A stretch of 64,000 bases of DNA from Sorangiineae bacterium NIC37A_2 (GCA_002085155.1 NASX01000014.1:1-64000), one strand, 5' to 3'; counted from the stretch's first letter, positions 1 through 64,000 are shown. Numbers and translations: made by a program. Notes: generated by a model not told the origin, from the sequence alone.

Positions 1-3000
1 CGCTTGGGCAATAGTCCGAACGAGTTCTTCATCGGTCCGGAAACCGCCGACGAGCCGCCGATACCGCACAATGGCTACAAGGACGCTCAGTGCCGTGTAA
101 AGCGACAAGCAGCGCGCTTTCGCCTGTACTCCTATGACGAAAATGGCGCCGTCATCAAGGAGATCACCTCCGCTGACGCAGACATCGTTTGGAAGGTCGA
201 ACTAGCCAACCGCAAGGGCAGTGGTGCTAGGTTTAGTGGTGGAGGGACGCGCAACGCGAGCATCACCGGGAACAACCGGGACTTGCTCGATATCAAGCCC
301 GGCGAAAAGGCGATCAGCGGCGCGAACGAAGTCGTTGATCTCAACGGAAGTTTTCAGGTCGTTCCTCACGGGGCCATGTCCGTCCACCTTGGACAGCTGC
401 GCATGGATCCCGAAGGGCATTTGCTTGTGCTGGGCGGACGGGGGATCTCCGCCTCGCCGACGACCACCAACGTGAGCAGTTGGAGCGACAATGACACTTG
501 GCACGATGACGTGAGCGATGGTCGCGTCCGTGCCACGGTCACGATGCACGGCACGGGAGAGGTCTTCGAAGCCATTGCCGCCTGGGTCATCGTAGCCCCG
601 CCCAAGTTCGCGCCACCGATCTATAACGCCATCACCCTCTACGACACGATCTATCAGTTCTGCCGGCAGCTTCCGCCGGGGCATCCCGCGAAGGTCGATT
701 TGCCCCCCCAGTGCAGCTTTCGGCGGGATATCTACCCGATTCTCCAGGCGGCCAAAGACGTCCACGGTGTGGTCAACGTCGGCGGCGCGCACAGCAGCAT
801 CAACCCGGATCAGTATCCGCTCTCTCTTTCGCAAAGGGCCCTCGTGTTCGGATTCCTCCGCGGCCCGGGCGGTTCCCAGACGATGCCAAAGCTGCAGCAG
901 TCGCCTCCTCTCACCCAGACTCAGTACGACCAACTCACGCGCTGGAAGGACGACGCGCCGAGCTTTGTGAATGATTGGGACCCAGCCCTGCCGCCGACCC
1001 CGCTCACGCCTGATGCGCTCGACCGTGGCCCACTCACGCACTGTGTCGGCGCCACCTTTTTCCCGGGGATCGAGGCGGGCGCCTTCGTCACTTCGTCGGC
1101 GGATATCTATATGGAGCCGCTTCGGTTCGATCCGAATGTTGTCCAACCGGGAGACGTGACCAGGCGCATGGCCCTGCCGTGGCAGGCGGATTTCAAAGCA
1201 TGTGGCGGCGCTTCGATTCCCTGGTGGCCTGTGAACCGCCCCACTCAGGTCCACCCGCAGACGAACCCAACAGGGTATGAAGATTGGGACGTGGACATCG
1301 GAAGTCTCACGGAGATGGTCAGCGAATGGCACCAGGCGGGTTTTGTCGTGCGCAGCGGGGCGACCCTCCTCTTGAGCGAGAAGTGCGCGGCTGCGAGCGT
1401 CGTCCTGCTCACGCCCGAGCTCGACTTCGGAGATGTGCAAATGAATCCCCTCGAGCAACCCGGCCAGATGGCGTTGCCGGTGACCTTCGAGGTGCAGGCT
1501 CCCAGCTCAAGCGTTACCTTGAAGATCGAAGGTGGCCCGGCGCCAGCGGCGTTCTCGACGCTCGGAGCGACGGAGGTGACAGTGGGCCCCACAGGCCCCG
1601 TCCCCGCTAAGGTCTACCTTTGGATTCTGTTCACGACAGGCACGTTGAACCAGACTGTGCTCGGGAGCGTCACGGTGGAGCAGACGGGGTCGAGCTCATC
1701 GTGGACGATTCCACTGATCGCCAAGACCGTCGCGCGCCAGAAAACGGCTGTCTGCTTGGTCCTTGACCGGTCAGGGAGCATGGGGGAGATGAGCGGCTCC
1801 GTCACGAAGATGCAAGCGCTCCACCAGGCTGCGCATCTGTTCCTGCATACTGCGCTCGCGGGGGACGGGGTCGGTCTTGTCTCCTATAACGCTGACGCTG
1901 TTGCTCATGGGAGCTCGGTGACAGAACTGGACGCCCTCGGGTCCTTCGCCGGCCCTCGAGAGGCTCTGAGCAGCATCGTCAACGGGCTCGTCCCCTCCGG
2001 AAGTACATCGATCGGTGACGGCCTGGAGCAGGCCGTGAACATGCTCAGTCAATCGGCGGGCTACGCGCGCAAAGCGACCGTAGTGCTGACGGACGGCATG
2101 GAAAATGCCCCGAAGTTTATCCGGGACGTGGCTGGTGCCGTCACGAGTCAAACCTTCGCGATTGGATTTGGGAACGCCTCGAACATCAACGTCTCGACGC
2201 TCACTACCCTGACAGGGAACCAAGGAGGGTACCTTCTCGTCACCGGACCCGTCACGGACGACAACCAATTCCTGCTCAAGAAGTACTTTCTCCAAGTGCT
2301 GGCGGGCGTCAGTAACGCGGACATCGTGCTCGATCCCACGGGGCGCGTCATTGCTGGCCAGATCCATCGGATCCCCTTCCACCTGAGCGAAGACGACTAC
2401 GGCGTTGACGCGATCCTTCTCTGTCAACCCATGCGCTCAGTCGTCTTGGGACTTGAGACGCCGGCGGGAGAAATCCTGACGTTCTCCGACGCGGACGGTG
2501 CGGCGCTTCAAATGACGCGAACGGAAGGTCACGCGGTGCTCCGGCTTCGTCTGCCGGTGCTCTTCACGGAGCGAGCAGCCCATGCCGGTCTGTGGCATGT
2601 GCTCTTTGGAATGCCCGCTCGCGGCCAAGGGCCCGACGTGGCAGCGTCAGTTGTGACCCACGACGCGTTCCCCGAGAGGATCGCGACACGGACAGGGTAT
2701 GTGCCGTCGACGCGCGTCACCGAGCAGGGCGGCGACAAAGGACTGCTGATCTCGCTGATGAGCGCGCCGAAGCCCGACGAGGCCGCTCAAGTGCAGAGGG
2801 AGCGGTTACAACAACGCGCGGCGCTCATCGCCGCCGAGCGCGCCCAGGCAGCGCCTCCCGTTGTGAGGCCGGCGAGTCCGGCGGCGGAGCCCGCGCCCCG
2901 GGCCGTTGAGCTGGGTCCCCCATACTCCGTCTTGGTCCACGTGTACTCGGCGCTCAAGCTTCGGGCCGAGCTTGTACAGAAAGACTTCGAGCCGGGTGCG

Positions 3001-3579
3001 CGGGTGGGCATCGTGGCACGGCTCAGTCGCGTAGGGGTGCCCTTCGATGGATCAGCGCAGATCTTCGCTGAGGTGAGCCCTCCCCAAGGAGTCGCTGTGA
3101 CTGTCAGTCTCGAAGCCCGTCCTGACGGCCATTGGGAAGGAGAATTCGTCGCGAACGAGGTCGGTGTCTACCGCGTCCGCGTGCGAGCGACTGGAACGAA
3201 TGTCCGCCATCAACCGTTTACTCGTGAGCTCACGCTGACGGCCAGCGTCGCGCGCGGCGCCAACTCCTATCAGCCGCCGGCGAGCGGAGAAGGTTCAGGG
3301 GGTGGTGGCGGTTCCTCGGGCGGCGGTTCGCCCAACCCCGGCGGCGATCACGGCCGGGAGAAGCTCTGCGCGAGCTGGCTTTGCATGCTCGAAAATGGGC
3401 TGTTCTCTGAGTCCTTCGAGAAAGCGCTCCAGCGCATCGGTATCAACCTAGACGTGGCTCGAAAGTGCCTGAGAAAACACTGCCAAACGGGCTCGAGCAC
3501 GGCCGAGGTCGACACCATCCTGCGAGCCTTCGAGCAGGTTTTCGTGGCGACTCGCGACGGCGAGTCGAGGGGAGATTGA
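1..3579 (+). CDS. LodA-like CTQ quinoprotein oxidase fused to a VWA domain, 5' partial
   Basis: The N-terminal part matches the LodA/GoxA family of cysteine-tryptophylquinone amino-acid oxidases. GNSPNEFFIGPE, VKRQAARFRLY and WVIVAPPKFAPP are family blocks, and residues about 345-450 carry THCVGATFFPG, ALPWQADFKAC and WWPVNRP. Counting the codon at base 4 as 1, the candidate cofactor Cys is C400, with D396 four residues before it. Family members normally start about 25 residues further upstream (IHPAIGIAR), so the gene enters from outside the window and the TTG at base 4 is an internal Leu codon. A beta-sandwich (about 460-578) leads to a VWA domain with MIDAS residues D588, S590, S592, T668 and D697. 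Then come an Ig-like domain (about 975-1085), a Gly/Ser linker and a Cys-containing tail. The LodA assignment is strong. The substrate is unknown, and which Trp pairs with C400 is not settled. Confidence 0.85.
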   Translation, partial: RLGNSPNEFFIGPETADEPPIPHNGYKDAQCRVKRQAARFRLYSYDENGAVIKEITSADADIVWKVELANRKGSGARFSGGGTRNASITGNNRDLLDIKPGEKAISGANEVVDLNGSFQVVPHGAMSVHLGQLRMDPEGHLLVLGGRGISASPTTTNVSSWSDNDTWHDDVSDGRVRATVTMHGTGEVFEAIAAWVIVAPPKFAPPIYNAITLYDTIYQFCRQLPPGHPAKVDLPPQCSFRRDIYPILQAAKDVHGVVNVGGAHSSINPDQYPLSLSQRALVFGFLRGPGGSQTMPKLQQSPPLTQTQYDQLTRWKDDAPSFVNDWDPALPPTPLTPDALDRGPLTHCVGATFFPGIEAGAFVTSSADIYMEPLRFDPNVVQPGDVTRRMALPWQADFKACGGASIPWWPVNRPTQVHPQTNPTGYEDWDVDIGSLTEMVSEWHQAGFVVRSGATLLLSEKCAAASVVLLTPELDFGDVQMNPLEQPGQMALPVTFEVQAPSSSVTLKIEGGPAPAAFSTLGATEVTVGPTGPVPAKVYLWILFTTGTLNQTVLGSVTVEQTGSSSSWTIPLIAKTVARQKTAVCLVLDRSGSMGEMSGSVTKMQALHQAAHLFLHTALAGDGVGLVSYNADAVAHGSSVTELDALGSFAGPREALSSIVNGLVPSGSTSIGDGLEQAVNMLSQSAGYARKATVVLTDGMENAPKFIRDVAGAVTSQTFAIGFGNASNINVSTLTTLTGNQGGYLLVTGPVTDDNQFLLKKYFLQVLAGVSNADIVLDPTGRVIAGQIHRIPFHLSEDDYGVDAILLCQPMRSVVLGLETPAGEILTFSDADGAALQMTRTEGHAVLRLRLPVLFTERAAHAGLWHVLFGMPARGQGPDVAASVVTHDAFPERIATRTGYVPSTRVTEQGGDKGLLISLMSAPKPDEAAQVQRERLQQRAALIAAERAQAAPPVVRPASPAAEPAPRAVELGPPYSVLVHVYSALKLRAELVQKDFEPGARVGIVARLSRVGVPFDGSAQIFAEVSPPQGVAVTVSLEARPDGHWEGEFVANEVGVYRVRVRATGTNVRHQPFTRELTLTASVARGANSYQPPASGEGSGGGGGSSGGGSPNPGGDHGREKLCASWLCMLENGLFSESFEKALQRIGINLDVARKCLRKHCQTGSSTAEVDTILRAFEQVFVATRDGESRGD

Positions 3580-3588
3580 GAGAGTTAG

Positions 3589-4947
3589 GTGTCGAATTGT
3601 GCCCTTCCATCGGTCGACTTTGATGTCGTGATCGCGGGCGGTGGCCCGGCTGGCTTGTGCACTGCGCTCGAGCTTCGTCGGTGGGGCCACCGCGTTTGCG
3701 TGGTCGAGCGGGGCTCCTTCGAGGAGCCTCGCATCGGCGAACATCTGAGTGCCCGAGGTGTCTCGCTTGTCGCATCCATGGGACTTGGTTCCCATTGGGA
3801 CCCGAGCGAGCACCTCCCCAGTCCCGGCATGATCTCCGTCTGGGGAGGGGCGGAGCCGGTCGATCTCCCCGCTTTTTTTCGCCCTGAAGGGGCAGGTGTT
3901 CACATCGCCAGGCCTGCTTTTGAACAAGGTCTTGCTCTGGCTCTGATGGAGCGCGGCGGAGAGGTGCGAACGAGATCGCGGCTGGAAGCAATTCGGCGAG
4001 AGGGGGACGTCTTCGCGATCGAGGTGCATTCCCTGGGCAAGAGCGAGGAGCTCTTTGCTCGTTTTTTAGTCGACGCCACGGGCCGACCGGCGGCGATTGC
4101 GCGCCGTCTCGGACGAAAGGTCGTTCATCGTGACAGATTGATCGGCCTTTGCGCATCGAGCCCAGGAGCGCACCGGGTGTTAGAGCCCATGGTTGAGGCG
4201 ACGCCCGCGGGGTGGTGGTACTCATCGTCGATCCCCGACGGGAGGGCTATCGCTATTTACTTCACGGACGCCGACCTGCGCGAAGGTGAGACGCTGAGCG
4301 AGACCTGGGCTCGAGCGCTCATGGAAACGTCGCTCTCGCGGAGCAGGTTGGGCGAAGAGGCCAGAGCGTGGCGACCGCGTGGCATTGATGCTGGGACGCA
4401 ATCGCTCGGAGGTCCTCCCGCCCTGGGGTGTGTGGCGGTGGGCGATGCCGCTCTCGCTCTCGATCCGCTGTCCTCATCCGGTCTGACTCGAGCCATTGAA
4501 GGCGGAAAAATGGCTGCTCTGGCTTTGCATCGTGCCGGCGGCGGCGATCTCGGTGCTCTCGCCCGCTATGAAAGCGAGCTGGGGAGTGCGCTCCGGGAAC
4601 ATCAGGCCGGAAAGGCTAGGTACTATGGCCTCGAGACTCGCTTTTTGGATGAGCCATTTTGGCAGCGCCGCCATGCTCTCCGCGCTCCGATCGCTCGGAT
4701 CCTCTCACCGAAGGACGAGCTTTGCTGGGGGTTGGAAGATGCAGCGGTCCTTCCGCTCGCGTCGTTGACGCCGGACATTCCGGTTTCAATCCTCCGAGAC
4801 CTCGCTGAAAAGCCCTGCTCGGCGCGCTGCTTGGCCGAGACTCTCCGTTCTCTCTACCAGTACGACGACACGGAGATCGTGCAACTCCTCCACGCCCTCG
4901 TCCATTCGCGCAGCCTTAGGGTCCTCGGTGGTGGGTGGGGCGCGTGA
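3589..4947 (+). CDS. LodB-like FAD-dependent oxidoreductase
   Basis: This is a 452-residue flavoprotein of the tryptophan-halogenase/geranylgeranyl-reductase fold. It has the dinucleotide-binding GGGPAG at residues 17-22, ERGSFEEPRIGEHL after it, and the second FAD motif VGDAALALDPLSSSG near residue 285. LodA-family oxidases need a partner flavoprotein, LodB, to build their tryptophylquinone cofactor. LodB genes normally lie directly beside lodA, and this gene starts nine bases after the LodA-like gene ends. The start is GTG at 3589, preceded by a purine-rich stretch (gggagattgagag). The adjacency and fold make a cofactor-maturation role the best guess. A stand-alone hydroxylase or reductase is the alternative. 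Confidence 0.78.
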   Translation: MSNCALPSVDFDVVIAGGGPAGLCTALELRRWGHRVCVVERGSFEEPRIGEHLSARGVSLVASMGLGSHWDPSEHLPSPGMISVWGGAEPVDLPAFFRPEGAGVHIARPAFEQGLALALMERGGEVRTRSRLEAIRREGDVFAIEVHSLGKSEELFARFLVDATGRPAAIARRLGRKVVHRDRLIGLCASSPGAHRVLEPMVEATPAGWWYSSSIPDGRAIAIYFTDADLREGETLSETWARALMETSLSRSRLGEEARAWRPRGIDAGTQSLGGPPALGCVAVGDAALALDPLSSSGLTRAIEGGKMAALALHRAGGGDLGALARYESELGSALREHQAGKARYYGLETRFLDEPFWQRRHALRAPIARILSPKDELCWGLEDAAVLPLASLTPDIPVSILRDLAEKPCSARCLAETLRSLYQYDDTEIVQLLHALVHSRSLRVLGGGWGA

Positions 4948-5013
4948 CCCTCGGGCAACCGTGGTGTCAGCGCTCGCTTTTTTCCTCGACGCGGCTAGCT
5001 TTCGGGCAGCGAG

Positions 5014-6156
5014 ATGGCATCGGATTTGATTTGGGCAGCGGCCGATGCGACGGACGCCCTCGAGCGAGAATTTGCGGCGCTCGGGATGGAGGCGCGTGAG
5101 GTGGACGAGGGGCTTTTTGCTCTGCCGGAGCCGGAAGAGGGCGGAAGGCGCGCGCTGCCTCGGTTTGTCTTCTCGCGGCAAGTCCTGCCCGGAGCCACCG
5201 AGCTCCACGCTGAGTCGATTCGCGCCTTTGCGCGGGCCATCGTGGACGCGATTGTCGGGGTTTTTCCCGATGGGGCCCCTTGGTCTTTGCATGTTGTCCC
5301 TTTTGAGCCGGTGCCGCGGGGAGCGAGCCTGGGAGCCCGCGCTTCCCATCGCCGAGTGCGCTCGGAGCGACCTTCCGAAGCCGAGACGAGAAAGGGTAGG
5401 GTCCCTGCGGCGCGCTGCTCCTTCATCGAGGAGGCCGTCGTCGAGCTGCTCGGCGAGCGGCGTCGTCACCTTCTGCGCGCGCGTCGGACCGAGACGCGCC
5501 ACTTCAAGAGCGACGAGTCCGTCGTACAGCTCCTTCTGGTCGAGCCTGAACGGGGCTTCCTTTCCGTGGCGAAGGCCCCTTGGCCGTACGAACACCGGCA
5601 TCAGCTCTCCTTTTTCCCTGGTGGGAAAGCTCCCGTCGCCGTCGACAAACGGCCGCCGAGTCGCGCCTTCGCCAAGCTCATCGAAGCGGAAGAGCGCATG
5701 GGGCGACACATCGCCGTGGGCGACACGGTTGTCGACCTTGGGGCGGCGCCGGGAAGCTGGACCTTCGTGGCCGTTGAGCGGGGCGCTCGTGTGGTCTCTG
5801 TCGATCGTTCGGAGCTCCGTGCCGACCTCCTCGCGCACCCCCATGTGCGCTTCGTGCGAGGGGACGCGTTTCGTTTCGAGCCCGAGGCTACCGTGGATTG
5901 GCTCATCTGTGACGTGATCGCTCGCGCCGAACGCTCTGCGGAGCTCCTGTTGAAATGGCTCCGGCGCGGAAATTGTCGACACTTCGTGGTCACCTTGAAG
6001 GTCGACGACGAAGCGCCTGGGACTCTTCTTCAGGGCCTCGCGTCGGACCTCGCGGAGCTCAGTAGTGACTATTGGCTCCAGAAACTGACCGCCAACAAGA
6101 AGGAGGTTTGCGCTTTCGGGACGGCTCGTTCGGTGCGCGAGGATGCGCGGCGTTAG
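5014..6156 (+). CDS. rlmM: RlmM-like 23S rRNA 2'-O-methyltransferase
   Basis: This 380-residue protein has an N-terminal THUMP-like half and a C-terminal FtsJ/RrmJ-type methyltransferase. The SAM-binding motif I, DLGAAPGSW, is at residues 241-249. WLICDV supplies the motif IV Asp, and VTLKVDDE and the KW of LLLKWL fit the K-D-K-E arrangement of 2'-O-methyltransferases. Length and layout match RlmM (about 360 residues in gammaproteobacteria), which methylates C2498 of 23S rRNA. The family is reasonably clear; the exact nucleotide is inferred from E. coli. The stop codon overlaps the stop of the convergent solute-binding protein gene by four bases. Confidence 0.8.
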   Translation: MASDLIWAAADATDALEREFAALGMEAREVDEGLFALPEPEEGGRRALPRFVFSRQVLPGATELHAESIRAFARAIVDAIVGVFPDGAPWSLHVVPFEPVPRGASLGARASHRRVRSERPSEAETRKGRVPAARCSFIEEAVVELLGERRRHLLRARRTETRHFKSDESVVQLLLVEPERGFLSVAKAPWPYEHRHQLSFFPGGKAPVAVDKRPPSRAFAKLIEAEERMGRHIAVGDTVVDLGAAPGSWTFVAVERGARVVSVDRSELRADLLAHPHVRFVRGDAFRFEPEATVDWLICDVIARAERSAELLLKWLRRGNCRHFVVTLKVDDEAPGTLLQGLASDLAELSSDYWLQKLTANKKEVCAFGTARSVREDARR

Positions 6157-7238
6157 AACTCGAAGAGCACGAGGCCCAGCGCAGGTTGAAAACCTTCGGT
6201 GGTGCCGGGTTCGGGAGGCCTTGAGTTGTCGATGATCTTGTAGTTATCAGGGATGGCCTGCCAGCTCTCGTAGGCCCGACCCTCGATGACGAAGCGGGGA
6301 GCGCCGCTGCGTTTGCCGCTCGCAACTTGATAGCTTCGAAGCGGAGGCTCCGATCCGAGGGCGCGCCCGCTCGCGACGAGCTCAAGCTCACCGTCGCCAT
6401 CAATGTCCGTGGCGATCCAGCGCACTCCAAGGATGCGGTTGTACGTCCCGTCCTGGCTGAGCCCGAGGATCGCTTGGTTGAAGCGAGCGATGATCTCCGG
6501 AGCCGTGGGGAGATCCCGGCGAAGACCAAAGTGGAGGGGACGGCGGAGCAGGGGCGTCGTGCCGGTGACGAGGAGGAGCTCCGCCTTCTTCGCTTCGGAA
6601 GTGAAGAGGTGGTGGACGAGGAGCTCGTCGAGCAGGACGTAGTCGAGCTCTCCGCGGAGCAGCTTGCGCAGGTTTGCCTCATCGTCTGGGCCTCTTTGGA
6701 AGTCGACGCCGGGCGCGCCTTCGATCTCGGGCCCGTAGCCGTAATTGTCGACGATGCCGACCTTCTTGCCCTTCAGGTCCTCGAAGCGCTCAGCAGAGAC
6801 GTCAGCCCCGAGGCGACCTACAAGCATCAGCCGATTTTCGAGGTAGGGCTCGGAATAGAGGATGAATTTCTCGCGCTCGGGCGTTCTCCAGAGCGCTTCG
6901 GAGCCGTCAAAACGGCCCTGTTGAATGCCTTCGATGGCGTCCCCGAAGTCGACGATGGACGTCTGATGGGCGACGTTTGCGCGAGCGAGAGCCTGATGGA
7001 CCAGGTCGAGGGCGAGGTGAGGTTTGCCCGGCACATCGGTGTAAGGGGCCCAGACGCTGGAGGCGAGAGCGAGCGTTATGCTCTCCGGATCTTGCCGAAG
7101 CGGGGCGCTCTGCGGTTTTGCGGTGGAGGTGGCCGCCCCGGCGGCTGCCTCGGGCCCAGTCTTGTTGCAGGCTGGGATGGTCAAGAGGAGCGCGGCCCAA
7201 GCGAGAGCACGGCGGAGGCCGCCCGATCCGAGAAACAT
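6153..7238 (-). CDS. Family 3 extracellular solute-binding lipoprotein
   Basis: The true start is taken as the ATG at 7238, because it opens a lipoprotein signal (LLLTIPAC, acceptor C24); the longer frame upstream has no sense as a leader. The 361-residue product then shows an amino-acid-type periplasmic binding domain: SVWAPYTDVPGK, LWRTPEREKFILYSEPY, LKGKKVGIVDNYGYG and RGELDYVLLDEL. These are the usual landmarks of the family that feeds polar amino-acid ABC transporters. No permease or ATPase gene is next to it, so it may serve a transporter encoded elsewhere or act as a sensor. After about residue 290 the tail (DIDGDGELELVASG) looks like a small extra domain. Confidence 0.75.
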   Translation of the reverse strand: MFLGSGGLRRALAWAALLLTIPACNKTGPEAAAGAATSTAKPQSAPLRQDPESITLALASSVWAPYTDVPGKPHLALDLVHQALARANVAHQTSIVDFGDAIEGIQQGRFDGSEALWRTPEREKFILYSEPYLENRLMLVGRLGADVSAERFEDLKGKKVGIVDNYGYGPEIEGAPGVDFQRGPDDEANLRKLLRGELDYVLLDELLVHHLFTSEAKKAELLLVTGTTPLLRRPLHFGLRRDLPTAPEIIARFNQAILGLSQDGTYNRILGVRWIATDIDGDGELELVASGRALGSEPPLRSYQVASGKRSGAPRFVIEGRAYESWQAIPDNYKIIDNSRPPEPGTTEGFQPALGLVLFEF

Positions 7239-7443
7239 AGCCCTGGAACCTACCACGATTGTCCGGGAGCGTCGTGAGCGACAGTGCGCGGGGAGCGCAC
7301 AGATCGCGAAGTTTCCTTCGCGTGTCTCGCCTGTATGCGGCGCTGTTCCGATGCCTGAGCCTGTGGAGCGGCGGGAAATTTTTCGTCCGAGGGGGGGGCT
7401 GTGCGCTCCGGATGGGCGCAATTTCATGGTACCCGGCGAGAGC

Positions 7444-9219
7444 ATGCCCCACGAGACGGAGCTCCTTGCGATTCTGGCCGGAGGTCTCGGCCTGGCTTTC
7501 TTGTTTGGTCTGGTAGCGGCTCGCCTGAAACTTCCGCCCATTCTCGGGTACCTCATCGCCGGCATGGCGATCGGCCCCTTCACGCCGGGTTATGTCGCTG
7601 ACGTTGGGCTGGCGAGTCAGCTCTCTGAGATCGGCGTGATCTTGCTCATGTTTGGGGTCGGTCTTCACTTTTCTGTGGACGACCTGCTCTCGGTGCGACG
7701 CATCGCTGTACCAGGTGCGATCGGTCAGATCGCTGTCGCAACGGTGATCGGCGCCACCTTAGCCCATCTCTGGGGGTGGAGCTGGGGCGCGGGAATTGTT
7801 TTCGGTCTCTCTCTGTCCGTGGCGAGCACGGTGGTGCTCTTGCGGGCCCTTGAGGCGCGTAGTGTCCTCGATTCGGCGGACGGACGCATCGCCGTCGGTT
7901 GGCTGATCGTTGAAGACCTCGTGACGGTGCTCGCGCTTGTGCTCCTTCCGGCGATGGCACCGATGTTGCGCGGAGAGGCGTCGTTTGAGCCCGCCTCCCT
8001 CGGTAAGGTCTTCGGGGTGACGGCGCTCAAGGTCGGCGCCTTCATTGGCCTGATGCTCCTCGCCGGTCGGCGCATCGTGCCTTGGATTCTTGGAAAGGTC
8101 GTGGGCACCGGGTCGCGGGAGCTGTTTACGCTCGCCGTGCTCGCGGTTGCGCTCGGGATTGCGGTGGGCGTCGCAGGCGCCTTCGGAGTTTCCTTTGCGC
8201 TCGGCGCTTTCTTTGCGGGGATCGTCGTCTCCGAATCGGACTTCAGCCACGAGGCCTCGACCAACGCCCTCCCTCTTCAAGACGCTTTTGCTGTCTTGTT
8301 CTTCGTCTCGGTAGGCATGCTGTTCGATCCTCGGGTGCTCTTTGAACACCCGGGGCGACTTGTATCAGCGCTCGCAGTTGTGCTGTTCGCGAAGTCGATC
8401 GCCGCCATGATCATCGTCTTGGCCTATCGCTACAGCGTCCATACGTCGCTGACGATTGCTGCGAGCTTGGCGCAGATCGGAGAATTTTCGTTCATCTTGG
8501 TGGCGCTTGGGGTGAGCTACGGGCTCGTCCCGAAAGAAGCGCAGAGCTTGGTCGTCGCGGTGGCGATTCTCTCGATCGCCCTCCATCCCCTCGTCTTCCG
8601 TGTCGTTGACCCTCTCAACAATTGGATTCGCGCTCGGCGGGGCCTCGTGGAGGTCATCGAACGACCCGCGGGCGAGATTGCGGATCTGCCGACTGGATTT
8701 ACGGACGAAGAACTCGTCAACCACGTCGTCGTGATCGGATCAGGGCGCGTGGGGGGCCCCGTTTGCGAAGAACTCAAAAAACATGGCGTCCCCTACGTCA
8801 TCGTTGAGCAGAGCCGAGAGCGGACCGAACAGCTGCGCGCCACTGGGCTTCCCGTGATCTACGGCGATGCGAGCCGTCCAGAGGTCCTCGCCCACGCGCA
8901 TCTTGACCGCGCCAAGCTCGTGCTCGTGGCGGCTCCCGACGCCTTCCAGGCGCGCGCCACGCTCGCTCTCGCCAAATCTCTCAATCCTCAGATCGTTGCG
9001 GTCGTTCGTACCCACAGCGACGAGGAACGCGCCTGGCTCGAAGCGAACGGCGCCGACTACGCGATGGTCAGCGAGCGAGAGCTCGCCGTGAGCATGATCC
9101 GCTTTGCGCTCCGAGCCATGAATGCGAGCCATGACATGGCGGCGGTTGCCGAGCGCGTCCTGCACCCGTCGCTCTCCCCCGAAGAAATCCGCCACTCGCT
9201 GGTGTCCCGAGTGCCGTGA
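7444..9219 (+). CDS. Kef/YbaL-type monovalent cation:proton antiporter with RCK domain
   Basis: The product is a 591-residue inner-membrane protein. Residues about 1-385 form a CPA2 Na+/H+ exchanger domain with about 12 membrane segments (LKLPPILGYLIAGMAIGP, EIGVILLMFGVGLHFS, SVASTVVLLRALE). Residues about 415-540 form a TrkA-N/RCK domain whose Rossmann start is HVVVIGSGRVGGPV and which carries YGDASRPEVL. The family exports K+ or other cations in exchange for protons, gated by NAD(H) or glutathione ligands. The start used is ATG 7444. An in-frame ATG at 7426 would add six residues, and the longer reading frame back to 7078 runs through the neighbouring gene's signal peptide. No KefF/KefG ancillary gene is visible. 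Confidence 0.85.
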   Translation: MPHETELLAILAGGLGLAFLFGLVAARLKLPPILGYLIAGMAIGPFTPGYVADVGLASQLSEIGVILLMFGVGLHFSVDDLLSVRRIAVPGAIGQIAVATVIGATLAHLWGWSWGAGIVFGLSLSVASTVVLLRALEARSVLDSADGRIAVGWLIVEDLVTVLALVLLPAMAPMLRGEASFEPASLGKVFGVTALKVGAFIGLMLLAGRRIVPWILGKVVGTGSRELFTLAVLAVALGIAVGVAGAFGVSFALGAFFAGIVVSESDFSHEASTNALPLQDAFAVLFFVSVGMLFDPRVLFEHPGRLVSALAVVLFAKSIAAMIIVLAYRYSVHTSLTIAASLAQIGEFSFILVALGVSYGLVPKEAQSLVVAVAILSIALHPLVFRVVDPLNNWIRARRGLVEVIERPAGEIADLPTGFTDEELVNHVVVIGSGRVGGPVCEELKKHGVPYVIVEQSRERTEQLRATGLPVIYGDASRPEVLAHAHLDRAKLVLVAAPDAFQARATLALAKSLNPQIVAVVRTHSDEERAWLEANGADYAMVSERELAVSMIRFALRAMNASHDMAAVAERVLHPSLSPEEIRHSLVSRVP

Positions 9220-9241
9220 AGTCCTGAAGGGGCTCGAGGGC

Positions 9242-9267
9242 GGGCTCAGACGCTGCGGTCTCAGCCC
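9242..9267. terminator. Hairpin between convergent genes
   Basis: A 10-base stem, gggctcagac, pairs with gtctcagccc across a 6-base loop with a single central mismatch. It lies between the stops of the antiporter and the SGNH hydrolase, so it can serve both directions. There is no long T run, so termination is inferred from placement. Confidence 0.5.
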
Positions 9268-9274
9268 GGTGTCT

Positions 9275-10753
9275 TCAGTCGTGGAAGAGCGTCACGGCGA
9301 CCGACTCACCCATGGCCTTGTAACCCGCCTCACTGGGGTGGAGATTGTCGTTTTTGTAAGGGGCCTGCATGTTGTTCGGGTTCCCCGGGTCGCGAATGGC
9401 GAGGTCGAAATCGACGCCCTCGCTGTAGGCCTCGCTCGCTCGGATCCACTCGTTGACCTGGGTCCGAACGGCGTTGGCGGCGTTCATGGGCGTGAGCGGC
9501 GAGACGAAGACCTTGATTCCTTGGGCTGTGGCTCGCGTGATGATGTCTTGGTAGGCGCTGGTCAGGGTCTGCGCCTGGGCGCCGCCTTCGATGTCATTGA
9601 CGCCTTCGAGCACGATCAAGTACTTGATCTTGCTTCGACTGAGGACGTCCCGCTCGAAGCGTTTGACGCCGGCGTCTTGAAACTCGCTATCTGATGCGAG
9701 CATGTTGGCGCCCATTCCGAAATTGAGGACCGAGCGCTTCGAGGCGAGCGCGGCGTCCTTCTTGAGCTGGGCCGAAAATACATCGGTCCAGCGGGCGAAC
9801 TTGTTCAGGACGCCGTAGCCATCGGTGATGGAGTCGCCGAGGACAGCGATCGCTACCGCGTCGGCGGGGGCCATCACTTCGAGCGCGTCGATGAAGTACC
9901 AACGGTCGCGGGTCTGGGCACCATTGAAGGCTTCTTGGGCGACGGCGTCGCCGCTCGCGAAGTAAGAGGTCAGGCGGGAGCCGGGATGGTTCGTGATATT
10001 CGCGGGGATATTCGCGCCGAACTGGATCGTGATCGCCGTGAGCTTGAGCTCTTCGAGAGTGAAATCGACGCCATCTGAGAAGACGGCCATACCCGCCGGG
10101 ATCGTCACGTTGGGCGCTCCGTTGAAGGTAAGTGCGGTGCTTGTGCTCGCGTCGATCTGACCGACGTTCGCCTGAGGATCGGTCTGATTTTTAGCGCGAG
10201 CGATGTGAACCTTTTGGATGTCGACGGGCGTCTGGCCCTTCACGTTGCTGAGTCGGAGACGAACCTTGCCGCCCGAGACCGTCGGCCAAACGAACTGGCG
10301 CAGGGTGTTGTTCGGGAGAGTCGGTGGGACGTGGTCGGCCTTGTTCGTCTCGAGAGACTGCATCGTGGTGGCCCAAATCGGCAGCCACTCAGGCTCGGCG
10401 GGACTGCCGCCTGTGCCTTCGCCTCCGCTCGCACTTCCGCCGTCGCCTGGCGCCTGCCCTCCTGCTGCCGGCGCGCCGCCCAGACCGGCTCCTCCCGCAG
10501 CCGAGCCTCCACTCGAGAGCCCGCCGCTGCCGGGTTCGCCGCCACTCGCTGTTGGTGTCCCGCCCGCTCCGGGCATGCCACCAGACGCCGGAGCTCCTCC
10601 GGACTCAGTCCCGGTGCCTCCCGTGGGAAGAGCACCGCCGCTCCCGTCGCCGGGCGTGCTTTCGCCGCAGCCAAGGGGCGAGAGCACGAGCAGACTCAAA
10701 GCGAGCGCGGTTTTCAGGAAAGCGAAAGGTTTCACGGAAAAGAGGCTAGCCAA
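9275..10753 (-). CDS. SGNH/GDSL-family hydrolase lipoprotein
   Basis: This 492-residue exported esterase or lipase begins with a signal ending in LSPLGC (acceptor C29). An 80-residue Gly/Ala/Pro-rich linker follows, typical of myxobacterial surface lipoproteins, then a beta-sandwich (about 130-270) and an SGNH domain. The catalytic blocks are VLGDSITDGYG (nucleophile Ser, near residue 300), GMGAN, LEGVNDIEGG and the C-terminal LHPSEAGYKA with Asp/His nearby. All four SGNH blocks are present, so it should be active. The layout resembles secreted rhamnogalacturonan acetylesterase or acyl-hydrolase families. The substrate cannot be read from sequence. Confidence 0.82.
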   Translation of the reverse strand: MASLFSVKPFAFLKTALALSLLVLSPLGCGESTPGDGSGGALPTGGTGTESGGAPASGGMPGAGGTPTASGGEPGSGGLSSGGSAAGGAGLGGAPAAGGQAPGDGGSASGGEGTGGSPAEPEWLPIWATTMQSLETNKADHVPPTLPNNTLRQFVWPTVSGGKVRLRLSNVKGQTPVDIQKVHIARAKNQTDPQANVGQIDASTSTALTFNGAPNVTIPAGMAVFSDGVDFTLEELKLTAITIQFGANIPANITNHPGSRLTSYFASGDAVAQEAFNGAQTRDRWYFIDALEVMAPADAVAIAVLGDSITDGYGVLNKFARWTDVFSAQLKKDAALASKRSVLNFGMGANMLASDSEFQDAGVKRFERDVLSRSKIKYLIVLEGVNDIEGGAQAQTLTSAYQDIITRATAQGIKVFVSPLTPMNAANAVRTQVNEWIRASEAYSEGVDFDLAIRDPGNPNNMQAPYKNDNLHPSEAGYKAMGESVAVTLFHD

Positions 10754-11002
10754 GCTCTCCTCTAAATCCAGACAAGGAATCGATCCATTCCTCTCACACT
10801 CATGATGTGAGCGCTCCCATGGGCTCCGAGAAGCGAGGCTCGGCAGAAGTTTTCGCTATGGGGGCAGGATCGGACGCGGGATGCGGGGACAGCCGCAAGC
10901 TGCGCTTGGGACCACGTCCCCGTTGTCGGGGCTCTCTCGGAAGGGCCCCCCAGGACGAAATCGCGCGTGAACCCCGAAAATACGTCGCTAGGAGCCCACA
11001 AA

Positions 11003-11017
11003 TGCAACTAAGTTGCG
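11003..11017. promoter_or_regulatory. Fur-family-like operator box 1
   Basis: The 15-mer tgcaactaagttgcg contains a perfect 6-1-6 inverted repeat (gcaact/agttgc, centre at 11010). The heptamer-1-heptamer shape is that of Fur, Zur, Nur or PerR operators. Its centre is exactly 30 bases, about three helical turns, from that of box 2. It lies 112 bases before the start codon of the His-rich lipoprotein. Confidence 0.5.
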
Positions 11018-11032
11018 GATTTGGCTTGCTCA

Positions 11033-11047
11033 TGCAATTGGATTGCA
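11033..11047. promoter_or_regulatory. Fur-family-like operator box 2
   Basis: The 15-mer tgcaattggattgca is a 6-3-6 inverted repeat (tgcaat/attgca, centre at 11040) sharing the pattern TGCAAYTNNRTTGCR with box 1. Two matching AT-richer palindromes on the same helical face in GC-rich DNA argue for a dimeric repressor. The metal specificity is unknown. Confidence 0.5.
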
Positions 11048-11128
11048 ATAGGACGGCTCCCCACGGACCGCTGGTCCTTTCACCTGTCCTCTCCGTCCCC
11101 GCCTTCACCCGCCCTCTCCGTCCCTGCC

Positions 11129-12175
11129 ATGAAACTCCACCCGTCTCTTCTTCGCTTTGCGCTTGGCCTTTCTTTCCTCGGCTCGTTCTCCGTCCTCGGC
11201 TGCGCCCAGGGAACGGGAGACTTGGCGGTGCGCGTGAAGCCGGAGATCACAATCAAAAATGGAGTCGTCGCGGGGCAAAGGAGCGAGAACATGCGGGACG
11301 GGTGGACCGCGACGTTCGACAAATACGTCGTCGTGCTCGGTCCCGTTTTCGTGTCTCAGCTGAGCGATGCCTCACGGACAGAAGAGGCCCATGAGACATT
11401 TGTCCTCGACCTGAAGAAGGTTCCCGAGAGCGGCGCGGAGCTCTGGAAGCTCCCGGGCCTGGACGAGGGGCGATGGAACGTGGGCTTTGAGCTTTCGACC
11501 GGCGCACACGACGCTGAGCGTCACAGCACCGTAACCAAAGAGGACTTCGAGAGGATCGTCGACGAAGATCTGACCTACCTGATCGAGGGTTCGATCTCGA
11601 AAGAGGGCGGCCTCTCCTGCCCGCCCAAGGCTCTGGTGGAGGCTCCGGATCGGAAGCCCGCTGGGCAGTCCATGGGTGGGAGCGACTGTTACGAGGCGGA
11701 GACGGTCGCGTTCTCCTTCGCTGTCCGAGCTCCGACTGTGTTCGACGCCTGTGAGCTCGATGGCATCCCGGGTGTGGCGATCGGATCTGGTGGTGTGCGC
11801 ACGACCTCGATCACCCTGCACGGAGATCACATGTTCTTCAATGGCTTTCCGGTGGGCGATGAGGGAAGCGTACGCCGTTTGGCTCAATGGATCGCCGACA
11901 GCGACCTGAACCTGGATGGTGTGGTCTCGGAGGCTGAACTCAAGAGGATTCCGCTCGGGGCCCTCGCGGCGATCGATCCCGATATTTACCAGCTCGGCGG
12001 CTCCCCGATTGAACTCGAGACCGCGTACGACTTTCTGCGGGGCGCTCTGAAGACGCAAGGCCACATGGAGAGCGAGGGGGAATGTCGCGTCGACGGCGTA
12101 GCCCACGACCACGACCATGACCATGACCACGGTGACGAAGAGGATCACGGCGCCGCAGGCGCCCGCGGAAAGTGA
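11129..12175 (+). CDS. Lipoprotein with His-rich C-terminus
   Basis: The start is the ATG at 11129, which opens a lipoprotein signal ending VLGC (acceptor C25). The mature protein (348 residues in all) opens GTGDLAVRV and has DGWTATFDKYVVVLGPV. I recognise this pattern from uncharacterised myxobacterial lipoproteins of unknown role. The tail, just before residue 340, alternates Asp and His (HDHDHDHDH), a likely metal-binding strip. Together with two Fur-like boxes upstream, this points to a role in handling zinc, nickel or iron, as inference. It stands alone as a transcription unit; the next gene is convergent. Confidence 0.6.
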   Translation: MKLHPSLLRFALGLSFLGSFSVLGCAQGTGDLAVRVKPEITIKNGVVAGQRSENMRDGWTATFDKYVVVLGPVFVSQLSDASRTEEAHETFVLDLKKVPESGAELWKLPGLDEGRWNVGFELSTGAHDAERHSTVTKEDFERIVDEDLTYLIEGSISKEGGLSCPPKALVEAPDRKPAGQSMGGSDCYEAETVAFSFAVRAPTVFDACELDGIPGVAIGSGGVRTTSITLHGDHMFFNGFPVGDEGSVRRLAQWIADSDLNLDGVVSEAELKRIPLGALAAIDPDIYQLGGSPIELETAYDFLRGALKTQGHMESEGECRVDGVAHDHDHDHDHGDEEDHGAAGARGK

Positions 12176-12201
12176 TCGTACGAGTATCGCACAAATAGAG
12201 G

Positions 12202-12235
12202 AGCGCCGCCTCGTCCTCTTCGGGCGGGCGGCGCT
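12202..12235. terminator. Hairpin between lipoprotein gene and gcvPA
   Basis: A perfect 9-base stem (agcgccgcc/ggcggcgct) with a 16-base loop sits between two convergent genes. It is a probable bidirectional terminator, without a clear T tract. Confidence 0.5.
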
Positions 12236-12267
12236 GGTTCGACCGGGAGCCTCTTGCGCCTTCGATC

Positions 12268-13623
12268 TTACGCGGAGAGCGCCTCGGCCAGGGCCTCGAC
12301 GAAGCCGTCCAGGTCCTCGCGGGTGTGCATTTCCGTGACGGCGATGAGGAGATGATTCTCGAGGGCCGGTTCGTAGCGGCTGAGCTCTACGCCGGCGAGG
12401 AATCCCTTGGCTTCGAGGGCGGCCGCGCGCTCCTTGGCGCGGGGCACCTTCACACAGAACTCATTGAAGAAGGTGGCCTCGGGGAACGCGAGTTCGACGC
12501 CGGGCAGCTTGACCAGGGCGTCCTTCAAATAATGAGCCTTAGCGAGGCACTGCCGTGCCACAGCCTGGAACCCGGACTTGCCGAGCAGGGAGCAACGGAT
12601 GGTGAAAGCCAGGGCGACGAGCCCTTGGTTTGTACAAATGTTGCTCGTGGCGCGCTCCCGGCGGATGTGCTGCTCGCGGGTCGAGAGCGTGAGCACATAG
12701 CCGCGCTTCCCGTCCTGATCGACCGTTTCGCCACAGACCCGACCCGGCAGCTGCTGGAGGAAGGTGCGGTCATCTCGGCAAGCAAAGAGGCCGACGCCCG
12801 GGCCACCGTATTGTGCAGGTACAGCGAGCGCCTGGCCTTCGCCGGCGACGATGTCGGCACCGAGCGCTCCAGGCGACTCGGCGAGCGCCAGAGCGTAGGG
12901 CTCGGGAACCGTCGCGACCAAGAGAGCCCCCGCCTCGTGGACGCGAGCGGCGAGGGCACGGAGATCGGAGAGCGGTCCCAGGTATGAGGGATAGCCAACG
13001 ACCACGCAGGCCACGTCGCCCTCGAGCAGAGCGCTGATGCGTTCGAGATCGTGGCTGCCCGAAGGCGAGCGAGGTACCGTCACCACGTCGCTCGGGGTCG
13101 TCGAGAGATACGAAGCGATCGTCCGCTGGTACTCAGGGTGAACGCATTCGCTCACGATGATGCGATTGCGCTTCGTGACCCTTCGCGCCATGAGCGCTCC
13201 TTCAGCGGCGGCGCTCGCTCCGTCGTAGAGACTGGCGTTTGCCAGAGGCAATCCATAAAGCTCACTTACGAGCGTCTGGAACTGCCAGATGGCGAGCAAT
13301 GTCCCTTGAGCGACTTCGGGCTGGTAGGGCGTGTAGGCCGTATAAAACTCACTGCGGAGCAGGAGTTGATCGACCGCGGGGGGAATGTGGTGGTGATAGA
13401 TGCCGCAGCCGAGGAACGAGGTCATCTTCGCTCCTCGATTCTTTTCGGCCAGCGCGTCCAGGTGCCGCATGAGCGCGGGCTCGGAGAGCGCCGGCGGCAA
13501 GTCGAGGTCCTTCTTTTGGCGAGCCTCCGGCGGAATGGTCTCGAAGAGGGCGTCGACGTTCGGAAGCCCGATGACGCGGAGCATTTCGCTCACTTCTTCG
13601 GGCGTGTGGGGCAGGTAACGCAT
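12268..13623 (-). CDS. gcvPA: Glycine dehydrogenase (decarboxylating) subunit 1
   Basis: This 451-residue PLP-fold subunit is the N-terminal half of the two-part P-protein of the glycine cleavage system. It begins MRYLPHTPEEVSEML, the standard opening of GcvPA, and has GCGIYHHHIPP, FYTAYTPYQPE and GEGQALAVPAQYGGPG. The P-protein decarboxylates glycine and passes the aminomethyl group to the lipoyl arm of GcvH. The second half, GcvPB, which carries the PLP lysine, is not downstream; the next gene is convergent. It must be encoded elsewhere for this subunit to work. Confidence 0.95.
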   Translation of the reverse strand: MRYLPHTPEEVSEMLRVIGLPNVDALFETIPPEARQKKDLDLPPALSEPALMRHLDALAEKNRGAKMTSFLGCGIYHHHIPPAVDQLLLRSEFYTAYTPYQPEVAQGTLLAIWQFQTLVSELYGLPLANASLYDGASAAAEGALMARRVTKRNRIIVSECVHPEYQRTIASYLSTTPSDVVTVPRSPSGSHDLERISALLEGDVACVVVGYPSYLGPLSDLRALAARVHEAGALLVATVPEPYALALAESPGALGADIVAGEGQALAVPAQYGGPGVGLFACRDDRTFLQQLPGRVCGETVDQDGKRGYVLTLSTREQHIRRERATSNICTNQGLVALAFTIRCSLLGKSGFQAVARQCLAKAHYLKDALVKLPGVELAFPEATFFNEFCVKVPRAKERAAALEAKGFLAGVELSRYEPALENHLLIAVTEMHTREDLDGFVEALAEALSA

Positions 13624-13648
13624 GATGAAGGAGAGGGGACAGGCGCCT

Positions 13649-14044
13649 TTAGTGGGCGGACTCGGCGACGTGAGCGCGGTAGGCGGCGGCGTCGAGCAGA
13701 TCAGCTCCGTCGTCGCTCGGTTCGATAGCGATCATCCAGCCCTTGTCCCAAGGATCTTCGTTGACGAGCTCAGGCTGGTCTTCGAGCGAGGCGTTCCTCC
13801 GTACAACCTTGCCGCTCACCGGTGCGTAGAGATCGCTGAGCGTCTTGACGCTCTCGATGGTGCCGAAAATCTTACCCTTGGTGACCTGATCGCCTTCTTT
13901 GACGTCGATGCTCACGAGCGTCACGTCGCCGAGCTGATCGACGGCGAACGCAGTAATCCCAATCACCACTGCCTGGCCATCAGGCTTGGCCCACTCGTGG
14001 TCCTTCGTGTAACGCCGATCCTCGGGGACAACTACCTCAGTCAT
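13649..14044 (-). CDS. gcvH: Glycine cleavage system H protein
   Basis: This is a 131-residue lipoyl carrier protein. The opening RRYTKDHEWAK, the core ITAFAVDQLGDVTLVS and the lipoylation site ESVKTLSDLYAPVSG (modified Lys at K67) are classic H-protein features. It shuttles the aminomethyl group from the P-protein to GcvT. It lies between gcvT and gcvPA, 25 bases before gcvPA, in the same leftward unit. Confidence 0.97.
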   Translation of the reverse strand: MTEVVVPEDRRYTKDHEWAKPDGQAVVIGITAFAVDQLGDVTLVSIDVKEGDQVTKGKIFGTIESVKTLSDLYAPVSGKVVRRNASLEDQPELVNEDPWDKGWMIAIEPSDDGADLLDAAAYRAHVAESAH

Positions 14045-14142
14045 GGGCCTCGCCTAGCGCGCCCCGGGGGCGTTGGCCATAGCCCTCGGCAGGAGCTCGG
14101 CTTTCTGGCTCGCCCACGAGTGGTCGGCGCCTCGGGACCCTC

Positions 14143-15264
14143 TCAGGAGCCCGTCTTGCGCTTGTAAAAAGGTGTCTTGACGACCCGGGCGCCGACGCGC
14201 TTCCCCCGGCAGTCGACCTCGAACTCGGTGCCGATTTCGGCGAACTCGAGCGGGACGTAACCGAGGCCGATCGCCTTTCCGAGGGTCGGGGAGGGGGAGC
14301 CGCTCGTGCAATGCCCGATCGGAGAGCCGAGGCTATCGAGGATCGGATAGCCGGAGCGAGCAACGCCCCGTCCCGTCATCTCGAAACCGACGAGGGTTCG
14401 GCTGAGGCCTGTTTCGAGGGCGGTCACGAGGGCGGACTTCCCGAGGAAGTCCGGCTTCTGCATCTTCACAGTCCAGCCGAGGCCCGCCTCGAGAGGGGTG
14501 GTCGTCTCGTCGATTTCGTTGCCGTACAGGGACAAACGGGCTTCGAGCCTGAGCGTGTCGCGCGCCCCGAGACCGGCGGGTTCGAGCCCGAGCGGCGTAC
14601 CTGCCTCCATGAGCGCGCTCCAGACCGGAACTGCGCTCTTGTTCTCACAGAAGATCTCGACGCCGTCTTCGCCCGTGTAGCCGGTGCGCGCGAGTGTGAT
14701 GCGCTCGCCGCGCAGGGTTCGTCGAGTGAAGCGGAAGGGCTTGAGAGAGGTTTCGAGGTCTTGGAGAGAGCGGTCTGCTCGGGCCAGGATCTCGAAGGCT
14801 CTTGGACCCTGGAGCGCGAGCAGGGCGGTCTGTTCACTCTCGTTTGTGAGGGTGACCCCCGAGAAGCGACCGACGACGTCCGCGACGTGCGCGGCCATCT
14901 TCTGGAGGTTCGAGGCGTTGCACACGATGAGAATGTCGTCCTCGGCGATCTTGTAGAGGATCAGGTCATCGAGGATCGTGCCGGCGCTATTGCAGGCGCA
15001 GGTGTAGATGGCGCGCCCGAGCTCTGCTCCTTTGAGATCGTTGGTGATCATGTAGTCGCAGGCTTCGACAGCTCGGGGACCGCGCACCCGGAGCTCACCC
15101 ATGTGCGAGACATCGAAAAGGCCGGCCGCCGTGCGTACGGCATTGTGCTCGTTGACGATCCCTTTGTACTGGATGGGCATCTCGTAGCCCGCGAAGGGCA
15201 CCATGCGGGCGCCGAGGGCGATATGGACATCTCGGAGGGGCGTAGCGTTCAAGCGGTCGGTCAC
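14143..15264 (-). CDS. gcvT: Glycine cleavage system aminomethyltransferase
   Basis: This 373-residue T-protein transfers the methylene carbon from the aminomethyl-lipoyl arm of GcvH to tetrahydrofolate, releasing ammonia. Landmarks are [41 protein letters not shown] and [12 protein letters not shown]. The GTG at 15264 is preferred over the ATG at 15300 because GGAGG lies nine bases before it and the family begins near TDRLNATPL. No glycine riboswitch fits in the 53 bases before it. The gene is first in a gcvT-gcvH-gcvPA unit. Confidence 0.95.
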
Positions 15265-15273
15265 GGCGCCGAG

Positions 15274-15278
15274 CCTCC
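15274..15278 (-). promoter_or_regulatory. Shine-Dalgarno deciding the gcvT start
   Basis: GGAGG on the minus strand is nine bases before the GTG at 15264. It lies inside the longer reading frame and so supports the internal start. Confidence 0.7.
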
Positions 15279-15317
15279 ACAAATTAGCCCGGGGGGACAA
15301 GGCTCGGGCCGGAGGGG

Positions 15318-15839
15318 CTATTCCATCGAGTTCTGGTCGATCAAGCGTCCGTCCGGGGTCATGCCAACCTGACGCCAGCGCTCCTCTTCGGTCAGGCCTG
15401 GTTCGGCGCGCGCCGGAGTAATGTCCCTGAGGCGAAGCTGCGTGCCTCCGCGGAACGAACCGATCTCGACACGGAAAATCCGTCCTTCCCGTCCCCGCAC
15501 CTCTGCCTTCGGGAACACGATCTTGTCCCCCGCCATCTCGACGTGACTCGAGCGCAGCCGAGGCTTCAAGTAGGCGGCTAGATCTTCGGGCGCATAACTT
15601 CCGAAGACGCTGGCGCTTCCTTGGAAGACGGCCTCGATGGTCGAGCCGACCGGAAGGGCGAGGTCGAAGACCTTCTCGTCGCCTTCGAGGAGCTGTCCAG
15701 GGGGAAGGCGATCAGGCTCGACAGAAGCCTCGGCGGGCTCAGGCGGGGGCGGGGGGGCTTCCTTCTTACAGCTGACGAGCAGAACCAAGAGCCAGGGGGA
15801 GACGACAAGTCTCGCGGTCACTCGAGAATGGCGGCCCAC
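15318..15839 (-). CDS. Small lipoprotein at the end of the pilus operon
   Basis: The 173-residue product has a signal ending LLVSC (acceptor C24), a Pro-rich stretch straight after it, and a compact alpha/beta region (residues about 45-150). I do not recognise the family. Its first 22 bases overlap the end of the PilY1-like gene, so it is translationally coupled to it. Its place in the operon suggests an inner- or outer-membrane accessory to pilus biogenesis, by context only. A shorter start at the GTG coding residue 7 is possible. Confidence 0.55.
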   Translation of the reverse strand: MGRHSRVTARLVVSPWLLVLLVSCKKEAPPPPPEPAEASVEPDRLPPGQLLEGDEKVFDLALPVGSTIEAVFQGSASVFGSYAPEDLAAYLKPRLRSSHVEMAGDKIVFPKAEVRGREGRIFRVEIGSFRGGTQLRLRDITPARAEPGLTEEERWRQVGMTPDGRLIDQNSME

Positions 15840-18800
15840 GACTCGATGTTAGAAGCGATCTTGGGTGGCGCCAAGTTCAGGGATTCGAAGCTCGTCTGGA
15901 AGTTCAGGTTCGAGCGGCTGGTCGTCGTACTCGTCGTCTGGAACGTGAGCTGCATTTGAGGGATGCTCGCGCTGCCTCCGACGCGCGCCCTCGAACCTGA
16001 GGCAAGGGAGCCTGAGGCCTCGGAGACGTCGTAACAAGAGGGAGCAAACTCGACGGCGACACCGAACACGACCGAGGAGGGATCGAGGCCGAGCTGCGCC
16101 GCCGTCCTCTTGTCGTAGGTGTTGCCTTCGACCTTCAAGGCGTCTTGTCCGCCTTTCGAAAGGTCCTCCGCTTCCTTCGGGATGAGATAGTCCATCCCGT
16201 AGATAGCGCCCTCGCCGCTTCCGCAAGCGACTGCTGCCGCGTTGGAAGGCGGGGGAGGAGTGTAGGTAGAGAAGTAGAGGACGCCGCCGAAGAGCTCGAG
16301 AGGGCCGAGCACATGTTCGCCGTTCGGAGTGCCGCCGCTGCCCGTGACGCCGAGTGGCTTGTACCAATTCACGTTGGCGTTGAAGCCGGTCCCTTCATCG
16401 TTCACCGCTTCGGTGAGAGACCAGACGTACTGGAGCTCGAGGGGCGAGGAGAGATTCTGCTCACCGGTCGCGAAGGCGATCGTGACCTGGTCACGGGTGT
16501 CGATCGACAAGGTGGGCCGGATGGAGATCGGCTGACTGATCTCGTCCGGTCGCGAGTTTTTGTCCGGGTGCGCACCGAAGGCGTCGAAGAAGAGCTTGAG
16601 CTTCCAGTTCTGAGGGTTCGAGTCGGAGAGATCGAGTTTGTAGAGGGTCCCGTCCCGATCGCCGATGAAGACGCGGTCTGCGATGGCGCCTGTGCCGGCA
16701 GGGTAAGCGGCGGGCACTCCCGTCAGGGGGGCGTCGATCGGGGCGTCGCCGTCCGTGTGGACGAGGCTCGCCGAAATCGTTCCTGCGGCTGCGGCGGTGC
16801 GGCGGAACGAGCGAATGACTTCACCGGTGTCGAGGCGAACGACGGTGAGCGAGCGGGCAGGTTCGTTCTCCGCGTAACAACGCGTCCGCGCCCTGGGCGA
16901 AAAGGTGGAGGGGATATGGCCCCAATCCGCGCTCGAGCTCTGACGGGCGCAGCTGCCGGGCAGGTGTGCTGCATCTCCGCCGGGCAGGATCGCTACGGCG
17001 ACCTCCTTGAGCACACCCCCGACGTTGATATTCACGGTCGTGATGATCGGAGTACCCCCTTTGCCAAAGAGGGGAGCAGGGGACGCCGCGTTGTCCTTGG
17101 TGATTTGCCAGAGGAATCGCGGGCCAGTCGTCGAATGAGGAGTGACATCTGTGATGTCGAGGGCAAAGTATCCGCTCCCCGCCTCGCCGAAGCTCTGGAC
17201 GAGGATGGTGCGCCAGGTGTTGCTGCTCGCGGTCGCGTCCGCGATGCCACGCTCGAGCTTGTAAGGATAAGCTCCTGCTTCGCCGCCGGTGGCGGCCACT
17301 GCGACGACGTCTTGGACGACCGCGACACCGTCGAGCAGCTTCAAGCGCGATCCTGGGTACTCGCTGGCGAGGCTTGGTAGAACCGCTGGCGGAATGAACG
17401 AGAACTTCTCGTTAGCAGCGTCGGGGTTCTCGGGCGCGTCATCTGTGTGATTCGGCGAGAGCATGAAGCCGTGGAGCTGGCCGTCGTTCGTCGAGACATA
17501 GGCCATCATCGGGCGCTTGTTATTTTGCTCGGCGAAGAGGTCGTAAGTCTCGTCCTCGACGATCGCTGACGGGCGATTCACGATGGTCGGTGTCGAGTGC
17601 AGGACGTCTCCGAGCACGCTGCAATCCTTACTTCCAGGGGTCGCACAGCGATGGCGGGTGCCGGTATGATCCATCTCATAACCGAGCGTCCACTTGACGA
17701 TGCGATCCCGGCACTCGACCGTTTGGCTGCTACCGAGGTCATCGCAGGCAGGGATGGTATTCGGCACGATGGCGCCGCCCGAGATCGCCGAAAAGGGGAT
17801 TCGATCGGCGATGCTAGGACCTTTGGCGTACTCCTGCAGTCCGGTCAGAGTGCCCAGTCCGTCATTGGCGGAGCCGATATGGGGCCGAATGGTCCGATCG
17901 GATCGACCTTCCGTCTCGACGAAGGTGATGAACGTCCGATTCTCCAGGGAGGCGGAGTCTTTGGAGATATTGTGGTTGAAATCGTCGCCGTCCGCGTCGG
18001 ACTTCGGCTGCTCGACCGGTGTGCCTGAGGGGCAAGTCCAGCGCAGCCGCTCAATGTTGCCATGCCAAAGGCCCTCGCCTGACCTGTACGACGTCAAGAG
18101 ACGAAGGGCCTTCACATTTGGGTTCTCCGCCGCGCCGACTCCAGGGGACCGAACCGGACGGGTTGCGCTGGCCGTGCGGCGTACGATGGCTCCGAGCACG
18201 TCGCTGAGCGCCCCGCGGAGCGTCGCTTGGTCATTGCCGAAAAAGGCCAAGTTGTTCGAGCCGTCCTTGCGCCCGTAATAGGCCATTTCATGGAGGCGAC
18301 AGCAGATCTCGAGCTCCTTGTCCCCTGCGGCATTCGCGCAGAGACCGCTCGGACTTGTGATATCGGTATCCGTGAGCTCCGTGCAATCGTGCCCGGTCTT
18401 TGTCGTAGGCGTCGCGAAGCCCACGATGTGTGTGTACACGCGCTGGCCCGAGTGCCCGATGCCGTGGGCATCGATGAAAGTTCCGGACTTGAGGCCGCTG
18501 ATGATCTCTGCGGGGGCGCTGAAGGGGCACTGGCCGTCCAGGGCGCTGGGGGGCGCGCCGCCGGGGTTCACGGTCGCCGTACACGAAGGTCGCAGGTCGA
18601 GGTTCGGCTCACCATCCGTGAGCAGAATGATATGCTGTTCACGACAGCCGCCCTGGACGTAGCGATCGTGCTTGGGGCTGTACTTGAGCGATGAGTTCGT
18701 CGGGTCGTCGGAGTCATCGTCCCAGAGGAACGCAACGGCGTCGGAGAGCGCCCCGGCGATAGGAGACGCGCCAAACGGGCGAGTGCTGAGGAGGACGTCT

Positions 18801-19618
18801 TTGATCCGACTATGGACGGTCGCCTGAGATCCCGCTTCCGGATCTCCGAAGGCGATCATCTTGCCTTCCCACGCGGGGGCTGCGCCGTTGCGCACCCCGA
18901 CCTCCATGTTCTGCGGCTCGGCGCAATAGACCGGCCGGCCCGTCTGGGGACTGCCCACGAAGTAACTGAAGCCACCATTGACGCCGCTCGACCAGGAGGG
19001 CTGAAAGCCCACTCCGCTCAGGTAACCGGTGCCAGGATCGGGCAGCGGATCGAGGGTCATGAGCCCGAAGCGCACGATGGAGGTGAAAGAATCAATCAGT
19101 CCATCACCGCCCATGACGAAGCTTGTCTGGCAGTCCGCGTCAGTCATGCGGTTTCTGAAGGAGGGACGGACGAACTCGAAGGGATTTCCGGCGGGGGCGA
19201 TACCAGGGCGGACCTGACAGTTGCCACTCATGGGGAGGTGGTAAGCGGTTCGATAGTCCGTGTCCGCTGGCGCTATTCCGCCGGGAAGCTGGAAGTCGAC
19301 GGCGAAGGAGGGGCTTCTGCGTGAGATGGTCTCGCAGCGGTACTGACTGATGGCGCCCCCGAGCACCTCGACCAGCTCAATCCAGCGGCTCTTCTCGCTG
19401 GCGTTGTCGAGGTTCGGGTTGCAGCTTGGTTCGAGTCTCTTGCCATCCGCGTCGACGGCGAGACCCGTGCGGTATTCCATCGAGCCCGAACTATCGACGA
19501 TGAGCAGAACGTTCGGCTCTCGGATCGTGGGCTCGGGATCCTGACCCCAGGCGATGGCCGGAGAGAGCGCTCCCAGCAAGGTGAGCAGCGAGACGAAGGG
19601 AGAAAGACGAGCTCTCAT
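15818..19618 (-). CDS. pilY1: PilY1-like type IV pilus tip adhesin/assembly factor
   Basis: The protein has 1266 residues with a cleavable signal (about residues 1-25). An N-terminal VWA-like domain has the metal site VDSSGSM (D42, S44, S46). The C-terminal half is a PilC/PilY1 beta-propeller with blocks such as YVSTNDGQLHGF, VFIGDRDGTLYKLDL and RGIADA. PilY1 caps type IV pili, primes assembly with the minor pilins and mediates adhesion and mechanosensing. The ATG at 19618 fits the signal peptide; the longer frame would overlap the PilX-like gene. It follows four minor-pilin genes in the same order as in pseudomonad pilVWXY1 clusters. Confidence 0.88.
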   Translation of the reverse strand: MRARLSPFVSLLTLLGALSPAIAWGQDPEPTIREPNVLLIVDSSGSMEYRTGLAVDADGKRLEPSCNPNLDNASEKSRWIELVEVLGGAISQYRCETISRRSPSFAVDFQLPGGIAPADTDYRTAYHLPMSGNCQVRPGIAPAGNPFEFVRPSFRNRMTDADCQTSFVMGGDGLIDSFTSIVRFGLMTLDPLPDPGTGYLSGVGFQPSWSSGVNGGFSYFVGSPQTGRPVYCAEPQNMEVGVRNGAAPAWEGKMIAFGDPEAGSQATVHSRIKDVLLSTRPFGASPIAGALSDAVAFLWDDDSDDPTNSSLKYSPKHDRYVQGGCREQHIILLTDGEPNLDLRPSCTATVNPGGAPPSALDGQCPFSAPAEIISGLKSGTFIDAHGIGHSGQRVYTHIVGFATPTTKTGHDCTELTDTDITSPSGLCANAAGDKELEICCRLHEMAYYGRKDGSNNLAFFGNDQATLRGALSDVLGAIVRRTASATRPVRSPGVGAAENPNVKALRLLTSYRSGEGLWHGNIERLRWTCPSGTPVEQPKSDADGDDFNHNISKDSASLENRTFITFVETEGRSDRTIRPHIGSANDGLGTLTGLQEYAKGPSIADRIPFSAISGGAIVPNTIPACDDLGSSQTVECRDRIVKWTLGYEMDHTGTRHRCATPGSKDCSVLGDVLHSTPTIVNRPSAIVEDETYDLFAEQNNKRPMMAYVSTNDGQLHGFMLSPNHTDDAPENPDAANEKFSFIPPAVLPSLASEYPGSRLKLLDGVAVVQDVVAVAATGGEAGAYPYKLERGIADATASSNTWRTILVQSFGEAGSGYFALDITDVTPHSTTGPRFLWQITKDNAASPAPLFGKGGTPIITTVNINVGGVLKEVAVAILPGGDAAHLPGSCARQSSSADWGHIPSTFSPRARTRCYAENEPARSLTVVRLDTGEVIRSFRRTAAAAGTISASLVHTDGDAPIDAPLTGVPAAYPAGTGAIADRVFIGDRDGTLYKLDLSDSNPQNWKLKLFFDAFGAHPDKNSRPDEISQPISIRPTLSIDTRDQVTIAFATGEQNLSSPLELQYVWSLTEAVNDEGTGFNANVNWYKPLGVTGSGGTPNGEHVLGPLELFGGVLYFSTYTPPPPSNAAAVACGSGEGAIYGMDYLIPKEAEDLSKGGQDALKVEGNTYDKRTAAQLGLDPSSVVFGVAVEFAPSCYDVSEASGSLASGSRARVGGSASIPQMQLTFQTTSTTTSRSNLNFQTSFESLNLAPPKIASNIESWAAILE

Positions 19619-19638
19619 GATAAAAGTACGAGCCCAAT

Positions 19639-20364
19639 TCACAGTGCACCCCCCGCAACGTTGGGCGCGACGGGACCGATCAGCGCGTGAGCGCGCACAC
19701 CGGCCTGCACCGCGGAGGCGTTCTCGCCCGCCGAACAAATCGTGCCGCCAGCGGCGGGGCGGGGGCGCAGGAGACCGAAAGAAGTGAGGACAACCCGACG
19801 ATACCCGGACACGCCGACCTGGCTGCCGGCCACGTTGACGCTCTGCCCGTCGGTCATCTCGACCCAGAAGCGTCCTTCGATGAGCGATTCACCGGCGACT
19901 GGTCCCTCAATCGGGCCAAAGGAGCCCGCGGGCGTTTGATCGAGGACAGGCCTGCCCGTGCCCGGATTTGTCGCCGAGGGGATCGCATTCGTCGTGAATT
20001 GATTGATCACGGTGTCTTCGAACACTCGGCAGTAGGGGAGAACCGAGGGAGCGCCTCCGGTCGGGGCGGTGGCCATCGCGCATTGATCGCGCACCGGAGT
20101 CGCGCCGCGCGCGATCTCATCGTGAATCCAGGCTTCGTTCGGGACGGAAAGCTGGGCGGTGGCGGCGATGATCCCAAACTCTGCCAGATATTGTCCTTGT
20201 GAGGCTGCCCGGGCGAAGCCGCTTGCCTGATCGACGAGCGCGGCCGAGCGCATGCTCCACACGCCGAGCCCCGTCACCAGCATGATGGCCATGACGACGA
20301 CGAAGAGGGCTGCGCCTCGCTCACTCGTGCGCTTGGGGCGGTGTGAGTTCCGGTCGCAAGTCAT
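19639..20364 (-). CDS. pilX: PilX-like minor pilin
   Basis: A 241-residue protein whose short basic N-terminus is followed by RGAALFVVVMAIMLVTGLG, the membrane helix of PilX-type minor pilins. That group lacks the usual Glu at +5, as seen here (cleavage likely after G17). PilX takes part in the pilus tip-priming complex with PilV, PilW and PilY1. Its start overlaps the end of the PilW-like gene by four bases, and 20 bases separate it from the PilY1-like gene. Confidence 0.78.
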   Translation of the reverse strand: MTCDRNSHRPKRTSERGAALFVVVMAIMLVTGLGVWSMRSAALVDQASGFARAASQGQYLAEFGIIAATAQLSVPNEAWIHDEIARGATPVRDQCAMATAPTGGAPSVLPYCRVFEDTVINQFTTNAIPSATNPGTGRPVLDQTPAGSFGPIEGPVAGESLIEGRFWVEMTDGQSVNVAGSQVGVSGYRRVVLTSFGLLRPRPAAGGTICSAGENASAVQAGVRAHALIGPVAPNVAGGAL

Positions 20365-21638
20365 TGCCAGAGAGCTCCTTGGGCGTTGCGGGTGGCGACC
20401 GTCGCCGAGAGCGTGCGCACTCGCGCGAACCTCCCGGAGCCGAGCGCGACGCGATAGAGACCCGGTCCGGGGTTGATGTTTTGGGTTCGGTCTGCGGCTC
20501 GCGTGCGCACCGAGAGCCGAGGCCGGACCGCCCGGATGAAATGGGGGCCTTGGTTCGGCTGGGGGACCGCTTGTGCCTTGGCGTAGTTATCGATGAGCTC
20601 GTCGCCTTCGGCGTAGCGGGTGAGCGCGAGCGTTGCGGGGTTCGTGACAGCAGTGAGACCAAGACGAAAATCGACCGCGTACTCTGCGACGATTTGCTGG
20701 CTCCCCTCGAACGCTGCTCCGGTTTGCGGATTGATCTCCTCCCGGACCAAGTCCAAGCGAGCCTCGTCTTCGTTGGCGGCGAGGTCCAAGTCGATGAACG
20801 CGTTCGAGGCACGAAGAGCATCGTCGAGTCGGTAGTCGATGATGTTGACGACATTGACGGAAACGCCAGCGCCGTGCCCGCGGATCCCGCACATCTTGTT
20901 CGCGCTCTCGTAGACGATGTTCAAGGCTGAATTGTTGAGGGTGACGACAGGGGCAAGGGTGGTTGCGTTGATCGTGGCTTCTTGAATGATGCCGTATTGT
21001 TGTTCGCCCTCGGCGTTGACGATGCGCAGGGCGCGTCCCACGGGGAACGCGGCCTGGATCAAGCTCTCCGCGTTGGAGGCTCCCGGAACGTAGCCGAGCC
21101 GGATCATGGCGCTCGAACGGGGCTCGAGGTGAATCGAGACTGTGGCAGCCCCAGGCGGGGTCACGCTTCGCGCCGGGAATTGGTCTGCGGTTTGGTAGTT
21201 TCCGTAGAGGCGCAGATGGTCGGGGGTGAGCGAGTTGTCTGCAAGGAACTGAGCCCCGGCAGCCTGAAGCGTGCTCCCGCCCGCTCCGCGCGTGATGTAC
21301 AAGAGACCCATGTCCGCGAGGGTGGGGAAACCGCTCCAGCCACCGCCAGTGAGCGTGGGCGTGCGCGGGCAGCGGCTCGGGTCCATTCTCAGGTTCGGCG
21401 AGGCCAGAAAGCCGGCTCGGGTGAGGTCGGCTTTGAGCCGTTCGAAACCGATGACCGCGCCCATCGTGGCGTCTGAGAGGCGCGACTCGCTTTGGAAGAA
21501 GCGAGAGACGTCGCGGGTCAACATGAACACGAAGATGGACAAGAAGAGGCCCGCCGACAGCGCCACCATCAACTCAATGAGGGTGAAGCCGCGCCCTTGG
21601 TGGCGCGAAGAGCGTTGGGTGGAGAGCTTGTCGGTCAT
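20361..21638 (-). CDS. pilW: PilW-like minor pilin
   Basis: A 425-residue prepilin-like protein. The type III signal peptide is processed at G17/F18 (GRGFTLIELMVALSAG), with Glu at +5, followed by a 20-residue hydrophobic helix. The size and the large globular region match the PilW group (300-450 residues), the biggest minor pilin. Four-base overlaps with both neighbours show tight co-translation in the minor-pilin operon. Confidence 0.82.
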   Translation of the reverse strand: MTDKLSTQRSSRHQGRGFTLIELMVALSAGLFLSIFVFMLTRDVSRFFQSESRLSDATMGAVIGFERLKADLTRAGFLASPNLRMDPSRCPRTPTLTGGGWSGFPTLADMGLLYITRGAGGSTLQAAGAQFLADNSLTPDHLRLYGNYQTADQFPARSVTPPGAATVSIHLEPRSSAMIRLGYVPGASNAESLIQAAFPVGRALRIVNAEGEQQYGIIQEATINATTLAPVVTLNNSALNIVYESANKMCGIRGHGAGVSVNVVNIIDYRLDDALRASNAFIDLDLAANEDEARLDLVREEINPQTGAAFEGSQQIVAEYAVDFRLGLTAVTNPATLALTRYAEGDELIDNYAKAQAVPQPNQGPHFIRAVRPRLSVRTRAADRTQNINPGPGLYRVALGSGRFARVRTLSATVATRNAQGALWQ

Positions 21639-22282
21639 TGCGAGGTCTGACGGATCGCGGAGGTCGAGTAGACGAAGTGGAAGTTGTCGACCTCGGTCTC
21701 GTCCGCCGCTGTAGTGCCGGGGGCAAACGGAGCGAAGGTGTCGGGGACTGCTAAGGAGCAGTAGTTCTGCTGGGTCCAGTCGTGTCCGAACCTAGGCCAG
21801 AAGACACGCACATCAGCCCGAATCAGACCGCTCCCCTGAGCTCGGATTAGGCGTGTGAGTCGAATGTGTGTGCAGAAGACCGTCTGTTCGGCGTCCGTGG
21901 TGAAGTTTCCGAGCGCGTCGAAGGACGCTCCCATGGTCCCTACCGTCCCCGGTAGGAACCACGGAGCCGTGCCCAAGTCTCCGAGGGCGACCTGTTTGAC
22001 CCAGTTGGTTTGGGCCAGGCCGATCGCGTCGTTTTGGACAGTCCACTGGGTCGCATCGACGGCGAGCTCTTCATGCCAGGTCTTGGCGATGGCGTTGGCG
22101 ATCGCGAGGTTCTTGGCGTGCCGATTGGACGCGCTCGTGGCCGCTTGCATGGCCGAGATGCCGGTGATGCCGATCGCGAACACTCCCATGGCCATCACAA
22201 GCTCGATGACCGTATAGCCACCTTCTTGGTGCGCGCGGCGTGCTTGGGTTCGCTTGACTCGGGCGCCTTTGAGCCGATTCAT
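21635..22282 (-). CDS. pilV: PilV-like minor pilin
   Basis: A 215-residue prepilin with cleavage at G22/Y23 (EGGYTVIELVMAMGVFAIG) and Glu at +5. Downstream it has the ISAMQAATSASNRHAKN region typical of PilV. It is expected to sit in the membrane before pilus assembly and to act in the tip complex. It overlaps both flanking pilin genes by four bases. Confidence 0.8.
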   Translation of the reverse strand: MNRLKGARVKRTQARRAHQEGGYTVIELVMAMGVFAIGITGISAMQAATSASNRHAKNLAIANAIAKTWHEELAVDATQWTVQNDAIGLAQTNWVKQVALGDLGTAPWFLPGTVGTMGASFDALGNFTTDAEQTVFCTHIRLTRLIRAQGSGLIRADVRVFWPRFGHDWTQQNYCSLAVPDTFAPFAPGTTAADETEVDNFHFVYSTSAIRQTSQ

Positions 22283-22992
22283 GGTTCTTCCCTCACAGCT
22301 CGCGCGGCACCGTTGGGAGGGATGGCCGCGTAACGAACGACTCCTTCCGGGTCGACGATGTTGACGCGGGCGGTTCCGCGCATGTCCGAAAACGGGATAC
22401 TCGCAATGGCCGCGGGGCTGGCTCCGCCTCGGACGAAGGTGCGGCCCCCCGGCGTGAAACAGACGTCGATCGTCGCGAGCGATGTGGCGACGCCGGCGGC
22501 GTCGCGAAACGCCATGTCTGTCGTGAAATTTCCGCCGTCGACGATGGTCAGCGTCGAGAGCGTTTGGCTCGTCGTAGCGCCCGGTGCCCAGCGCGTCAGA
22601 TCGACTGTGCAGCTATTGACGGGCATGGTCGCACAGCCCACTCCCTGCGCCGCTGCCGGTCCCTGGATGGCTTCGAGCATCGTGAGTGTGCCCGTTGTCT
22701 GATCATAACGAACGAGCGTGGCTGCGCCGCGGCCGAGGGCGTTCAAGCGGGCGCTGCGATACATCATCGCGACCTGGTCCGCGAAGCCTCGGGCGCGGTT
22801 CGCGGTCGCGCGCTTGGAGATCCCCGGCAAGGCGATGGCGGCGAGCAGAGTGATCACGAGCACGACGACAAGAACTTCGATGACCGTGAACCCGCTGGCG
22901 CTCGGGGCGTGGCGATAGGGAGCCCGGGAGGATGTCCTGGCCTCGTGCGGTGTGCGCTCTCCATGCGCCGTCTGGTCGTGCCCTCTGAACAT
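22279..22992 (-). CDS. FimT/GspH-like pseudopilin
   Basis: First gene of the leftward pilus operon. The 237-residue product has a long basic leader, a prepilin peptidase site at G34/F35 (SGFTVIEVLVVVLVITLLA) with Glu at +5, and a GspH-type beta-rich C-terminal half. FimT/GspH proteins are minor pilins of type IV pili or type II secretion; the neighbours favour pili. The ATG at 22992 follows AGGTC by a few bases. The in-frame ATG at 23016 would add eight residues. Confidence 0.78.
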   Translation of the reverse strand: MFRGHDQTAHGERTPHEARTSSRAPYRHAPSASGFTVIEVLVVVLVITLLAAIALPGISKRATANRARGFADQVAMMYRSARLNALGRGAATLVRYDQTTGTLTMLEAIQGPAAAQGVGCATMPVNSCTVDLTRWAPGATTSQTLSTLTIVDGGNFTTDMAFRDAAGVATSLATIDVCFTPGGRTFVRGGASPAAIASIPFSDMRGTARVNIVDPEGVVRYAAIPPNGAARAVREEP

Positions 22993-23153
22993 GAAAGACC
23001 TGGTCCTTGGGTGCAAGCTCCGTGCCCCTTGAGCCTTGGTCCGGACCCACTCCTCCGGAAAGGATACATGAAGGGTTCCAGAAGTTTACAGTTTTCGAGG
23101 GGCGGCCCTTGGATGCACGCCACACCCGCCTACACGCAACCCTTGCAACGTCT

Positions 23154-24281
23154 ATGAAAATCTTGCGGTCGGCCCCCTCTTCGCTATGGGGGGCCTCGGT
23201 GCCCCGCGCTCGTCCGCTTCATTATGTGCTTTTCTCCGTTGGCCTCGCCTGCTCGAGGGGCCCGCTCGACGAGGAGAAGGGTTCGGCAAAAGTCCGGGCA
23301 CCGGAAGCTTCCTGCGCGGCAGACGCGGCCCAGAAGCTCCCCGAGCTCCCGTCAGAGCTCCACGGATTCTGTCTGCCTCCGGCGGCGGACGTTCGACGTT
23401 TTGGGCTGGGGCGCGGCGCGGGTCTCCACGCTGTCTGCCAGGAGCTACTCGGGGACCATTGTGAGTCGTCGAAGGCAAGCGGCCTTCGGTCCGTTTCTGT
23501 CGCTGAGCTTCGCGATCCACTCAATCCTTACCGCGAGCTGCGCGCAACGATCTTTGAGTTCGATGATGTGCGGGGCGCGTTCGGATTCGTCCAGAGCCGC
23601 AGTCTGGGGACGGATGGGGACGCTCCGAGCGAGGCGACCTCTGTCGAGGTGTCCGGAGCGCGTGCTTACGTTCATCACAACACTCTGCGCATTTGGCGAG
23701 GACGTCGTGCTCTCGAGGTTCGTTACATCGCCGAGGATCAGTCGAGGGGTGAACTTCTCGCGCGGGCACGGTTGCTCTTGCCCGAAGTTGCGCAGACGGC
23801 CGCGGCGAGCTTGGATGCCGAGCAGCAGGTTCCTTATGAGGTCCGCTTCTTTGAGGAAGATCCTGATGTGGCGCGGCTTGGGCCAGCCAGGCTCATTCCC
23901 ACCGCATTGGGGTTGTCTCAGACCGGTGCGGGCGCATCAGCCGATCTCCTCGATCGCCACGGACAATATCGTGCGCTCCTGTTTCCTCGGCTCGACGAGC
24001 CTTCAGCGAAAGATCTGATGCGAACGATCCAATGGGGACTGAATGCGCCTCCAATTGGAAAAAACACAGGTATTTTGCGCGCTCGTCGCCTGCGCCCCGA
24101 GGCGGAGCCGGAATCCTGGTACTTCTATCGTGTGGGACGTTTGGTGTTGGGGGTAGGACCGCTGCCCGAGGGGCTCCGTAAGGATCCGAGCGAGCCCGCG
24201 AAAGCGGTGATGGAAGCTCGACTCGCCCGGTTGGCCCGGCGCGCGTACGCCTTTCCGCCGCCCCAGGCGCTCCGGCGCTAG
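23154..24281 (+). CDS. Uncharacterised lipoprotein, DUF6599-like
   Basis: The start is ATG 23154, chosen because it begins a signal ending VGLAC (acceptor C33). The 375-residue product has a block (IFEFDDVRGAFGFVQSR, then a helix and ARAYVHHNTLRIW) resembling the DUF6599 family, whose role is not known. It is divergent from the pilus operon, with about 160 bases between starts, and may share regulatory DNA with it. No catalytic motif is visible. The DUF match is from memory and tentative. Confidence 0.5.
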   Translation: MKILRSAPSSLWGASVPRARPLHYVLFSVGLACSRGPLDEEKGSAKVRAPEASCAADAAQKLPELPSELHGFCLPPAADVRRFGLGRGAGLHAVCQELLGDHCESSKASGLRSVSVAELRDPLNPYRELRATIFEFDDVRGAFGFVQSRSLGTDGDAPSEATSVEVSGARAYVHHNTLRIWRGRRALEVRYIAEDQSRGELLARARLLLPEVAQTAAASLDAEQQVPYEVRFFEEDPDVARLGPARLIPTALGLSQTGAGASADLLDRHGQYRALLFPRLDEPSAKDLMRTIQWGLNAPPIGKNTGILRARRLRPEAEPESWYFYRVGRLVLGVGPLPEGLRKDPSEPAKAVMEARLARLARRAYAFPPPQALRR

Positions 24282-24295
24282 TCTGGAGCTCTGGT

Positions 24296-24320
24296 CACAT
24301 CTCTCTTTCGCGCAGATGTG
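24296..24320. terminator. Hairpin between convergent genes
   Basis: A perfect 7-base stem (cacatct/agatgtg) with an 11-base loop, followed rightward by tcttcgtt. It separates the convergent lipoprotein and parvulin genes. A modest bidirectional terminator candidate. Confidence 0.4.
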
Positions 24321-24333
24321 TCTTCGTTCCGCG

Positions 24334-24813
24334 TCAATCGGTGCGCTCGATGATGTGGAATCCAAAAGGCGACTCGACGATGTCGGACACTTCGCCGACC
24401 TCGAGAGAGAACGCTGCGTCGGCGAAAGGTTTCACCATATCCGTGCGTTTGAAGATCCCGAGGGCTCCGCCGTCTTGGGCTGAACCTCGATCATCCGAAA
24501 ATTCCTCGGCGAGTTTGCCGAGGTCTTCGCCGTTGAGGATCCGGTCGAGGAGCTCTTCTGCGAACTCACGCGCTTCGCTCTTGTTCCGCTCGGTGAAGGG
24601 GGAGGCGCTCGATGCACCCTTGTAGGAGATGAGGATGTGTCGAGCGCCGATTTCTGCGGGGCCTTTATGGACGGCCACAGGGGGAGTCTCGGGCTCGGGC
24701 GGGAGCGGGAGCTCGGGAGGCGTGCCGGGACCCCCATAGGTCGATACGACGCAGCTAACGCAGCAAAGCGCCGTGACGAGGAAGATGCTCGAGAAGCGGA
24801 CGGACGGACTCAT
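24334..24813 (-). CDS. Parvulin-type peptidyl-prolyl isomerase lipoprotein
   Basis: The 159-residue lipoprotein (Cys acceptor probably C21) is a single parvulin domain. Motifs are ARHILISYKG, AEEFSDDRGSAQDGG, LGIFKRTDMVKPF, AFSLEVGEVSDIV and SPFGFHIIERTD, all standard PpiC landmarks. It isomerises prolyl bonds in proteins outside the inner membrane, probably tethered to a membrane and aiding outer-membrane or surface protein folding. It overlaps the upstream MaoC gene by four bases. Confidence 0.9.
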   Translation of the reverse strand: MSPSVRFSSIFLVTALCCVSCVVSTYGGPGTPPELPLPPEPETPPVAVHKGPAEIGARHILISYKGASSASPFTERNKSEAREFAEELLDRILNGEDLGKLAEEFSDDRGSAQDGGALGIFKRTDMVKPFADAAFSLEVGEVSDIVESPFGFHIIERTD

Positions 24814-25652
24814 CCTTCGCTCACCTCAGCCCAGCCCGAAGCTACAGCTTCGTCGCTGCGATTGGTGGTCGCGCTGAGGGAGAGCACGCCCGGTTCGACC
24901 AGGGCACTTTTGGTCGTGAGCGAGTCGCCCGGCCAAACGGGCTTCTTGAATTGAATGCCGAGCACTCGAAGTTTCTGCGTTGGCCGGAGGGACTTCATGA
25001 CAGCGCGTCCAATGTAGCCGTAGGTGGCGAGGCCGTGCAGGATCGGTCCCTCCGGGAAGCCGACCGAGGCCGCAAACTCGGGATCCGCGTGGAGCGGGTT
25101 CAAGTCGCCGGAGAGGCGATAAAGGAGCGCTTGTTCGGGCCCGATCGCTTCGGTGAGCTCGCTTCCGGGGGCGGTCGCGTCGGGAGCCTTGGGCGCGGGC
25201 CATTTCGGCGGCCGAGGTCCACCAAAGCCGCCGGTGTCGCGGACGACCAGGGTCCATTCGGTCTCGAAGAGCAGCTGGTCGGAGCCGTCGAGCCAGGTCT
25301 CGGTCGTAAAGGCCACCTGAGAGAGGCGCTTCAAATCGTAGATCCCCGACAGGCGTGCGATTGTCTTGAGCCGGCCGGCGTTCGGAATTTCTCCATGGAG
25401 CCGAATGACCTGAGAGAAGTGCACGACCTGGCGCATGTCGGCCTTCGCTTTTTCGACTAAGGGGACCAGAGCCGGATAGGCGGGCACCACGGCAAAGGTC
25501 GGGAAGACCTTGGGGCCTCGTCCCTCATAGAGGTAGTCCAGCTCGTCCTTGCGAGCCCCGATTCCCAGGGCGTAGAGGACCGGCACTTTCCAGTCATACT
25601 CAAAGAAGAAGGGCTCGGTCTGGTAACCGACGGCGGAGAGGTCCAGCGACAT
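24810..25652 (-). CDS. MaoC-like (R)-enoyl-CoA hydratase
   Basis: A 280-residue double hot-dog hydratase. The C-terminal half carries the hydratase-2 active-site strip YRLSGDLNPLHADPEFA (catalytic Asp and His) and GPILHGLATYGYIGRA. The N-terminal half (YALGIGARKDELDYLYEG, VFPTFAVVP) is the inactive substrate-cradling copy. Such enzymes hydrate trans-2-enoyl-CoA to (R)-3-hydroxyacyl-CoA in fatty-acid or sterol side-chain breakdown. It has the size and order of the eukaryotic MFE-2 hydratase-2 module. The pairing with a parvulin gene does not explain its job. Confidence 0.88.
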   Translation of the reverse strand: MSLDLSAVGYQTEPFFFEYDWKVPVLYALGIGARKDELDYLYEGRGPKVFPTFAVVPAYPALVPLVEKAKADMRQVVHFSQVIRLHGEIPNAGRLKTIARLSGIYDLKRLSQVAFTTETWLDGSDQLLFETEWTLVVRDTGGFGGPRPPKWPAPKAPDATAPGSELTEAIGPEQALLYRLSGDLNPLHADPEFAASVGFPEGPILHGLATYGYIGRAVMKSLRPTQKLRVLGIQFKKPVWPGDSLTTKSALVEPGVLSLSATTNRSDEAVASGWAEVSEG

Positions 25653-25809
25653 GGGCGCGGGATCTAGGACAGAATGCCGGCTCGGGACAGCCCAGGATTT
25701 TTCGGGATGGACGTTCTGATGGGCGCAACTAGTCTCGGCGGACCCTCGGGGTCACCGGCGGGTCCGTCCGGACCCAGGGAGCGGGGGGTTTGAGCCCGAA
25801 GAGTCAAGG

Positions 25810-27063
25810 ATGCGCCGAAAGCCCGTTGTCGCCGAATCGCCGCCCAAGGAGCCCGAGGGGGCCGAGAAGTCTGGGAGCGAGGGGGCATCGCCCCCAGCGG
25901 CCGGCGTTTATCATGTGAAGCTGCCCTCTTTCGAGGGGCCGCTCGACCTGCTCTTGCACCTGGTCCAGGAGCATGAGCTCGACATTTTCGACATCCCGAT
26001 CGCTTTTCTGAGCAAGAAGTACGTGGAGTACATCACGCTCATGGAGGAGCTGAACATCGACGTCGCGAGCGAATACCTCGTGATGGCGGCGACGCTCGCA
26101 CACATCAAGAGCAAGATGCTCTTGCCGACACCTCCCTCCGGTCAGGATGATGATCCCGCCGAAGAGCTCGATCCGCGAGCGGAGCTGGTCAGGCGTTTGC
26201 TCGAGTATCAGAAATACCGTCAGGCGGCTGAGGAGCTAGGTTCGTCGGCGGTCCTCGGTCGCGACGTCTTCGCGCGCGGCACGACGGCACCCGAGGCCGA
26301 CGGTCCGGCGCCGCTGATGAAATACAGCGTTTTCAAGCTGTTCGACGCTTTCCAGAAGCTCCTCACGCGCGTCCAGCAGACCGCTGAGCACACCATCGAC
26401 GTTGATCGGATCTCGATCTCGGAGCGAATCCTCCAGCTCACCGATCGACTCAAGGGTAAAGGCATTGTTCCCTTCGACGCCCTCTTCGAAGAAGCTGTCA
26501 CACGCTCCGACCTCGTGGTGACATTCCTCGCGCTGCTCGAGATGACGCGCCTGCGCATGCTCATGGTGCATCAGGAGGGACCCCTCGCTCCCATCGAGGT
26601 GGAGCTCACGCTGACGGACGATCAAGAGACTGTGCTTCGGAACGCGACGACCGATCCCCTCGCCGAGCTCTCGCGAGGCGACGTGGAGAACGCAATCCGC
26701 GAGCAGGACGCGGAGCGCGAAGAGGAGCTCGGCCGCGAGCAGGACGCGGAGCGCGAAGAGGAGCTCGGCCGCGAGCAGGACGCGGAGCGCGAAGAGGAGC
26801 TGGAGCGAGAGCTTGGGCTTCCGCCAGAAATGACAGACGAGCCCCAGCTAGAAGCGGACGAATCAGAGCCAGAGCGCGAGCAAGAGGCGGAAGACGAGCC
26901 GCAGTTCGGGCGCGAGCCGGACGCAGAGCCCGAGCAAGAGGCGAAGTTAGAACGCGAACCGCATGCAGAGCGCGAACAAGACGCGGAAGACGAGCCGGAG
27001 TTCGGGCGAAAACCGGATGCAGAGCGCGAGCAAGACGCGGAACGAACGACAGACGTCGAGTAA
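25810..27063 (+). CDS. scpA: Segregation and condensation protein A with acidic tail
   Basis: ScpA is the kleisin that bridges SMC heads. Residues about 30-290 carry the family blocks FEGPLDLLLHLVQEHELDIFD, VEYITLMEELNIDVASEYL, LAHIKSKMLLP and the C-terminal winged helix (LLEMTRLRMLMVHQEG). From about residue 297 the protein becomes a Glu/Arg/Asp-rich tail of about 120 residues. That tail includes three 12-residue repeats of the form EQDAEREEELGR. Normal ScpA ends near residue 260-280, so the tail is an added feature. scpB follows 15 bases later. Confidence 0.93.
   Translation: MRRKPVVAESPPKEPEGAEKSGSEGASPPAAGVYHVKLPSFEGPLDLLLHLVQEHELDIFDIPIAFLSKKYVEYITLMEELNIDVASEYLVMAATLAHIKSKMLLPTPPSGQDDDPAEELDPRAELVRRLLEYQKYRQAAEELGSSAVLGRDVFARGTTAPEADGPAPLMKYSVFKLFDAFQKLLTRVQQTAEHTIDVDRISISERILQLTDRLKGKGIVPFDALFEEAVTRSDLVVTFLALLEMTRLRMLMVHQEGPLAPIEVELTLTDDQETVLRNATTDPLAELSRGDVENAIREQDAEREEELGREQDAEREEELGREQDAEREEELERELGLPPEMTDEPQLEADESEPEREQEAEDEPQFGREPDAEPEQEAKLEREPHAEREQDAEDEPEFGRKPDAEREQDAERTTDVE
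26701..26808 (+). repeat. Three 36-base tandem repeats in scpA
   Basis: Units at 26701-26736 and 26737-26772 are identical; 26773-26808 differs only in its last bases. In frame, each encodes 12 residues, so copy number can change without breaking the reading frame. Confidence 0.9.
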
Positions 27064-27078
27064 TTGAGATTCACGATC

Positions 27079-28701
27079 ATGGCGAGAAAACAGCGAGTGA
27101 CCTCTGCGCAGGGCAAAAAGAGCCCCGCCCGTCGATCGCCCCGAGCTCAAGGTGCCGGGAGTGCCTCGAGTGTCGATGCGGCGTCCGAGACTGCTGCCGA
27201 AGGGTCGAGTGAGGACCAAGGGGCCGAGGCCCCGGTCGAGGAGTCTGGTGAAGACCAGTCCGTCTCTGAGGAGGCGATTGTCGAGAGCGACTCGGCAAGT
27301 GAGGCGGACGCCGCCGGCCTGGCGGAGAACTCGGCCGAGGATGATGGAGCTTTTGGGGCGGAGGCGTCCGCTCTGGAGCAGTCCGACGAGGCCGAACATT
27401 CCTCCGAGAGCGGTCCCGACGCCGCGCCGGCGCCCGGCTTGGTGGAGTCGGAGGAGGAACTCGACGCTATGGGCGCGAGCGAATCCCATGCCAGCGATGA
27501 AGCGGACCCGCCGCCCCAGAGCGGGAGCACGTCGGTGCCACCGCCTGGCAGCGGAGCGCATTTCGACGTCCCGAGTGAAGGAGAAGACGACGGGTACGAG
27601 AGCGAGTTCAGTGGTGGATCCTCGATTGTAGGGTTTGATGGTGAGGGGCTCGAGGAAGACGAAGCGCCCGCCGAAGACACAGAGCAGTTCCTCAAAGGAC
27701 TGGTCGAAGCGATCTTGTTTGTGGCTGACAAGCCCATGAGCGCCCGCGAGGTTGCTCGGACCGCTCAGATCGATCGCGCTCGGGCCGAAGAGCTCATCAA
27801 GGAGCTCGTTCAGGAGACGAGAGGGCGCGGCGTCCGCTTGGTTGCGGTCAGTGAGGGTTACGCCTTCCGAACCAACGCGGCCTATGCCGGCTACGTCCGC
27901 GGATTCTTGGCTCAGAAGCCGGTGCGCCTGAGCCGAGCCCAGCTGGAGACCCTTGCCATTGTCGCCTATCGCCAGCCGGTGACGCGACCGGAAATTGACG
28001 ACGTCCGCGGCGTCGACTCCGGAGCAGTTCTCAAGACGCTGCTGGAGAGAGATCTGGTGCGTGTACTCGGGAAGAAGGACGAGCCGGGCCGACCGATGCT
28101 TTACGGAACGACTCCTGAGTTCCTCGACTTGTTCAGCCTCAAGTCGCTTCGCGATTTGCCGACCCTCCGCGAGTTTACGGAGCTGACGGAAGAGTCACGG
28201 GAGAAATTCGAGGCAGAGCTGGGCGAAGCTGCGCCGCTGGGACCGATTTTGCTGGACGAGGAAGTGCGCGAGTCCGTGGTCGTGGAGACGGGGCCGGGCG
28301 CAGAAGACGTCGTGCCGGAGTCGGGGGAGCCGAAAGAAGAGTCGCCCGAGGAAGGCGGCGAAGCTTCGGAGGCTCAGGCGGACGAAGAGGATAGTGAGCG
28401 CAAGGACGAACTCGCCGCTGCTGACGAGTCGGACGAAGAGGACTCGGACGACGACGAGGACGACGAGGACGACGAGGACGAGGACTCGGACGACGAGGAC
28501 GACGAGGACGGGTCGGATGACGAGGACTCGGACGACGAGGACGACGAGGACGACGAGGACGACGAGGACGACGAGGACGACGACGACGGGTCGGATGACG
28601 AGGACTCGGACGACTCGGACGACGAGGACGACGAGGACGACGAGGACGACGAGGACGACGAGGACGACGAGGACGACGAGGACGACGAGGACGAGAAATA
28701 G
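27079..28701 (+). CDS. scpB: Segregation and condensation protein B with long acidic arms
   Basis: The ScpB core is at residues about 205-370: two winged helices with FLKGLVEAILFVADKPMS, RLSRAQLETLAIVAYRQPV, TRPEIDDVRGVDS and KKDEPGRPMLYGTT. ScpB binds ScpA and completes the SMC condensin. The core is flanked by an acidic, low-complexity N-terminal arm of about 200 residues and a C-terminal arm of about 160, the last 90 almost purely Asp/Glu with scattered Ser. Ordinary ScpB has about 190 residues, so at 540 this one is nearly tripled. The ATG at 27079 is preferred over the TTG at 27064. Confidence 0.93.
   Translation: MARKQRVTSAQGKKSPARRSPRAQGAGSASSVDAASETAAEGSSEDQGAEAPVEESGEDQSVSEEAIVESDSASEADAAGLAENSAEDDGAFGAEASALEQSDEAEHSSESGPDAAPAPGLVESEEELDAMGASESHASDEADPPPQSGSTSVPPPGSGAHFDVPSEGEDDGYESEFSGGSSIVGFDGEGLEEDEAPAEDTEQFLKGLVEAILFVADKPMSAREVARTAQIDRARAEELIKELVQETRGRGVRLVAVSEGYAFRTNAAYAGYVRGFLAQKPVRLSRAQLETLAIVAYRQPVTRPEIDDVRGVDSGAVLKTLLERDLVRVLGKKDEPGRPMLYGTTPEFLDLFSLKSLRDLPTLREFTELTEESREKFEAELGEAAPLGPILLDEEVRESVVVETGPGAEDVVPESGEPKEESPEEGGEASEAQADEEDSERKDELAAADESDEEDSDDDEDDEDDEDEDSDDEDDEDGSDDEDSDDEDDEDDEDDEDDEDDDDGSDDEDSDDSDDEDDEDDEDDEDDEDDEDDEDDEDEK
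28429..28697 (+). repeat. GAC-GAG low-complexity tract in scpB
   Basis: Imperfect tandem copies of gacgaggac and related hexamers encode the poly-Asp/Glu tail. The opposite strand shows artefactual Ser-rich and Arg/Pro-rich frames. It is prone to slippage and to assembly error. Confidence 0.9.
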
Positions 28702-28779
28702 TCCTGCAGTCCCCGAAATCGCTCCTGTGAGCCAGATCGCGGCTCAACGCTCGAACGCAGCGTCCGAGAGAGTCCGGCC

Positions 28780-30201
28780 ATGGCTCGCCGGAGTTCGGCT
28801 CTCGTCCTTCTGTCTTTGATTTTTCTCGGCTGTGCGCTGAGCTCGCGAGAGCCCGGCCTGACCGTAGGCTGGGAAGATGATGGCCTGTTTGCCCCTCGGA
28901 TCGGTTCCCTGGAGCTCTTTGGGATATCGGGTCTCGAGGCGGAAGATGTCTGGCTCGTTCAGGGAAAGCTGAATCAAAAAGCGTTGGCGGGGGTCTTCGC
29001 TCGGAATCCCGCTGAGTCCGTCGTGAAGCGGCGGGTGCCCGCCTTCGTGCGGGTCTTCGAGGAAGAGATTCTGGTGCGGCCGACGGTGCGACTCGAGGCG
29101 GCCGAGCTCTATTCGGTGGTGGCGCTGGGCACGGGGCTTTTGACCGTGGTCGAGACGCGCGGAGATCAGGGGCGGATCCTGTCGAGACTGGGCAGTGCGG
29201 GACTCCCGCGCAATGGCGTTGCGACCTATTGCGTGATGGAACGCGGAGTGCCCCTGGAGGGCGCTTTGGAAGAACCTCTCGAGAGCGAGGATTGTGACGC
29301 GCCGCTCGGAGGCCGGATCCGCGTTCATCGCGGCGTAGGAACGCAGAGAATTTTCTCTGACTCCTGCGTGCAGTTTGAGCTCATGGGCGGAGAAGAAGAC
29401 TACTTCTTGCCACCGCGAAAGGTCTTCGGCGTGGAGCTCGATCCAGCTCCGATTGCGCTCACCAGCCCGGAGAGCGCGGCGCTGAGTACGTTCGCCTGTG
29501 GAGAGGAGTCGTGTCTCGTGGTGCGTGGCTCCGTCTTGGAGTCAGTCGTCTCACCCGACCTGAGCTTCCTTGAGGCGCGCGCTCCGGGAAGAGTCTTGCG
29601 CGCCTTTGCTCAGAATGCGCCGCTTCGTTTGGGGCCTCTGGAGCCTGATCTCAACTACGCGACTGCTCTTGTGTTCGATTGGGCAGGGACGATCTTCGAG
29701 GTATCGAGCGTTCAGAGCGCCGGGCCCGGAGCGGCGGTTTTTGTGCTCAATGAGGTGCTCGCGAATCCCAGCGGCCCTGAGCCCCAACAGGAGTGGGTCG
29801 AAATCCTCAACGCGGGCAATGTCGCGGCGTCTTTATCGGGCTACCGTCTCAAGGACTCCGGTGGAGAGACGGTCCTGCCTGACGTTTTCCTGTCTCCAGG
29901 GGAGTTCGGAGTGGTGGTCCGTGCTGATTGGAGCGCCGATCCGAGGGTGGACGCCGTCCCTGTGGCGACCGCGGTGCGCATCGTCGTGGACCAAATCGGG
30001 CGCGGAGGACTCCGCAATGATGGCGAGATGTTAGAGTTGCTCGATCCAGACGGTCGCCTGGTCTCCTTGGTGCCGGCGATCGCGACCAAGCCGGGCAAGA
30101 GTGTCGCTCGCATCGATCCACTCGCACCTGACCTCCCGGAATCGTTCTCCTTGGAGGAGCCGACTCCGGGGAGCCCAAACCAAGAGGCTGTTCGGGACTG
30201 A
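28780..30201 (+). CDS. Lamin-tail-domain lipoprotein
   Basis: A 473-residue exported protein with a signal ending LGC (C18). Residues about 320-410 form a lamin-tail (LTD) Ig-like domain: VLNEVLANPSGPEPQQEWVE, NAGNVAASLSGYRLKD and PDVFLSPGEFGVVV, with the usual end EEPTPGSPN. LTD modules are common in secreted bacterial proteins that bind surfaces or nucleic acid, but the role here is unknown. The first 300 residues look like Ig-like repeats. It is transcribed alone, 78 bases after scpB, and may be in that operon. Confidence 0.72.
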   Translation: MARRSSALVLLSLIFLGCALSSREPGLTVGWEDDGLFAPRIGSLELFGISGLEAEDVWLVQGKLNQKALAGVFARNPAESVVKRRVPAFVRVFEEEILVRPTVRLEAAELYSVVALGTGLLTVVETRGDQGRILSRLGSAGLPRNGVATYCVMERGVPLEGALEEPLESEDCDAPLGGRIRVHRGVGTQRIFSDSCVQFELMGGEEDYFLPPRKVFGVELDPAPIALTSPESAALSTFACGEESCLVVRGSVLESVVSPDLSFLEARAPGRVLRAFAQNAPLRLGPLEPDLNYATALVFDWAGTIFEVSSVQSAGPGAAVFVLNEVLANPSGPEPQQEWVEILNAGNVAASLSGYRLKDSGGETVLPDVFLSPGEFGVVVRADWSADPRVDAVPVATAVRIVVDQIGRGGLRNDGEMLELLDPDGRLVSLVPAIATKPGKSVARIDPLAPDLPESFSLEEPTPGSPNQEAVRD

Positions 30202-30203
30202 CC

Positions 30204-30236
30204 ACGGCGCGCCGCGCCCCCCGCCGATCGCGCCGT
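30204..30236. terminator. Hairpin between convergent genes
   Basis: An 8-base perfect stem (acggcgcg/cgcgccgt) with a 17-base GC-rich loop spans the gap between the lamin-tail gene and the TldE-like gene. It touches both stop codons. A probable bidirectional terminator. Confidence 0.45.
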
Positions 30237-31594
30237 CAGTTGCCGGAGATGGTCATCGAGCGGACCCGGAAAGTAGGCGCCGCTGTGCTCGACTTGAGAT
30301 CGAGGTCCGAGCCGACACGGTCGATGCCGAGCAGCATCGTGTTCAAGTTCGAGGAGATGGTCACCTCGCTCACAGGGAATTGAATCTTTCCATTTTCGAT
30401 CCAGAACCCGCCGGCACCCCGGGAGAAATCTCCCGTGCTCGCGTTGAATCCAAAGCCCATCATCTCCGTCACGAGCAAACCGCGCTCGGTCTCGGCGATG
30501 ATGCTCTCCGGCGTGGAGGTCCCCGGCAACATGATGAAGTTCGAAGTAGAGGCCGAGATCGAGCCTCCCGAGCGCGACGCGCTCGCGGTGGAGGTGAGGG
30601 CGAGTTTCCGCGCCGAGTAGCAGTCGAGCAGGTATTGCTTGAGTTCGCCGCTGTCCACGACCACGTTCTTTCGGCTCAAGAGGCCCTCGCCGTCGAAAGC
30701 CCGCGAGCCGGGGCCGCGAGGAATGAGCGGATCGTCGACAATGGTCACGAGGGGACTTGCGACGGGGGTTCCGATTCTTCCGAGCAGATAGCTCACCTTT
30801 CGGAAAAGTGAGCCACCTAAGATGGTTCCGGCGAAGGATCCGAGGATGCTGCGAGCCGAGTCAGGGTCGAAGATCACGCTGGCTTCGGTAGTGTCGACCT
30901 TGCGTGCGCCGAGCTTTCGGAGGGTCCTGCGAGCGGCTTCTTCGCCGACGAATTGCACCTCTTCGAGATCCGAGAAATGGCGCTTGCCGGTCCAATAATA
31001 GCCCCGACGATTCTTGCCGCCCGTGTCGGTGGCGACGGGGACGACGGAAAGTGAAGCGTAAGAGCCCGAGCTCGTTCCCTCGAAGCCGCTTGAAAAGACC
31101 AGGGCCCGGGTGGCGGAGCTGCGCCCAAAGGAGCCACCCTCGCTCAGGGTAATGCGTGGGTCGTAGGCGAGCGCGACAGCTTCCGCGCGAGTCGCGAGGT
31201 CGAGGGCCTGGGCTGCGTCGATGTTCGCGACTTGTTCATCGAGCAGATCGAGGTCGGGATAGGGCGGTTTGGACAGCAGCTCGGCGGGGGCGGGGCCAGC
31301 CGCGCTGTCGGGCTCCGAGAGCTCCGAGAGCTCCAAGGCGTCACGCACGAGGACCGCGATGCCCGCTTCGCTGAGGTCACTCGTGGAGGTCACGGCCACG
31401 CGCCCGTCGCGCAGGACGCGCAGGGACGCCCCCCGCTGTCCCGCTTCTTCTACTAGCTCGGGCTTGCCGAGCCGGACGCGTACGCTCAAATCCCAGCTTT
31501 GCCCCAGGGTGACCTCGGCTACATCGGCCCCTTCCATAGCGCGTCTCACGATTTGCCGGCCGAGTGACAAGAGCTGATCGGAATCGTCTCGCAT
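30236..31594 (-). CDS. pmbA: TldE/PmbA-family protein
   Basis: A 452-residue member of the TldD/PmbA (TldE) superfamily. The N-terminal half has the family pattern (GQSWDLSVRVRLGKPELVEE, ASLRVLRDGRVAVTSTSDLS). The C-terminal half has VIFDPDSARSILGSF, LIPRGPGSRAFDGEGL and GGFWIENGKIQFPVSEVTIS. I see no HExxxH zinc site, which fits the non-catalytic TldE subunit. TldE pairs with TldD to form a metalloprotease that cleaves unfolded peptides and peptide-antibiotic leaders. No tldD lies in this window, so it may be a homomeric member or have a distant partner. Confidence 0.85.
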   Translation of the reverse strand: MRDDSDQLLSLGRQIVRRAMEGADVAEVTLGQSWDLSVRVRLGKPELVEEAGQRGASLRVLRDGRVAVTSTSDLSEAGIAVLVRDALELSELSEPDSAAGPAPAELLSKPPYPDLDLLDEQVANIDAAQALDLATRAEAVALAYDPRITLSEGGSFGRSSATRALVFSSGFEGTSSGSYASLSVVPVATDTGGKNRRGYYWTGKRHFSDLEEVQFVGEEAARRTLRKLGARKVDTTEASVIFDPDSARSILGSFAGTILGGSLFRKVSYLLGRIGTPVASPLVTIVDDPLIPRGPGSRAFDGEGLLSRKNVVVDSGELKQYLLDCYSARKLALTSTASASRSGGSISASTSNFIMLPGTSTPESIIAETERGLLVTEMMGFGFNASTGDFSRGAGGFWIENGKIQFPVSEVTISSNLNTMLLGIDRVGSDLDLKSSTAAPTFRVRSMTISGN

Positions 31595-31624
31595 GGTTCT
31601 CCTCTTAGGTGTCGTAGGCTATGA

Positions 31625-32449
31625 ATGGTCTCGATGCACGGGGCTCATGCCAATCCTGAACAGATTCGGCGTCTGCTCGAGCGTGTGCGAGAAGGTGAGC
31701 TGGACGTCGAGACGGCTCTCGCCGCTCTCGGACCCGATCGGGAGCTGGACCTGGGAGCTGTTCGCCTCGACTTGACCCGAGCCCAAAGGACCGGGACGGC
31801 TGAGGTCATTTGGGGCGAAGGGAAGACATTGGCCGAGCTCGAGGCCATTTTGGACGCGCTCGAGAAACGCGCGCTTCCGATCTTGGCGACTCGCATCGAC
31901 GCGGACAAGGGGGCGGCGCTCACGGCGAACCGACCTGAGCTTGTGTACGAAGCGGATTGCCGCATCGTGCGCTCGCGAAATCTCCCCGAGGCGCGGACCC
32001 TGGGCGCACCGGTTCTCGTCACTGCGGGCACGAGCGACGGACCTGTCGCGCGGGAAGCCTATTGGACTCTTCGCACCTACGGCTGGGAAGCGGAGTTGGT
32101 GAGCGATGTGGGAGTGGCGGGAATTCATCGCCTCTTTCGCCGCCTCGAGCGCCTCCAGCAGGCGCCCGTGCTCATCGTGTGCGCCGGGATGGAAGGAGCT
32201 CTCGCTTCTGTGATCGCAGGGCTCGTTTCTCGGCCGGTCATCGCGGTACCGACCTCCGTCGGGTACGGGGCGGCGTTCTCAGGCATCGCGGCGCTGCTCG
32301 GCATGCTCACGGCCTGCGCTTCGGGCATCACAGTGTGCAACATCGACAATGGCTTTGGCGCCGCCATGGCGGCCCTGCGCATCCTAGGGCTCGCGGACCC
32401 ACCGAGGACGACGGCGAGCGCCGCCGAGGACACGAGAGACGAAGCATGA
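31625..32449 (+). CDS. larB: Nickel-pincer cofactor enzyme LarB
   Basis: A 274-residue LarB: a short helical N-terminus (RRLLERVREGELDVETALAAL), then an AIR-carboxylase/PurE-like core with TAGTSDGPVAREA, CAGMEGALASVIAGL and AVPTSVGYGAAFSGIAALLG. LarB carboxylates and hydrolyses nicotinic-acid adenine dinucleotide in the first step of the nickel-pincer cofactor used by lactate racemase. The start is ATG 31625 (an alternative is 31634). Only 30 bases separate it from the divergent TldE-like gene. larC follows with a 4-base overlap; larA and larE are absent nearby. Confidence 0.93.
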   Translation: MVSMHGAHANPEQIRRLLERVREGELDVETALAALGPDRELDLGAVRLDLTRAQRTGTAEVIWGEGKTLAELEAILDALEKRALPILATRIDADKGAALTANRPELVYEADCRIVRSRNLPEARTLGAPVLVTAGTSDGPVAREAYWTLRTYGWEAELVSDVGVAGIHRLFRRLERLQQAPVLIVCAGMEGALASVIAGLVSRPVIAVPTSVGYGAAFSGIAALLGMLTACASGITVCNIDNGFGAAMAALRILGLADPPRTTASAAEDTRDEA

Positions 32450-33993
32450 GCCACGATCCTCCCCCCGGACCCAAGCATGGGCGCGACGACGCGTCGTCCG
32501 CCGGCGAGTCGCACGAACATTCAGCTCACGGTCACCGTCACGAGCACGGCCATGAGCACTCTCTCGCCCACTCGCACCACGGCCATTCGCACTCGCACCA
32601 CGGCCATTCGCACTCGCACCACGGCCATTCGCACTCCCCCGGGCATGCTCACCACCATGGTCACTCGCACGGCCACTCGCACGAACACCCCCACGCCCAC
32701 TCGCACGAACACCTCGGCCAGGAAAATGCGCTTGTGTACGCTCACGAGCGCGCTGCCCACGCGGGCGAAATAGCCGAGAAAACTCCTCGCTCAGGGCTCT
32801 TGGGAGACGGGATCGATGGGGACAAGATCCTCTTTTTGGACTGTCCGAGTGGCGCAGCCGGAGACATGATCATCGCGGCGCTTCTGGATCTCGGTATGCC
32901 GCTGTCGATCGTCACGCGCGCCGTAGAAGCTGTCGGCTTCGAAGGAGCCCGGGTTTCGGCGAAGAAGGTGACGGTGGGGGCGCTGTCGGCCACTCACTTT
33001 GAGGTCGACTCGGCCGATCAGACCGAGCGCTCCTACCGTGACATCAAGGACCTCCTCGAAGCTTCATCCCTCGCGGCGCCTGTCCGCGACTTGGCTCTCG
33101 AGATCTTTGAGGTGCTCGGACGAGCCGAAGCACAGGTGCACGGCGTGCCCCTCGACCAGGTCCATTTTCACGAGGTCGGCGCTGTCGACTCGATCATCGA
33201 CATTGTGGGCGCGGCTGCGCTCCTCACGGAGCTCGGCGCCCGCGTGGTGACGAGTCCGCTCCCTATGGGACGCGGCTACGTGACGTCCCGGCACGGACCG
33301 ATTCCGCTTCCGGCGCCGGCGACTCTTTTGTGTTTGGCGGGGGTCCCGACCTATCCGGACCCTTTGCAGAGTGAGCTCGTGACGCCGACCGGCGCCGCCA
33401 TCCTCAAGGCCGTGAGCGCGGAATTTCTCCCCTGGCCCCATTTCACACCACAAACTGTGGGATACGGAGCGGGCACCCGAGTTCTTCCCGACCGGCCGAA
33501 CGCCGTGCGCGCCGTGCTCGGCTCTGCCTCTGAGAAGCGCGGGGCCCTCGAGAGGGATGTCGCGATTTTGCTCGAGACGAACATCGACGACCAGACTCCC
33601 GAGGTGCTCGGTTATCTTCTCGACGAACTTCTGCGTGAAGGGGCTCTCGACGCTTGGGTCACGCCGATCGTCATGAAAAAGTCGCGCCCGGCGTTCTTGC
33701 TCTCGGTGCTCGGCCCCGAGGCTCAGGCGGACGCCCTGGTCGAGATCATCCTTCGTCAGTCCTCGACGCTCGGGGTGCGCAGGACCAAGGTCGAGCGCAC
33801 GATGCTGAAGAGGCGCATCGTACAGCTCGCGAGTGAATGGGGCCCTGTCCGCTTCAAGGTGAGCGGAGAGCCGCCGCTCAGCGCCAAACCTGAGCTCGAG
33901 GATGCGGTTCGGATCGCTGAGCGTGAGGGGATCGCGCTGAGAATGGTCTTGCTCAAGCTCACTGCCCTCGGCGCATCACTTTTGGGTGAGTGA
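32446..33993 (+). CDS. larC: Nickel-inserting LarC with N-terminal polyhistidine domain
   Basis: The ATG at 32446 overlaps the larB stop (ATGA) and gives a 515-residue protein. From about residue 125 it is LarC: LFLDCPSGAAGDMIIAALLD, HFHEVGAVDSIIDIVGAAAL, GRGYVTSRHGPIPLPAPAT and TNIDDQTPEVLGY. LarC inserts nickel into the dithio-nicotinic nucleotide made by LarB and LarE, using CTP. Residues 23-89 are a His-rich arm with 34 His by my count, resembling the nickel-storing arms of HypB, UreE and SlyD. In the LarC sequences I know, the His cluster is an internal loop, so an N-terminal arm is unusual. Confidence 0.93.
   Translation: MSHDPPPGPKHGRDDASSAGESHEHSAHGHRHEHGHEHSLAHSHHGHSHSHHGHSHSHHGHSHSPGHAHHHGHSHGHSHEHPHAHSHEHLGQENALVYAHERAAHAGEIAEKTPRSGLLGDGIDGDKILFLDCPSGAAGDMIIAALLDLGMPLSIVTRAVEAVGFEGARVSAKKVTVGALSATHFEVDSADQTERSYRDIKDLLEASSLAAPVRDLALEIFEVLGRAEAQVHGVPLDQVHFHEVGAVDSIIDIVGAAALLTELGARVVTSPLPMGRGYVTSRHGPIPLPAPATLLCLAGVPTYPDPLQSELVTPTGAAILKAVSAEFLPWPHFTPQTVGYGAGTRVLPDRPNAVRAVLGSASEKRGALERDVAILLETNIDDQTPEVLGYLLDELLREGALDAWVTPIVMKKSRPAFLLSVLGPEAQADALVEIILRQSSTLGVRRTKVERTMLKRRIVQLASEWGPVRFKVSGEPPLSAKPELEDAVRIAEREGIALRMVLLKLTALGASLLGE
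32572..32634 (+). repeat. Three 21-base tandem repeats in the larC His arm
   Basis: Identical units at 32572-32592, 32593-32613 and 32614-32634 each encode seven residues of the His-rich arm. They suggest recent expansion by replication slippage. Confidence 0.9.
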
Positions 33994-34009
33994 GCGGAAG
34001 GGCTGAGGC

Positions 34010-34651
34010 TCAGGGGCGCTCGAGCTGATTGCCTTCGGTCTCCCAGGCGAGCACTCCACCTTCGAGGTAAGCCACCTCCGCCCCGAGCGGGATGAGCTTC
34101 TCGGCGAGAGCCTTCGATTCTGCACCCGTTCGACAGTAGAGGACCGGATAAGCTCCGAGCGTCATGAGCTCGGCGAGGCGCGTCTCGAGCTCGGCGGCGG
34201 GAATGTTGACGGCGCCTTGGATGTGCGCTCGGGCGAAGACTGGTTCCTCACGAACATCTACCATCTTGATGCGACCGAGCGCGAGTAGCTTGCTGGCTTC
34301 GGCGGCGCTCAGGGCTCCCTCGGAGCGGGGCAAATAGCGCTCCAGCATGCTCAGCATGTCCGCCTTGCGGATGACCCCTTGGCGTCCGTCGACGGGACGG
34401 CCGCCGTGAAAAACGACGAAGGTTGGGACGGAGCGCACCCCGAGGGTCTGGGCCAGGGCCGGCGACTGATCGATGTCGACCTGGACGACCTTGGCGCGGG
34501 GGGCGATCTCTTGGGCAAAGGCACGCAGTTCGGGCTCGACGGTCTTGCATGGTCCGCACCAGGTAGCCCCAAATTCGACCAGAACGGGGACCTCTGAGGC
34601 CATCACCTCTGACTCAAAATTTCGTTCATTGACCGGGATGAGCGTGCTCAT
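34010..34651 (-). CDS. Thioredoxin-rhodanese fusion protein
   Basis: 213 residues, two domains. Residues 1-110 are thioredoxin: VLVEFGATWCGPCKTVEP with the redox pair C32/C35, then the cis-Pro SVPTFVVFHGG. Residues about 120-210 are a rhodanese: IKMVDVREEPVFARAHIQGA, YPVLYCRTGAES with the persulfide cysteine C173, and YLEGGVLAWE. There is no signal peptide, so it is cytoplasmic. Joining the two lets thioredoxin directly reduce the rhodanese persulfide, so sulfur transfer or sulfide/thiosulfate detoxification is likely. It may be the last gene of the FHA-PP2C-permease unit, 96 bases downstream of it. Confidence 0.88.
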   Translation of the reverse strand: MSTLIPVNERNFESEVMASEVPVLVEFGATWCGPCKTVEPELRAFAQEIAPRAKVVQVDIDQSPALAQTLGVRSVPTFVVFHGGRPVDGRQGVIRKADMLSMLERYLPRSEGALSAAEASKLLALGRIKMVDVREEPVFARAHIQGAVNIPAAELETRLAELMTLGAYPVLYCRTGAESKALAEKLIPLGAEVAYLEGGVLAWETEGNQLERP

Positions 34652-34747
34652 GACCTCTAGGGCGTACGCCGTTTCGTCCGACGACGCTACCCTCTGGGGC
34701 GAGGTCGCTCACGCGGCCGGGTCTCGTGCCCGACGGCGCCCAAGTCG

Positions 34748-35299
34748 CTAAGGGCGTACGCGTCGGTTCGAGAGCAGAGCTACCAGGAGCTCGTTCCCGA
34801 CGAACAGGAGCGCCAGCACGCCGGACAGGGCCCAAGGGCCTGCAGCCAAGGGCCCGGGGCCGAGGTTCGGGAACACCTCCGCGGCCAAGATCCAGAGAAT
34901 GAGGCAATGTAAGATGCTGAGACTGGCTGTCGCGCGCACGGCGCCGCGACGATAGCCGCGGACGAGGGCGAGGTGGGCCGAGGACTGCCCCATGGCGAGG
35001 GCGCCGAGCTCTTCAGGGGCCCAGTCTGCGCCCGGGCGCGTCATCCAGCGCGCGATCGCGATGGCCTGCGAAGTCCCAGCGGCGAGGCCGATCGCGAGCT
35101 CCGGGCTCACCATCTGTGCGGCGAGGGCGACGAAACAGAGCGCCGTGCAGCCGAGGCTCCCGCGCACTTCCGTGAGCAGATTCGACAAGTGTCCGAACCA
35201 ATAGATTCGGATCGCGAGCAGGCCAAAGACGAGCCCGAGCGCCTGTGCGGAGACGAGCGCAAGGACAGATGAAATGATGAGAGGCAATAGGGCCATCAT
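34748..35299 (-). CDS. Degenerate DppC-like membrane permease
   Basis: The ATG at 35299 overlaps the stop of the upstream membrane gene (ATGA). The 183-residue product has about five hydrophobic segments. The middle (IAIARWMTRPGADWAPEELGALAMGQSSAHLALVRG) follows the pattern of the DppC/OppC EAA loop, and ILHCLILWILAAEVFPNLG matches the segment after it. The EAA consensus itself is badly eroded. Together with its partner it looks like a diverged dipeptide ABC permease pair without ATPase or binding protein. Function unknown. Confidence 0.45.
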   Translation of the reverse strand: MMALLPLIISSVLALVSAQALGLVFGLLAIRIYWFGHLSNLLTEVRGSLGCTALCFVALAAQMVSPELAIGLAAGTSQAIAIARWMTRPGADWAPEELGALAMGQSSAHLALVRGYRRGAVRATASLSILHCLILWILAAEVFPNLGPGPLAAGPWALSGVLALLFVGNELLVALLSNRRVRP

Positions 35300-36723
35300 C
35301 GGAGCTCTCCGAGGCGACGGCGGAAGACATTTAACAGCGCGTCTGCCGCGATTTGTAAGAGGGCTGTAGCGAGGCCCAGGGACAGCGAGAGGAGCATCAG
35401 GTACTCGACGTCTCCGCTTCGAAACGCCGAAACGAGGGAATGTCGAAAGCCCGTCGGCTGTCCCTGTCCCGGTAAACAAAGGGGGATCACGAGCGCCTCG
35501 AGCAGGACGAGCGGCAAGAGGGTCGGGATGCCCGGGGCCATGTTGTTCACGACGGCGACCGCGCGCGCGAGTGGACGCCTGCGGCTGAGCACGCGAGTCA
35601 TGCGAAAGTCGAAACGCTCGCGAAGCTCACGATCGAGCACAAAAGCAGAGGTCAGTCCGGCGAGCGTCGCCGCGAGGCTGACCTCAAGGGCAGGGGTGAG
35701 GCGGCTCGTCGCGACGGCCCCCAACATGAGCGCTAGGATGGCGACCAAGGCGAGTCGCCTGGTGAGGGAACGTCGACGTTCAGCGCGGCCGAGGGCGCGG
35801 ACGGTGAGAGCGAGCGCCAAGAGCGGCCCGAGGACAATCGCGCTCAACACGCTTGTGAGGTAAAGCCTCCCGCTTTGGGCCCCATCGAGCCGGGCTCGCT
35901 CTGCAAGGCGGCTTTGGTCCATCCCGATGATCCAGCGCCCGACTCGGCTGGCCCAGATCAAGAACTCGGTCTGAGTGATCGATTGGTAGACCCGATCGAG
36001 GGGCGCGTGTTCGGCGAAATCCGGACCCGCCCGGTCCCAGTAAGCACGGATGCGCGATGCTGTCTCCCGAGCCTCGTCGGGGGTCGGTTGGTCGTGGAGG
36101 GCGAAGCTCGGATCCACGAGACGGGCGATAGCGGCCGCCAGCTTTCGGACGCGCTCAGCGTCCGCCGTGCTCTTCACTGTTCCGAGTGCGTCGACGAGGG
36201 CGGGAAGGGCGTAGGTATCGAGGACCCGGAGGTCGTCTCCTTTGAGGTGCAGTCGGTCGGTCAGGAGACGTTTGATGGTTCGGGCGCGCGCTTGAGCCGT
36301 AAAATCGAGGCTTCGTTCCTCGACGAAGCGCGTCCAAAACAGCGTATCCTCGCTCGTCTCGTCCCGGAGACGGGAAGCACGCTCGGCACTCGGCAGAAGC
36401 CCCATGCGCTCTCGGATGGGGCGCAGGGCTTCGAGCAGACGCGCTCTTGTCTCTAGATCGAGGGTGCTCTGTCTCGGGATGGCGTAGAGGACGAAAAAGG
36501 CGCCGAGGCGCTCGATCTCCGCGCGCGCTTCGGGTTTGTCTTGGACGAGCAGGTCGAGCGCCCGCGCTGAGGCAGCGCTCGCGCTGCCCGGGCTCGAGTT
36601 CAAAAACAGCGGGAGGCGCCGGTCGTCTTTGGGGAGAAGCTGCGCGTAAAGAGCGAACAGCGCCACGGCCACCGCGAAAAACTTCGGGGTGAGCCACAGG
36701 ATTCTCCGGATGAAATCGAGCAT
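35296..36723 (-). CDS. Degenerate DppB-like membrane protein with large periplasmic insert
   Basis: 475 residues: a membrane helix at the N-terminus (about 10-28), a soluble helical domain (about 30-285, presumably periplasmic), then four or five membrane segments. The last 120 residues follow the order of DppB permeases: a short cytoplasmic loop with RMTRVLSRRRPLARAV, then helices ending LLNVFRRRLGELR. The canonical EAA motif is not clear. It lies 22 bases after the PP2C gene and overlaps the DppC-like gene. The permease relation is tentative. Confidence 0.45.
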   Translation of the reverse strand: MLDFIRRILWLTPKFFAVAVALFALYAQLLPKDDRRLPLFLNSSPGSASAASARALDLLVQDKPEARAEIERLGAFFVLYAIPRQSTLDLETRARLLEALRPIRERMGLLPSAERASRLRDETSEDTLFWTRFVEERSLDFTAQARARTIKRLLTDRLHLKGDDLRVLDTYALPALVDALGTVKSTADAERVRKLAAAIARLVDPSFALHDQPTPDEARETASRIRAYWDRAGPDFAEHAPLDRVYQSITQTEFLIWASRVGRWIIGMDQSRLAERARLDGAQSGRLYLTSVLSAIVLGPLLALALTVRALGRAERRRSLTRRLALVAILALMLGAVATSRLTPALEVSLAATLAGLTSAFVLDRELRERFDFRMTRVLSRRRPLARAVAVVNNMAPGIPTLLPLVLLEALVIPLCLPGQGQPTGFRHSLVSAFRSGDVEYLMLLSLSLGLATALLQIAADALLNVFRRRLGELR

Positions 36724-36745
36724 CGCTCTCGGTTCACGGCGCGCC

Positions 36746-37951
36746 TCAGCGAATTGCCAGGTACCCGAGAAGGCCGGCGAGGACCAACGCGCTCAGAAGG
36801 ATCGTGCCCATGACGAAAGGCGGCAGCGCTCGCGTCGGCAGGTTGACCGGATCATCGACGTCATGGCGCCGTGCGAAACGCCCCTGGTGCGCTTTGTTGT
36901 CCGCGCGGGGCTCTTCCTTCTTCCCCGGCGCGTGTACGTCGAGGCCAACCGGACTCATCACGCCGAGCATGGTGTGAGAGACCTTCAGCGACTGGCCTCC
37001 TTCCATGCCGAGGTCGCCGCGATGCGTCTTGATGGTATCGAAGAGGCGCGACGGATCGGCGGCCGCTGCGTCTTCGTCAGCGGAGTCCGCGATCGCGTAT
37101 TTCTGGTAGAAGGCGATCTCGCCCGGAGCAGGTTCCGGGGCTCCACCGACTACGCGCACGACGATCACGGTGATGTTGTCGTGGCCGCCTGCGGCGTTTG
37201 CACGCTCGGTGAGCTCACGGCAGGCCTCGAGCGGGGACTCGGTCTCCGAGAGGACCTCGGCGATCTCTTCGTTGCGGATCATGCCGCTCAAGCCGTCCGA
37301 GCACAGCATCAGGACGTCCCCGACGCAGAGATCGTGATAGGTCAGGTCCACCTGGACCGTCTCAGCGGTCCCGAGCGCCTGCAGGATGATATTGTTGTGC
37401 TCGAAGGTCTCAGCTTCTTCTTCGGTGAGCTGTCCTGCTTCGATCAGTTGATTGACGAGCGACTGGTCGCGGGTGAGCAAGGACAGTCGACCTTTGCGGA
37501 GCAGGTAAGCGCGGCTATCGCCGACTTGTCCGATGAAGACGCGGCGGTCGAGGAAGGCGGCGATGGTTGCCGTGGTGCCCATGCCTCGCCGGCTTCGGTC
37601 CGCCTGGGCCTCTCGGTAGATCTGCGCGCCCGCGTACTCGATCGCGCTGACCAAGCGTCGCGCCAGATCGTCGCGGGTCTGCGCTGCACCTCCGTGCAAG
37701 AGCTGTTCAAAGATGACGTCGACCGCGAGCTGGCTCGCAACTTCGCCAGCGGCCGCACCACCCATGCCGTCACAGACGCCGACCACGAAGCCATTCGGAC
37801 CGAGCGCCACCGAGCGCATTTCGTCCTTCAGTCCGCGGAGCTGAGTCGAAAGGTTCGCGACGAGGAAGTTGTCCTCGTTGTGTTCTCGTATTTGTCCGAC
37901 GTCGGTTCTTCCGAAGAGCTCGAGACGAAGCGGGGATTCTTCTTGCGACAT
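36746..37951 (-). CDS. PP2C-family Ser/Thr protein phosphatase, membrane-anchored
   Basis: 401 residues from the ATG at 37951, which starts MSQEESPLRLELFG; the longer frame overlaps the FHA gene. The PP2C metal-binding blocks are all present: REHNEDNFLV, GVCDGMGGAAAGE (D61), GQVGDSRAYLLR, LCSDGLSG and GGHDNITVIVV. It removes phosphate from Ser/Thr of targets of Hanks-type kinases. A Lys/Arg-rich linker leads to a C-terminal membrane helix (about 380-400). It is seven bases after the FHA gene, so phosphatase and phospho-reader are co-produced. Confidence 0.93.
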   Translation of the reverse strand: MSQEESPLRLELFGRTDVGQIREHNEDNFLVANLSTQLRGLKDEMRSVALGPNGFVVGVCDGMGGAAAGEVASQLAVDVIFEQLLHGGAAQTRDDLARRLVSAIEYAGAQIYREAQADRSRRGMGTTATIAAFLDRRVFIGQVGDSRAYLLRKGRLSLLTRDQSLVNQLIEAGQLTEEEAETFEHNNIILQALGTAETVQVDLTYHDLCVGDVLMLCSDGLSGMIRNEEIAEVLSETESPLEACRELTERANAAGGHDNITVIVVRVVGGAPEPAPGEIAFYQKYAIADSADEDAAAADPSRLFDTIKTHRGDLGMEGGQSLKVSHTMLGVMSPVGLDVHAPGKKEEPRADNKAHQGRFARRHDVDDPVNLPTRALPPFVMGTILLSALVLAGLLGYLAIR

Positions 37952-37958
37952 GCTGGTC

Positions 37959-39155
37959 CTATTCGCCTCGTCGCACGTCGAGTCGGAACAAATGCTGACC
38001 GACACGGATATGGTCGCCGTGGGAGATGGCGTGGCGTCCCCGAATCGCGACAAAGGTTCCGTTCGAGGAACCGAGATCGCGCAGACTGAACTGGTTACTG
38101 GCTGGGTCTCGCCGAATCGCCGCGTGGCGCCGGCTCATGAAGGGGTCGTCTGTGAACACGATGTCGCCGACTTCTCGCCCCAGCACGGTCTCTGCCCGCG
38201 AAAGATAATAGACGTCCCGGGGGACACCCTCGACGGATTTTACGGAGAGGCGGGCGTACCTGGGACTGGGGGGTGTCCCGAACACGCGGACCCCGTTCTG
38301 GATGGCCGCGCTTGGATGTCGCTCCGTCTCTTCCATGACCTCGAAGAATAACACTGCCAGGCCCAGGAGAAGCAAATCGCCGCTTTTTATAGGAACAGCG
38401 CCCCCGATTCGTACGAAGACCCCGTTGACCGGTGAGAGATCCTCGACCGAAAACCCGCCATTTCGATAAACGATCTTGGCGTGCTCAGGGCAAACGTAGG
38501 GGTCCCGGCGAAGGGCGATCCCGTTGCCGTCGTGGGCGCCGATGGTGATTTCGGGGCCATTGATGGGGTAACGGCGGCCCGGAGAACCGTCCTGGGCGAT
38601 GACCACAAGTTCGGCTTTCGGGGCGGGAGCGCCCGGATCGAGGGATTCTTGCGCGGGGCCTTTCGGGCACTCGGAAGGAGGCGCCGAGTCGAAGGTCATC
38701 CCGCAGAACTGGCAGAAGGCGGCGCGAGGTGAGGAATAACCACCGCAGCGCTGACAGCGCTTCGAGGTTTCCGCCCGTGGCTGGGCCATCTGCAATAGGC
38801 CCTTGGGAGAAGGTTGTACGACTTCGAGCGACGACGCGGGCTCCTCGAAGTCGAGGAGGTGAGACGCGAAGGGCGCGGGAGTGAAAGGAGTCGAGCTTTG
38901 GGTCGCTGCGCTCGCGAGGGGAGCCGACCCGGGCTCGGTCGCGGCGCCGAGCAGCGCACCACATTCTCTACAGAACCGGGCGTCCAGTGGGTTCTTGGTC
39001 GTGCAGGACCCACAGACGTTCTCTTGCGTCGGAGCCGCTTCCAGTCGGGCTCCGCAATCCAAGCAATAACGGACGTGAGAAGGATTGCGCCGCCCGCATC
39101 GGGTACAGTCCACGAGCGCCAGGTGAACGCGGCCCGAGGCTGTCGTCAAGCCCAA
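37959..39155 (-). CDS. Triple zinc-ribbon, double FHA protein
   Basis: A TTG at 39155 is chosen because GGAGGGG lies eight bases before it. The frame continues upstream, but over the divergent gene and without family character. The 398-residue product has three CxxC...CxxC ribbons: CTRCGRRNPSHVRYCLDC, CGSCTTKNPLDARFCREC and CQRCGGYSSPRAAFCQFC. Two FHA domains follow. The second has the full phosphothreonine signature (LGREVGDIVF, MSRRHAAI, LGSSNGTFV); the first is diverged (ITIGAHDGN, PEHAKIVY, SPVNGVFV). Such proteins read Thr phosphorylation in kinase pathways. The neighbouring PP2C and the kinase at 41.5-42.5 kb are natural partners. Confidence 0.85.
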   Translation of the reverse strand: MGLTTASGRVHLALVDCTRCGRRNPSHVRYCLDCGARLEAAPTQENVCGSCTTKNPLDARFCRECGALLGAATEPGSAPLASAATQSSTPFTPAPFASHLLDFEEPASSLEVVQPSPKGLLQMAQPRAETSKRCQRCGGYSSPRAAFCQFCGMTFDSAPPSECPKGPAQESLDPGAPAPKAELVVIAQDGSPGRRYPINGPEITIGAHDGNGIALRRDPYVCPEHAKIVYRNGGFSVEDLSPVNGVFVRIGGAVPIKSGDLLLLGLAVLFFEVMEETERHPSAAIQNGVRVFGTPPSPRYARLSVKSVEGVPRDVYYLSRAETVLGREVGDIVFTDDPFMSRRHAAIRRDPASNQFSLRDLGSSNGTFVAIRGRHAISHGDHIRVGQHLFRLDVRRGE

Positions 39156-39163
39156 CTCGCTTT

Positions 39164-39170
39164 CCCCTCC
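39164..39170 (-). promoter_or_regulatory. Shine-Dalgarno deciding the FHA gene start
   Basis: GGAGGGG on the minus strand lies eight bases before the TTG at 39155. It argues against the 141-codon longer frame. Confidence 0.65.
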
Positions 39171-39425
39171 TTTCGTTTCGACCAAGGGGAGGAGGGGTGG
39201 GGGCCAAGGCTGGGCGGCTGTCTCTCGACGCTCATGAGAGGCTCCTCGGGAGTCTCGGCGGTCCGGCTTGTGCGGCCGCGCCCACAGTGGCTCGCCTCGG
39301 GCGAGGGCTGATGTCAAAGAGCCGCTTGACGAAGCGCCATCCCTTGAATAAAGCCGCGATGCTTCGCGCCGCGGCGAACCCCAAAGCGCCCTCCAGGAAC
39401 AGATCCCTCCCGTATAGAGACAGCC

Positions 39426-39842
39426 ATGGAACTTTATCTCGACAAGCGTGCCGTCCGTCAGATCCGCGTAGCCGCCCAAGAGGCGATCGAGGAGGGTGAC
39501 ATCGAGACGAGTCGCGAGGACATCCTCGACGCCTTCACCGAAGACCAGATCGACGAGATTGAGCGTCGCCTCGATCACGGCGACATGTTTGAATTTCTGA
39601 CCGATATCCTCGACGAGTGGAGCGGGGAGGACGCCGACGAGCTCTTCGAGCTCCTCGAAGCCCAGCTCGGCGAGGTGGGCATCCAGCTCAAGCTCGACGC
39701 TAAGGACGCCGAGGTGGACGACGACGTTGACGACGAGGACGAGGACGACGAGGACGACGATGTCGAACCCGACGACGATGACGAGGTCGGTGTGGACGAC
39801 GTCGACGATCTCGGCGGCGGTGACTTCGACGACGACGAATAA
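39426..39842 (+). CDS. Acidic protein of unknown function
   Basis: 138 residues. The first 95 form a predicted helical domain (LDKRAVRQIRVAAQEAIEEGD, EDQIDEIERRLDHGDMFEF); the remainder is nearly pure Asp/Glu. No signal peptide. I do not recognise the family. The last block resembles the acidic tails of ScpA and ScpB. It is transcribed alone, divergent from the FHA operon across 270 bases, and ends before a hairpin. The helical part lacks the bias of the tail and has good codon use, so it is a real gene. Confidence 0.6.
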   Translation: MELYLDKRAVRQIRVAAQEAIEEGDIETSREDILDAFTEDQIDEIERRLDHGDMFEFLTDILDEWSGEDADELFELLEAQLGEVGIQLKLDAKDAEVDDDVDDEDEDDEDDDVEPDDDDEVGVDDVDDLGGGDFDDDE

Positions 39843-39853
39843 GCTGCTTTGCT

Positions 39854-39878
39854 AGGGCCGGCGCTGCGCGTCGGCCCT
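39854..39878. terminator. Hairpin after the acidic protein gene
   Basis: The stem agggccg/cggccct with an 11-base loop is followed rightward by tcgtctt. It lies between convergent genes and is a good bidirectional terminator candidate. Confidence 0.55.
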
Positions 39879-39914
39879 TCGTCTTAGACCGACTTTTGCC
39901 AGTCCTCGTTCGGG

Positions 39915-40931
39915 TCAGTCACCCCCGCAGAACTCGGGCTCCTTCTTTCGGTACCGAGACTCCGGGTCGACGTCGGCGAGGCTACGAATGGTCGCGCAGG
40001 CCCGAGCTCCCTCGCCGAGCATGAGGTACACTCGCGCGGCCGCCTCAATGGCGTCGTCTCGAAGACGACTCTTCGGAAACTCAGAAGGGAACGCTTCGAA
40101 CGCCCGAGCAGCCGCCCCCAGGTCCCGCTTGTCGTCTCGTAGGACGGTCGCGTAGAGATACGCGGCGTCCGCGTAGCTGCTTCGCGTGTAGCTCCCGACC
40201 ATCAGGGCCTTTTCGTTGGCCTTCTTCATTTCCATGAGCACGAGCAGGGCCCCGTCGATGTCCCCGCGGGCGCGGCGGAGCGTGGCTGCACGTAGCAACG
40301 CCTCATCGGCGAAGACCCCTTCGGGTAGTGGGTAACGTCGTGCGAGTTCCTCGTAGGCCAAGATCGCCGCGTCTGGATCGGAGCTCTCGAGGAGAGCTGC
40401 TTCTCGATAACGGACCTCCTCGTCGAGAGGGCCGAGGTGCGTGCGATTTTGTGCGAGGAATGCGAGGGAGGCCCCTCCGCTCGGATCCTGGCTCAGGAGC
40501 TCACGGAGGATTTCGCGCAATCCGCTCGGCGCACTTGCGCTCTGGGGATACGAGAGCACAAGCTCGCGAAACGCGGCGAGGGCCTGCTCGGTCTGGCCGG
40601 CTCGCTGATAGATGCGACCGGCATCGAGCAAACAGCGCGGCGCTCGGGTAGCGGAAGGGTGATTGCGCGCCAGACGAATGAGGCCTTTGGCGTCTTTCTT
40701 GAGCGAGAGGGCTCGATACAGCGCCTCCACCCGTTCATCTTGGTCGCGTCCAAGATCGTGAGCGTTCTTGTAGTCCTGTTGGGCGTCTTCGAGCTCTCCG
40801 CGTCGAGCGTGTTCGGTGGCGCGTGCGAGTGCCTGGTCGTAAGGGGAGGCTCCGCGATGGCAGGCGACACAAAAGAGGGCGATCCAGAGGGAGGACCAGA
40901 GAACGTGGCGCTCAGGAGGGCGCTGGGCCAT
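39915..40931 (-). CDS. TPR lipoprotein
   Basis: 338 residues from the ATG at 40931, with a signal ending CVAC (acceptor C24). The rest is helical with TPR-like pairs (YDQALARATEHARRGELEDA, DAGRIYQRAGQTEQALAAF, PDAAILAYEELARRYP), roughly eight repeats, the last ending ACATIRSLADVDPES. A periplasmic or outer-membrane scaffold is likely; the partner is unknown. It follows the TrmJ-like gene by four bases in the leftward unit with the kinase. Confidence 0.75.
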   Translation of the reverse strand: MAQRPPERHVLWSSLWIALFCVACHRGASPYDQALARATEHARRGELEDAQQDYKNAHDLGRDQDERVEALYRALSLKKDAKGLIRLARNHPSATRAPRCLLDAGRIYQRAGQTEQALAAFRELVLSYPQSASAPSGLREILRELLSQDPSGGASLAFLAQNRTHLGPLDEEVRYREAALLESSDPDAAILAYEELARRYPLPEGVFADEALLRAATLRRARGDIDGALLVLMEMKKANEKALMVGSYTRSSYADAAYLYATVLRDDKRDLGAAARAFEAFPSEFPKSRLRDDAIEAAARVYLMLGEGARACATIRSLADVDPESRYRKKEPEFCGGD

Positions 40932-40935
40932 GACG

Positions 40936-41466
40936 TCACCCTTGGGTTTTGGCGCGCTGCTCGAGCGCGCACGAAAAGAGCTCATAGGTGAGGATTTGGA
41001 CCGCCTGTGCCAGATTGAGCGAGGGTTGGTCGGCGGCGATCGGGACGCGCACAATGAAGTCGCACAGGCCGAGCTCTTCGCTCGTGAGCCCGGATTTCTC
41101 GTTGCCAAACAGAAAGCTCACACGCTTGCCCTGCGCGGCCCAGGCTACGGCTTTCTCAGCGAGAGGCCTCGGATGCAAGACCCCCGAGACGCCTCGGCGG
41201 GCCGTGCTGCCGATGACAAAGTCACTCCCCACGATGGCTTCGTGAATGTTGTCGTAGATCTCGGCCGCTTCGAGCACGTCCCAGCTCTTGACCGCCATTT
41301 TTACGGCCATGGGATGTGAGGGCATCGCGAGCCGACTGGGCCGGACGATTCCCAGCCGCGAAAACCCCATCGTCTTCATGGCGCGGCAGATGGCCCCCAC
41401 ATTCTCCGGGTAATGGGGGCTCGAGAGGACGAAACGCAGCGATCGGTGAATCGGAAGTTCCAGCAC
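40936..41466 (-). CDS. TrmJ-like SpoU-family RNA 2'-O-methyltransferase
   Basis: 176 residues with the SPOUT knot motifs: LSSPHYPENVGAICRAMKTMG near the start, VSFLFGNEKSGLT and VPIAADQPSLNLAQAVQIL at the end. These are the three SpoU motifs that bind SAM in a trefoil knot. The best match is TrmJ, which methylates tRNA position 32, but this protein lacks the extra C-terminal helical domain of E. coli TrmJ (about 246 residues). The gene is six bases after the kinase gene. Confidence 0.87.
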   Translation of the reverse strand: MLELPIHRSLRFVLSSPHYPENVGAICRAMKTMGFSRLGIVRPSRLAMPSHPMAVKMAVKSWDVLEAAEIYDNIHEAIVGSDFVIGSTARRGVSGVLHPRPLAEKAVAWAAQGKRVSFLFGNEKSGLTSEELGLCDFIVRVPIAADQPSLNLAQAVQILTYELFSCALEQRAKTQG

Positions 41467-41472
41467 GTTCCC

Positions 41473-42540
41473 TCACTTCTTAGCGCTCGTGCGCGTAATG
41501 TATGCGGGGCGGGGAGCGCTCGGGGCTGCGTCGACCTGGGTCTCGTCTGGCGGCTCTCCGGCGAGCCATTTGGCGAGTCCAGCGCCGACCGTGGCGCCGA
41601 TGAGCAAGATGAGGAGCGAGGTCCCGAGCAACCATGGGGGCAGGGCTCTGTTGGGGGGGCTACGACGCTGATCGGGCAGGGTTGCCTGAGGGATTCGAGT
41701 CGAACCGAGGGCTCGCTCGAGCGCTTCGCCGAATGCGTGGCAGGAGGGGTAGCGGTCGCTGGGCGATTGAGACATTCCGCGCAAGAGCACTCGGTCGACG
41801 CTCGGCGAGAGGCCAAGACCTTGGGCGATGCCAAAGGGGGTCTCTGTTTCAATCTTGCGAGCGACAACGACCGCCTCGTCACCGGGATAGGCGCGTCGGC
41901 CGGACAAAGCCTCGTAGAGTGTGGCGGCCATCGAGAACTGATCGGTGCTCGCCGAGTGGGAGCCGTGACGGATCGACTCCGGGGCGCTGTAGGCCGGCGT
42001 CCCGACTTTTGCGCCGGCTCGAGTCAGGGTGCTCTCCGGGAGCCGGGCCACTCCAAAATCCGCGATGCGTGCCCCGAACTCCGTCAGGATGATGTTGGCG
42101 GGCTTGATGTCGCGATGAACGATGCCCGCCTTGTGAGCTGCGCTGAGAGCGGCTCCGAGCTGGACCGCGAGCTCTGCGACGCCTTTCGGATCCAGCTTGC
42201 CTCGGCGCAGGGTCTCCTCGAGGGTGGGGCCGTTAGCGAGCTCGAATACCAGATAAACGCCGACTCCGTCCTGCTCTCCCATGTCGAAGAGCGAAACGAT
42301 GCCCGGGTGAGAAATGCGCGCCATGGCGCGCGCCTCGTGGCGCATGCGCGTCATGAGAGCCTCGCGCTCTTCAGCCGAGAGCTTGAGGTCGGGCCGGAGG
42401 AACTTGAGCGCAACATTTCGGTCGAGCGTCGGATCGTGCGCGAGAAGCACGACGCCCATGGAACCCCGGCCGAGTTCGGAGAGGATCTGGTAGCGACCGA
42501 CCTGCTGGATGTCGACTGGACCGCGACTCACAGGTCTCAT
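41473..42540 (-). CDS. Hanks-type Ser/Thr protein kinase with C-terminal membrane helix
   Basis: 355 residues. Kinase motifs: glycine loop LGRGSMGVV (24-31), ATP-binding K46, catalytic loop HRDIKPAN (H142-N149, D144), metal-binding DFG (D161), and activation-segment end APE. All are intact, so it should be active. A membrane helix at about 306-328 places the kinase domain inside the cell and a short tail outside. The start overlaps the end of the upstream secreted-protein gene by four bases. It is the nearest kinase to the FHA and PP2C genes. Confidence 0.95.
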   Translation of the reverse strand: MRPVSRGPVDIQQVGRYQILSELGRGSMGVVLLAHDPTLDRNVALKFLRPDLKLSAEEREALMTRMRHEARAMARISHPGIVSLFDMGEQDGVGVYLVFELANGPTLEETLRRGKLDPKGVAELAVQLGAALSAAHKAGIVHRDIKPANIILTEFGARIADFGVARLPESTLTRAGAKVGTPAYSAPESIRHGSHSASTDQFSMAATLYEALSGRRAYPGDEAVVVARKIETETPFGIAQGLGLSPSVDRVLLRGMSQSPSDRYPSCHAFGEALERALGSTRIPQATLPDQRRSPPNRALPPWLLGTSLLILLIGATVGAGLAKWLAGEPPDETQVDAAPSAPRPAYITRTSAKK

Positions 42541-43025
42541 GGGCTTGGCTGATTGCGCGGCGATTTCTCTTTCGAGTTTTCGCGCTTTTCGCCCAGGTTG
42601 TCCCGCTCCTCGTCGCGTTCTTCGTCTTTCTCCGAATCGGGGGCGGGCTTTTCCTTCTTCTTGGTCCTAGGCAGCTCGCCGTAATCGGCGCGCAGTTTCT
42701 CGAGAAACTTCGAGACAAACAGGCGCTCGTGATACTCGGGCATTTTGGCGATCGTCACGACGAGCTTTACGCGGTCGTCGCGCTCGATGATCTCTAGACT
42801 TCCGGGGGTCGTCGCCGATTTGTCGAGGGGATAGTCGAAGAGCAGGTAGCCGGATTCCTCGTCGCGCTCAGAGATCGTGTACCCTTGGTCGACGCGCAAA
42901 AAGCGCAAGGCCGAGCGGAATACCTGGCTCTTGGAGTATTCGCAGGTGTCCTCGACGCGGGCCTGGCCGGCTTGGGCGGTCAAGAGGAGCAGACCAGCGC
43001 ATATCCACACGGGAATCCGTCTCAC
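42537..43025 (-). CDS. Small secreted protein with charged tail
   Basis: 162 residues with a clear signal peptide (residues 1-22, cleaved near AQARVED). A globular core follows (CEYSKSQVFRSALRFLRVDQGY, GYLLFDYPLDKS, DRVKLVVTIAKMPEYHE), then a Lys/Glu/Asp-rich tail of about 40 residues. I do not recognise the family. Its overlap with the kinase gene suggests that it works with the sensor kinase or is coordinately expressed. It diverges from the ArsA-like gene across 129 bases. Confidence 0.55.
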   Translation of the reverse strand: MRRIPVWICAGLLLLTAQAGQARVEDTCEYSKSQVFRSALRFLRVDQGYTISERDEESGYLLFDYPLDKSATTPGSLEIIERDDRVKLVVTIAKMPEYHERLFVSKFLEKLRADYGELPRTKKKEKPAPDSEKDEERDEERDNLGEKRENSKEKSPRNQPSP

Positions 43026-43154
43026 GGTCCTCGTTCTTACCTGATTTTGCTGGACCGGGCCAAAGCTCAGGCGAAACGTCGGGCTCTGATGGTCCGCGGT
43101 CGCGAGATTTTCGCTTCGAAACGGGGCACAAGCGTGCCAGGCTGAGGCTCGCCG

Positions 43155-44270
43155 ATGGACGACTGGATCGACCAGCTCAAAGGAAAAAGGAGGGTCTTTG
43201 TGTGCGTGGGCCCCGGAGGCGTTGGCAAGACCTCCATCGCGGGTGCGACAGCGCTTTCCTTTGCCAGGCGCGGAAAGCGTGTGCTTTGCCTCACCATCGA
43301 CCCCGCAAAGCGGCTCGCGGAGGCGCTGGGTCTAGCGGACCCAAGGGCCCAGAGCGCCGAACTGTCGTCCGAGTGGTTTCGGAGCGCAGGGATAAAGACC
43401 GACGGATCTCTCCACGTCATGATGCTCGACGTAGAGAGCACGTTCCGTGAGCTGATCCTGGGCGGTAAGATGGACGAACAAGCCCTCGAGAGCCTCGTCT
43501 CGAGTCGCCCCTTCCAGTTCCTCATGAGGAACGTGATGGGGATGCAGTCGTATATGGCGATGGAGCGCGTGCTCGCGGTCGACGAATCCGATCGCTACGA
43601 CGTGATTGTCCTCGACACTCCCCCGAGCCAGCGTGCCCTCGACTTCTTCGACGCGCCTAATCGTATGCTCGACTTGCTTTCGAGCCCTCTCACGCGAGTC
43701 CTTGCGCAGGCCTCGTCAGGGGCGGGGCGAGCCTCTTGGGTTGAGCGCGGAGCCAAGGTGGCTCTGCGAGGGCTCGGTCGGATCACTGGCTCGGGTTTGC
43801 TGGAGGAACTCGGGGCCGTGCTCGGGACGCTCTCTGGCCTTTTGTCTGGCTTTGAATCGCGAGCCCAAAGGGCCAAGGCCCGCTTTGCGAGCCCCGAGTA
43901 CGGTTGCCTTTTCGTGACCACTCCCGGGGAACTTGAGCTGCTCGGGGCCTTCGAGATGGTGGGGCAGCTTCAAGCGCGGGGTCTCGGCTTCGACGCGATG
44001 ATCCTGAATCGGTTCGTTCGGCCTTTGCCGGACGAGCCCGATTTCGATGATGTCGCGGCGAGCTTCGGAGACCGGCATGGAGCAGATTTGCGGCGAGAGC
44101 GTCTCTCGGAGATTTGGCAGGGACGACGACGCGAGGCCGATGCTCACGCCGCCGCCTATCGGAAGGTTCTCGGAGAGCTCCCGGGAGGTGCGCTCTGCGC
44201 GACAGTCCCGGAGTTCCCCGGGGAAATCCAGACGGCGCTCGACCTTTTGAACCTGTCGAGTGCTCTCTAG
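43155..44270 (+). CDS. ArsA/Get3-like ATPase
   Basis: A 371-residue P-loop ATPase with VGPGGVGKTSIAGATALS (residues 18-35), the switch I-like LTIDPAKRLAEALG, and VIVLDTPPSQRALDF as Walker B/switch II. The signature Lys of deviant Walker A motifs (KGGVGKT) is replaced by Pro (PGGVGKT), as in one subunit type of ArsA-like pairs. Get3/ArsA proteins move tail-anchored proteins or anions. No arsenite gene (arsB, arsR) is near, so arsenic resistance is unlikely. The role is unknown. Confidence 0.8.
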   Translation: MDDWIDQLKGKRRVFVCVGPGGVGKTSIAGATALSFARRGKRVLCLTIDPAKRLAEALGLADPRAQSAELSSEWFRSAGIKTDGSLHVMMLDVESTFRELILGGKMDEQALESLVSSRPFQFLMRNVMGMQSYMAMERVLAVDESDRYDVIVLDTPPSQRALDFFDAPNRMLDLLSSPLTRVLAQASSGAGRASWVERGAKVALRGLGRITGSGLLEELGAVLGTLSGLLSGFESRAQRAKARFASPEYGCLFVTTPGELELLGAFEMVGQLQARGLGFDAMILNRFVRPLPDEPDFDDVAASFGDRHGADLRRERLSEIWQGRRREADAHAAAYRKVLGELPGGALCATVPEFPGEIQTALDLLNLSSAL

Positions 44271-44279
44271 AGCCCCCGG

Positions 44280-44305
44280 GCTTCGCCTGCGAGCTTCGCC
44301 TGCGG
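44280..44305. repeat. Two 13-base direct repeats
   Basis: gcttcgcctgcga at 44280-44292 and gcttcgcctgcgg at 44293-44305 (12 of 13 identical) fill the gap between the convergent ArsA-like and der genes. Function unknown. Confidence 0.6.
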
Positions 44306-44310
44306 CCGGC

Positions 44311-45639
44311 TTAGCGATCCCGTTCGCCGCGGCCCCGGAAGAAGACGCGCAAGGGCGCCGCGTCAAAATCGAACTCTTTTCGGATCCGGTTGATGACGAA
44401 GCGGCGATAGCTCTCGGCGATGTGCTCGGGTGAGCTCGAGAACACAACGAAGGTGGGAGGATTCACCATCGTCTGAGTGATATAGTAGAGGCGCGGCGCC
44501 TTGCCGCCGCGCGTCGGTGGCGGACGCTCCTCGAGGACCGCTTCGAAGAATCGATTCAGGGCGGAGGTTGAGACGCGCTTCTTCATGGCGTCCGCCGCTT
44601 GGTCGACTCGCTCCATGAGCTTGGCCACCCCGAACCCGGTCTTGGCGCTGAGCTGCACGATGGGCGCGTGACGCGCAAAATGGAGCCCGTCCTGGGCGTC
44701 GCTGAGAGCTTTTTTCTTCTGCTCAGCGGTCATCAGATCGACTTTGTTGAGCCCGACCACAATGGCGCGACCGCGCTCGGCCGCAATTCCTAGGAGGCGC
44801 GCGTCCTGTTCGGCGAGCCCTTCCGTAGCATCCGCGAGGAGGATAACGACGTGGGCTCTCTCGATCGAGCGGAGGGTGCGCATGACGCTCTCTGCTTCGA
44901 CGCCGCGCTCGACGCGCGATTTGCGGCGCACACCGGCCGTGTCGAGCACTCGGTATTGCTTCTTGTGGAAGGTGACGATCGCGTCGATCGGATCGCGGGT
45001 CGTCCCCGGCCGATCGTCGACGAGGGAACGCTCGCTGCCCGATAGGCGATTGAAGAGGGACGACTTTCCGGCGTTGGGTCTTCCGAGCAGGACGATATTC
45101 GTCAGCTCTTCGTCCTCTTCCTCGGGCTCCTCTTCCGGGGCGGGGGGAGGAAGCGCTTCGAAAATAGCGGACTCGAGGACTCCGACGTGGCGACCGTGCA
45201 GGGCCGACACGGGGATGAGGTCCTTGGCGCCGAGCTCGAAGTGGTCCCCGAGGCCCCACTCTTTGCTCGCGCCGTCCATCTTGTTGGCGGCGAAGATCAC
45301 GGGACGCTCCGCCTTGCGGAGCAGCGCTACGGCTTCCCGATCGGCGACGGTCGGGGGAAGCGAGCCATCTAAGACGCAGACGACGACGTCCGCCTCTTGA
45401 ATCGCGGCCTTTACGTGACGGGCGATCCCCTGTCCCATGGGATCGTCGGTCGTAGGATCAAAGCCCCCCGTGTCGATGTAGGTGACCTCGCGGCCGCCGA
45501 GGATGGCGTCTGCATAGTGCCGGTCACGGGTGACGCCCTCCGAGTCATGGACGATGGCAACAGCTTGTCCCACCAGCCGATTGAACAAGGTGCTCTTGCC
45601 GACATTGGGTCGACCGACGATGGCGATCAGGGGCTTCAT
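44311..45639 (-). CDS. der: Ribosome-assembly GTPase Der (EngA)
   Basis: 442 residues with two tandem GTPase domains. The first G1 is GRPNVGKSTLFNRLVG (residues 8-23) and the second is GRPNAGKSSLFNRLSG near residue 215. Both have DTGG or DTAG switch II, and the NKxD motifs are NKMD and NKVD. A KH-like domain ends the protein. An acidic linker (EEEPEEEDEE) joins the GTPase domains. Der is essential in 50S assembly. It overlaps era by four bases. Confidence 0.98.
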   Translation of the reverse strand: MKPLIAIVGRPNVGKSTLFNRLVGQAVAIVHDSEGVTRDRHYADAILGGREVTYIDTGGFDPTTDDPMGQGIARHVKAAIQEADVVVCVLDGSLPPTVADREAVALLRKAERPVIFAANKMDGASKEWGLGDHFELGAKDLIPVSALHGRHVGVLESAIFEALPPPAPEEEPEEEDEELTNIVLLGRPNAGKSSLFNRLSGSERSLVDDRPGTTRDPIDAIVTFHKKQYRVLDTAGVRRKSRVERGVEAESVMRTLRSIERAHVVILLADATEGLAEQDARLLGIAAERGRAIVVGLNKVDLMTAEQKKKALSDAQDGLHFARHAPIVQLSAKTGFGVAKLMERVDQAADAMKKRVSTSALNRFFEAVLEERPPPTRGGKAPRLYYITQTMVNPPTFVVFSSSPEHIAESYRRFVINRIRKEFDFDAAPLRVFFRGRGERDR

Positions 45640-46595
45640 GGTGTCTCTTCTTCAGACCCGCCTGTGCCGGCGTCATAGCCGAGTTCGGTGAGCTGCCTCG
45701 GCATATCTTTCCAGCGCGGGCTCACACGGACGAAGAGCTCGAGATGGACCTTCTTCTCGACGAGCTCTTCGATGCGCTTGCGCGCCGCGATGCCGATCGC
45801 CTTGATTCGCTCGCCGCCTTGCCCGACGACGATCTTCCGCTGTCCGATTTTTTCGACGTGGATTGTCGCCGCGAGCCGAAAACGGTCCGCCTGCTCGTTG
45901 GCCTGGTCGATGGACACGGCTACGGCGTGGGGTACTTCGCTGCGGAGCTGGTTCAAAATGGCTTCACGGATGTACTCGCGCACGAAAAAGAGGACCGGGC
46001 GGTTCGTGAGCACGTCTGACTCATAGCCGGGCGGCCCTTCGGGCAAACGGCTCGCGATCTCGTTCATCGCGACGTCCAGATTGACCTCACGCAGGAGACT
46101 GATCGGAACCAGGGCCTCAAACAGACCTTCTTTTTCGTAGGCCTCAAGCATTGGCAATAGACGGGTCTTGTCCTTGGCGAGATCCACCTTGTTGATGAGC
46201 AGGATTCGCCTCTGCCCCTCGTTCCGGCGTAGCTCCGCAAAAAGCTCCTCGTCACCAGGTCGAATCGCAGCTGGGCGCGTCGCTACCTCCGGAGGGAGCT
46301 CGCGGGCGGGAGCCTGAGACACGTCGGTCACCATCACCACCAAATCGGCGCTTCGGCTCGCATCGAGCGCAGCAGCGTTCATGCGCCGTCCGAGCTCAGT
46401 GCGAGGTCGATGTAGGCCCGGAGTATCCAAGAACGCGATCTGCGCGTCCCCTCGCGTCGCCACGCCCAGCAGCGTGTCGCGGGTCGTCTGCGGGAGCGGC
46501 GAGGCAATGGCCAGCCGCTGCCCGAGCGCCCAGTTGAGGAAAGTCGACTTTCCCACGTTGGTTCGACCGACAAGAGTGACCGTTCCGAATCGCAT
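45636..46595 (-). CDS. era: GTPase Era
   Basis: 319 residues. The GTPase domain has G1 GRTNVGKSTFL, G2 TTRDT, G3 DTPGLHR and G4 NKVDLAK. The C-terminal KH domain has KIVVGQGGERIKAIGIAARK, the GXXG loop that binds the 3' end of 16S rRNA. Era checks 30S maturation. Start ATG 46595 is used because AGGAG is seven bases upstream; the in-frame ATG at 46610 would add five residues. Residues after the G3 loop are longer than usual for Era. era-der is a frequent pair in related bacteria. Confidence 0.96.
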   Translation of the reverse strand: MRFGTVTLVGRTNVGKSTFLNWALGQRLAIASPLPQTTRDTLLGVATRGDAQIAFLDTPGLHRPRTELGRRMNAAALDASRSADLVVMVTDVSQAPARELPPEVATRPAAIRPGDEELFAELRRNEGQRRILLINKVDLAKDKTRLLPMLEAYEKEGLFEALVPISLLREVNLDVAMNEIASRLPEGPPGYESDVLTNRPVLFFVREYIREAILNQLRSEVPHAVAVSIDQANEQADRFRLAATIHVEKIGQRKIVVGQGGERIKAIGIAARKRIEELVEKKVHLELFVRVSPRWKDMPRQLTELGYDAGTGGSEEETP

Positions 46596-46602
46596 GCCCG
46601 GG

Positions 46603-46607
46603 CTCCT
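46603..46607 (-). promoter_or_regulatory. Shine-Dalgarno deciding the era start
   Basis: AGGAG on the minus strand is seven bases before the ATG at 46595. Confidence 0.65.
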
Positions 46608-46654
46608 CATAGCCGGACTTCGCCTTCTGACAAGGAAAACTCGGGGTGACAGGC

Positions 46655-46660
46655 GGGAGG
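46655..46660 (+). promoter_or_regulatory. Shine-Dalgarno deciding the PilZ gene start
   Basis: GGGAGG is nine bases before the ATG at 46670. It lies inside the longer frame that begins with GTG at 46646. Confidence 0.65.
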
Positions 46661-46669
46661 CTTGGGGCT

Positions 46670-47086
46670 ATGCGGGGTTTCGTGGGCAGCGAGGAAGGCG
46701 AAGAAGACGTCAGGCAAGAGGCACCGGAGAGTCAGGGGGCCGAGCGTCGGGTTGCCACACGGTTCTCGACGGAGTGGTCGGTCGACTGCGTGTCGGACCA
46801 GACGTTCCTGTACGCCTCGATCACCAATATCTCACTTTTTGGCATTTTCGTGGCGACGAGCAGCCCCTTCGAGGTCGGCGCGCTCGTAGAGCTCCGCTTT
46901 GCGCCCTTCGGCATGGCGCCCTTCTCCCTTCCCGGTCGCGTCCAGTGGGTGAACCGGAGCAGCGCCCTTCGGCGCTCCAAGAACGAGGGTATGGGGATCC
47001 AGTTCGTGAACCTGTCCCCCGAGGATCGGGAGCGGCTCGTCGAGGCCATCCATACCATCGCCTATCTTCGAGACGCGGCGAACTGA
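46670..47086 (+). CDS. Single-domain PilZ (c-di-GMP-binding) protein
   Basis: 138 residues. The PilZ motifs RRVATRF (RxxxR type) and ITNISLFGIFV ((D/N)xSxxG) lie in the right order and spacing, followed by the beta-barrel end GRVQWVNRSSALRR and MGIQFVNLSPEDRERL. The protein is likely to bind cyclic di-GMP and relay it to a partner, as in pilus or gliding control and polysaccharide production. The start at 46670 rests on the upstream GGGAGG. It stands alone between era and the anti-sigma gene. Confidence 0.88.
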   Translation: MRGFVGSEEGEEDVRQEAPESQGAERRVATRFSTEWSVDCVSDQTFLYASITNISLFGIFVATSSPFEVGALVELRFAPFGMAPFSLPGRVQWVNRSSALRRSKNEGMGIQFVNLSPEDRERLVEAIHTIAYLRDAAN

Positions 47087-47096
47087 GGCGCCCAGG

Positions 47097-48254
47097 CTAC
47101 TGAGTGGGGGCGTCCTGGGCCCCTGCCGACTCCGCGTCCGATTGGGTCTTTGCGGGGCCTGAGGGAGGTGCGGTGTCGGCGGCGGGAGCTTCGGCGGGCG
47201 CCGCTGCTGCGGGCGGGGCCGCCGCTGCGGGCGCAGGAGCCTTGGCGGACGCGCTTGCCGGCTTTGAAGCTGCAGAAGCTTCAGCTCTCTGCGCCTGGTT
47301 CGCCTCCGAGGCCGCGATCGCGAGCAGAATTTGGTCGACCTGGGTCTTGTAGGCCGGATGGTCCTTCAGGTGCTCGAGGTGGGCCCGGGCGCGAGCGAGT
47401 TGGCCGAGGGATCGGTAGCAGTTGGCTGCATGAAAGGAGGCCTCATCTCCGACCGGCGTGCCCCGGTAGCGAAGCGCGACCTCGTCGTAGATGGCCGACG
47501 CCCTCTGGCAACCGGACCCGTTTCGCGCCGCATGCGCTTCATGGAGCGCCGCTGCCCCCGCTTTCTCTCCTCCCCGGGCGGCGACCTCGGAGAATAGACG
47601 CTCCGCTTCGGCGTAGCTGCCTGTTTGGTAGGCGCGCATCGCCTCCGAATAGTCCGCGACGCGGACCGGCGGCGCAGAGACCTCGGCTTGTTTGTCGGCA
47701 GGTGCGCTCAGAGCGGCGGTGCGCGCCGCCTTGGCGTCCTCCTCACGTTCATGAGTGGCCTCGGCGCTCACTTTGAGGCTGGCCGTCTCCTCCGTCGCCA
47801 CGACGAGAGGGGCCGCCCGTCCGCGAGCTGAGGGTAACTCGGAAACGGGACTGCCAGTCTCGCGTACCGCGACCTGATCCCCGGGGCCTGGTCCGCCTCG
47901 CACGAATACAAGGCTTGAGCCAACCATGAGCAGAAGCAAAGCCGCCATCGCGAGCTGAGGTCGCATGGCGTAACCGGCGACGATGCTCACCCAGCGACCG
48001 AGCCTCTCTTTGGGAGGCAGGTGATGCATCGCCTCCTCTTCTGCCGCCATGATTTGATCGAAAAGATCAGAAGGTGGTTCCTCCAGGTCAATGTGGAACG
48101 CTTCGCGGGTGCGCACCATCTTCTGCCAAGCGCTTTGACATCGCTCACAATGCGACAGATGGCGCCTCAGGCTCGACGCGGTCAGCTCGTCGAGCTCACC
48201 ATACAAGAGCTCAAGGCTTGCTTGATCGAAACGTTCGCAATCCACGGCCATCAC
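47097..48254 (-). CDS. Zinc anti-sigma factor with periplasmic TPR domain
   Basis: 385 residues. The N-terminal ZAS/zf-HC2 motif is H32-x3-C36-x2-C39 (HLSHCERC). A membrane helix lies at about 96-116. The periplasmic part has TPR-like helices (YSEAMRAYQTGSYAEAERLFSE, ACQRASAIYDEVALRYRG) and an Ala/Pro-rich tail. ZAS proteins hold their ECF sigma factor at the membrane until a signal releases it. It overlaps the sigma gene by four bases, so the pair is cognate. The TPR extension is a candidate sensor of cell-envelope state. Confidence 0.85.
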   Translation of the reverse strand: MMAVDCERFDQASLELLYGELDELTASSLRRHLSHCERCQSAWQKMVRTREAFHIDLEEPPSDLFDQIMAAEEEAMHHLPPKERLGRWVSIVAGYAMRPQLAMAALLLLMVGSSLVFVRGGPGPGDQVAVRETGSPVSELPSARGRAAPLVVATEETASLKVSAEATHEREEDAKAARTAALSAPADKQAEVSAPPVRVADYSEAMRAYQTGSYAEAERLFSEVAARGGEKAGAAALHEAHAARNGSGCQRASAIYDEVALRYRGTPVGDEASFHAANCYRSLGQLARARAHLEHLKDHPAYKTQVDQILLAIAASEANQAQRAEASAASKPASASAKAPAPAAAAPPAAAAPAEAPAADTAPPSGPAKTQSDAESAGAQDAPTQ

Positions 48255-48859
48255 CTCAGAGCCTTTGCTTGCTCTTCGTAACTCAGGAGAGCTTTCTGAA
48301 GCTTTTCGAGAGCGTAGCGCATCCGGCTTTTGACCGTGTTTTCGGAGGTTTCGCTGATCTCGGCGATCTCCGAAAACGGAAGGCCGGCGAGCTCGCGCAG
48401 CAGGAAAACTTCGAGTTGATCGTCAGGAAGCGCAGCGAGCGCATCTTGGATCTCGCGCTCGAGGCGTGAACCGATAGCGCTCCGCTCTGGATCGTGTGCG
48501 GGCTGGGTCGAGCCGATCGTCTCTGCGATCGCTCCACGATCATCGCTGCGCTCATCCAAGGGCAGGTGCCTGCGGTGTTTGGACTTGCGGAGCTCATCGA
48601 TACAAATGTTGCGGACGATGGCGAAGATCCAAGTCGAGAACCTTGCCTCGTGACGAAACTCTTGAGCGCGACGGACCACCCTGAGAAACGACTCTTGGGT
48701 GACATCTCGGGCCAAGTCGCGTTGCCCGAGGTATCGACAGGCGAAGGTGAAGAGAGGCCGCTCGTAGCGCTTCACGAGCACAGCGAACGCAGACCGATCC
48801 CCCCTTTGGTATCGGATCATCAACGTCTCGTCGGTGCTGTCCTCGGCGCTTGCGCTCAT
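48251..48859 (-). CDS. ECF-family RNA polymerase sigma factor
   Basis: 202 residues from ATG 48859, with GGAGG nine bases upstream; the longer frame from 48985 lacks any sigma character. Region 2 is IRYQRGDRSAFAVLVKRYER and RDVTQESFLRVVRRA; region 4 is LPDDQLEVFLLRELAGL and SENTVKSRMRYALEKLQ. Both are typical ECF regions. It is coupled to the zinc anti-sigma gene. Its gene diverges from the envelope cluster beginning at 49313, a candidate target together with its own promoter. Confidence 0.93.
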   Translation of the reverse strand: MSASAEDSTDETLMIRYQRGDRSAFAVLVKRYERPLFTFACRYLGQRDLARDVTQESFLRVVRRAQEFRHEARFSTWIFAIVRNICIDELRKSKHRRHLPLDERSDDRGAIAETIGSTQPAHDPERSAIGSRLEREIQDALAALPDDQLEVFLLRELAGLPFSEIAEISETSENTVKSRMRYALEKLQKALLSYEEQAKALR

Positions 48860-48868
48860 CGAGACAGA

Positions 48869-48873
48869 CCTCC
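48869..48873 (-). promoter_or_regulatory. Shine-Dalgarno deciding the ECF sigma start
   Basis: GGAGG on the minus strand is nine bases before the ATG at 48859. Confidence 0.7.
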
Positions 48874-49024
48874 GGGCAGTGAGGACAGGGAGGGGGAGTG
48901 CAGCCTGCACGGAACGACTAGACGTCCGAAGGCGCGGTTCGATCTCGGGACGGGGGCCCTTTTTTGGCGACCGTTCTCCGCGCACGAAGCGCGATGCTGC
49001 CCTCTGATCTCGTCCAAGGCTGCG

Positions 49025-49050
49025 GCACGGTAGTCCGCTTCGGACCGTGC
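49025..49050 (+). other. Bulged hairpin in the cluster leader
   Basis: gcacg pairs with cgtgc, a gta bulge follows, and gtccg pairs with cggac around a ctt loop. If transcribed it lies in the far 5' leader of the 49-kb cluster. Confidence 0.4.
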
Positions 49051-49174
49051 TGGCAAGGAGAAGGTCGCCTCGCTAAATATCCGAAGATGGTGCGAAATCT
49101 CCCACTTTCCGGGACCGCCTTCGCGCCCTTTGCGGGGGGCTGGCCGAGGTGGGGGCGGCATCTTGGCCACCCTG

Positions 49175-49194
49175 CTCCGGCCCCGGCGCCGGAG
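49175..49194 (+). other. Hairpin in the cluster leader
   Basis: ctccgg/ccggag stem with an 8-base loop, in the same intergenic region. GC-rich chance palindromes are common here, so significance is uncertain. Confidence 0.3.
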
Positions 49195-49257
49195 ATAGGG
49201 TGGGGGCGCTTATTCATTCCTCAAGGATCATCTTGGCTTGCGGAATTTCTTTGGGCG

Positions 49258-49281
49258 GGCGAGCCTTCGGGTAGGCTCGCC
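49258..49281 (+). other. Hairpin with UUCG-type loop before the cluster
   Basis: The perfect 8-base stem ggcgagcc/ggctcgcc encloses ttcgggta; the tip can also close as cc-UUCG-gg, a very stable tetraloop. It ends 31 bases before the ATG at 49313. It may be leader RNA structure or an attenuator. Confidence 0.45.
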
Positions 49282-49312
49282 GGGGGAGGCCCCGGCTCCG
49301 GTGGACCGCTCA

Positions 49313-50230
49313 ATGAAGGCCATGACCAGACTCGTACGCTTATTTGGTTTTCTCGGGATCGTGTGCGCGGTCGGGCTGTGGGGCTCGCCGACCCAGGCTC
49401 AATCCACACCCGAAGCTGCGCCAACGGCGCAGACCACATCGTCCGACGCCGCTCCTGAAGCAGCCGATCCTCCGCAGTCCACAGAGACGGAGAGTCCGGC
49501 TGCCCCTGTGGCGACCACCTCGGCCAACTTGGACGGAGCGACGTATCGCGTGCGCTTGAGGGATCTCGAGCAGCGCGTCGATGAGCTCAAGGAAAAAATC
49601 CGGCGAAGCCATACTCGGCTTTCCTTGCTCAGCGACACGATTCTTTCGGGCGCAGCGGGCGGGGCAAAAGCAGAGATCGTACTCGAGAACGATCTGAGCG
49701 GCGCTTGGCGACTCATCGAGGCGGTCGTCGTGTTTGACGGCGCCGTACAATATAAGAAGACGGACGACACTGGCGTCCTCGCGGCTCAGCGCAAGATCCC
49801 GATCTTCAGCGGCTCGATCCCCGCAGGCGACCACACCGTGCAGGTGCTTCTGAAGCTGCGCGGGCATGGATTTGGCGTCTTTTCGTACCTCCAGGGCATC
49901 GAAGCCACAGTCAAGAACGACTACTCGTTCACGCTGACGGATGGAAAGGTCCTGGAGCTTCGTGCAGTTGCCTGGGAACAAGGAGGACCCACCACTCCTG
50001 TCGAGGAGCAGCCCGCGATCCGTTTCGTCGAGAACATTCGTGTCCTCGGAAGTAGCGAAGACGAGCGTCCTCCGGAGGCGACTCCTGTCACGACCCCCGC
50101 GGCGACGAAGGACCCGGCACCCGCTGTGACCCAGCCTAAGGCGGACGTGAGCGCGGGCGCTTCGACTACGCCGACCCCGGCGGCTCCCTCGGGCCAAGTG
50201 GGGGGCTCTGTCGGTGCGGGGACCCAGTAA
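49313..50230 (+). CDS. Periplasmic coiled-coil protein at the head of the Glt/Nfs-like cluster
   Basis: 305 residues. The signal peptide (about residues 1-30, FLGIVCAVGLWGSPTQAQ) is followed by a Pro/Ala-rich linker and a short coiled coil (LEQRVDELKEKIRRSHTRL). A beta-sandwich follows (about 115-225: VVVFDGAVQYKKTDD, IFSGSIPAGDHTVQVLLKLRG, DYSFTLTDGKVLELRAVAW), and the end is Ala/Thr/Pro-rich. I do not recognise a named family. Proteins like this precede TPR genes in myxobacterial gliding clusters. The start is ATG 49313, with ATG 49322 an alternative. Confidence 0.6.
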   Translation: MKAMTRLVRLFGFLGIVCAVGLWGSPTQAQSTPEAAPTAQTTSSDAAPEAADPPQSTETESPAAPVATTSANLDGATYRVRLRDLEQRVDELKEKIRRSHTRLSLLSDTILSGAAGGAKAEIVLENDLSGAWRLIEAVVVFDGAVQYKKTDDTGVLAAQRKIPIFSGSIPAGDHTVQVLLKLRGHGFGVFSYLQGIEATVKNDYSFTLTDGKVLELRAVAWEQGGPTTPVEEQPAIRFVENIRVLGSSEDERPPEATPVTTPAATKDPAPAVTQPKADVSAGASTTPTPAAPSGQVGGSVGAGTQ

Positions 50231-50252
50231 ACCCTCCCACGGACCCGCGGGC

Positions 50253-52616
50253 ATGATGGAGAAGATGAAGCGAGGCAGGCTCTTCGGCGGCGCGCGACCT
50301 TTCGTAGTCGCGACGCTCGCCCTGACGTTGCTCGGGCCCGAGCGCGCCTGGGCCGAGGACGCGATCGAACGGGCCCAACGGGCCATCGCCGATGTTGAGC
50401 TTCAGCTCCCGAACGTGCGGGCGAACGTGAGCGCTCGCCGAGCCGTCGATGCGGACCGGCTCCTCGTTCTCGGTCAGCTCCAGCATCGAACAGGACAGCA
50501 CGCCGAAGCCATCGCGACACTCTCGAAGGTGATTGAGCTCGGTCGTCAAAACAAAGCGAGCGCCTTCGCCGAGGCCGACGCGGAGTTCTTGATCGCCGAA
50601 GCCTATTTTGCGACCGACGAGCTCCACTCGGCGCGGCGCCATTATGAGCAGGTTCTCCTGCGCTCGGGCGAGAAGGCCTACGAGAACAGCGGAGGCAAGG
50701 CGGCGAGCCGCCTGGTCGACGTGGCTCTTGGACTCGACCGCCGGGACCTCTTGCCTGGCATCCTCGAAAGCATCAAAGAGAAGCTGACTCAAGCTGGGGA
50801 CCCTGCGCTCATCTACGCGCGCGCCAAGGCGCATCTTGCGCTCGGCGAATACGATGAGGCGCTTGGGGTCGCGGATCAGCTGGGAGGGACCGCGAGCGAG
50901 GCCCAGAGAGCGAACTATCTGCGCGGCGTGATCTTGATGAAGCAGGCGCTCGAGGCTGATCCCGCGCTCGGAGCGGCGCGCTTCGACGCGGCGATCTTGG
51001 CCTTCGGCCAGGCGATTCGGCCGAATAGCGCGGAGAGCTCCGAGCTCGTGCGCGAGATCAATGAGCTTGCTGAGCTCGCCGTGGCGCGCCTCGAGTATGA
51101 GCGGGGGCGTTATGTGCAGGCGGCGCGCGTTTATCAGCGAATCCCGCGAACCTCGAAGCATTTTGCGAAGGCGCTCTTTGAGCTCTCCTGGACCTACGTT
51201 CGTTCCGGGGACTACGAACGGGCCGAGCGGGCTCTCGAAGCGCTCATGGTCCTCGAACCCGGCCTGATCGATGGGGCGGATGCAGAGCTACTTCGGGCAG
51301 ACTTGCTCCTGCGGGCGGGCCGCTTTCAAGAGGCGGAAGAGGCCTATCAAATTGCGCGGGGGCGCTACGAGCCGCTTGTGCGTCAAATCGACGACTACCT
51401 GCGCGGGCACGAAGATCCTGCCGTTTATTACGATCAACTCACGGCTTCGGAAATCGAGCTCGGCAAGACGTTCCCACGCCTCGCTCTCGATTGGACCCGA
51501 GAAGAGGCGCGCGAAGAGCGCATCTTTGCCATCTTGGATGACGTGGTGCGCTCCAAGAAGATGGTCGAAGAGGCGCGACGCATGGCGATGCTCCTCGGCT
51601 TGGGGCTGAGTTCGTCCGCGCGCGCCAAGATTTTCCCCGAGGTGCGTCGTCAACTGGAGCTCGCGACGAGCCTGCAAAACCAGCTTTCGATCGCTCGCCT
51701 TTCGCTCGCGCGAGGCCTCGACAGTGAAGTGAAGACTTTCCCAGCGGCGGCCAAGAGTGCTCACGATGAACGCGTGAAGCTGATGAAACGCCTCGGAGAG
51801 ATCCCGACCCGCCCAGGTGATTTTTCTGTTCGAGACGCCAAGAATGAAAAGTTATGGAACCGCGTGACGCAGAGTCTGCAGCGCCTCACGCTGGAAGCGG
51901 ATTACCTGAACGCGCTCATCAACGGTCTCAGGCGAGTGCTCGACGATTCGGCACGTTATGGAATCACGGCGAGCCCCTCGGTCATGGCTCGCTATCGCGG
52001 TGAGCTTGCCCAAGCCGAGCAGGAGCTCGCGTCCCACGTGAGCGCGATCGCGACTCTCCGGGAGCAGGCGGAGGTCGGCAAGGTTCAGTCTGGATTTGGC
52101 GACGAGCAGTACCAGGAAGACAAGCAGGTCCGCGACCGCTTCCGCGTCTTGCTCTCCGAAGAGGTCAACGCAATCACGAAGTCCGGCGACCAGAAAGCTC
52201 GCAACTACGCGGCCAAGCTCTTGCCTGTCCTCAGGAGAATCGAGGGGCTTGAGTCGAAGCTCGCCGCCGCCGAAACGACCTTGTCCGGCGCTGTCGCACA
52301 GGGCTCGACGGAGCTCCGCGAGCTCGTCGAAGTCGAGGCGCGCGCGATGGAGACCTATGCCGAGGAGCTCGCAGCGCTGGACGCGGACGCTCGGTCCTTG
52401 GTCGGGGAAGTGGCTCGAGACAATTTCAAGAAGGTGCGAGATCGAGTTTTGCGCGTCGTGATGCGGGCGGACGTGGGCTTGGTCCAGAAGTCTTGGGAGG
52501 TCCGCGAGAAACAAATGCGCAGGATCAGAACGCTCCTTCGTGAGCGGGCTCGGGAAGAGAAGTTCATCAACGACGAGCTCCGCGAGGTGCTTGACGACGC
52601 GGGAGAGGCGCAATGA
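50253..52616 (+). CDS. Envelope TPR protein, Glt/Nfs-like
   Basis: 787 residues with a signal peptide (cleavage near WAEDAIE). Residues about 40-400 hold TPR repeats (GQLQHRTGQHAEAIATLSKVI, ERGRYVQAARVYQRIP, SGDYERAERALEALMVL). Residues about 470-780 are helical and coiled coil with no repeats. The layout matches the TPR scaffold proteins of the Myxococcus Agl/Glt gliding and Nfs spore-coat machines (AgmU/AglT class). One-to-one orthology cannot be claimed. Two ATGs at 50253/50256 and another at 50265 are possible starts. It overlaps the next gene by four bases. Confidence 0.65.
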   Translation: MMEKMKRGRLFGGARPFVVATLALTLLGPERAWAEDAIERAQRAIADVELQLPNVRANVSARRAVDADRLLVLGQLQHRTGQHAEAIATLSKVIELGRQNKASAFAEADAEFLIAEAYFATDELHSARRHYEQVLLRSGEKAYENSGGKAASRLVDVALGLDRRDLLPGILESIKEKLTQAGDPALIYARAKAHLALGEYDEALGVADQLGGTASEAQRANYLRGVILMKQALEADPALGAARFDAAILAFGQAIRPNSAESSELVREINELAELAVARLEYERGRYVQAARVYQRIPRTSKHFAKALFELSWTYVRSGDYERAERALEALMVLEPGLIDGADAELLRADLLLRAGRFQEAEEAYQIARGRYEPLVRQIDDYLRGHEDPAVYYDQLTASEIELGKTFPRLALDWTREEAREERIFAILDDVVRSKKMVEEARRMAMLLGLGLSSSARAKIFPEVRRQLELATSLQNQLSIARLSLARGLDSEVKTFPAAAKSAHDERVKLMKRLGEIPTRPGDFSVRDAKNEKLWNRVTQSLQRLTLEADYLNALINGLRRVLDDSARYGITASPSVMARYRGELAQAEQELASHVSAIATLREQAEVGKVQSGFGDEQYQEDKQVRDRFRVLLSEEVNAITKSGDQKARNYAAKLLPVLRRIEGLESKLAAAETTLSGAVAQGSTELRELVEVEARAMETYAEELAALDADARSLVGEVARDNFKKVRDRVLRVVMRADVGLVQKSWEVREKQMRRIRTLLRERAREEKFINDELREVLDDAGEAQ

Positions 52617-55600
52617 GACGCCCGATGGGAAGTTGGTTCTTGCTGGGGGCGCTCGCGCTCTCGCCGATGATGTCCGCGAGCGCGGCCGAGGTCCTGAGCA
52701 AGCCGAACAAGTCTGGCTCGGGCACGTCCACGTCGGGGGCCGACTCGGACAAGTCCGTCTTAGAGAAACCAGCCTCGGAGAAGAGCTCGACGACCAGCTC
52801 TTCCACCAAGACCAAGAAGAAGAGTGATCCGGCCGCGTACCCGATCCAATGCAGCGTCACTGGGGGCATCATCGAGACAAAGGCGGCGAGCGTCGTGCCT
52901 CCTCCCACCGCGGAGCAGCTCGCCGCCTATGAGGTGTTGCGTCGTGAGGTCGAAGCATTTTCCGCCGAAGCCCAAGACTTCAACGCACGCCTGACGACCA
53001 TCGTCCGCCACCACTACGAAGAGCGGCGGCGCGCGATCCTGGCCGAGATCGACCGAGAGATCGACATCGAGAAGGTCGGATTGAATGATGCGCGGGACGA
53101 GGCCATCCGTCGCCTCGAAGCTTTCATCGCGCGCTATAATGGGGCAGACGCCGATCCCCAGGCCACTCCTGACGCCATGTTTCGGCTCGCAGCGCTTTAC
53201 GAAGAGCGCGCCCGAGCAGGGAGCGAGGCGGATCTCGGGCCGCTGCTCGATCCTGCGATCCGGTTGTATCTTCAAGTCGCGGAGCAGTTCCCTGGCTATA
53301 AGGAGCTCGGGGCTGTCCTTTATTACCTCGGGCATGCGCTCAATGACGCGGCCCGCATCGAGGAGGCGCAGCAAGCCTTCCGATCGCTGGTTTGCTCGAA
53401 TCGCTATCACGTGCGGGGACTCGATGGAGACGCTCCGAAGCTGGCTCTCGAGAATCTCGTTCAGGATCGCCCGGAGTCGTTCTGGAACGACTGGTACAAT
53501 AAGAATCCCGTACCCTTCGACCAGCTCCGCAACCCGGGCAATCGAAGCGACGTCACCGCGCGCGACGAAGAGCTGATCTTCAAAGACCCCTACGAGGGCT
53601 GCGTCCCTGTGCCCGAGCACGACATGATCGTGGGGCAGGAGCCTCGCTACCTCGCCGAAGTTTGGTGGCAAATCGGTAACTACCATTTCGACCAGCTCAG
53701 TGACGGTGGGCCCTACGAGCTGAACCGTGCGGCGAGCGCCTATCAGAATTCCCTGCAGTTCAAGAAGCCGCCGCTCTACGGCGTCGCGCTCTACAAACAG
53801 GCCTGGACGCAGTTCAAGCAGCAGCGCTACCTGGCGGCGGTTGAACAATTCGTGCGCCTCCTGCACTACGCCGACGAACAGGAGAAGATGACCGGTGACC
53901 CCGGCGCGGACTTCCGTGCGGAGGCCTACACGTACATTGCCGGCTCGCTCACTTACGTCGACTTTGAAGGGCCCCCGGCTGCCGATCCCTTCATTGCCCG
54001 CAGTGACGCGCTCGACCTCGAGCGGGATCCGAACGTCGCTGAGGAGAAGATGGCGGTCGCGATCGAGCGGCTCCAAGACCCCGAGCTGATTCCCCAGGAT
54101 CGGAAGTGGACCGTCGAGATTTACAAGGCGCTTGCTCAGGAATTCGTTGAGCTCAATCAGAACCGAAACGCCGTTACGGTGCTTGAGCTGACTGCTCAGA
54201 AGTTCCCGCTCGATCGAGACGCCCCCGTGATCGTCAATCGCATCGCGGAGCTCTACGACTTGCAGGCTCGCCTGCTCCCCCTGGGCTCACCGGCTCGAGA
54301 AGAGCTCACGCAGAAGGCGCTCATGGCGCGGACCGAGCTCTCGAAGTTTGTCGGCAACACGCCGTGGACCGAGGCGAATCGAGACGATCCCGAAGCGCTT
54401 TCGCAGGCGGAAGATCTCGTACGCACGGGGCTCCAGCGTGCCGCGGCAGATCACACGAACTTCGGCCGCGCTTACAAAGATCGAGCGCTCGAGCTCAGCG
54501 ATCCTGCTGCACAGAGAGACCTGCTCGAACGCGCGGTGAACGAATACGAGCTCGCGGCGAGCGGTTGGGCCGGCTACTTGGCTCAGGACGAGAGCGCTCC
54601 GGACGCTTACGAGAGCCATTTCTGGCTGGCGGACGCGCTGTTCTGGGCGGCGGTGTTGAAGGTGCCGCTCGGAATCAAGCCCAGCGACAAGGAGATCGAG
54701 GAGGCTCGCCTTGCTGCGAGCAAGGTGCGCGACTCCAATGAAGACGATCGCTACGAGCAGCCCGCTGCTTATTACGTGGTCACGCTCGCCGAGCGGGTGC
54801 TCGACGTCAATGCGCAGCTCTTTGAGGAGACCGAAGGAGCCAAGGGTAAACCGCGACGGACCGCCGTCGAGTTCAGCGGGACAGGCAGCGATCGGAAGGT
54901 CATCAAGGAGAAGTTGCCGCCGGAGGTCGAAGCGGCCATCTGCGCGCGCGACGAGTACAACGCACGCATCCCCCTCGCGAAGGATCCTCAGAAGAATGGT
55001 CTGATGTACGCGGTGCAGGCCGCGGAGTACTTCTTCGTGTACGGCCAGTTTGCCGAGGCGCGTCGTCGCCTCGAGCCCATCTACGACGCCTATTGTGGCC
55101 AGAACGAGTGGGGCTACGCGGCCTGGGAGAAGCTCATCAGTATGAGCAACTTCGAGGGCAACGCGGCCGAGAGCCGGCGACTGGTCGAAGGGCGTTCGTG
55201 CGCGTACGACGAGCAGTCGAGCTTCGCAGAAAACGCGATTCGGACGCCTGTGCGTCAAGGGGTGGCATACCTTGAAGCCCGTCAGCTCTTCGATCAGGCA
55301 GTCGCGATGAAGGATGGACCTGAACGCGAGGCGCAGTGGCGGAAGGCCGCCGCCGCTTATCAGGTAGCGCTGGAAGCAGCTCCTGATCGGGAGGACGCGC
55401 CGGAAGCAGCGATGAACGCCGCTTATGCGTACAAGCAAGTCGGCGAGTACGAGAAGGCGATCGCCGCTTATAGCCTGTTCATCGAAAAGTACGGGGACAA
55501 CAAGACCCTCACCGCACTCAAGACGGACAGCCCTGAACAATACCAAGAGCGCATCAAGTATCTCGAGGAGGCGTACCGCGCGAAGGCGAGCGCTTATGTT

Positions 55601-57859
55601 CTGTTCTTCGACTACCCGATGGCGGCGAAGACTTTTGACGCGATCGCGAGCACGACGCACTTCGCGCGGGAAAATCGGGCGGATGCGGCGCGGCAGGCTC
55701 TCACGCTCTACGCTAACTTGGACGATCGAGCCGGTCTCGAGCGCGCGCAGAAGGCGTACGTCGAGCTGGGCGCCAGTGACGAAAGTCGCGCTGAAGCGGC
55801 CTATTTGGTTGCGAGCGCGACTCTCAAGAAATGGGACCCTGAGAGTCCAGACACCGGTGCGAACAAGACGGCTCGACTTGCTGCCCTTGCGGCGATGGAC
55901 AAGTACTACGCGAACTACAAGGGCAAGCGCGGCGCGGCCCGTTTCGTCGTTCGCGCTGCCTATTACGTCGCCCTCGCCTATGAGATCGGTAAGAGCGGAT
56001 CGGCGCGCGATGCGTGGAAACGTACCGTAACGGCTTTCACGGCCTACGCGGCCGAGGCGCCCAAAAAGTCGGGCGTGAGTACGGCGCTTGGTTCGGAAGA
56101 AGCATCCATGGCGGCCGAAGCCGAGTATCGAGAGCTCGATCTCGTGTTGCGCACAGCCTTCGACTACGATTCAGGGTTCCACCGTTACAAGGGCACGGTG
56201 GTTGAAGTGACCCAGCAGTACGCCAAGGACGTGACGACCGCGAAGGGCTACTACGATAAGCTGGGCGCGATCGTCGACAAGTACGCGTCCCAGAAATGGT
56301 CCGCGATTGCGATCGCGCGGCAGGGGTCGCTCTACGACTCGCTCCGCACGGGCCTTTACAACACGCGGCCTCCCGAGCTGAAGATGTTCACGGCTGAGCA
56401 AGAGAAGGCTCTGCAGGTGGCGGAACAGAGCGGTGACGACAACCTGATCGACAAGGCGGATCAAATTCGCCTTCAGGTGAGCGAGGCTTGGCGCAACAAG
56501 CGCGATCTCGAGCTTGATGGCGCGGACAAGATCGTCGTCGACCGCTACTCGACGGCCGTTCTCCTGGCGCGGCGCTACAACGTGTCCGATCCGAGCCTGA
56601 CGCGCGCGATCCGCCGTCTGGCGTTCCTCTCGGACGTCGTCGGCGAGGCCAAGATGGCGACCTATACCGCGTCGATCAAAGACCTCGGCTATCAGGCGGG
56701 CATGTTCCAGCGCATGCGTCCGGGACTCGTACAGCGTCCGAAGCCTTCGGAGCTCCCGCTCCTGTCACCGCATGTCACGCTGAGCAAGACGGCTGCGACG
56801 TCGCCCTCGATGAGCTCGTCGGCGAAGACAGCCTTCGACAAGGGTATCAAGGCCTACGACAAGGGAGATCTTTCGGGCGCTCGAACGCAGTTCAAGAACG
56901 CGATCTCGAAAGACCAGAAAGCCGCCGAGGCTCACTATGCCCTCGGCGTGGTGGAAGAGCGGCTCGGCAATATGAGCGCTGCTACTGCGAGCTACACCAA
57001 GGCGCTCGAAGTGGCTCCTGGGTATGAACCTGCCCTCCAAGGGGATGCACTTCTCGTGGCCCGCAAGTCCGGCGGGGACGCCGCCCTCGCGCGCCTCGAG
57101 GCTGCGCGGGCGAAGGCTCCGAACAGCGCACCTGTGCTCTCGGTGCTGGCGGAGGTCCAGAGCATGGCGGGGCGCTCCGGCGACGCCCAGAAGCTCGCCC
57201 AGGATGCGCTCAAACGGGAGCCCACGTTCCAACCGGCCATGGTCAGCCTCGCTCGAGACCACTATCGCCAGCGTCGGATCGATCTCGCGCTCTATACGCT
57301 TCAGGGAATTCTGGACGGGTATGGTGAGGGCAATCCCCCGCGCGATAGCAAGAACGCTGAAGCCTATTATCTGCGGGGTCTGATCTACGCAGAGCGTTCG
57401 ATGAGAGGACCGGCGATGGCGGACCTCGAGAAGGCCGCTTCGCTCCGGCCTGACCTTGCTGACGCCCACTTCGTTCTCGCGACCTTCATGCTCGAAGCTG
57501 GCAACGCAAGAGATGCATTGCCGCACCTCGAGATGGCGGCGCGCTTCGACGCAAAGAACCCGAAGCTGAGAGCGACGCTCGGCGACGCCTATCGTCTGCT
57601 CGATCGACCGAAGGATGCTCAAAATGAGCTAGAGTGGGCGCTCTCGGCGGATCCGACCGATCCGAATCCCCATTACTCGCTCGGCCTTTTGTTCCTTATG
57701 AGCAATGAGATCCCGGGCATGACGCAGAAAGCGGCGGCGGACCGCGCGATCCAACACTTTGAAACCTACAAACAAAAGGTTCCGCGTGGTGGGGCGGACG
57801 ACGTGGACGAACTCTTGACCCGCGCCAAGACCAAGAAGGCGCTCCTCGAGGCCAACTGA
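52613..57859 (+). CDS. Giant periplasmic TPR scaffold, Glt/Nfs-like
   Basis: 1748 residues with a signal peptide cleaved near SASAAE. A Ser/Lys/Thr-rich spacer leads into TPR-type helix pairs spread over the whole length, for example LYLQVAEQFPGYKELGAVLYY, AYKQVGEYEKAIAAYSLFIEK, and a clean run at about 1410-1740 (KGIKAYDKGDLSGARTQFKNA, AHYALGVVEERLGNMSAA). It has the size and layout of the large TPR proteins of gliding machines (AgmK, AgmU). It should lie in the periplasm as a scaffold for partner binding. Start and stop overlap or abut neighbours in one operon. Confidence 0.7.
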   Translation: MRRPMGSWFLLGALALSPMMSASAAEVLSKPNKSGSGTSTSGADSDKSVLEKPASEKSSTTSSSTKTKKKSDPAAYPIQCSVTGGIIETKAASVVPPPTAEQLAAYEVLRREVEAFSAEAQDFNARLTTIVRHHYEERRRAILAEIDREIDIEKVGLNDARDEAIRRLEAFIARYNGADADPQATPDAMFRLAALYEERARAGSEADLGPLLDPAIRLYLQVAEQFPGYKELGAVLYYLGHALNDAARIEEAQQAFRSLVCSNRYHVRGLDGDAPKLALENLVQDRPESFWNDWYNKNPVPFDQLRNPGNRSDVTARDEELIFKDPYEGCVPVPEHDMIVGQEPRYLAEVWWQIGNYHFDQLSDGGPYELNRAASAYQNSLQFKKPPLYGVALYKQAWTQFKQQRYLAAVEQFVRLLHYADEQEKMTGDPGADFRAEAYTYIAGSLTYVDFEGPPAADPFIARSDALDLERDPNVAEEKMAVAIERLQDPELIPQDRKWTVEIYKALAQEFVELNQNRNAVTVLELTAQKFPLDRDAPVIVNRIAELYDLQARLLPLGSPAREELTQKALMARTELSKFVGNTPWTEANRDDPEALSQAEDLVRTGLQRAAADHTNFGRAYKDRALELSDPAAQRDLLERAVNEYELAASGWAGYLAQDESAPDAYESHFWLADALFWAAVLKVPLGIKPSDKEIEEARLAASKVRDSNEDDRYEQPAAYYVVTLAERVLDVNAQLFEETEGAKGKPRRTAVEFSGTGSDRKVIKEKLPPEVEAAICARDEYNARIPLAKDPQKNGLMYAVQAAEYFFVYGQFAEARRRLEPIYDAYCGQNEWGYAAWEKLISMSNFEGNAAESRRLVEGRSCAYDEQSSFAENAIRTPVRQGVAYLEARQLFDQAVAMKDGPEREAQWRKAAAAYQVALEAAPDREDAPEAAMNAAYAYKQVGEYEKAIAAYSLFIEKYGDNKTLTALKTDSPEQYQERIKYLEEAYRAKASAYVLFFDYPMAAKTFDAIASTTHFARENRADAARQALTLYANLDDRAGLERAQKAYVELGASDESRAEAAYLVASATLKKWDPESPDTGANKTARLAALAAMDKYYANYKGKRGAARFVVRAAYYVALAYEIGKSGSARDAWKRTVTAFTAYAAEAPKKSGVSTALGSEEASMAAEAEYRELDLVLRTAFDYDSGFHRYKGTVVEVTQQYAKDVTTAKGYYDKLGAIVDKYASQKWSAIAIARQGSLYDSLRTGLYNTRPPELKMFTAEQEKALQVAEQSGDDNLIDKADQIRLQVSEAWRNKRDLELDGADKIVVDRYSTAVLLARRYNVSDPSLTRAIRRLAFLSDVVGEAKMATYTASIKDLGYQAGMFQRMRPGLVQRPKPSELPLLSPHVTLSKTAATSPSMSSSAKTAFDKGIKAYDKGDLSGARTQFKNAISKDQKAAEAHYALGVVEERLGNMSAATASYTKALEVAPGYEPALQGDALLVARKSGGDAALARLEAARAKAPNSAPVLSVLAEVQSMAGRSGDAQKLAQDALKREPTFQPAMVSLARDHYRQRRIDLALYTLQGILDGYGEGNPPRDSKNAEAYYLRGLIYAERSMRGPAMADLEKAASLRPDLADAHFVLATFMLEAGNARDALPHLEMAARFDAKNPKLRATLGDAYRLLDRPKDAQNELEWALSADPTDPNPHYSLGLLFLMSNEIPGMTQKAAADRAIQHFETYKQKVPRGGADDVDELLTRAKTKKALLEAN

Positions 57860-57864
57860 GGGCA

Positions 57865-58116
57865 ATGACCATGAAGAGCTGGATTCATTCGCTACTAGGA
57901 AGAGCAGCGCTCGCGAGCCTGGTGCTCGCGTTGCCTGCCGGAGCTCACGCTCAGGGCCGTGTGGTCACGATCAGCGAGGTCACGATCGTGGGTCGCGTCC
58001 AGAAGCCGATCGCGGCCGTGGATGTGAGCCGGATCCAGCCGCGCTTGACGCTCGCCGAGCTCCGGCAGTCGTTCACCGACTCTATCGAGAAGGCGGTCTA
58101 CCGCGCGCCTTTCTGA
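57865..58116 (+). CDS. Small exported protein between TPR scaffold and membrane genes
   Basis: 83 residues: signal peptide (cleavage near AHAQ), then VVTISEVTIVGRVQKPIAAVDV, SRIQPRLTLAELRQSF and a helical end. It begins five bases after the giant TPR gene and is followed four bases later by the next gene. The compact, motif-like sequence and operon position suggest a conserved structural part of the complex. I cannot name its family. Confidence 0.55.
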   Translation: MTMKSWIHSLLGRAALASLVLALPAGAHAQGRVVTISEVTIVGRVQKPIAAVDVSRIQPRLTLAELRQSFTDSIEKAVYRAPF

Positions 58117-58120
58117 GCGG

Positions 58121-58528
58121 ATGGTGGAGTATTGGCCGCTTGCCCTCACCCTTGTGACGGTGCTGGGCGCGGGGAGCGCGCTCCTTCGGGTCCAGGGGCG
58201 CCTCGCGGCGCTTGAGCGAGGTGGGGTAGGGGAAACTCCCACGACGGACGAAGAGGACGCGGAGAGAGACGTCGTCAGGATGCAGACGCGGCTGCTTCCG
58301 AAGGCGCTGGGCAGAATTTGCCACTTTGCGGGCGCGGCCTGTGGCTTCGTGTCCCTCGCTCGCGCTGTGGGAGCGGGGAGCTCGGTGGCGGCTGGCATCG
58401 GGTGTTTTCTCGTCGGGTCGGGGGCGGCACTAGCGATCTCGGCCTGGGGGCGGCCCCTCGAAATGCGCGCAGGGCGCTTGGTCTCGGGTGCCAGATCCGA
58501 AAAAAGACGAGGCCCCAGCAAACTTTGA
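58121..58528 (+). CDS. Small inner-membrane protein of the envelope cluster
   Basis: 135 residues with a membrane helix at about 5-21, a charged Glu/Asp/Arg loop, then two helices (about 69-85 and 90-110). It lacks the TolQ/ExbB or TolR/ExbD features that would make it the motor. It starts four bases after the 83-residue gene. Function unknown, but its location implies it is part of the same complex. Confidence 0.5.
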   Translation: MVEYWPLALTLVTVLGAGSALLRVQGRLAALERGGVGETPTTDEEDAERDVVRMQTRLLPKALGRICHFAGAACGFVSLARAVGAGSSVAAGIGCFLVGSGAALAISAWGRPLEMRAGRLVSGARSEKRRGPSKL

Positions 58529-58641
58529 GGTCCTTGGCCGTTACTTCATTCGGTGTTTCGTCGCTCCATGTGTGGACCATGCGCGCTCGGAACGTTAGGC
58601 TTCCGCTTCGACGCATCGGGGTTCGCCCCGGGGGGCACTGA

Positions 58642-60048
58642 ATGAGCCAAACGACTCAAACCACTCAATCCCGCCCAGGCCAGATGACCGCTGTCATGCG
58701 GGCCGTCGCTCCTACAGGTCCGAAGGTTCTGCGCGTCGGCGTACTTGTGGGCGGCCGGGTCATCGAAGAGCGGGTCATCCGTGACCGCGTGAACGTGACC
58801 GTGGGCCCCAGTGAAAAGAACATGTTCGTGTTCTCCGGCGGGCCGATCCGCTCGAGCCACGTGCTGTTCGAGCTCGTGAGCGGTGAGTACGTGCTCAACT
58901 TCACGGATGGTATGACCGGCCGTGTGGCTCTTCCGACCGGCGTTTCCGACCTCGAGGTGCTGCGTGGACAAGCCCGGCGCAACTCGAGCGGCGCATATCA
59001 GGTCCGTCTCACAGAAGAATCACGAGGCAAGGTCACCATCGGGGAGACCTCGTTCCTCTTCCAGTTCGTGGCGGCTCCTCCCGTCCAGCCGCGTCCGCAG
59101 CTTCCTGTCGCCGTCACGCGCGGCGCGAGCGGCGTGGATTGGAACACGACGATCATCGCCGCTTTTGCCTTCCTGGTTCATTTCATGGGCATCGGCGCCA
59201 TGTACTCAGACTGGCTCGACCCGATCGTTGATGAGCAGGCGAGCCTGGCGGGCCTGGTCGATACCCTGAATCAGCTGCCTCCTCCTCCGCCCGTCGAAGA
59301 ACAGCCGGAGGAGGTCGAACCGGAAGAGACCGCGGAGGCTCCCGCGCAAGAAGAGGCGAAACCTGCTCAGGCCTCGTCCGGCGAGTCGACGAAGACGCCG
59401 GAGCCAGGCGCGGGCGGTAAGCTCAACGCTGCGCAGACGGCGGCTCTGTCGAACCAACTCGAGCAGTTTTCGATGGCGACGCTCGCGGCGCTCGGCTCAA
59501 CGGGGCCGGCCACTGCCGGAGTCCTGACGGGCGGTGATGTTCCGACCGGCCTCCTCGATGCAGCGGCGGCCTCGTCGGCAGGGGTCGGTGTCGGGAGCAC
59601 CTTGAACCTGGGCGGAGGCGGTGGCGCGGTGAAGCCCGGGACCTCCGGCGGCCTCGGAACCATCGGCTCGACGACCACCTCGACGGGAAGCGGCTCGACA
59701 GGTACGGCGACCGCTGTCGAGGGGCCGAAGGGCAACGTCTCAGCTTCGACTCAGGTGGCCGCCGGAAGCGTCTCGGATGCGAGCCGCGTTGTGGCGGGCA
59801 TGACGGCGGGCTTCCGCCGTTGCTATAACCAAGCCCTCGAGCAGAATCCGGACGCCTCGGGATCGATCCGGCTCTCTATCAAGGTGGGCCCGGGCGGCGA
59901 AGTGCAGAGCGTCACAGCCACCCCCTCGGGGAACCTCCCTCCGTCGGTCGTGACCTGTGTGCAAGCCCGAGCTCAGGCCGCTCAGTTCGCGCCCCCCGAG
60001 GGCGGCTCGGCGGTCATCAACGTCCCGGTGAGCTTTGTGAAGCAATAA
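58642..60048 (+). CDS. AgmX/PglI-type trans-envelope protein (FHA-like, TM, TonB-like end)
   Basis: 468 residues. The N-terminus (about 20-150) is a beta-rich FHA-like domain, cytoplasmic, without the strict pThr residues. A membrane helix lies at about 168-190. A Pro/Glu linker (VEEQPEEVEPEETAEAPAQEE) is long enough to cross the periplasm, and a Gly/Ser/Thr-rich stretch follows. The end (about 378-468: SRVVAGMTAGFRRCYNQAL, GSIRLSIKVGPGGEVQSV) is the AgmX/PglI C-terminal domain, with C394 and C439 positioned for a disulfide. This is the core layout of GltG/PglI and GltJ/AgmX, which link the inside of the cell to the outer membrane in gliding. Confidence 0.85.
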   Translation: MSQTTQTTQSRPGQMTAVMRAVAPTGPKVLRVGVLVGGRVIEERVIRDRVNVTVGPSEKNMFVFSGGPIRSSHVLFELVSGEYVLNFTDGMTGRVALPTGVSDLEVLRGQARRNSSGAYQVRLTEESRGKVTIGETSFLFQFVAAPPVQPRPQLPVAVTRGASGVDWNTTIIAAFAFLVHFMGIGAMYSDWLDPIVDEQASLAGLVDTLNQLPPPPPVEEQPEEVEPEETAEAPAQEEAKPAQASSGESTKTPEPGAGGKLNAAQTAALSNQLEQFSMATLAALGSTGPATAGVLTGGDVPTGLLDAAAASSAGVGVGSTLNLGGGGGAVKPGTSGGLGTIGSTTTSTGSGSTGTATAVEGPKGNVSASTQVAAGSVSDASRVVAGMTAGFRRCYNQALEQNPDASGSIRLSIKVGPGGEVQSVTATPSGNLPPSVVTCVQARAQAAQFAPPEGGSAVINVPVSFVKQ

Positions 60049-60191
60049 CGCTCACTTGAGCGTGGGCTGGCAGTCCGGCCCGCGCAGACGGGGTCCTTTC
60101 TCCCGAACTACCGAGAAATCCGTGAAAATTCGGCACTTCTCCGAGCGGTGGGGTAGTTTTTTTTCATCCGAAGTGGCATGCTCCAGTCATC

Positions 60192-60755
60192 ATGCGACGG
60201 GTTCTAGGATTGGGGCTAGCTGCCATCTCGCTCTTCGTATTGGGCGGGGTGAGCGCGGTGAGTGCGGCGTCCGACACGACGGTGCAGGAGCTGGAAGCTC
60301 AGGGGCCCGCCCCTACCGCCTCGCAGATGCTCGAAAAAGCACGGGCCATCTTGGCGGATGCTGAGCGTTCGACGCAGTCGGCGACTCAATCGCTGCGCTC
60401 CGCTCGCAAGGAGAACGATGTCGTGAAGTCTTTGTGCCTCGACGACAAGCTCGCCCAACTCGAGGTAGCTCGAGCCACTGTGGAGGAACGCGTCCTAAGT
60501 CTCGAAGGGGCGATCCAAGCGAACAACGCTGAGGGGATCGAGCATGACTTTTCTGTCGTGAGTGCCCTCGGGGATCGCATCGGCTCATTGGCGAACGAAG
60601 CGGGGCAGTGCATTGGAGAGGACCGAACCTCCGAAGGAACTGGATCTTCCCTCCAGGTGACTTTCGATCCGGCGATTCCGACGACAGACACTTCGAGCTT
60701 GCCGCTGGGCCCGAATATCAGTACGCCGCCATTGGCAGCGAGTGCGACCTTCTAG
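60192..60755 (+). CDS. Secreted coiled-coil protein
   Basis: 187 residues with a signal peptide (about 1-25), a coiled-coil segment (SQMLEKARAILADAERSTQS, LAQLEVARATVEERVLSLE), two Cys residues that could pair, and a Pro/Thr-rich tail. The family is not recognised. It lies 143 bases after the AgmX-type gene, so a promoter may sit in the gap, and 43 bases before the barrel gene. Confidence 0.5.
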   Translation: MRRVLGLGLAAISLFVLGGVSAVSAASDTTVQELEAQGPAPTASQMLEKARAILADAERSTQSATQSLRSARKENDVVKSLCLDDKLAQLEVARATVEERVLSLEGAIQANNAEGIEHDFSVVSALGDRIGSLANEAGQCIGEDRTSEGTGSSLQVTFDPAIPTTDTSSLPLGPNISTPPLAASATF

Positions 60756-60798
60756 CGATTGAAGTCGTCTTGCTTGGGGGTAGCGCACGGTACTTAAG

Positions 60799-62175
60799 AT
60801 GAAGCTTCGGCTCTTCACCTTGGCAGCAGGTCTGCTCTTTTCGACCGGGCAGGCTCGAGCGCAATCGACGCCTGCGCCCGAGGGTTCGACTCCGCTCCCG
60901 TGGGTCGCGAACCGCTCCATCGGTCGTGGCGTTGGTGTGCGCGTAGGCGACTTCGAGCTGCATCCGGGGGTCTCGGGAGAGTTTGGTTATGACTCGAACT
61001 GGTACCAGCGCGCGTCCTCTGCGGTGGAAGCTGCCAACGCTGGTCGGCCGGAGGACGCGCTCCGATTCCGCGTCACGCCGAGCCTCTCGCTCAGTACGCT
61101 CGATACACGCGTGCAAGAAGGGCCGGGGCCCAAGCCCCTGCCTCGCGCAGTCCAGTTTCACCTGGACGCCAGCGCTTCGTATAACGAGCTGATCGGCCTC
61201 GACTCGGCTTCTACGGTCGCTCAAGATCGAAACATTTCAGGCAGTTTAGGTCTGAAGCTCGAACTCTTCCGCGGTCGGCATTGGTCGGGGGACCTGGGGG
61301 CGGGGTATGCGTACATCTACGAGCCGGCGAACGTTGCGGGCTTTATCGGCGCGAACGATCGTCACGTGATCACTGGCGGCGGTTCGATCCGTTGGATGCC
61401 GGGGGGTGGAAGCTTCACGTGGGACTTGGTCGGTTACAACACAAGATTGACCCTGTTCCCGTCGACCAACTTTGGCGCTTACGATAACGGCGATCACACG
61501 ATTACGACCGCCGGCCAGTGGCGCTTTCTCCCGAAGACGGCGCTTCTCTACGACGCAAGTGTCGGTTTCATCCGCTACGAAGACCCGAGGCTCAATAGCG
61601 GCATCGACACGACGGCGCGAGTTGGCGTAAACGGTCTGCTTCTGACTCGCCTCGGCGTGCTTTTGATGGGCGGCTGGGCGACGGGGTTCCGCGACAACGA
61701 CAATGGTCGTCCTCGGCCTTATGATGACTTCGTCGCCAAGGCTGAGCTCAAGTACTACCTCAACGCGGGCAGTCGACTTCAAGCGGGAAGCGCGAATGTG
61801 GGCGTTTCCTCGGTGGCGATTGGTTATGATCGCTCGTTTGAGAACAGCTACCTCGGAGATTTTTTTCAGAGAGATCGCGGTTACGGAAATTTCACGATGT
61901 TCCTCGCGGGCCGCTGGATCTTCCAGCTCGACGGTGGGGCCTCGGCGATTCACTACCCGGAGATGAACTTCGACGAGGCAGTGATCGACAGCTTTGGTGA
62001 AATCCGCGTCGATGGTCAGGCATTTGTCGAATACAGGCCTATTCGGACGCTCGGCATCAACATCACTGCCCGTTACGATCATAACTTCTCCCGCGTCCTT
62101 GAAGGAGCGAACTACTCGGACGATCTCTCGTTCTCCCGGTTCCGTGGCTTCTTGGGTGTTCGCTGGTTCCTCTAA
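60799..62175 (+). CDS. Outer-membrane beta-barrel, probable polysaccharide exit partner
   Basis: 458 residues with a cleaved signal (near ARAQSTPAP) and alternating amphipathic strands to the end, whose last residues are RFRGFLGVRWFL. Aromatic girdle residues recur (SGEFGYDSNWYQ, LGAGYAYIYEPAN, YNTRLTLFPSTNF), consistent with roughly 16-18 strands. It directly precedes the OPX gene by 13 bases. In Myxococcus, short OPX proteins lack their own outer-membrane pore and pair with separate beta-barrel proteins; this gene pair has that arrangement. The match to that class is by context. Confidence 0.72.
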   Translation: MKLRLFTLAAGLLFSTGQARAQSTPAPEGSTPLPWVANRSIGRGVGVRVGDFELHPGVSGEFGYDSNWYQRASSAVEAANAGRPEDALRFRVTPSLSLSTLDTRVQEGPGPKPLPRAVQFHLDASASYNELIGLDSASTVAQDRNISGSLGLKLELFRGRHWSGDLGAGYAYIYEPANVAGFIGANDRHVITGGGSIRWMPGGGSFTWDLVGYNTRLTLFPSTNFGAYDNGDHTITTAGQWRFLPKTALLYDASVGFIRYEDPRLNSGIDTTARVGVNGLLLTRLGVLLMGGWATGFRDNDNGRPRPYDDFVAKAELKYYLNAGSRLQAGSANVGVSSVAIGYDRSFENSYLGDFFQRDRGYGNFTMFLAGRWIFQLDGGASAIHYPEMNFDEAVIDSFGEIRVDGQAFVEYRPIRTLGINITARYDHNFSRVLEGANYSDDLSFSRFRGFLGVRWFL

Positions 62176-62188
62176 GGCTCTGCTGCCG

Positions 62189-62779
62189 ATGAGAGCCTTG
62201 TTTCTGCTCATTCTCAGTCTCGTTTTGTGCGCGGCTTGCGGCTCGAATGCGCCTCGATCCCAAGTGGAGCTTGCCCCACCGCTTGAGAACACGACTTTGG
62301 GGCCTGGAGACCTATTTCGACTCGAGATCGTGGGCGAACCTGACCTCCCGAAAGAATACCAGGTGTTAGCGGATGGAACGGTCAACCTCCCGTTCATCGA
62401 GCCGCTGAAGGTCTCGGGACTCGAGCCGTACGAGATCGCTCGGAAAGTCCGGGAAGAGCTGATCCGTCGGGAAATCCTCACGAACCCCAGCGTCGTGGTG
62501 AGTGTGATCGAGTACCGGAGCAAGAGCGTGACGTTGCTCGGTCAGGTGCAGAAGCCGGGCAGTTTCCCGATGAGCCCGGGCATGACCTTGATCCAGGCGA
62601 TCTCGATGAGCGGCGGTTTCACGAGCATCGCGCAAGCGAGCCGAGTGTCGCTCTCACGGACGACCCAAGGAAAGGTGATCACCGTGACGATCGACGTTGC
62701 CGCGATCTCCGAGGGAAGAGCCAAGGACATTGCGCTCCAGCCTGGCGATCGCATCTACGTTCCCGAGCGCGTGTTCTAA
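62189..62779 (+). CDS. Short OPX (Wza-like) polysaccharide export lipoprotein
   Basis: The ATG at 62189 begins a signal ending LCAAC (acceptor C17); the 196-residue product then has the poly-export domain (LGPGDLFRLEIVGEPDLP, VLADGTVNLPFIEPLKV) and a SLBB domain (VTLLGQVQKPGSFPM, TLIQAISMSGGFTSIAQAS). It ends shortly after the second domain, without the C-terminal amphipathic helix that forms the outer-membrane pore in E. coli Wza. It should need the neighbouring barrel for exit through the outer membrane. No Wzx, Wzy or Wzc gene is visible in the window. Confidence 0.9.
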   Translation: MRALFLLILSLVLCAACGSNAPRSQVELAPPLENTTLGPGDLFRLEIVGEPDLPKEYQVLADGTVNLPFIEPLKVSGLEPYEIARKVREELIRREILTNPSVVVSVIEYRSKSVTLLGQVQKPGSFPMSPGMTLIQAISMSGGFTSIAQASRVSLSRTTQGKVITVTIDVAAISEGRAKDIALQPGDRIYVPERVF

Positions 62780-62864
62780 GCGCGATTCGCGCCGGGGACG
62801 AGCTTGGCCTGACCCTTCTGTGACCAGGTGCCCGTCTGCGCCTGCTCGAGACGCGCGATGCCAT

Positions 62865-63809
62865 CTAAAACGTTGCTCGGAAGTCGAGGAGCGCACGAAA
62901 CGCGGGTACCGTTGGAGAGAGCGCTCCGCCGCCTCCCGTCAGAGAGGAGCGACTTCCAAGGGGCAATCCGGCTCCGAGGCCAAGGCCGAGCGTGTACCGG
63001 TCGAGGGCGAGTTGTCCTCCGAGGAGCAACTCGGCGGGGAGGGGAGAACCTGCGCTTTCCTCATCAAGAGCGGAGGGCTGACTTTCGAAGCTGGGCGCGA
63101 GGTAACCTTCAAGGCTGACGGAAGCGAGCGGGGTCGGGCGGTAACGGAAGCCCGCCGCGACGCGCATCCCTGAGCCCAAGCGGTACAGTCCGAGCGTGCG
63201 GGGAGCTCGTAGCTGGGCGCGGAGGTCAAGGCTGAGCTCGAACTCGTGGTCGAGGTAACTGAGCGCGACGCCGAGATCTCCATGGGCATTGCCTTCGCCT
63301 GAGAAGGCCTCCGGAGAACCGAGCGGCAAAGAGACCACGCCGAAGCCGCGGACCGCGAACGATTCAGTCTCGACGCCGTAGCCGACGCTGAATCTCGGAT
63401 CTCCGATCGCGGTGGTCGGTAGGTCTCCGGTGGCGCCGGTCACGGTCCCTATGCCCGATCCGGTCTGCACGGCATTCCAAGGCAGGGCGACCCCGACGTC
63501 GAGTCCTTCGGCGAGCCGCAACGCAAAGGTGCCTTCGATGAGCCAGAGATGAGAGACGACCGGCACGCGGGTCGCCGTCTCCGATGGAGCGGCGAGGGCG
63601 AACTGGACGGGCCCGTTCAAGTAGGAAGAACGCAGGCCAATGGAGTAAGCGTCCCGCAGCTCGGTCGCTGGCTCGAGTCCCCAAAAAGGGCTCGGCCGCG
63701 CGGGGGCATTGAGCTGGTTCGAAGCGAAGCCTTCCTGGGCCCGAGCCGGAGCGGAGAAGCCAAACAGCGAGACGATTGCGCCAGCGAGACATCTCCACGG
63801 AAAGGTCAT
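62865..63809 (-). CDS. Outer-membrane barrel-like protein
   Basis: 314 residues from ATG 63809, with a signal peptide cleaved near ARAQEG; the ATG at 63830 is an alternative. The mature protein is rich in alternating strands (GLRSSYLNGPVQFALAA, GFGVVSLPLGSPEAF, LGLGLGAGLPLGSRS), and the last residues end RATF with a terminal Phe, the usual outer-membrane barrel signal. I see no OmpA C-terminal domain. Function unknown. It is convergent with the OPX gene and divergent from maf. Confidence 0.6.
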   Translation of the reverse strand: MTFPWRCLAGAIVSLFGFSAPARAQEGFASNQLNAPARPSPFWGLEPATELRDAYSIGLRSSYLNGPVQFALAAPSETATRVPVVSHLWLIEGTFALRLAEGLDVGVALPWNAVQTGSGIGTVTGATGDLPTTAIGDPRFSVGYGVETESFAVRGFGVVSLPLGSPEAFSGEGNAHGDLGVALSYLDHEFELSLDLRAQLRAPRTLGLYRLGSGMRVAAGFRYRPTPLASVSLEGYLAPSFESQPSALDEESAGSPLPAELLLGGQLALDRYTLGLGLGAGLPLGSRSSLTGGGGALSPTVPAFRALLDFRATF

Positions 63810-63904
63810 GCGACGCGTCGGGCGGCTCACCCTCGCTCACTATCAATCCTTTCTTTGCTGCACAATCGGGCGGCGCGCGGGGCGATCGTGGTATAGGCGC
63901 GCCC

Positions 63905-64000
63905 ATGCAGGCACCCTTACTCGCGCGGGAGCGGCCGCTCTTGCTTGGCTCGGGTTCGCCCCGGCGCGCCCAGATTCTCGAGGGGCTCGGTGTACCAATT
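63905..64000 (+). CDS. maf: Maf-family nucleotide pyrophosphatase, 3' partial
   Basis: The 32 codons before the window ends read a Maf N-terminus, with LLLGSGSPRRAQIL as the characteristic phosphate-binding loop, then LEGLGV. Maf proteins hydrolyse modified or canonical nucleotides (dTTP, UTP, m7GTP) and affect septation. The start is ATG 63905, 95 bases from the divergent barrel gene's start. The rest of the gene lies beyond the window, so the subfamily cannot be read. Confidence 0.88.
   Translation, partial: MQAPLLARERPLLLGSGSPRRAQILEGLGVPI

Follow-up and report, generated by a model that had tools for sequence, protein, structure and literature searches.

Several published systems, among them ones of Myxococcus xanthus, come close to the locus described here. 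A Glt-type "core complex," designated Group B and comprising gltC-D-E-G and aglRQS, has been defined, and in the same study MXAN_1922 was listed as the gltD homologue of a cluster of Glt paralogues, G4 (PMC3169522). A MXAN_1922 mutant showed no appreciable change in motility on hard or soft agar, and G4 could not replace the glt genes (PMC3169522). In the related Agl-Nfs/Exo system, Agl-Nfs moves the Exo polymer after its secretion (PMC3858216). A further polysaccharide exit is provided by the orphan OPX/barrel pair MXAN_1915/1916, which is WzaB/WzpB of the biosurfactant polysaccharide (BPS) pathway (PMC7310880, PMC9603273). BPS is rich in ManNAcA (PMC9603273), and the MXAN_1915 mutant equals other BPS-pathway mutants, which form fuzzy swarms with reduced T4P spreading (PMC7310880). 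MXAN_1925/1926 are MglA/MglB (PMC3441718, PMC4316618).

We analyzed DNA (the window) that makes up the opening 64 kb of contig C96, which is 89 kb long and belongs to a 5.0-Mb genome assembled in 150 contigs. Nine co-directional genes, B to J, occupy positions 49313-62779 on the + strand and are separated mostly by short gaps or overlaps:

Gene B, 49313..50230, + strand: secreted protein of 305 aa with a long coiled coil and a beta-sandwich; locus marker
Gene C, 50256..52616, + strand: GltC-like TPR protein of 786 aa (NF033756, E 2.8e-16, under cut-off)
Gene D, 52613..57859, + strand: giant TPR protein of 1748 aa in the GltD position, with a GltE-like part fused
Gene E, 57871..58116, + strand: secreted protein of 81 aa with a signal peptide; CglF-like
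Gene F, 58121..58528, + strand: membrane protein of 135 aa; degenerate relic, by profile and position, of AglR (ExbB/TolQ type)
Gene G, 58642..60048, + strand: GltG-like transducer of 468 aa with an FHA-like domain, one TM segment and a TonB-like C-terminal domain
Gene H, 60192..60755, + strand: secreted helical protein of 187 aa
Gene I, 60799..62175, + strand: outer-membrane barrel of 458 aa; WzpB orthologue by position and family profile
Gene J, 62189..62779, + strand: short OPX lipoprotein of 196 aa; WzaB orthologue

The Glt core set is represented in the window by GltC, GltE, and GltG, recognized by profile, and by D, recognized by its position and TPR content. Residues 1392-1692 of D match GltE (NF033758, E 2.9e-21), which relatives encode in a gene of its own and the window carries as a fusion with D. 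Gene G matches GltG (NF033760) across the FHA-like domain, the TM segment, and the tail (92 bits, E 3.4e-26), and its tail scores above the cut-off for AgmX/PglI (NF033768). The Myxococcus orthologue of gene E matches CglF (NF033764, E 6.4e-8, under cut-off). The NCBIfam cut-offs for gliding equivalogs were missed by C, the GltE-like part of D, and G, which scored, respectively, 59, 76, and 92 bits against cut-offs of 450, 225, and 650, and the NCBIfam GltG search found zero genomes above its cut-off in the phylum sample. For gene B, which opens the span and is likewise a member of the locus, a fold search yielded weak matches only, to adhesion proteins and Ig-like proteins, and no function was read from them.

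Gene J carries a Poly_export domain (PF02563, 68 bits) and SLBB, both above cut-off, together with a lipobox-like Cys. It ends right after SLBB, which at 196 aa places it among the short OPX proteins (≤280 aa, without the outer-membrane-spanning domain). Thirteen base pairs upstream of it lies gene I, for which an AlphaFold model predicts 18 long strands (pLDDT 78.5) and Foldseek returned porins and AlgE. EpsX, ExoB, and WzpB have been published as 18-stranded (PMC9601211). All of the parts that an earlier note had read from this DNA were recovered: the two TPR scaffolds (50256-52616 and 52613-57859), the AgmX/PglI-type FHA-like/TM/TonB-like protein, and the secreted protein, barrel, and short OPX. 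Its two small envelope proteins (57871-58116 and 58121-58528) are likewise present, the second being the AglR/ExbB relic.

The gene order B-C-D-(GltE)-E-[AglR-AglQ-AglS]-G-H-I-J recurs across this phylum of soil bacteria. A profile of gene B found it in 223 of the 285 sampled genomes of the phylum. By tblastn, gene J was in place at 21 of 23 loci in the window's family and order, the exceptions being G036 and L076. Elsewhere in the phylum, H-I-J was in place at 13 of the 19 deeper loci long enough to judge. This common order, OPX included, excludes a chance neighborhood, and the loss of synteny that would have separated the OPX/barrel pair from the TPR/AgmX genes, as the earlier note had allowed, was not seen. 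In G036, H-I-J lies about 650 kb away from the rest, and it is also split off in one family (f31), so the coupling of exit to machine is not obligatory. Even where H-I-J has moved from the machine genes, gene H travels with I and J.

In many deep lineages, and also at one further locus (L254), the stretch between E and G holds one AglR/TolQ gene plus a pair of ExbD genes. The deep loci score 92 bits for MotA_ExbB and 32 to 47 bits for ExbD, above the Pfam cut-offs, and all seven types of the Group B core complex occur there in one cluster. The locus goes beyond Group B in having gene B, the CglF-like gene E, and an export module formed by H-I-J, and the motor has been lost in the window's order and in the Myxococcia. 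Within the window's order, a degenerate first motor gene is usually all that is left between E and G, and in the window's family both ExbD genes are absent and only the relic F persists. The loci examined in the Myxococcia and other groups contained no motor trace between E and G.

Gene F is the least conserved gene in the family, with a median pairwise identity of 21.5% versus 53.5% for G, but an open frame was found at its position in 15 of the 15 family loci compared. When the F of the window was scanned directly against Pfam, nothing matched; gene F of G034 matches MotA_ExbB with an E value of 1.2e-4. In profile comparisons, the F of the family matched that of the order with a probability of 95.9% (E 5.5e-9), and the F of the order matched canonical AglR with 95.6% (E 1.2e-8). 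Because the direct match between family F and canonical AglR was weak (5.6%), the identity of F was taken from these intermediate matches and from its position, by which it is a degenerate AglR/ExbB relic in a lineage that has lost the ExbD pair. The motor was ancestrally part of the locus and decayed in the lineage of the window. The statement in the earlier note that no AglR/Q/S-type motor gene is present holds for a complete AglRQS-type motor, which was not found in the window cluster, and fails for the 135-aa relic at 58121-58528.

The spacing from Ser to His in the TonB/TolA-type motif is four. The TM segment of gene G generally carries Ser-x3-His, and in the window itself it carries Ala-x3-His; in the window's family the His is kept in 15 of 15 loci and the Ser in 12 of 15. 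The TonB-like C-terminal domain of G was recognized with an E value of 1.4e-6. G thus combines the TM docking residues and the tail typical of TonB/TolA-type proteins, the window having Ala in place of Ser, and TonB and TolA dock their motors via this Ser/His motif (PMC12204202). Across all loci read, with residues scored by eye, the His was found in 20 of 26 loci without a motor in cis versus 1 of 11 with a complete motor (Fisher 2e-4, uncorrected for ancestry). Its retention where the motor in cis is gone is a hint that G may now take its drive in trans, from a different cellular motor of the ExbBD or AglRQS type. The window genome encodes eight MotA/ExbB proteins, two of them within AglRQS-like triads that lie back to back on contig C9. 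A second, fuller Glt core was found on contig C63, and together with the triads it makes a shared motor possible.

We assigned the exit pair by comparing OPX proteins. M. xanthus AM003 has three OPX matches: EpsY (379 bits, cut-off 320), one that was taken to be ExoA by elimination, since it groups apart from EpsY and from the third, and a third that lies beside a same-family barrel (at L248) and is the best match to gene J. The sequence of this third OPX is identical to the solved chain 9n9a. In a tree from which SLBB fragments were left out (the tree including them was muddled), all 28 of 28 locus-linked OPX proteins, with the one from AM003 among them, formed a single clade (100/100) apart from EpsY and the ExoA-assigned protein. 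By tree, position, and family profile, J and I are orthologous to WzaB and WzpB of the BPS pathway and, with an 18-stranded barrel, to their composite translocon (PMC9601211, PMC9603273, PMC7310880). An Nfs/Exo system was rejected, J falling inside the WzaB clade and outside EpsY and the ExoA-assigned OPX, and with it the proposal that the exit is of the Exo spore-coat type. Publications treat WzaB/WzpB as orphans located at a distance from the BPS genes; the loci compared here show a phylum-wide linkage of the pair to a Glt-type machine.

No PCP (Wzc) or Wzx/Wzy genes were found beside the H-I-J of the window among the proteins scanned. In G036, the genes after H-I-J encode Wzy, Wzc, and glycosyltransferases, a neighborhood also published for the WzaB orthologue of Sandaracinus amylolyticus. 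Contig C70 of the window genome carries a cluster that encodes Wzc, Wzy, and a dehydrogenase for nucleotide sugars resembling UDP-ManNAc dehydrogenase, and none of the OPX matches of the genome lies there. The Wzc of G036 scores 362 bits against the C70 Wzc versus 104 bits against another Wzc, on contig C37, and the large Wzy of C70 aligns with the Wzy of G036. Given this likeness and the ManNAcA-rich composition of BPS, the most likely substrate of J and I is a BPS-like polymer whose synthesis takes place at C70.

The locus also occurs in Myxococcus. In Myxococcus sp. RHSTA-1-4 and Archangium lansinium, B-C-D-GltE-E-G-H-I-J is contiguous; Anaeromyxobacter oryzae has the same order, G and H being spaced about 6 kb apart; and in M. 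xanthus AM003, B to GltE lie at one contig end and I and J at another. In AM003 and in these genera, mglB-mglA immediately precedes B and shares its strand, and two genes divergent from mglB match the published mas arrangement (PMC3546991). This linkage is not general: mglBA was absent at 33 loci with enough upstream sequence, and in the window genome mglBA is not adjacent, the closest MglA being on contig C105. The orthologue of gene D sits where MXAN_1922 is expected, and the published tags 1915/1916, 1922, and 1925/1926 fit, with the gene order, a single locus. M. xanthus MXAN_1915-1926 thus appears to be one locus that joins wzaB/wzpB, G4, and mglBA. By gene content and order, cluster G4 is the M. 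xanthus counterpart of the window's machine, rather than Glt (G1/G2) or Nfs (G3). The genes and their order are those seen in RHSTA-1-4 (contiguous) and AM003 (two contig ends), and the window differs in its D-GltE fusion, in the AglR relic between E and G, and in its distance from mglBA. A search of the open literature, with subscription papers outside its reach, found no publication joining mglBA, G4, and WzaB/WzpB.

At the level of sequence, the comparisons demonstrate the phylum-wide linkage, the WzaB/WzpB orthology, the motor in cis in deep lineages with its later decay, and the preservation in G of the TM His and the TonB-like tail. From these we infer that the likeliest role is that of a TonB-like machine, energized in trans, that acts on a BPS-type polymer at its exit. 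The locus would then be one trans-envelope apparatus in which a Glt-core-type transducer (B to G) is built around a BPS-type outer-membrane exit (H-I-J), a reading for which we see about even chances. G, anchored in the inner membrane, would be energized in trans by an ExbBD- or AglRQS-type motor; C, D/GltE, B, and the CglF-like E would carry force over the periplasm to H-I-J; and the force would gate, position, or clear the OPX/barrel during release of a polymer made by an unlinked Wzx/Wzy/Wzc cluster (C70 in the window genome). Where the apparatus acts might be regulated in the Myxococcia by the MglA/MglB polarity switch next to it. A more specific proposal is a proton-powered machine, TonB-like and descended from a gliding motor, that directly drives or gates the release of polysaccharide through the OPX/barrel pore, its original stator replaced by a trans motor and its location controlled by MglA/MglB in the Myxococcia; we hold it tentatively, as less likely than not. 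The Glt/Nfs-like machine linked to a polysaccharide exit that the earlier note had proposed survives in its core, its composite pair, and its linkage, with an exit of the BPS type rather than Exo and with a motor that once belonged to the locus; the machine may, as that note suggested, move or organize an exported polymer.

The published phenotypes bear on this reading in several ways. The normal motility of the MXAN_1922 mutant, set against the fuzzy swarms of BPS mutants, suggests that BPS export may proceed without G4; a MXAN_1922 mutation that is polar, as stated, should lower expression of the downstream wzaB unless there is an internal promoter. The same phenotype weakens the export claim and makes a role in gliding itself unlikely. 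That the locus encodes a second gliding machine, as its homology to GltC, GltE, GltG, and CglF might suggest, is highly improbable, given the scores far under the gliding equivalog cut-offs, the separate, fuller Glt core on C63, and the failure of G4 to substitute for the glt genes (PMC3169522). On the missed cut-offs and the normally gliding G4 mutant, a gliding machine proper was rejected.

An Nfs-like machine might instead stand outside export, binding the BPS-type polymer after its exit and moving it over the cell surface. The Glt/Nfs paralogy of C, GltE, and G and the AglRQS-like triads in the genome fit such surface transport, and the precedent that Agl-Nfs acts after Exo export and not in export (PMC3858216) counts against the exit apparatus that we prefer. 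The locus resembles Agl-Nfs/Exo in pairing a Glt-type transducer with a Wzx/Wzy polymer and a motor encoded elsewhere. It differs in its OPX clade and in holding machine and exporter together, unlike nfs and exo; proteins of the NfsA, B, and H types were not seen, and apart from the exporter the cluster has no outer-membrane barrel. The shared locus and the lack of a further barrel speak against surface transport, which we consider rather unlikely. It is also unlikely, in our estimate, that the two parts share a locus only because one cellular state calls for both of them, the machine serving an unrelated envelope task such as tethering or polarity under MglA. Such co-expression would agree with the motility of the MXAN_1922 mutant, with the loci where H-I-J stands apart, and with the adjoining mglBA of the Myxococcia, but the linkage has been kept through most of the phylum though gene neighbors elsewhere were reshuffled.

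Thus mglBA, the unexplained G4 cluster, and the orphan BPS exit pair, treated apart in the literature that we found, now appear as one locus of M. xanthus, the best-studied gliding bacterium; its conservation across the phylum covers the G4 and exit parts. G4 gains a first concrete, testable function, and the M. xanthus orthologue makes the reading of machine and exit directly testable. The locus also presents a machine from which the motor has been lost and in which the force transducer still has its residue for motor docking. It raises the possibility that exit of polysaccharide through the outer membrane is mechanically energized; if true, this would be a mechanically energized polysaccharide secretion system.

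The window carries D (the giant TPR gene) and GltE as a single open frame (52613-57859), in which no lipobox-like signal is visible where the GltE portion begins. D and GltE are two genes in the relatives read for this feature, such as loci L123 and L249, and apparently also in L042, which belongs to the same genus.

Two genes, one encoding a sigma factor and the other a zf-HC2/TPR protein of anti-sigma-like type, lie divergent from B, the gene for a secreted coiled-coil protein (47097-48985). The sigma factor gene, a possible regulator of the locus, retains this position in many relatives, other families included (L059, L060, L077). At the other end, a convergent gene for an outer-membrane-like product with a weak match to TraB (62865-63830; E 0.005) adjoins J, the short OPX gene, in several relatives as well. 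The WzaB-clade OPX protein of M. xanthus (L248, 8012-8617) is identical in sequence to a solved structure, PDB chain 9n9a_A; no paper describing this chain was found in the open literature searched.

Variant arrangements involve G, the GltG-like transducer gene, and the H-I-J group. In Anaeromyxobacter oryzae (L250, 9242-15068), G and H are set apart by approximately 6 kb of other sequence. In family f31 (L253 of genome G076, 711-13827), H-I-J lie on the opposite strand, approximately 10 kb downstream of E, and G was not recognized between E and H-I-J. Some Polyangiaceae-like genomes contain a second, isolated copy of G (L073, L074), approximately 44% identical to that of the window. This copy has the same Ser-x3-His transmembrane motif, but no further gene of the locus lies close to it.

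Elsewhere in the window's genome, contig C9 contains two AglRQS-like ExbB-ExbD-ExbD triads arranged back to back (L071, 7327-11970). One of them adjoins the gene for an SNF2 helicase, which has a match to ZorD of the Zorya defense system as well. Since the Zorya motor is of the ExbB/ExbD type, this triad may be part of a defense system.

Throughout Myxococcia, gene B is directly preceded by mglB-mglA, which encode the M. xanthus polarity switch (L205, 7516-8594; L195, L176, L172, and L181). Distant MglB-like sequences (28-33% identity) were found in two MAGs (L187, 2897-3310; L211, 9351-9791), either immediately 5' of the gene B frame or overlapping it, with no linked MglA match in either. The association of mgl with this locus may predate Myxococcia.
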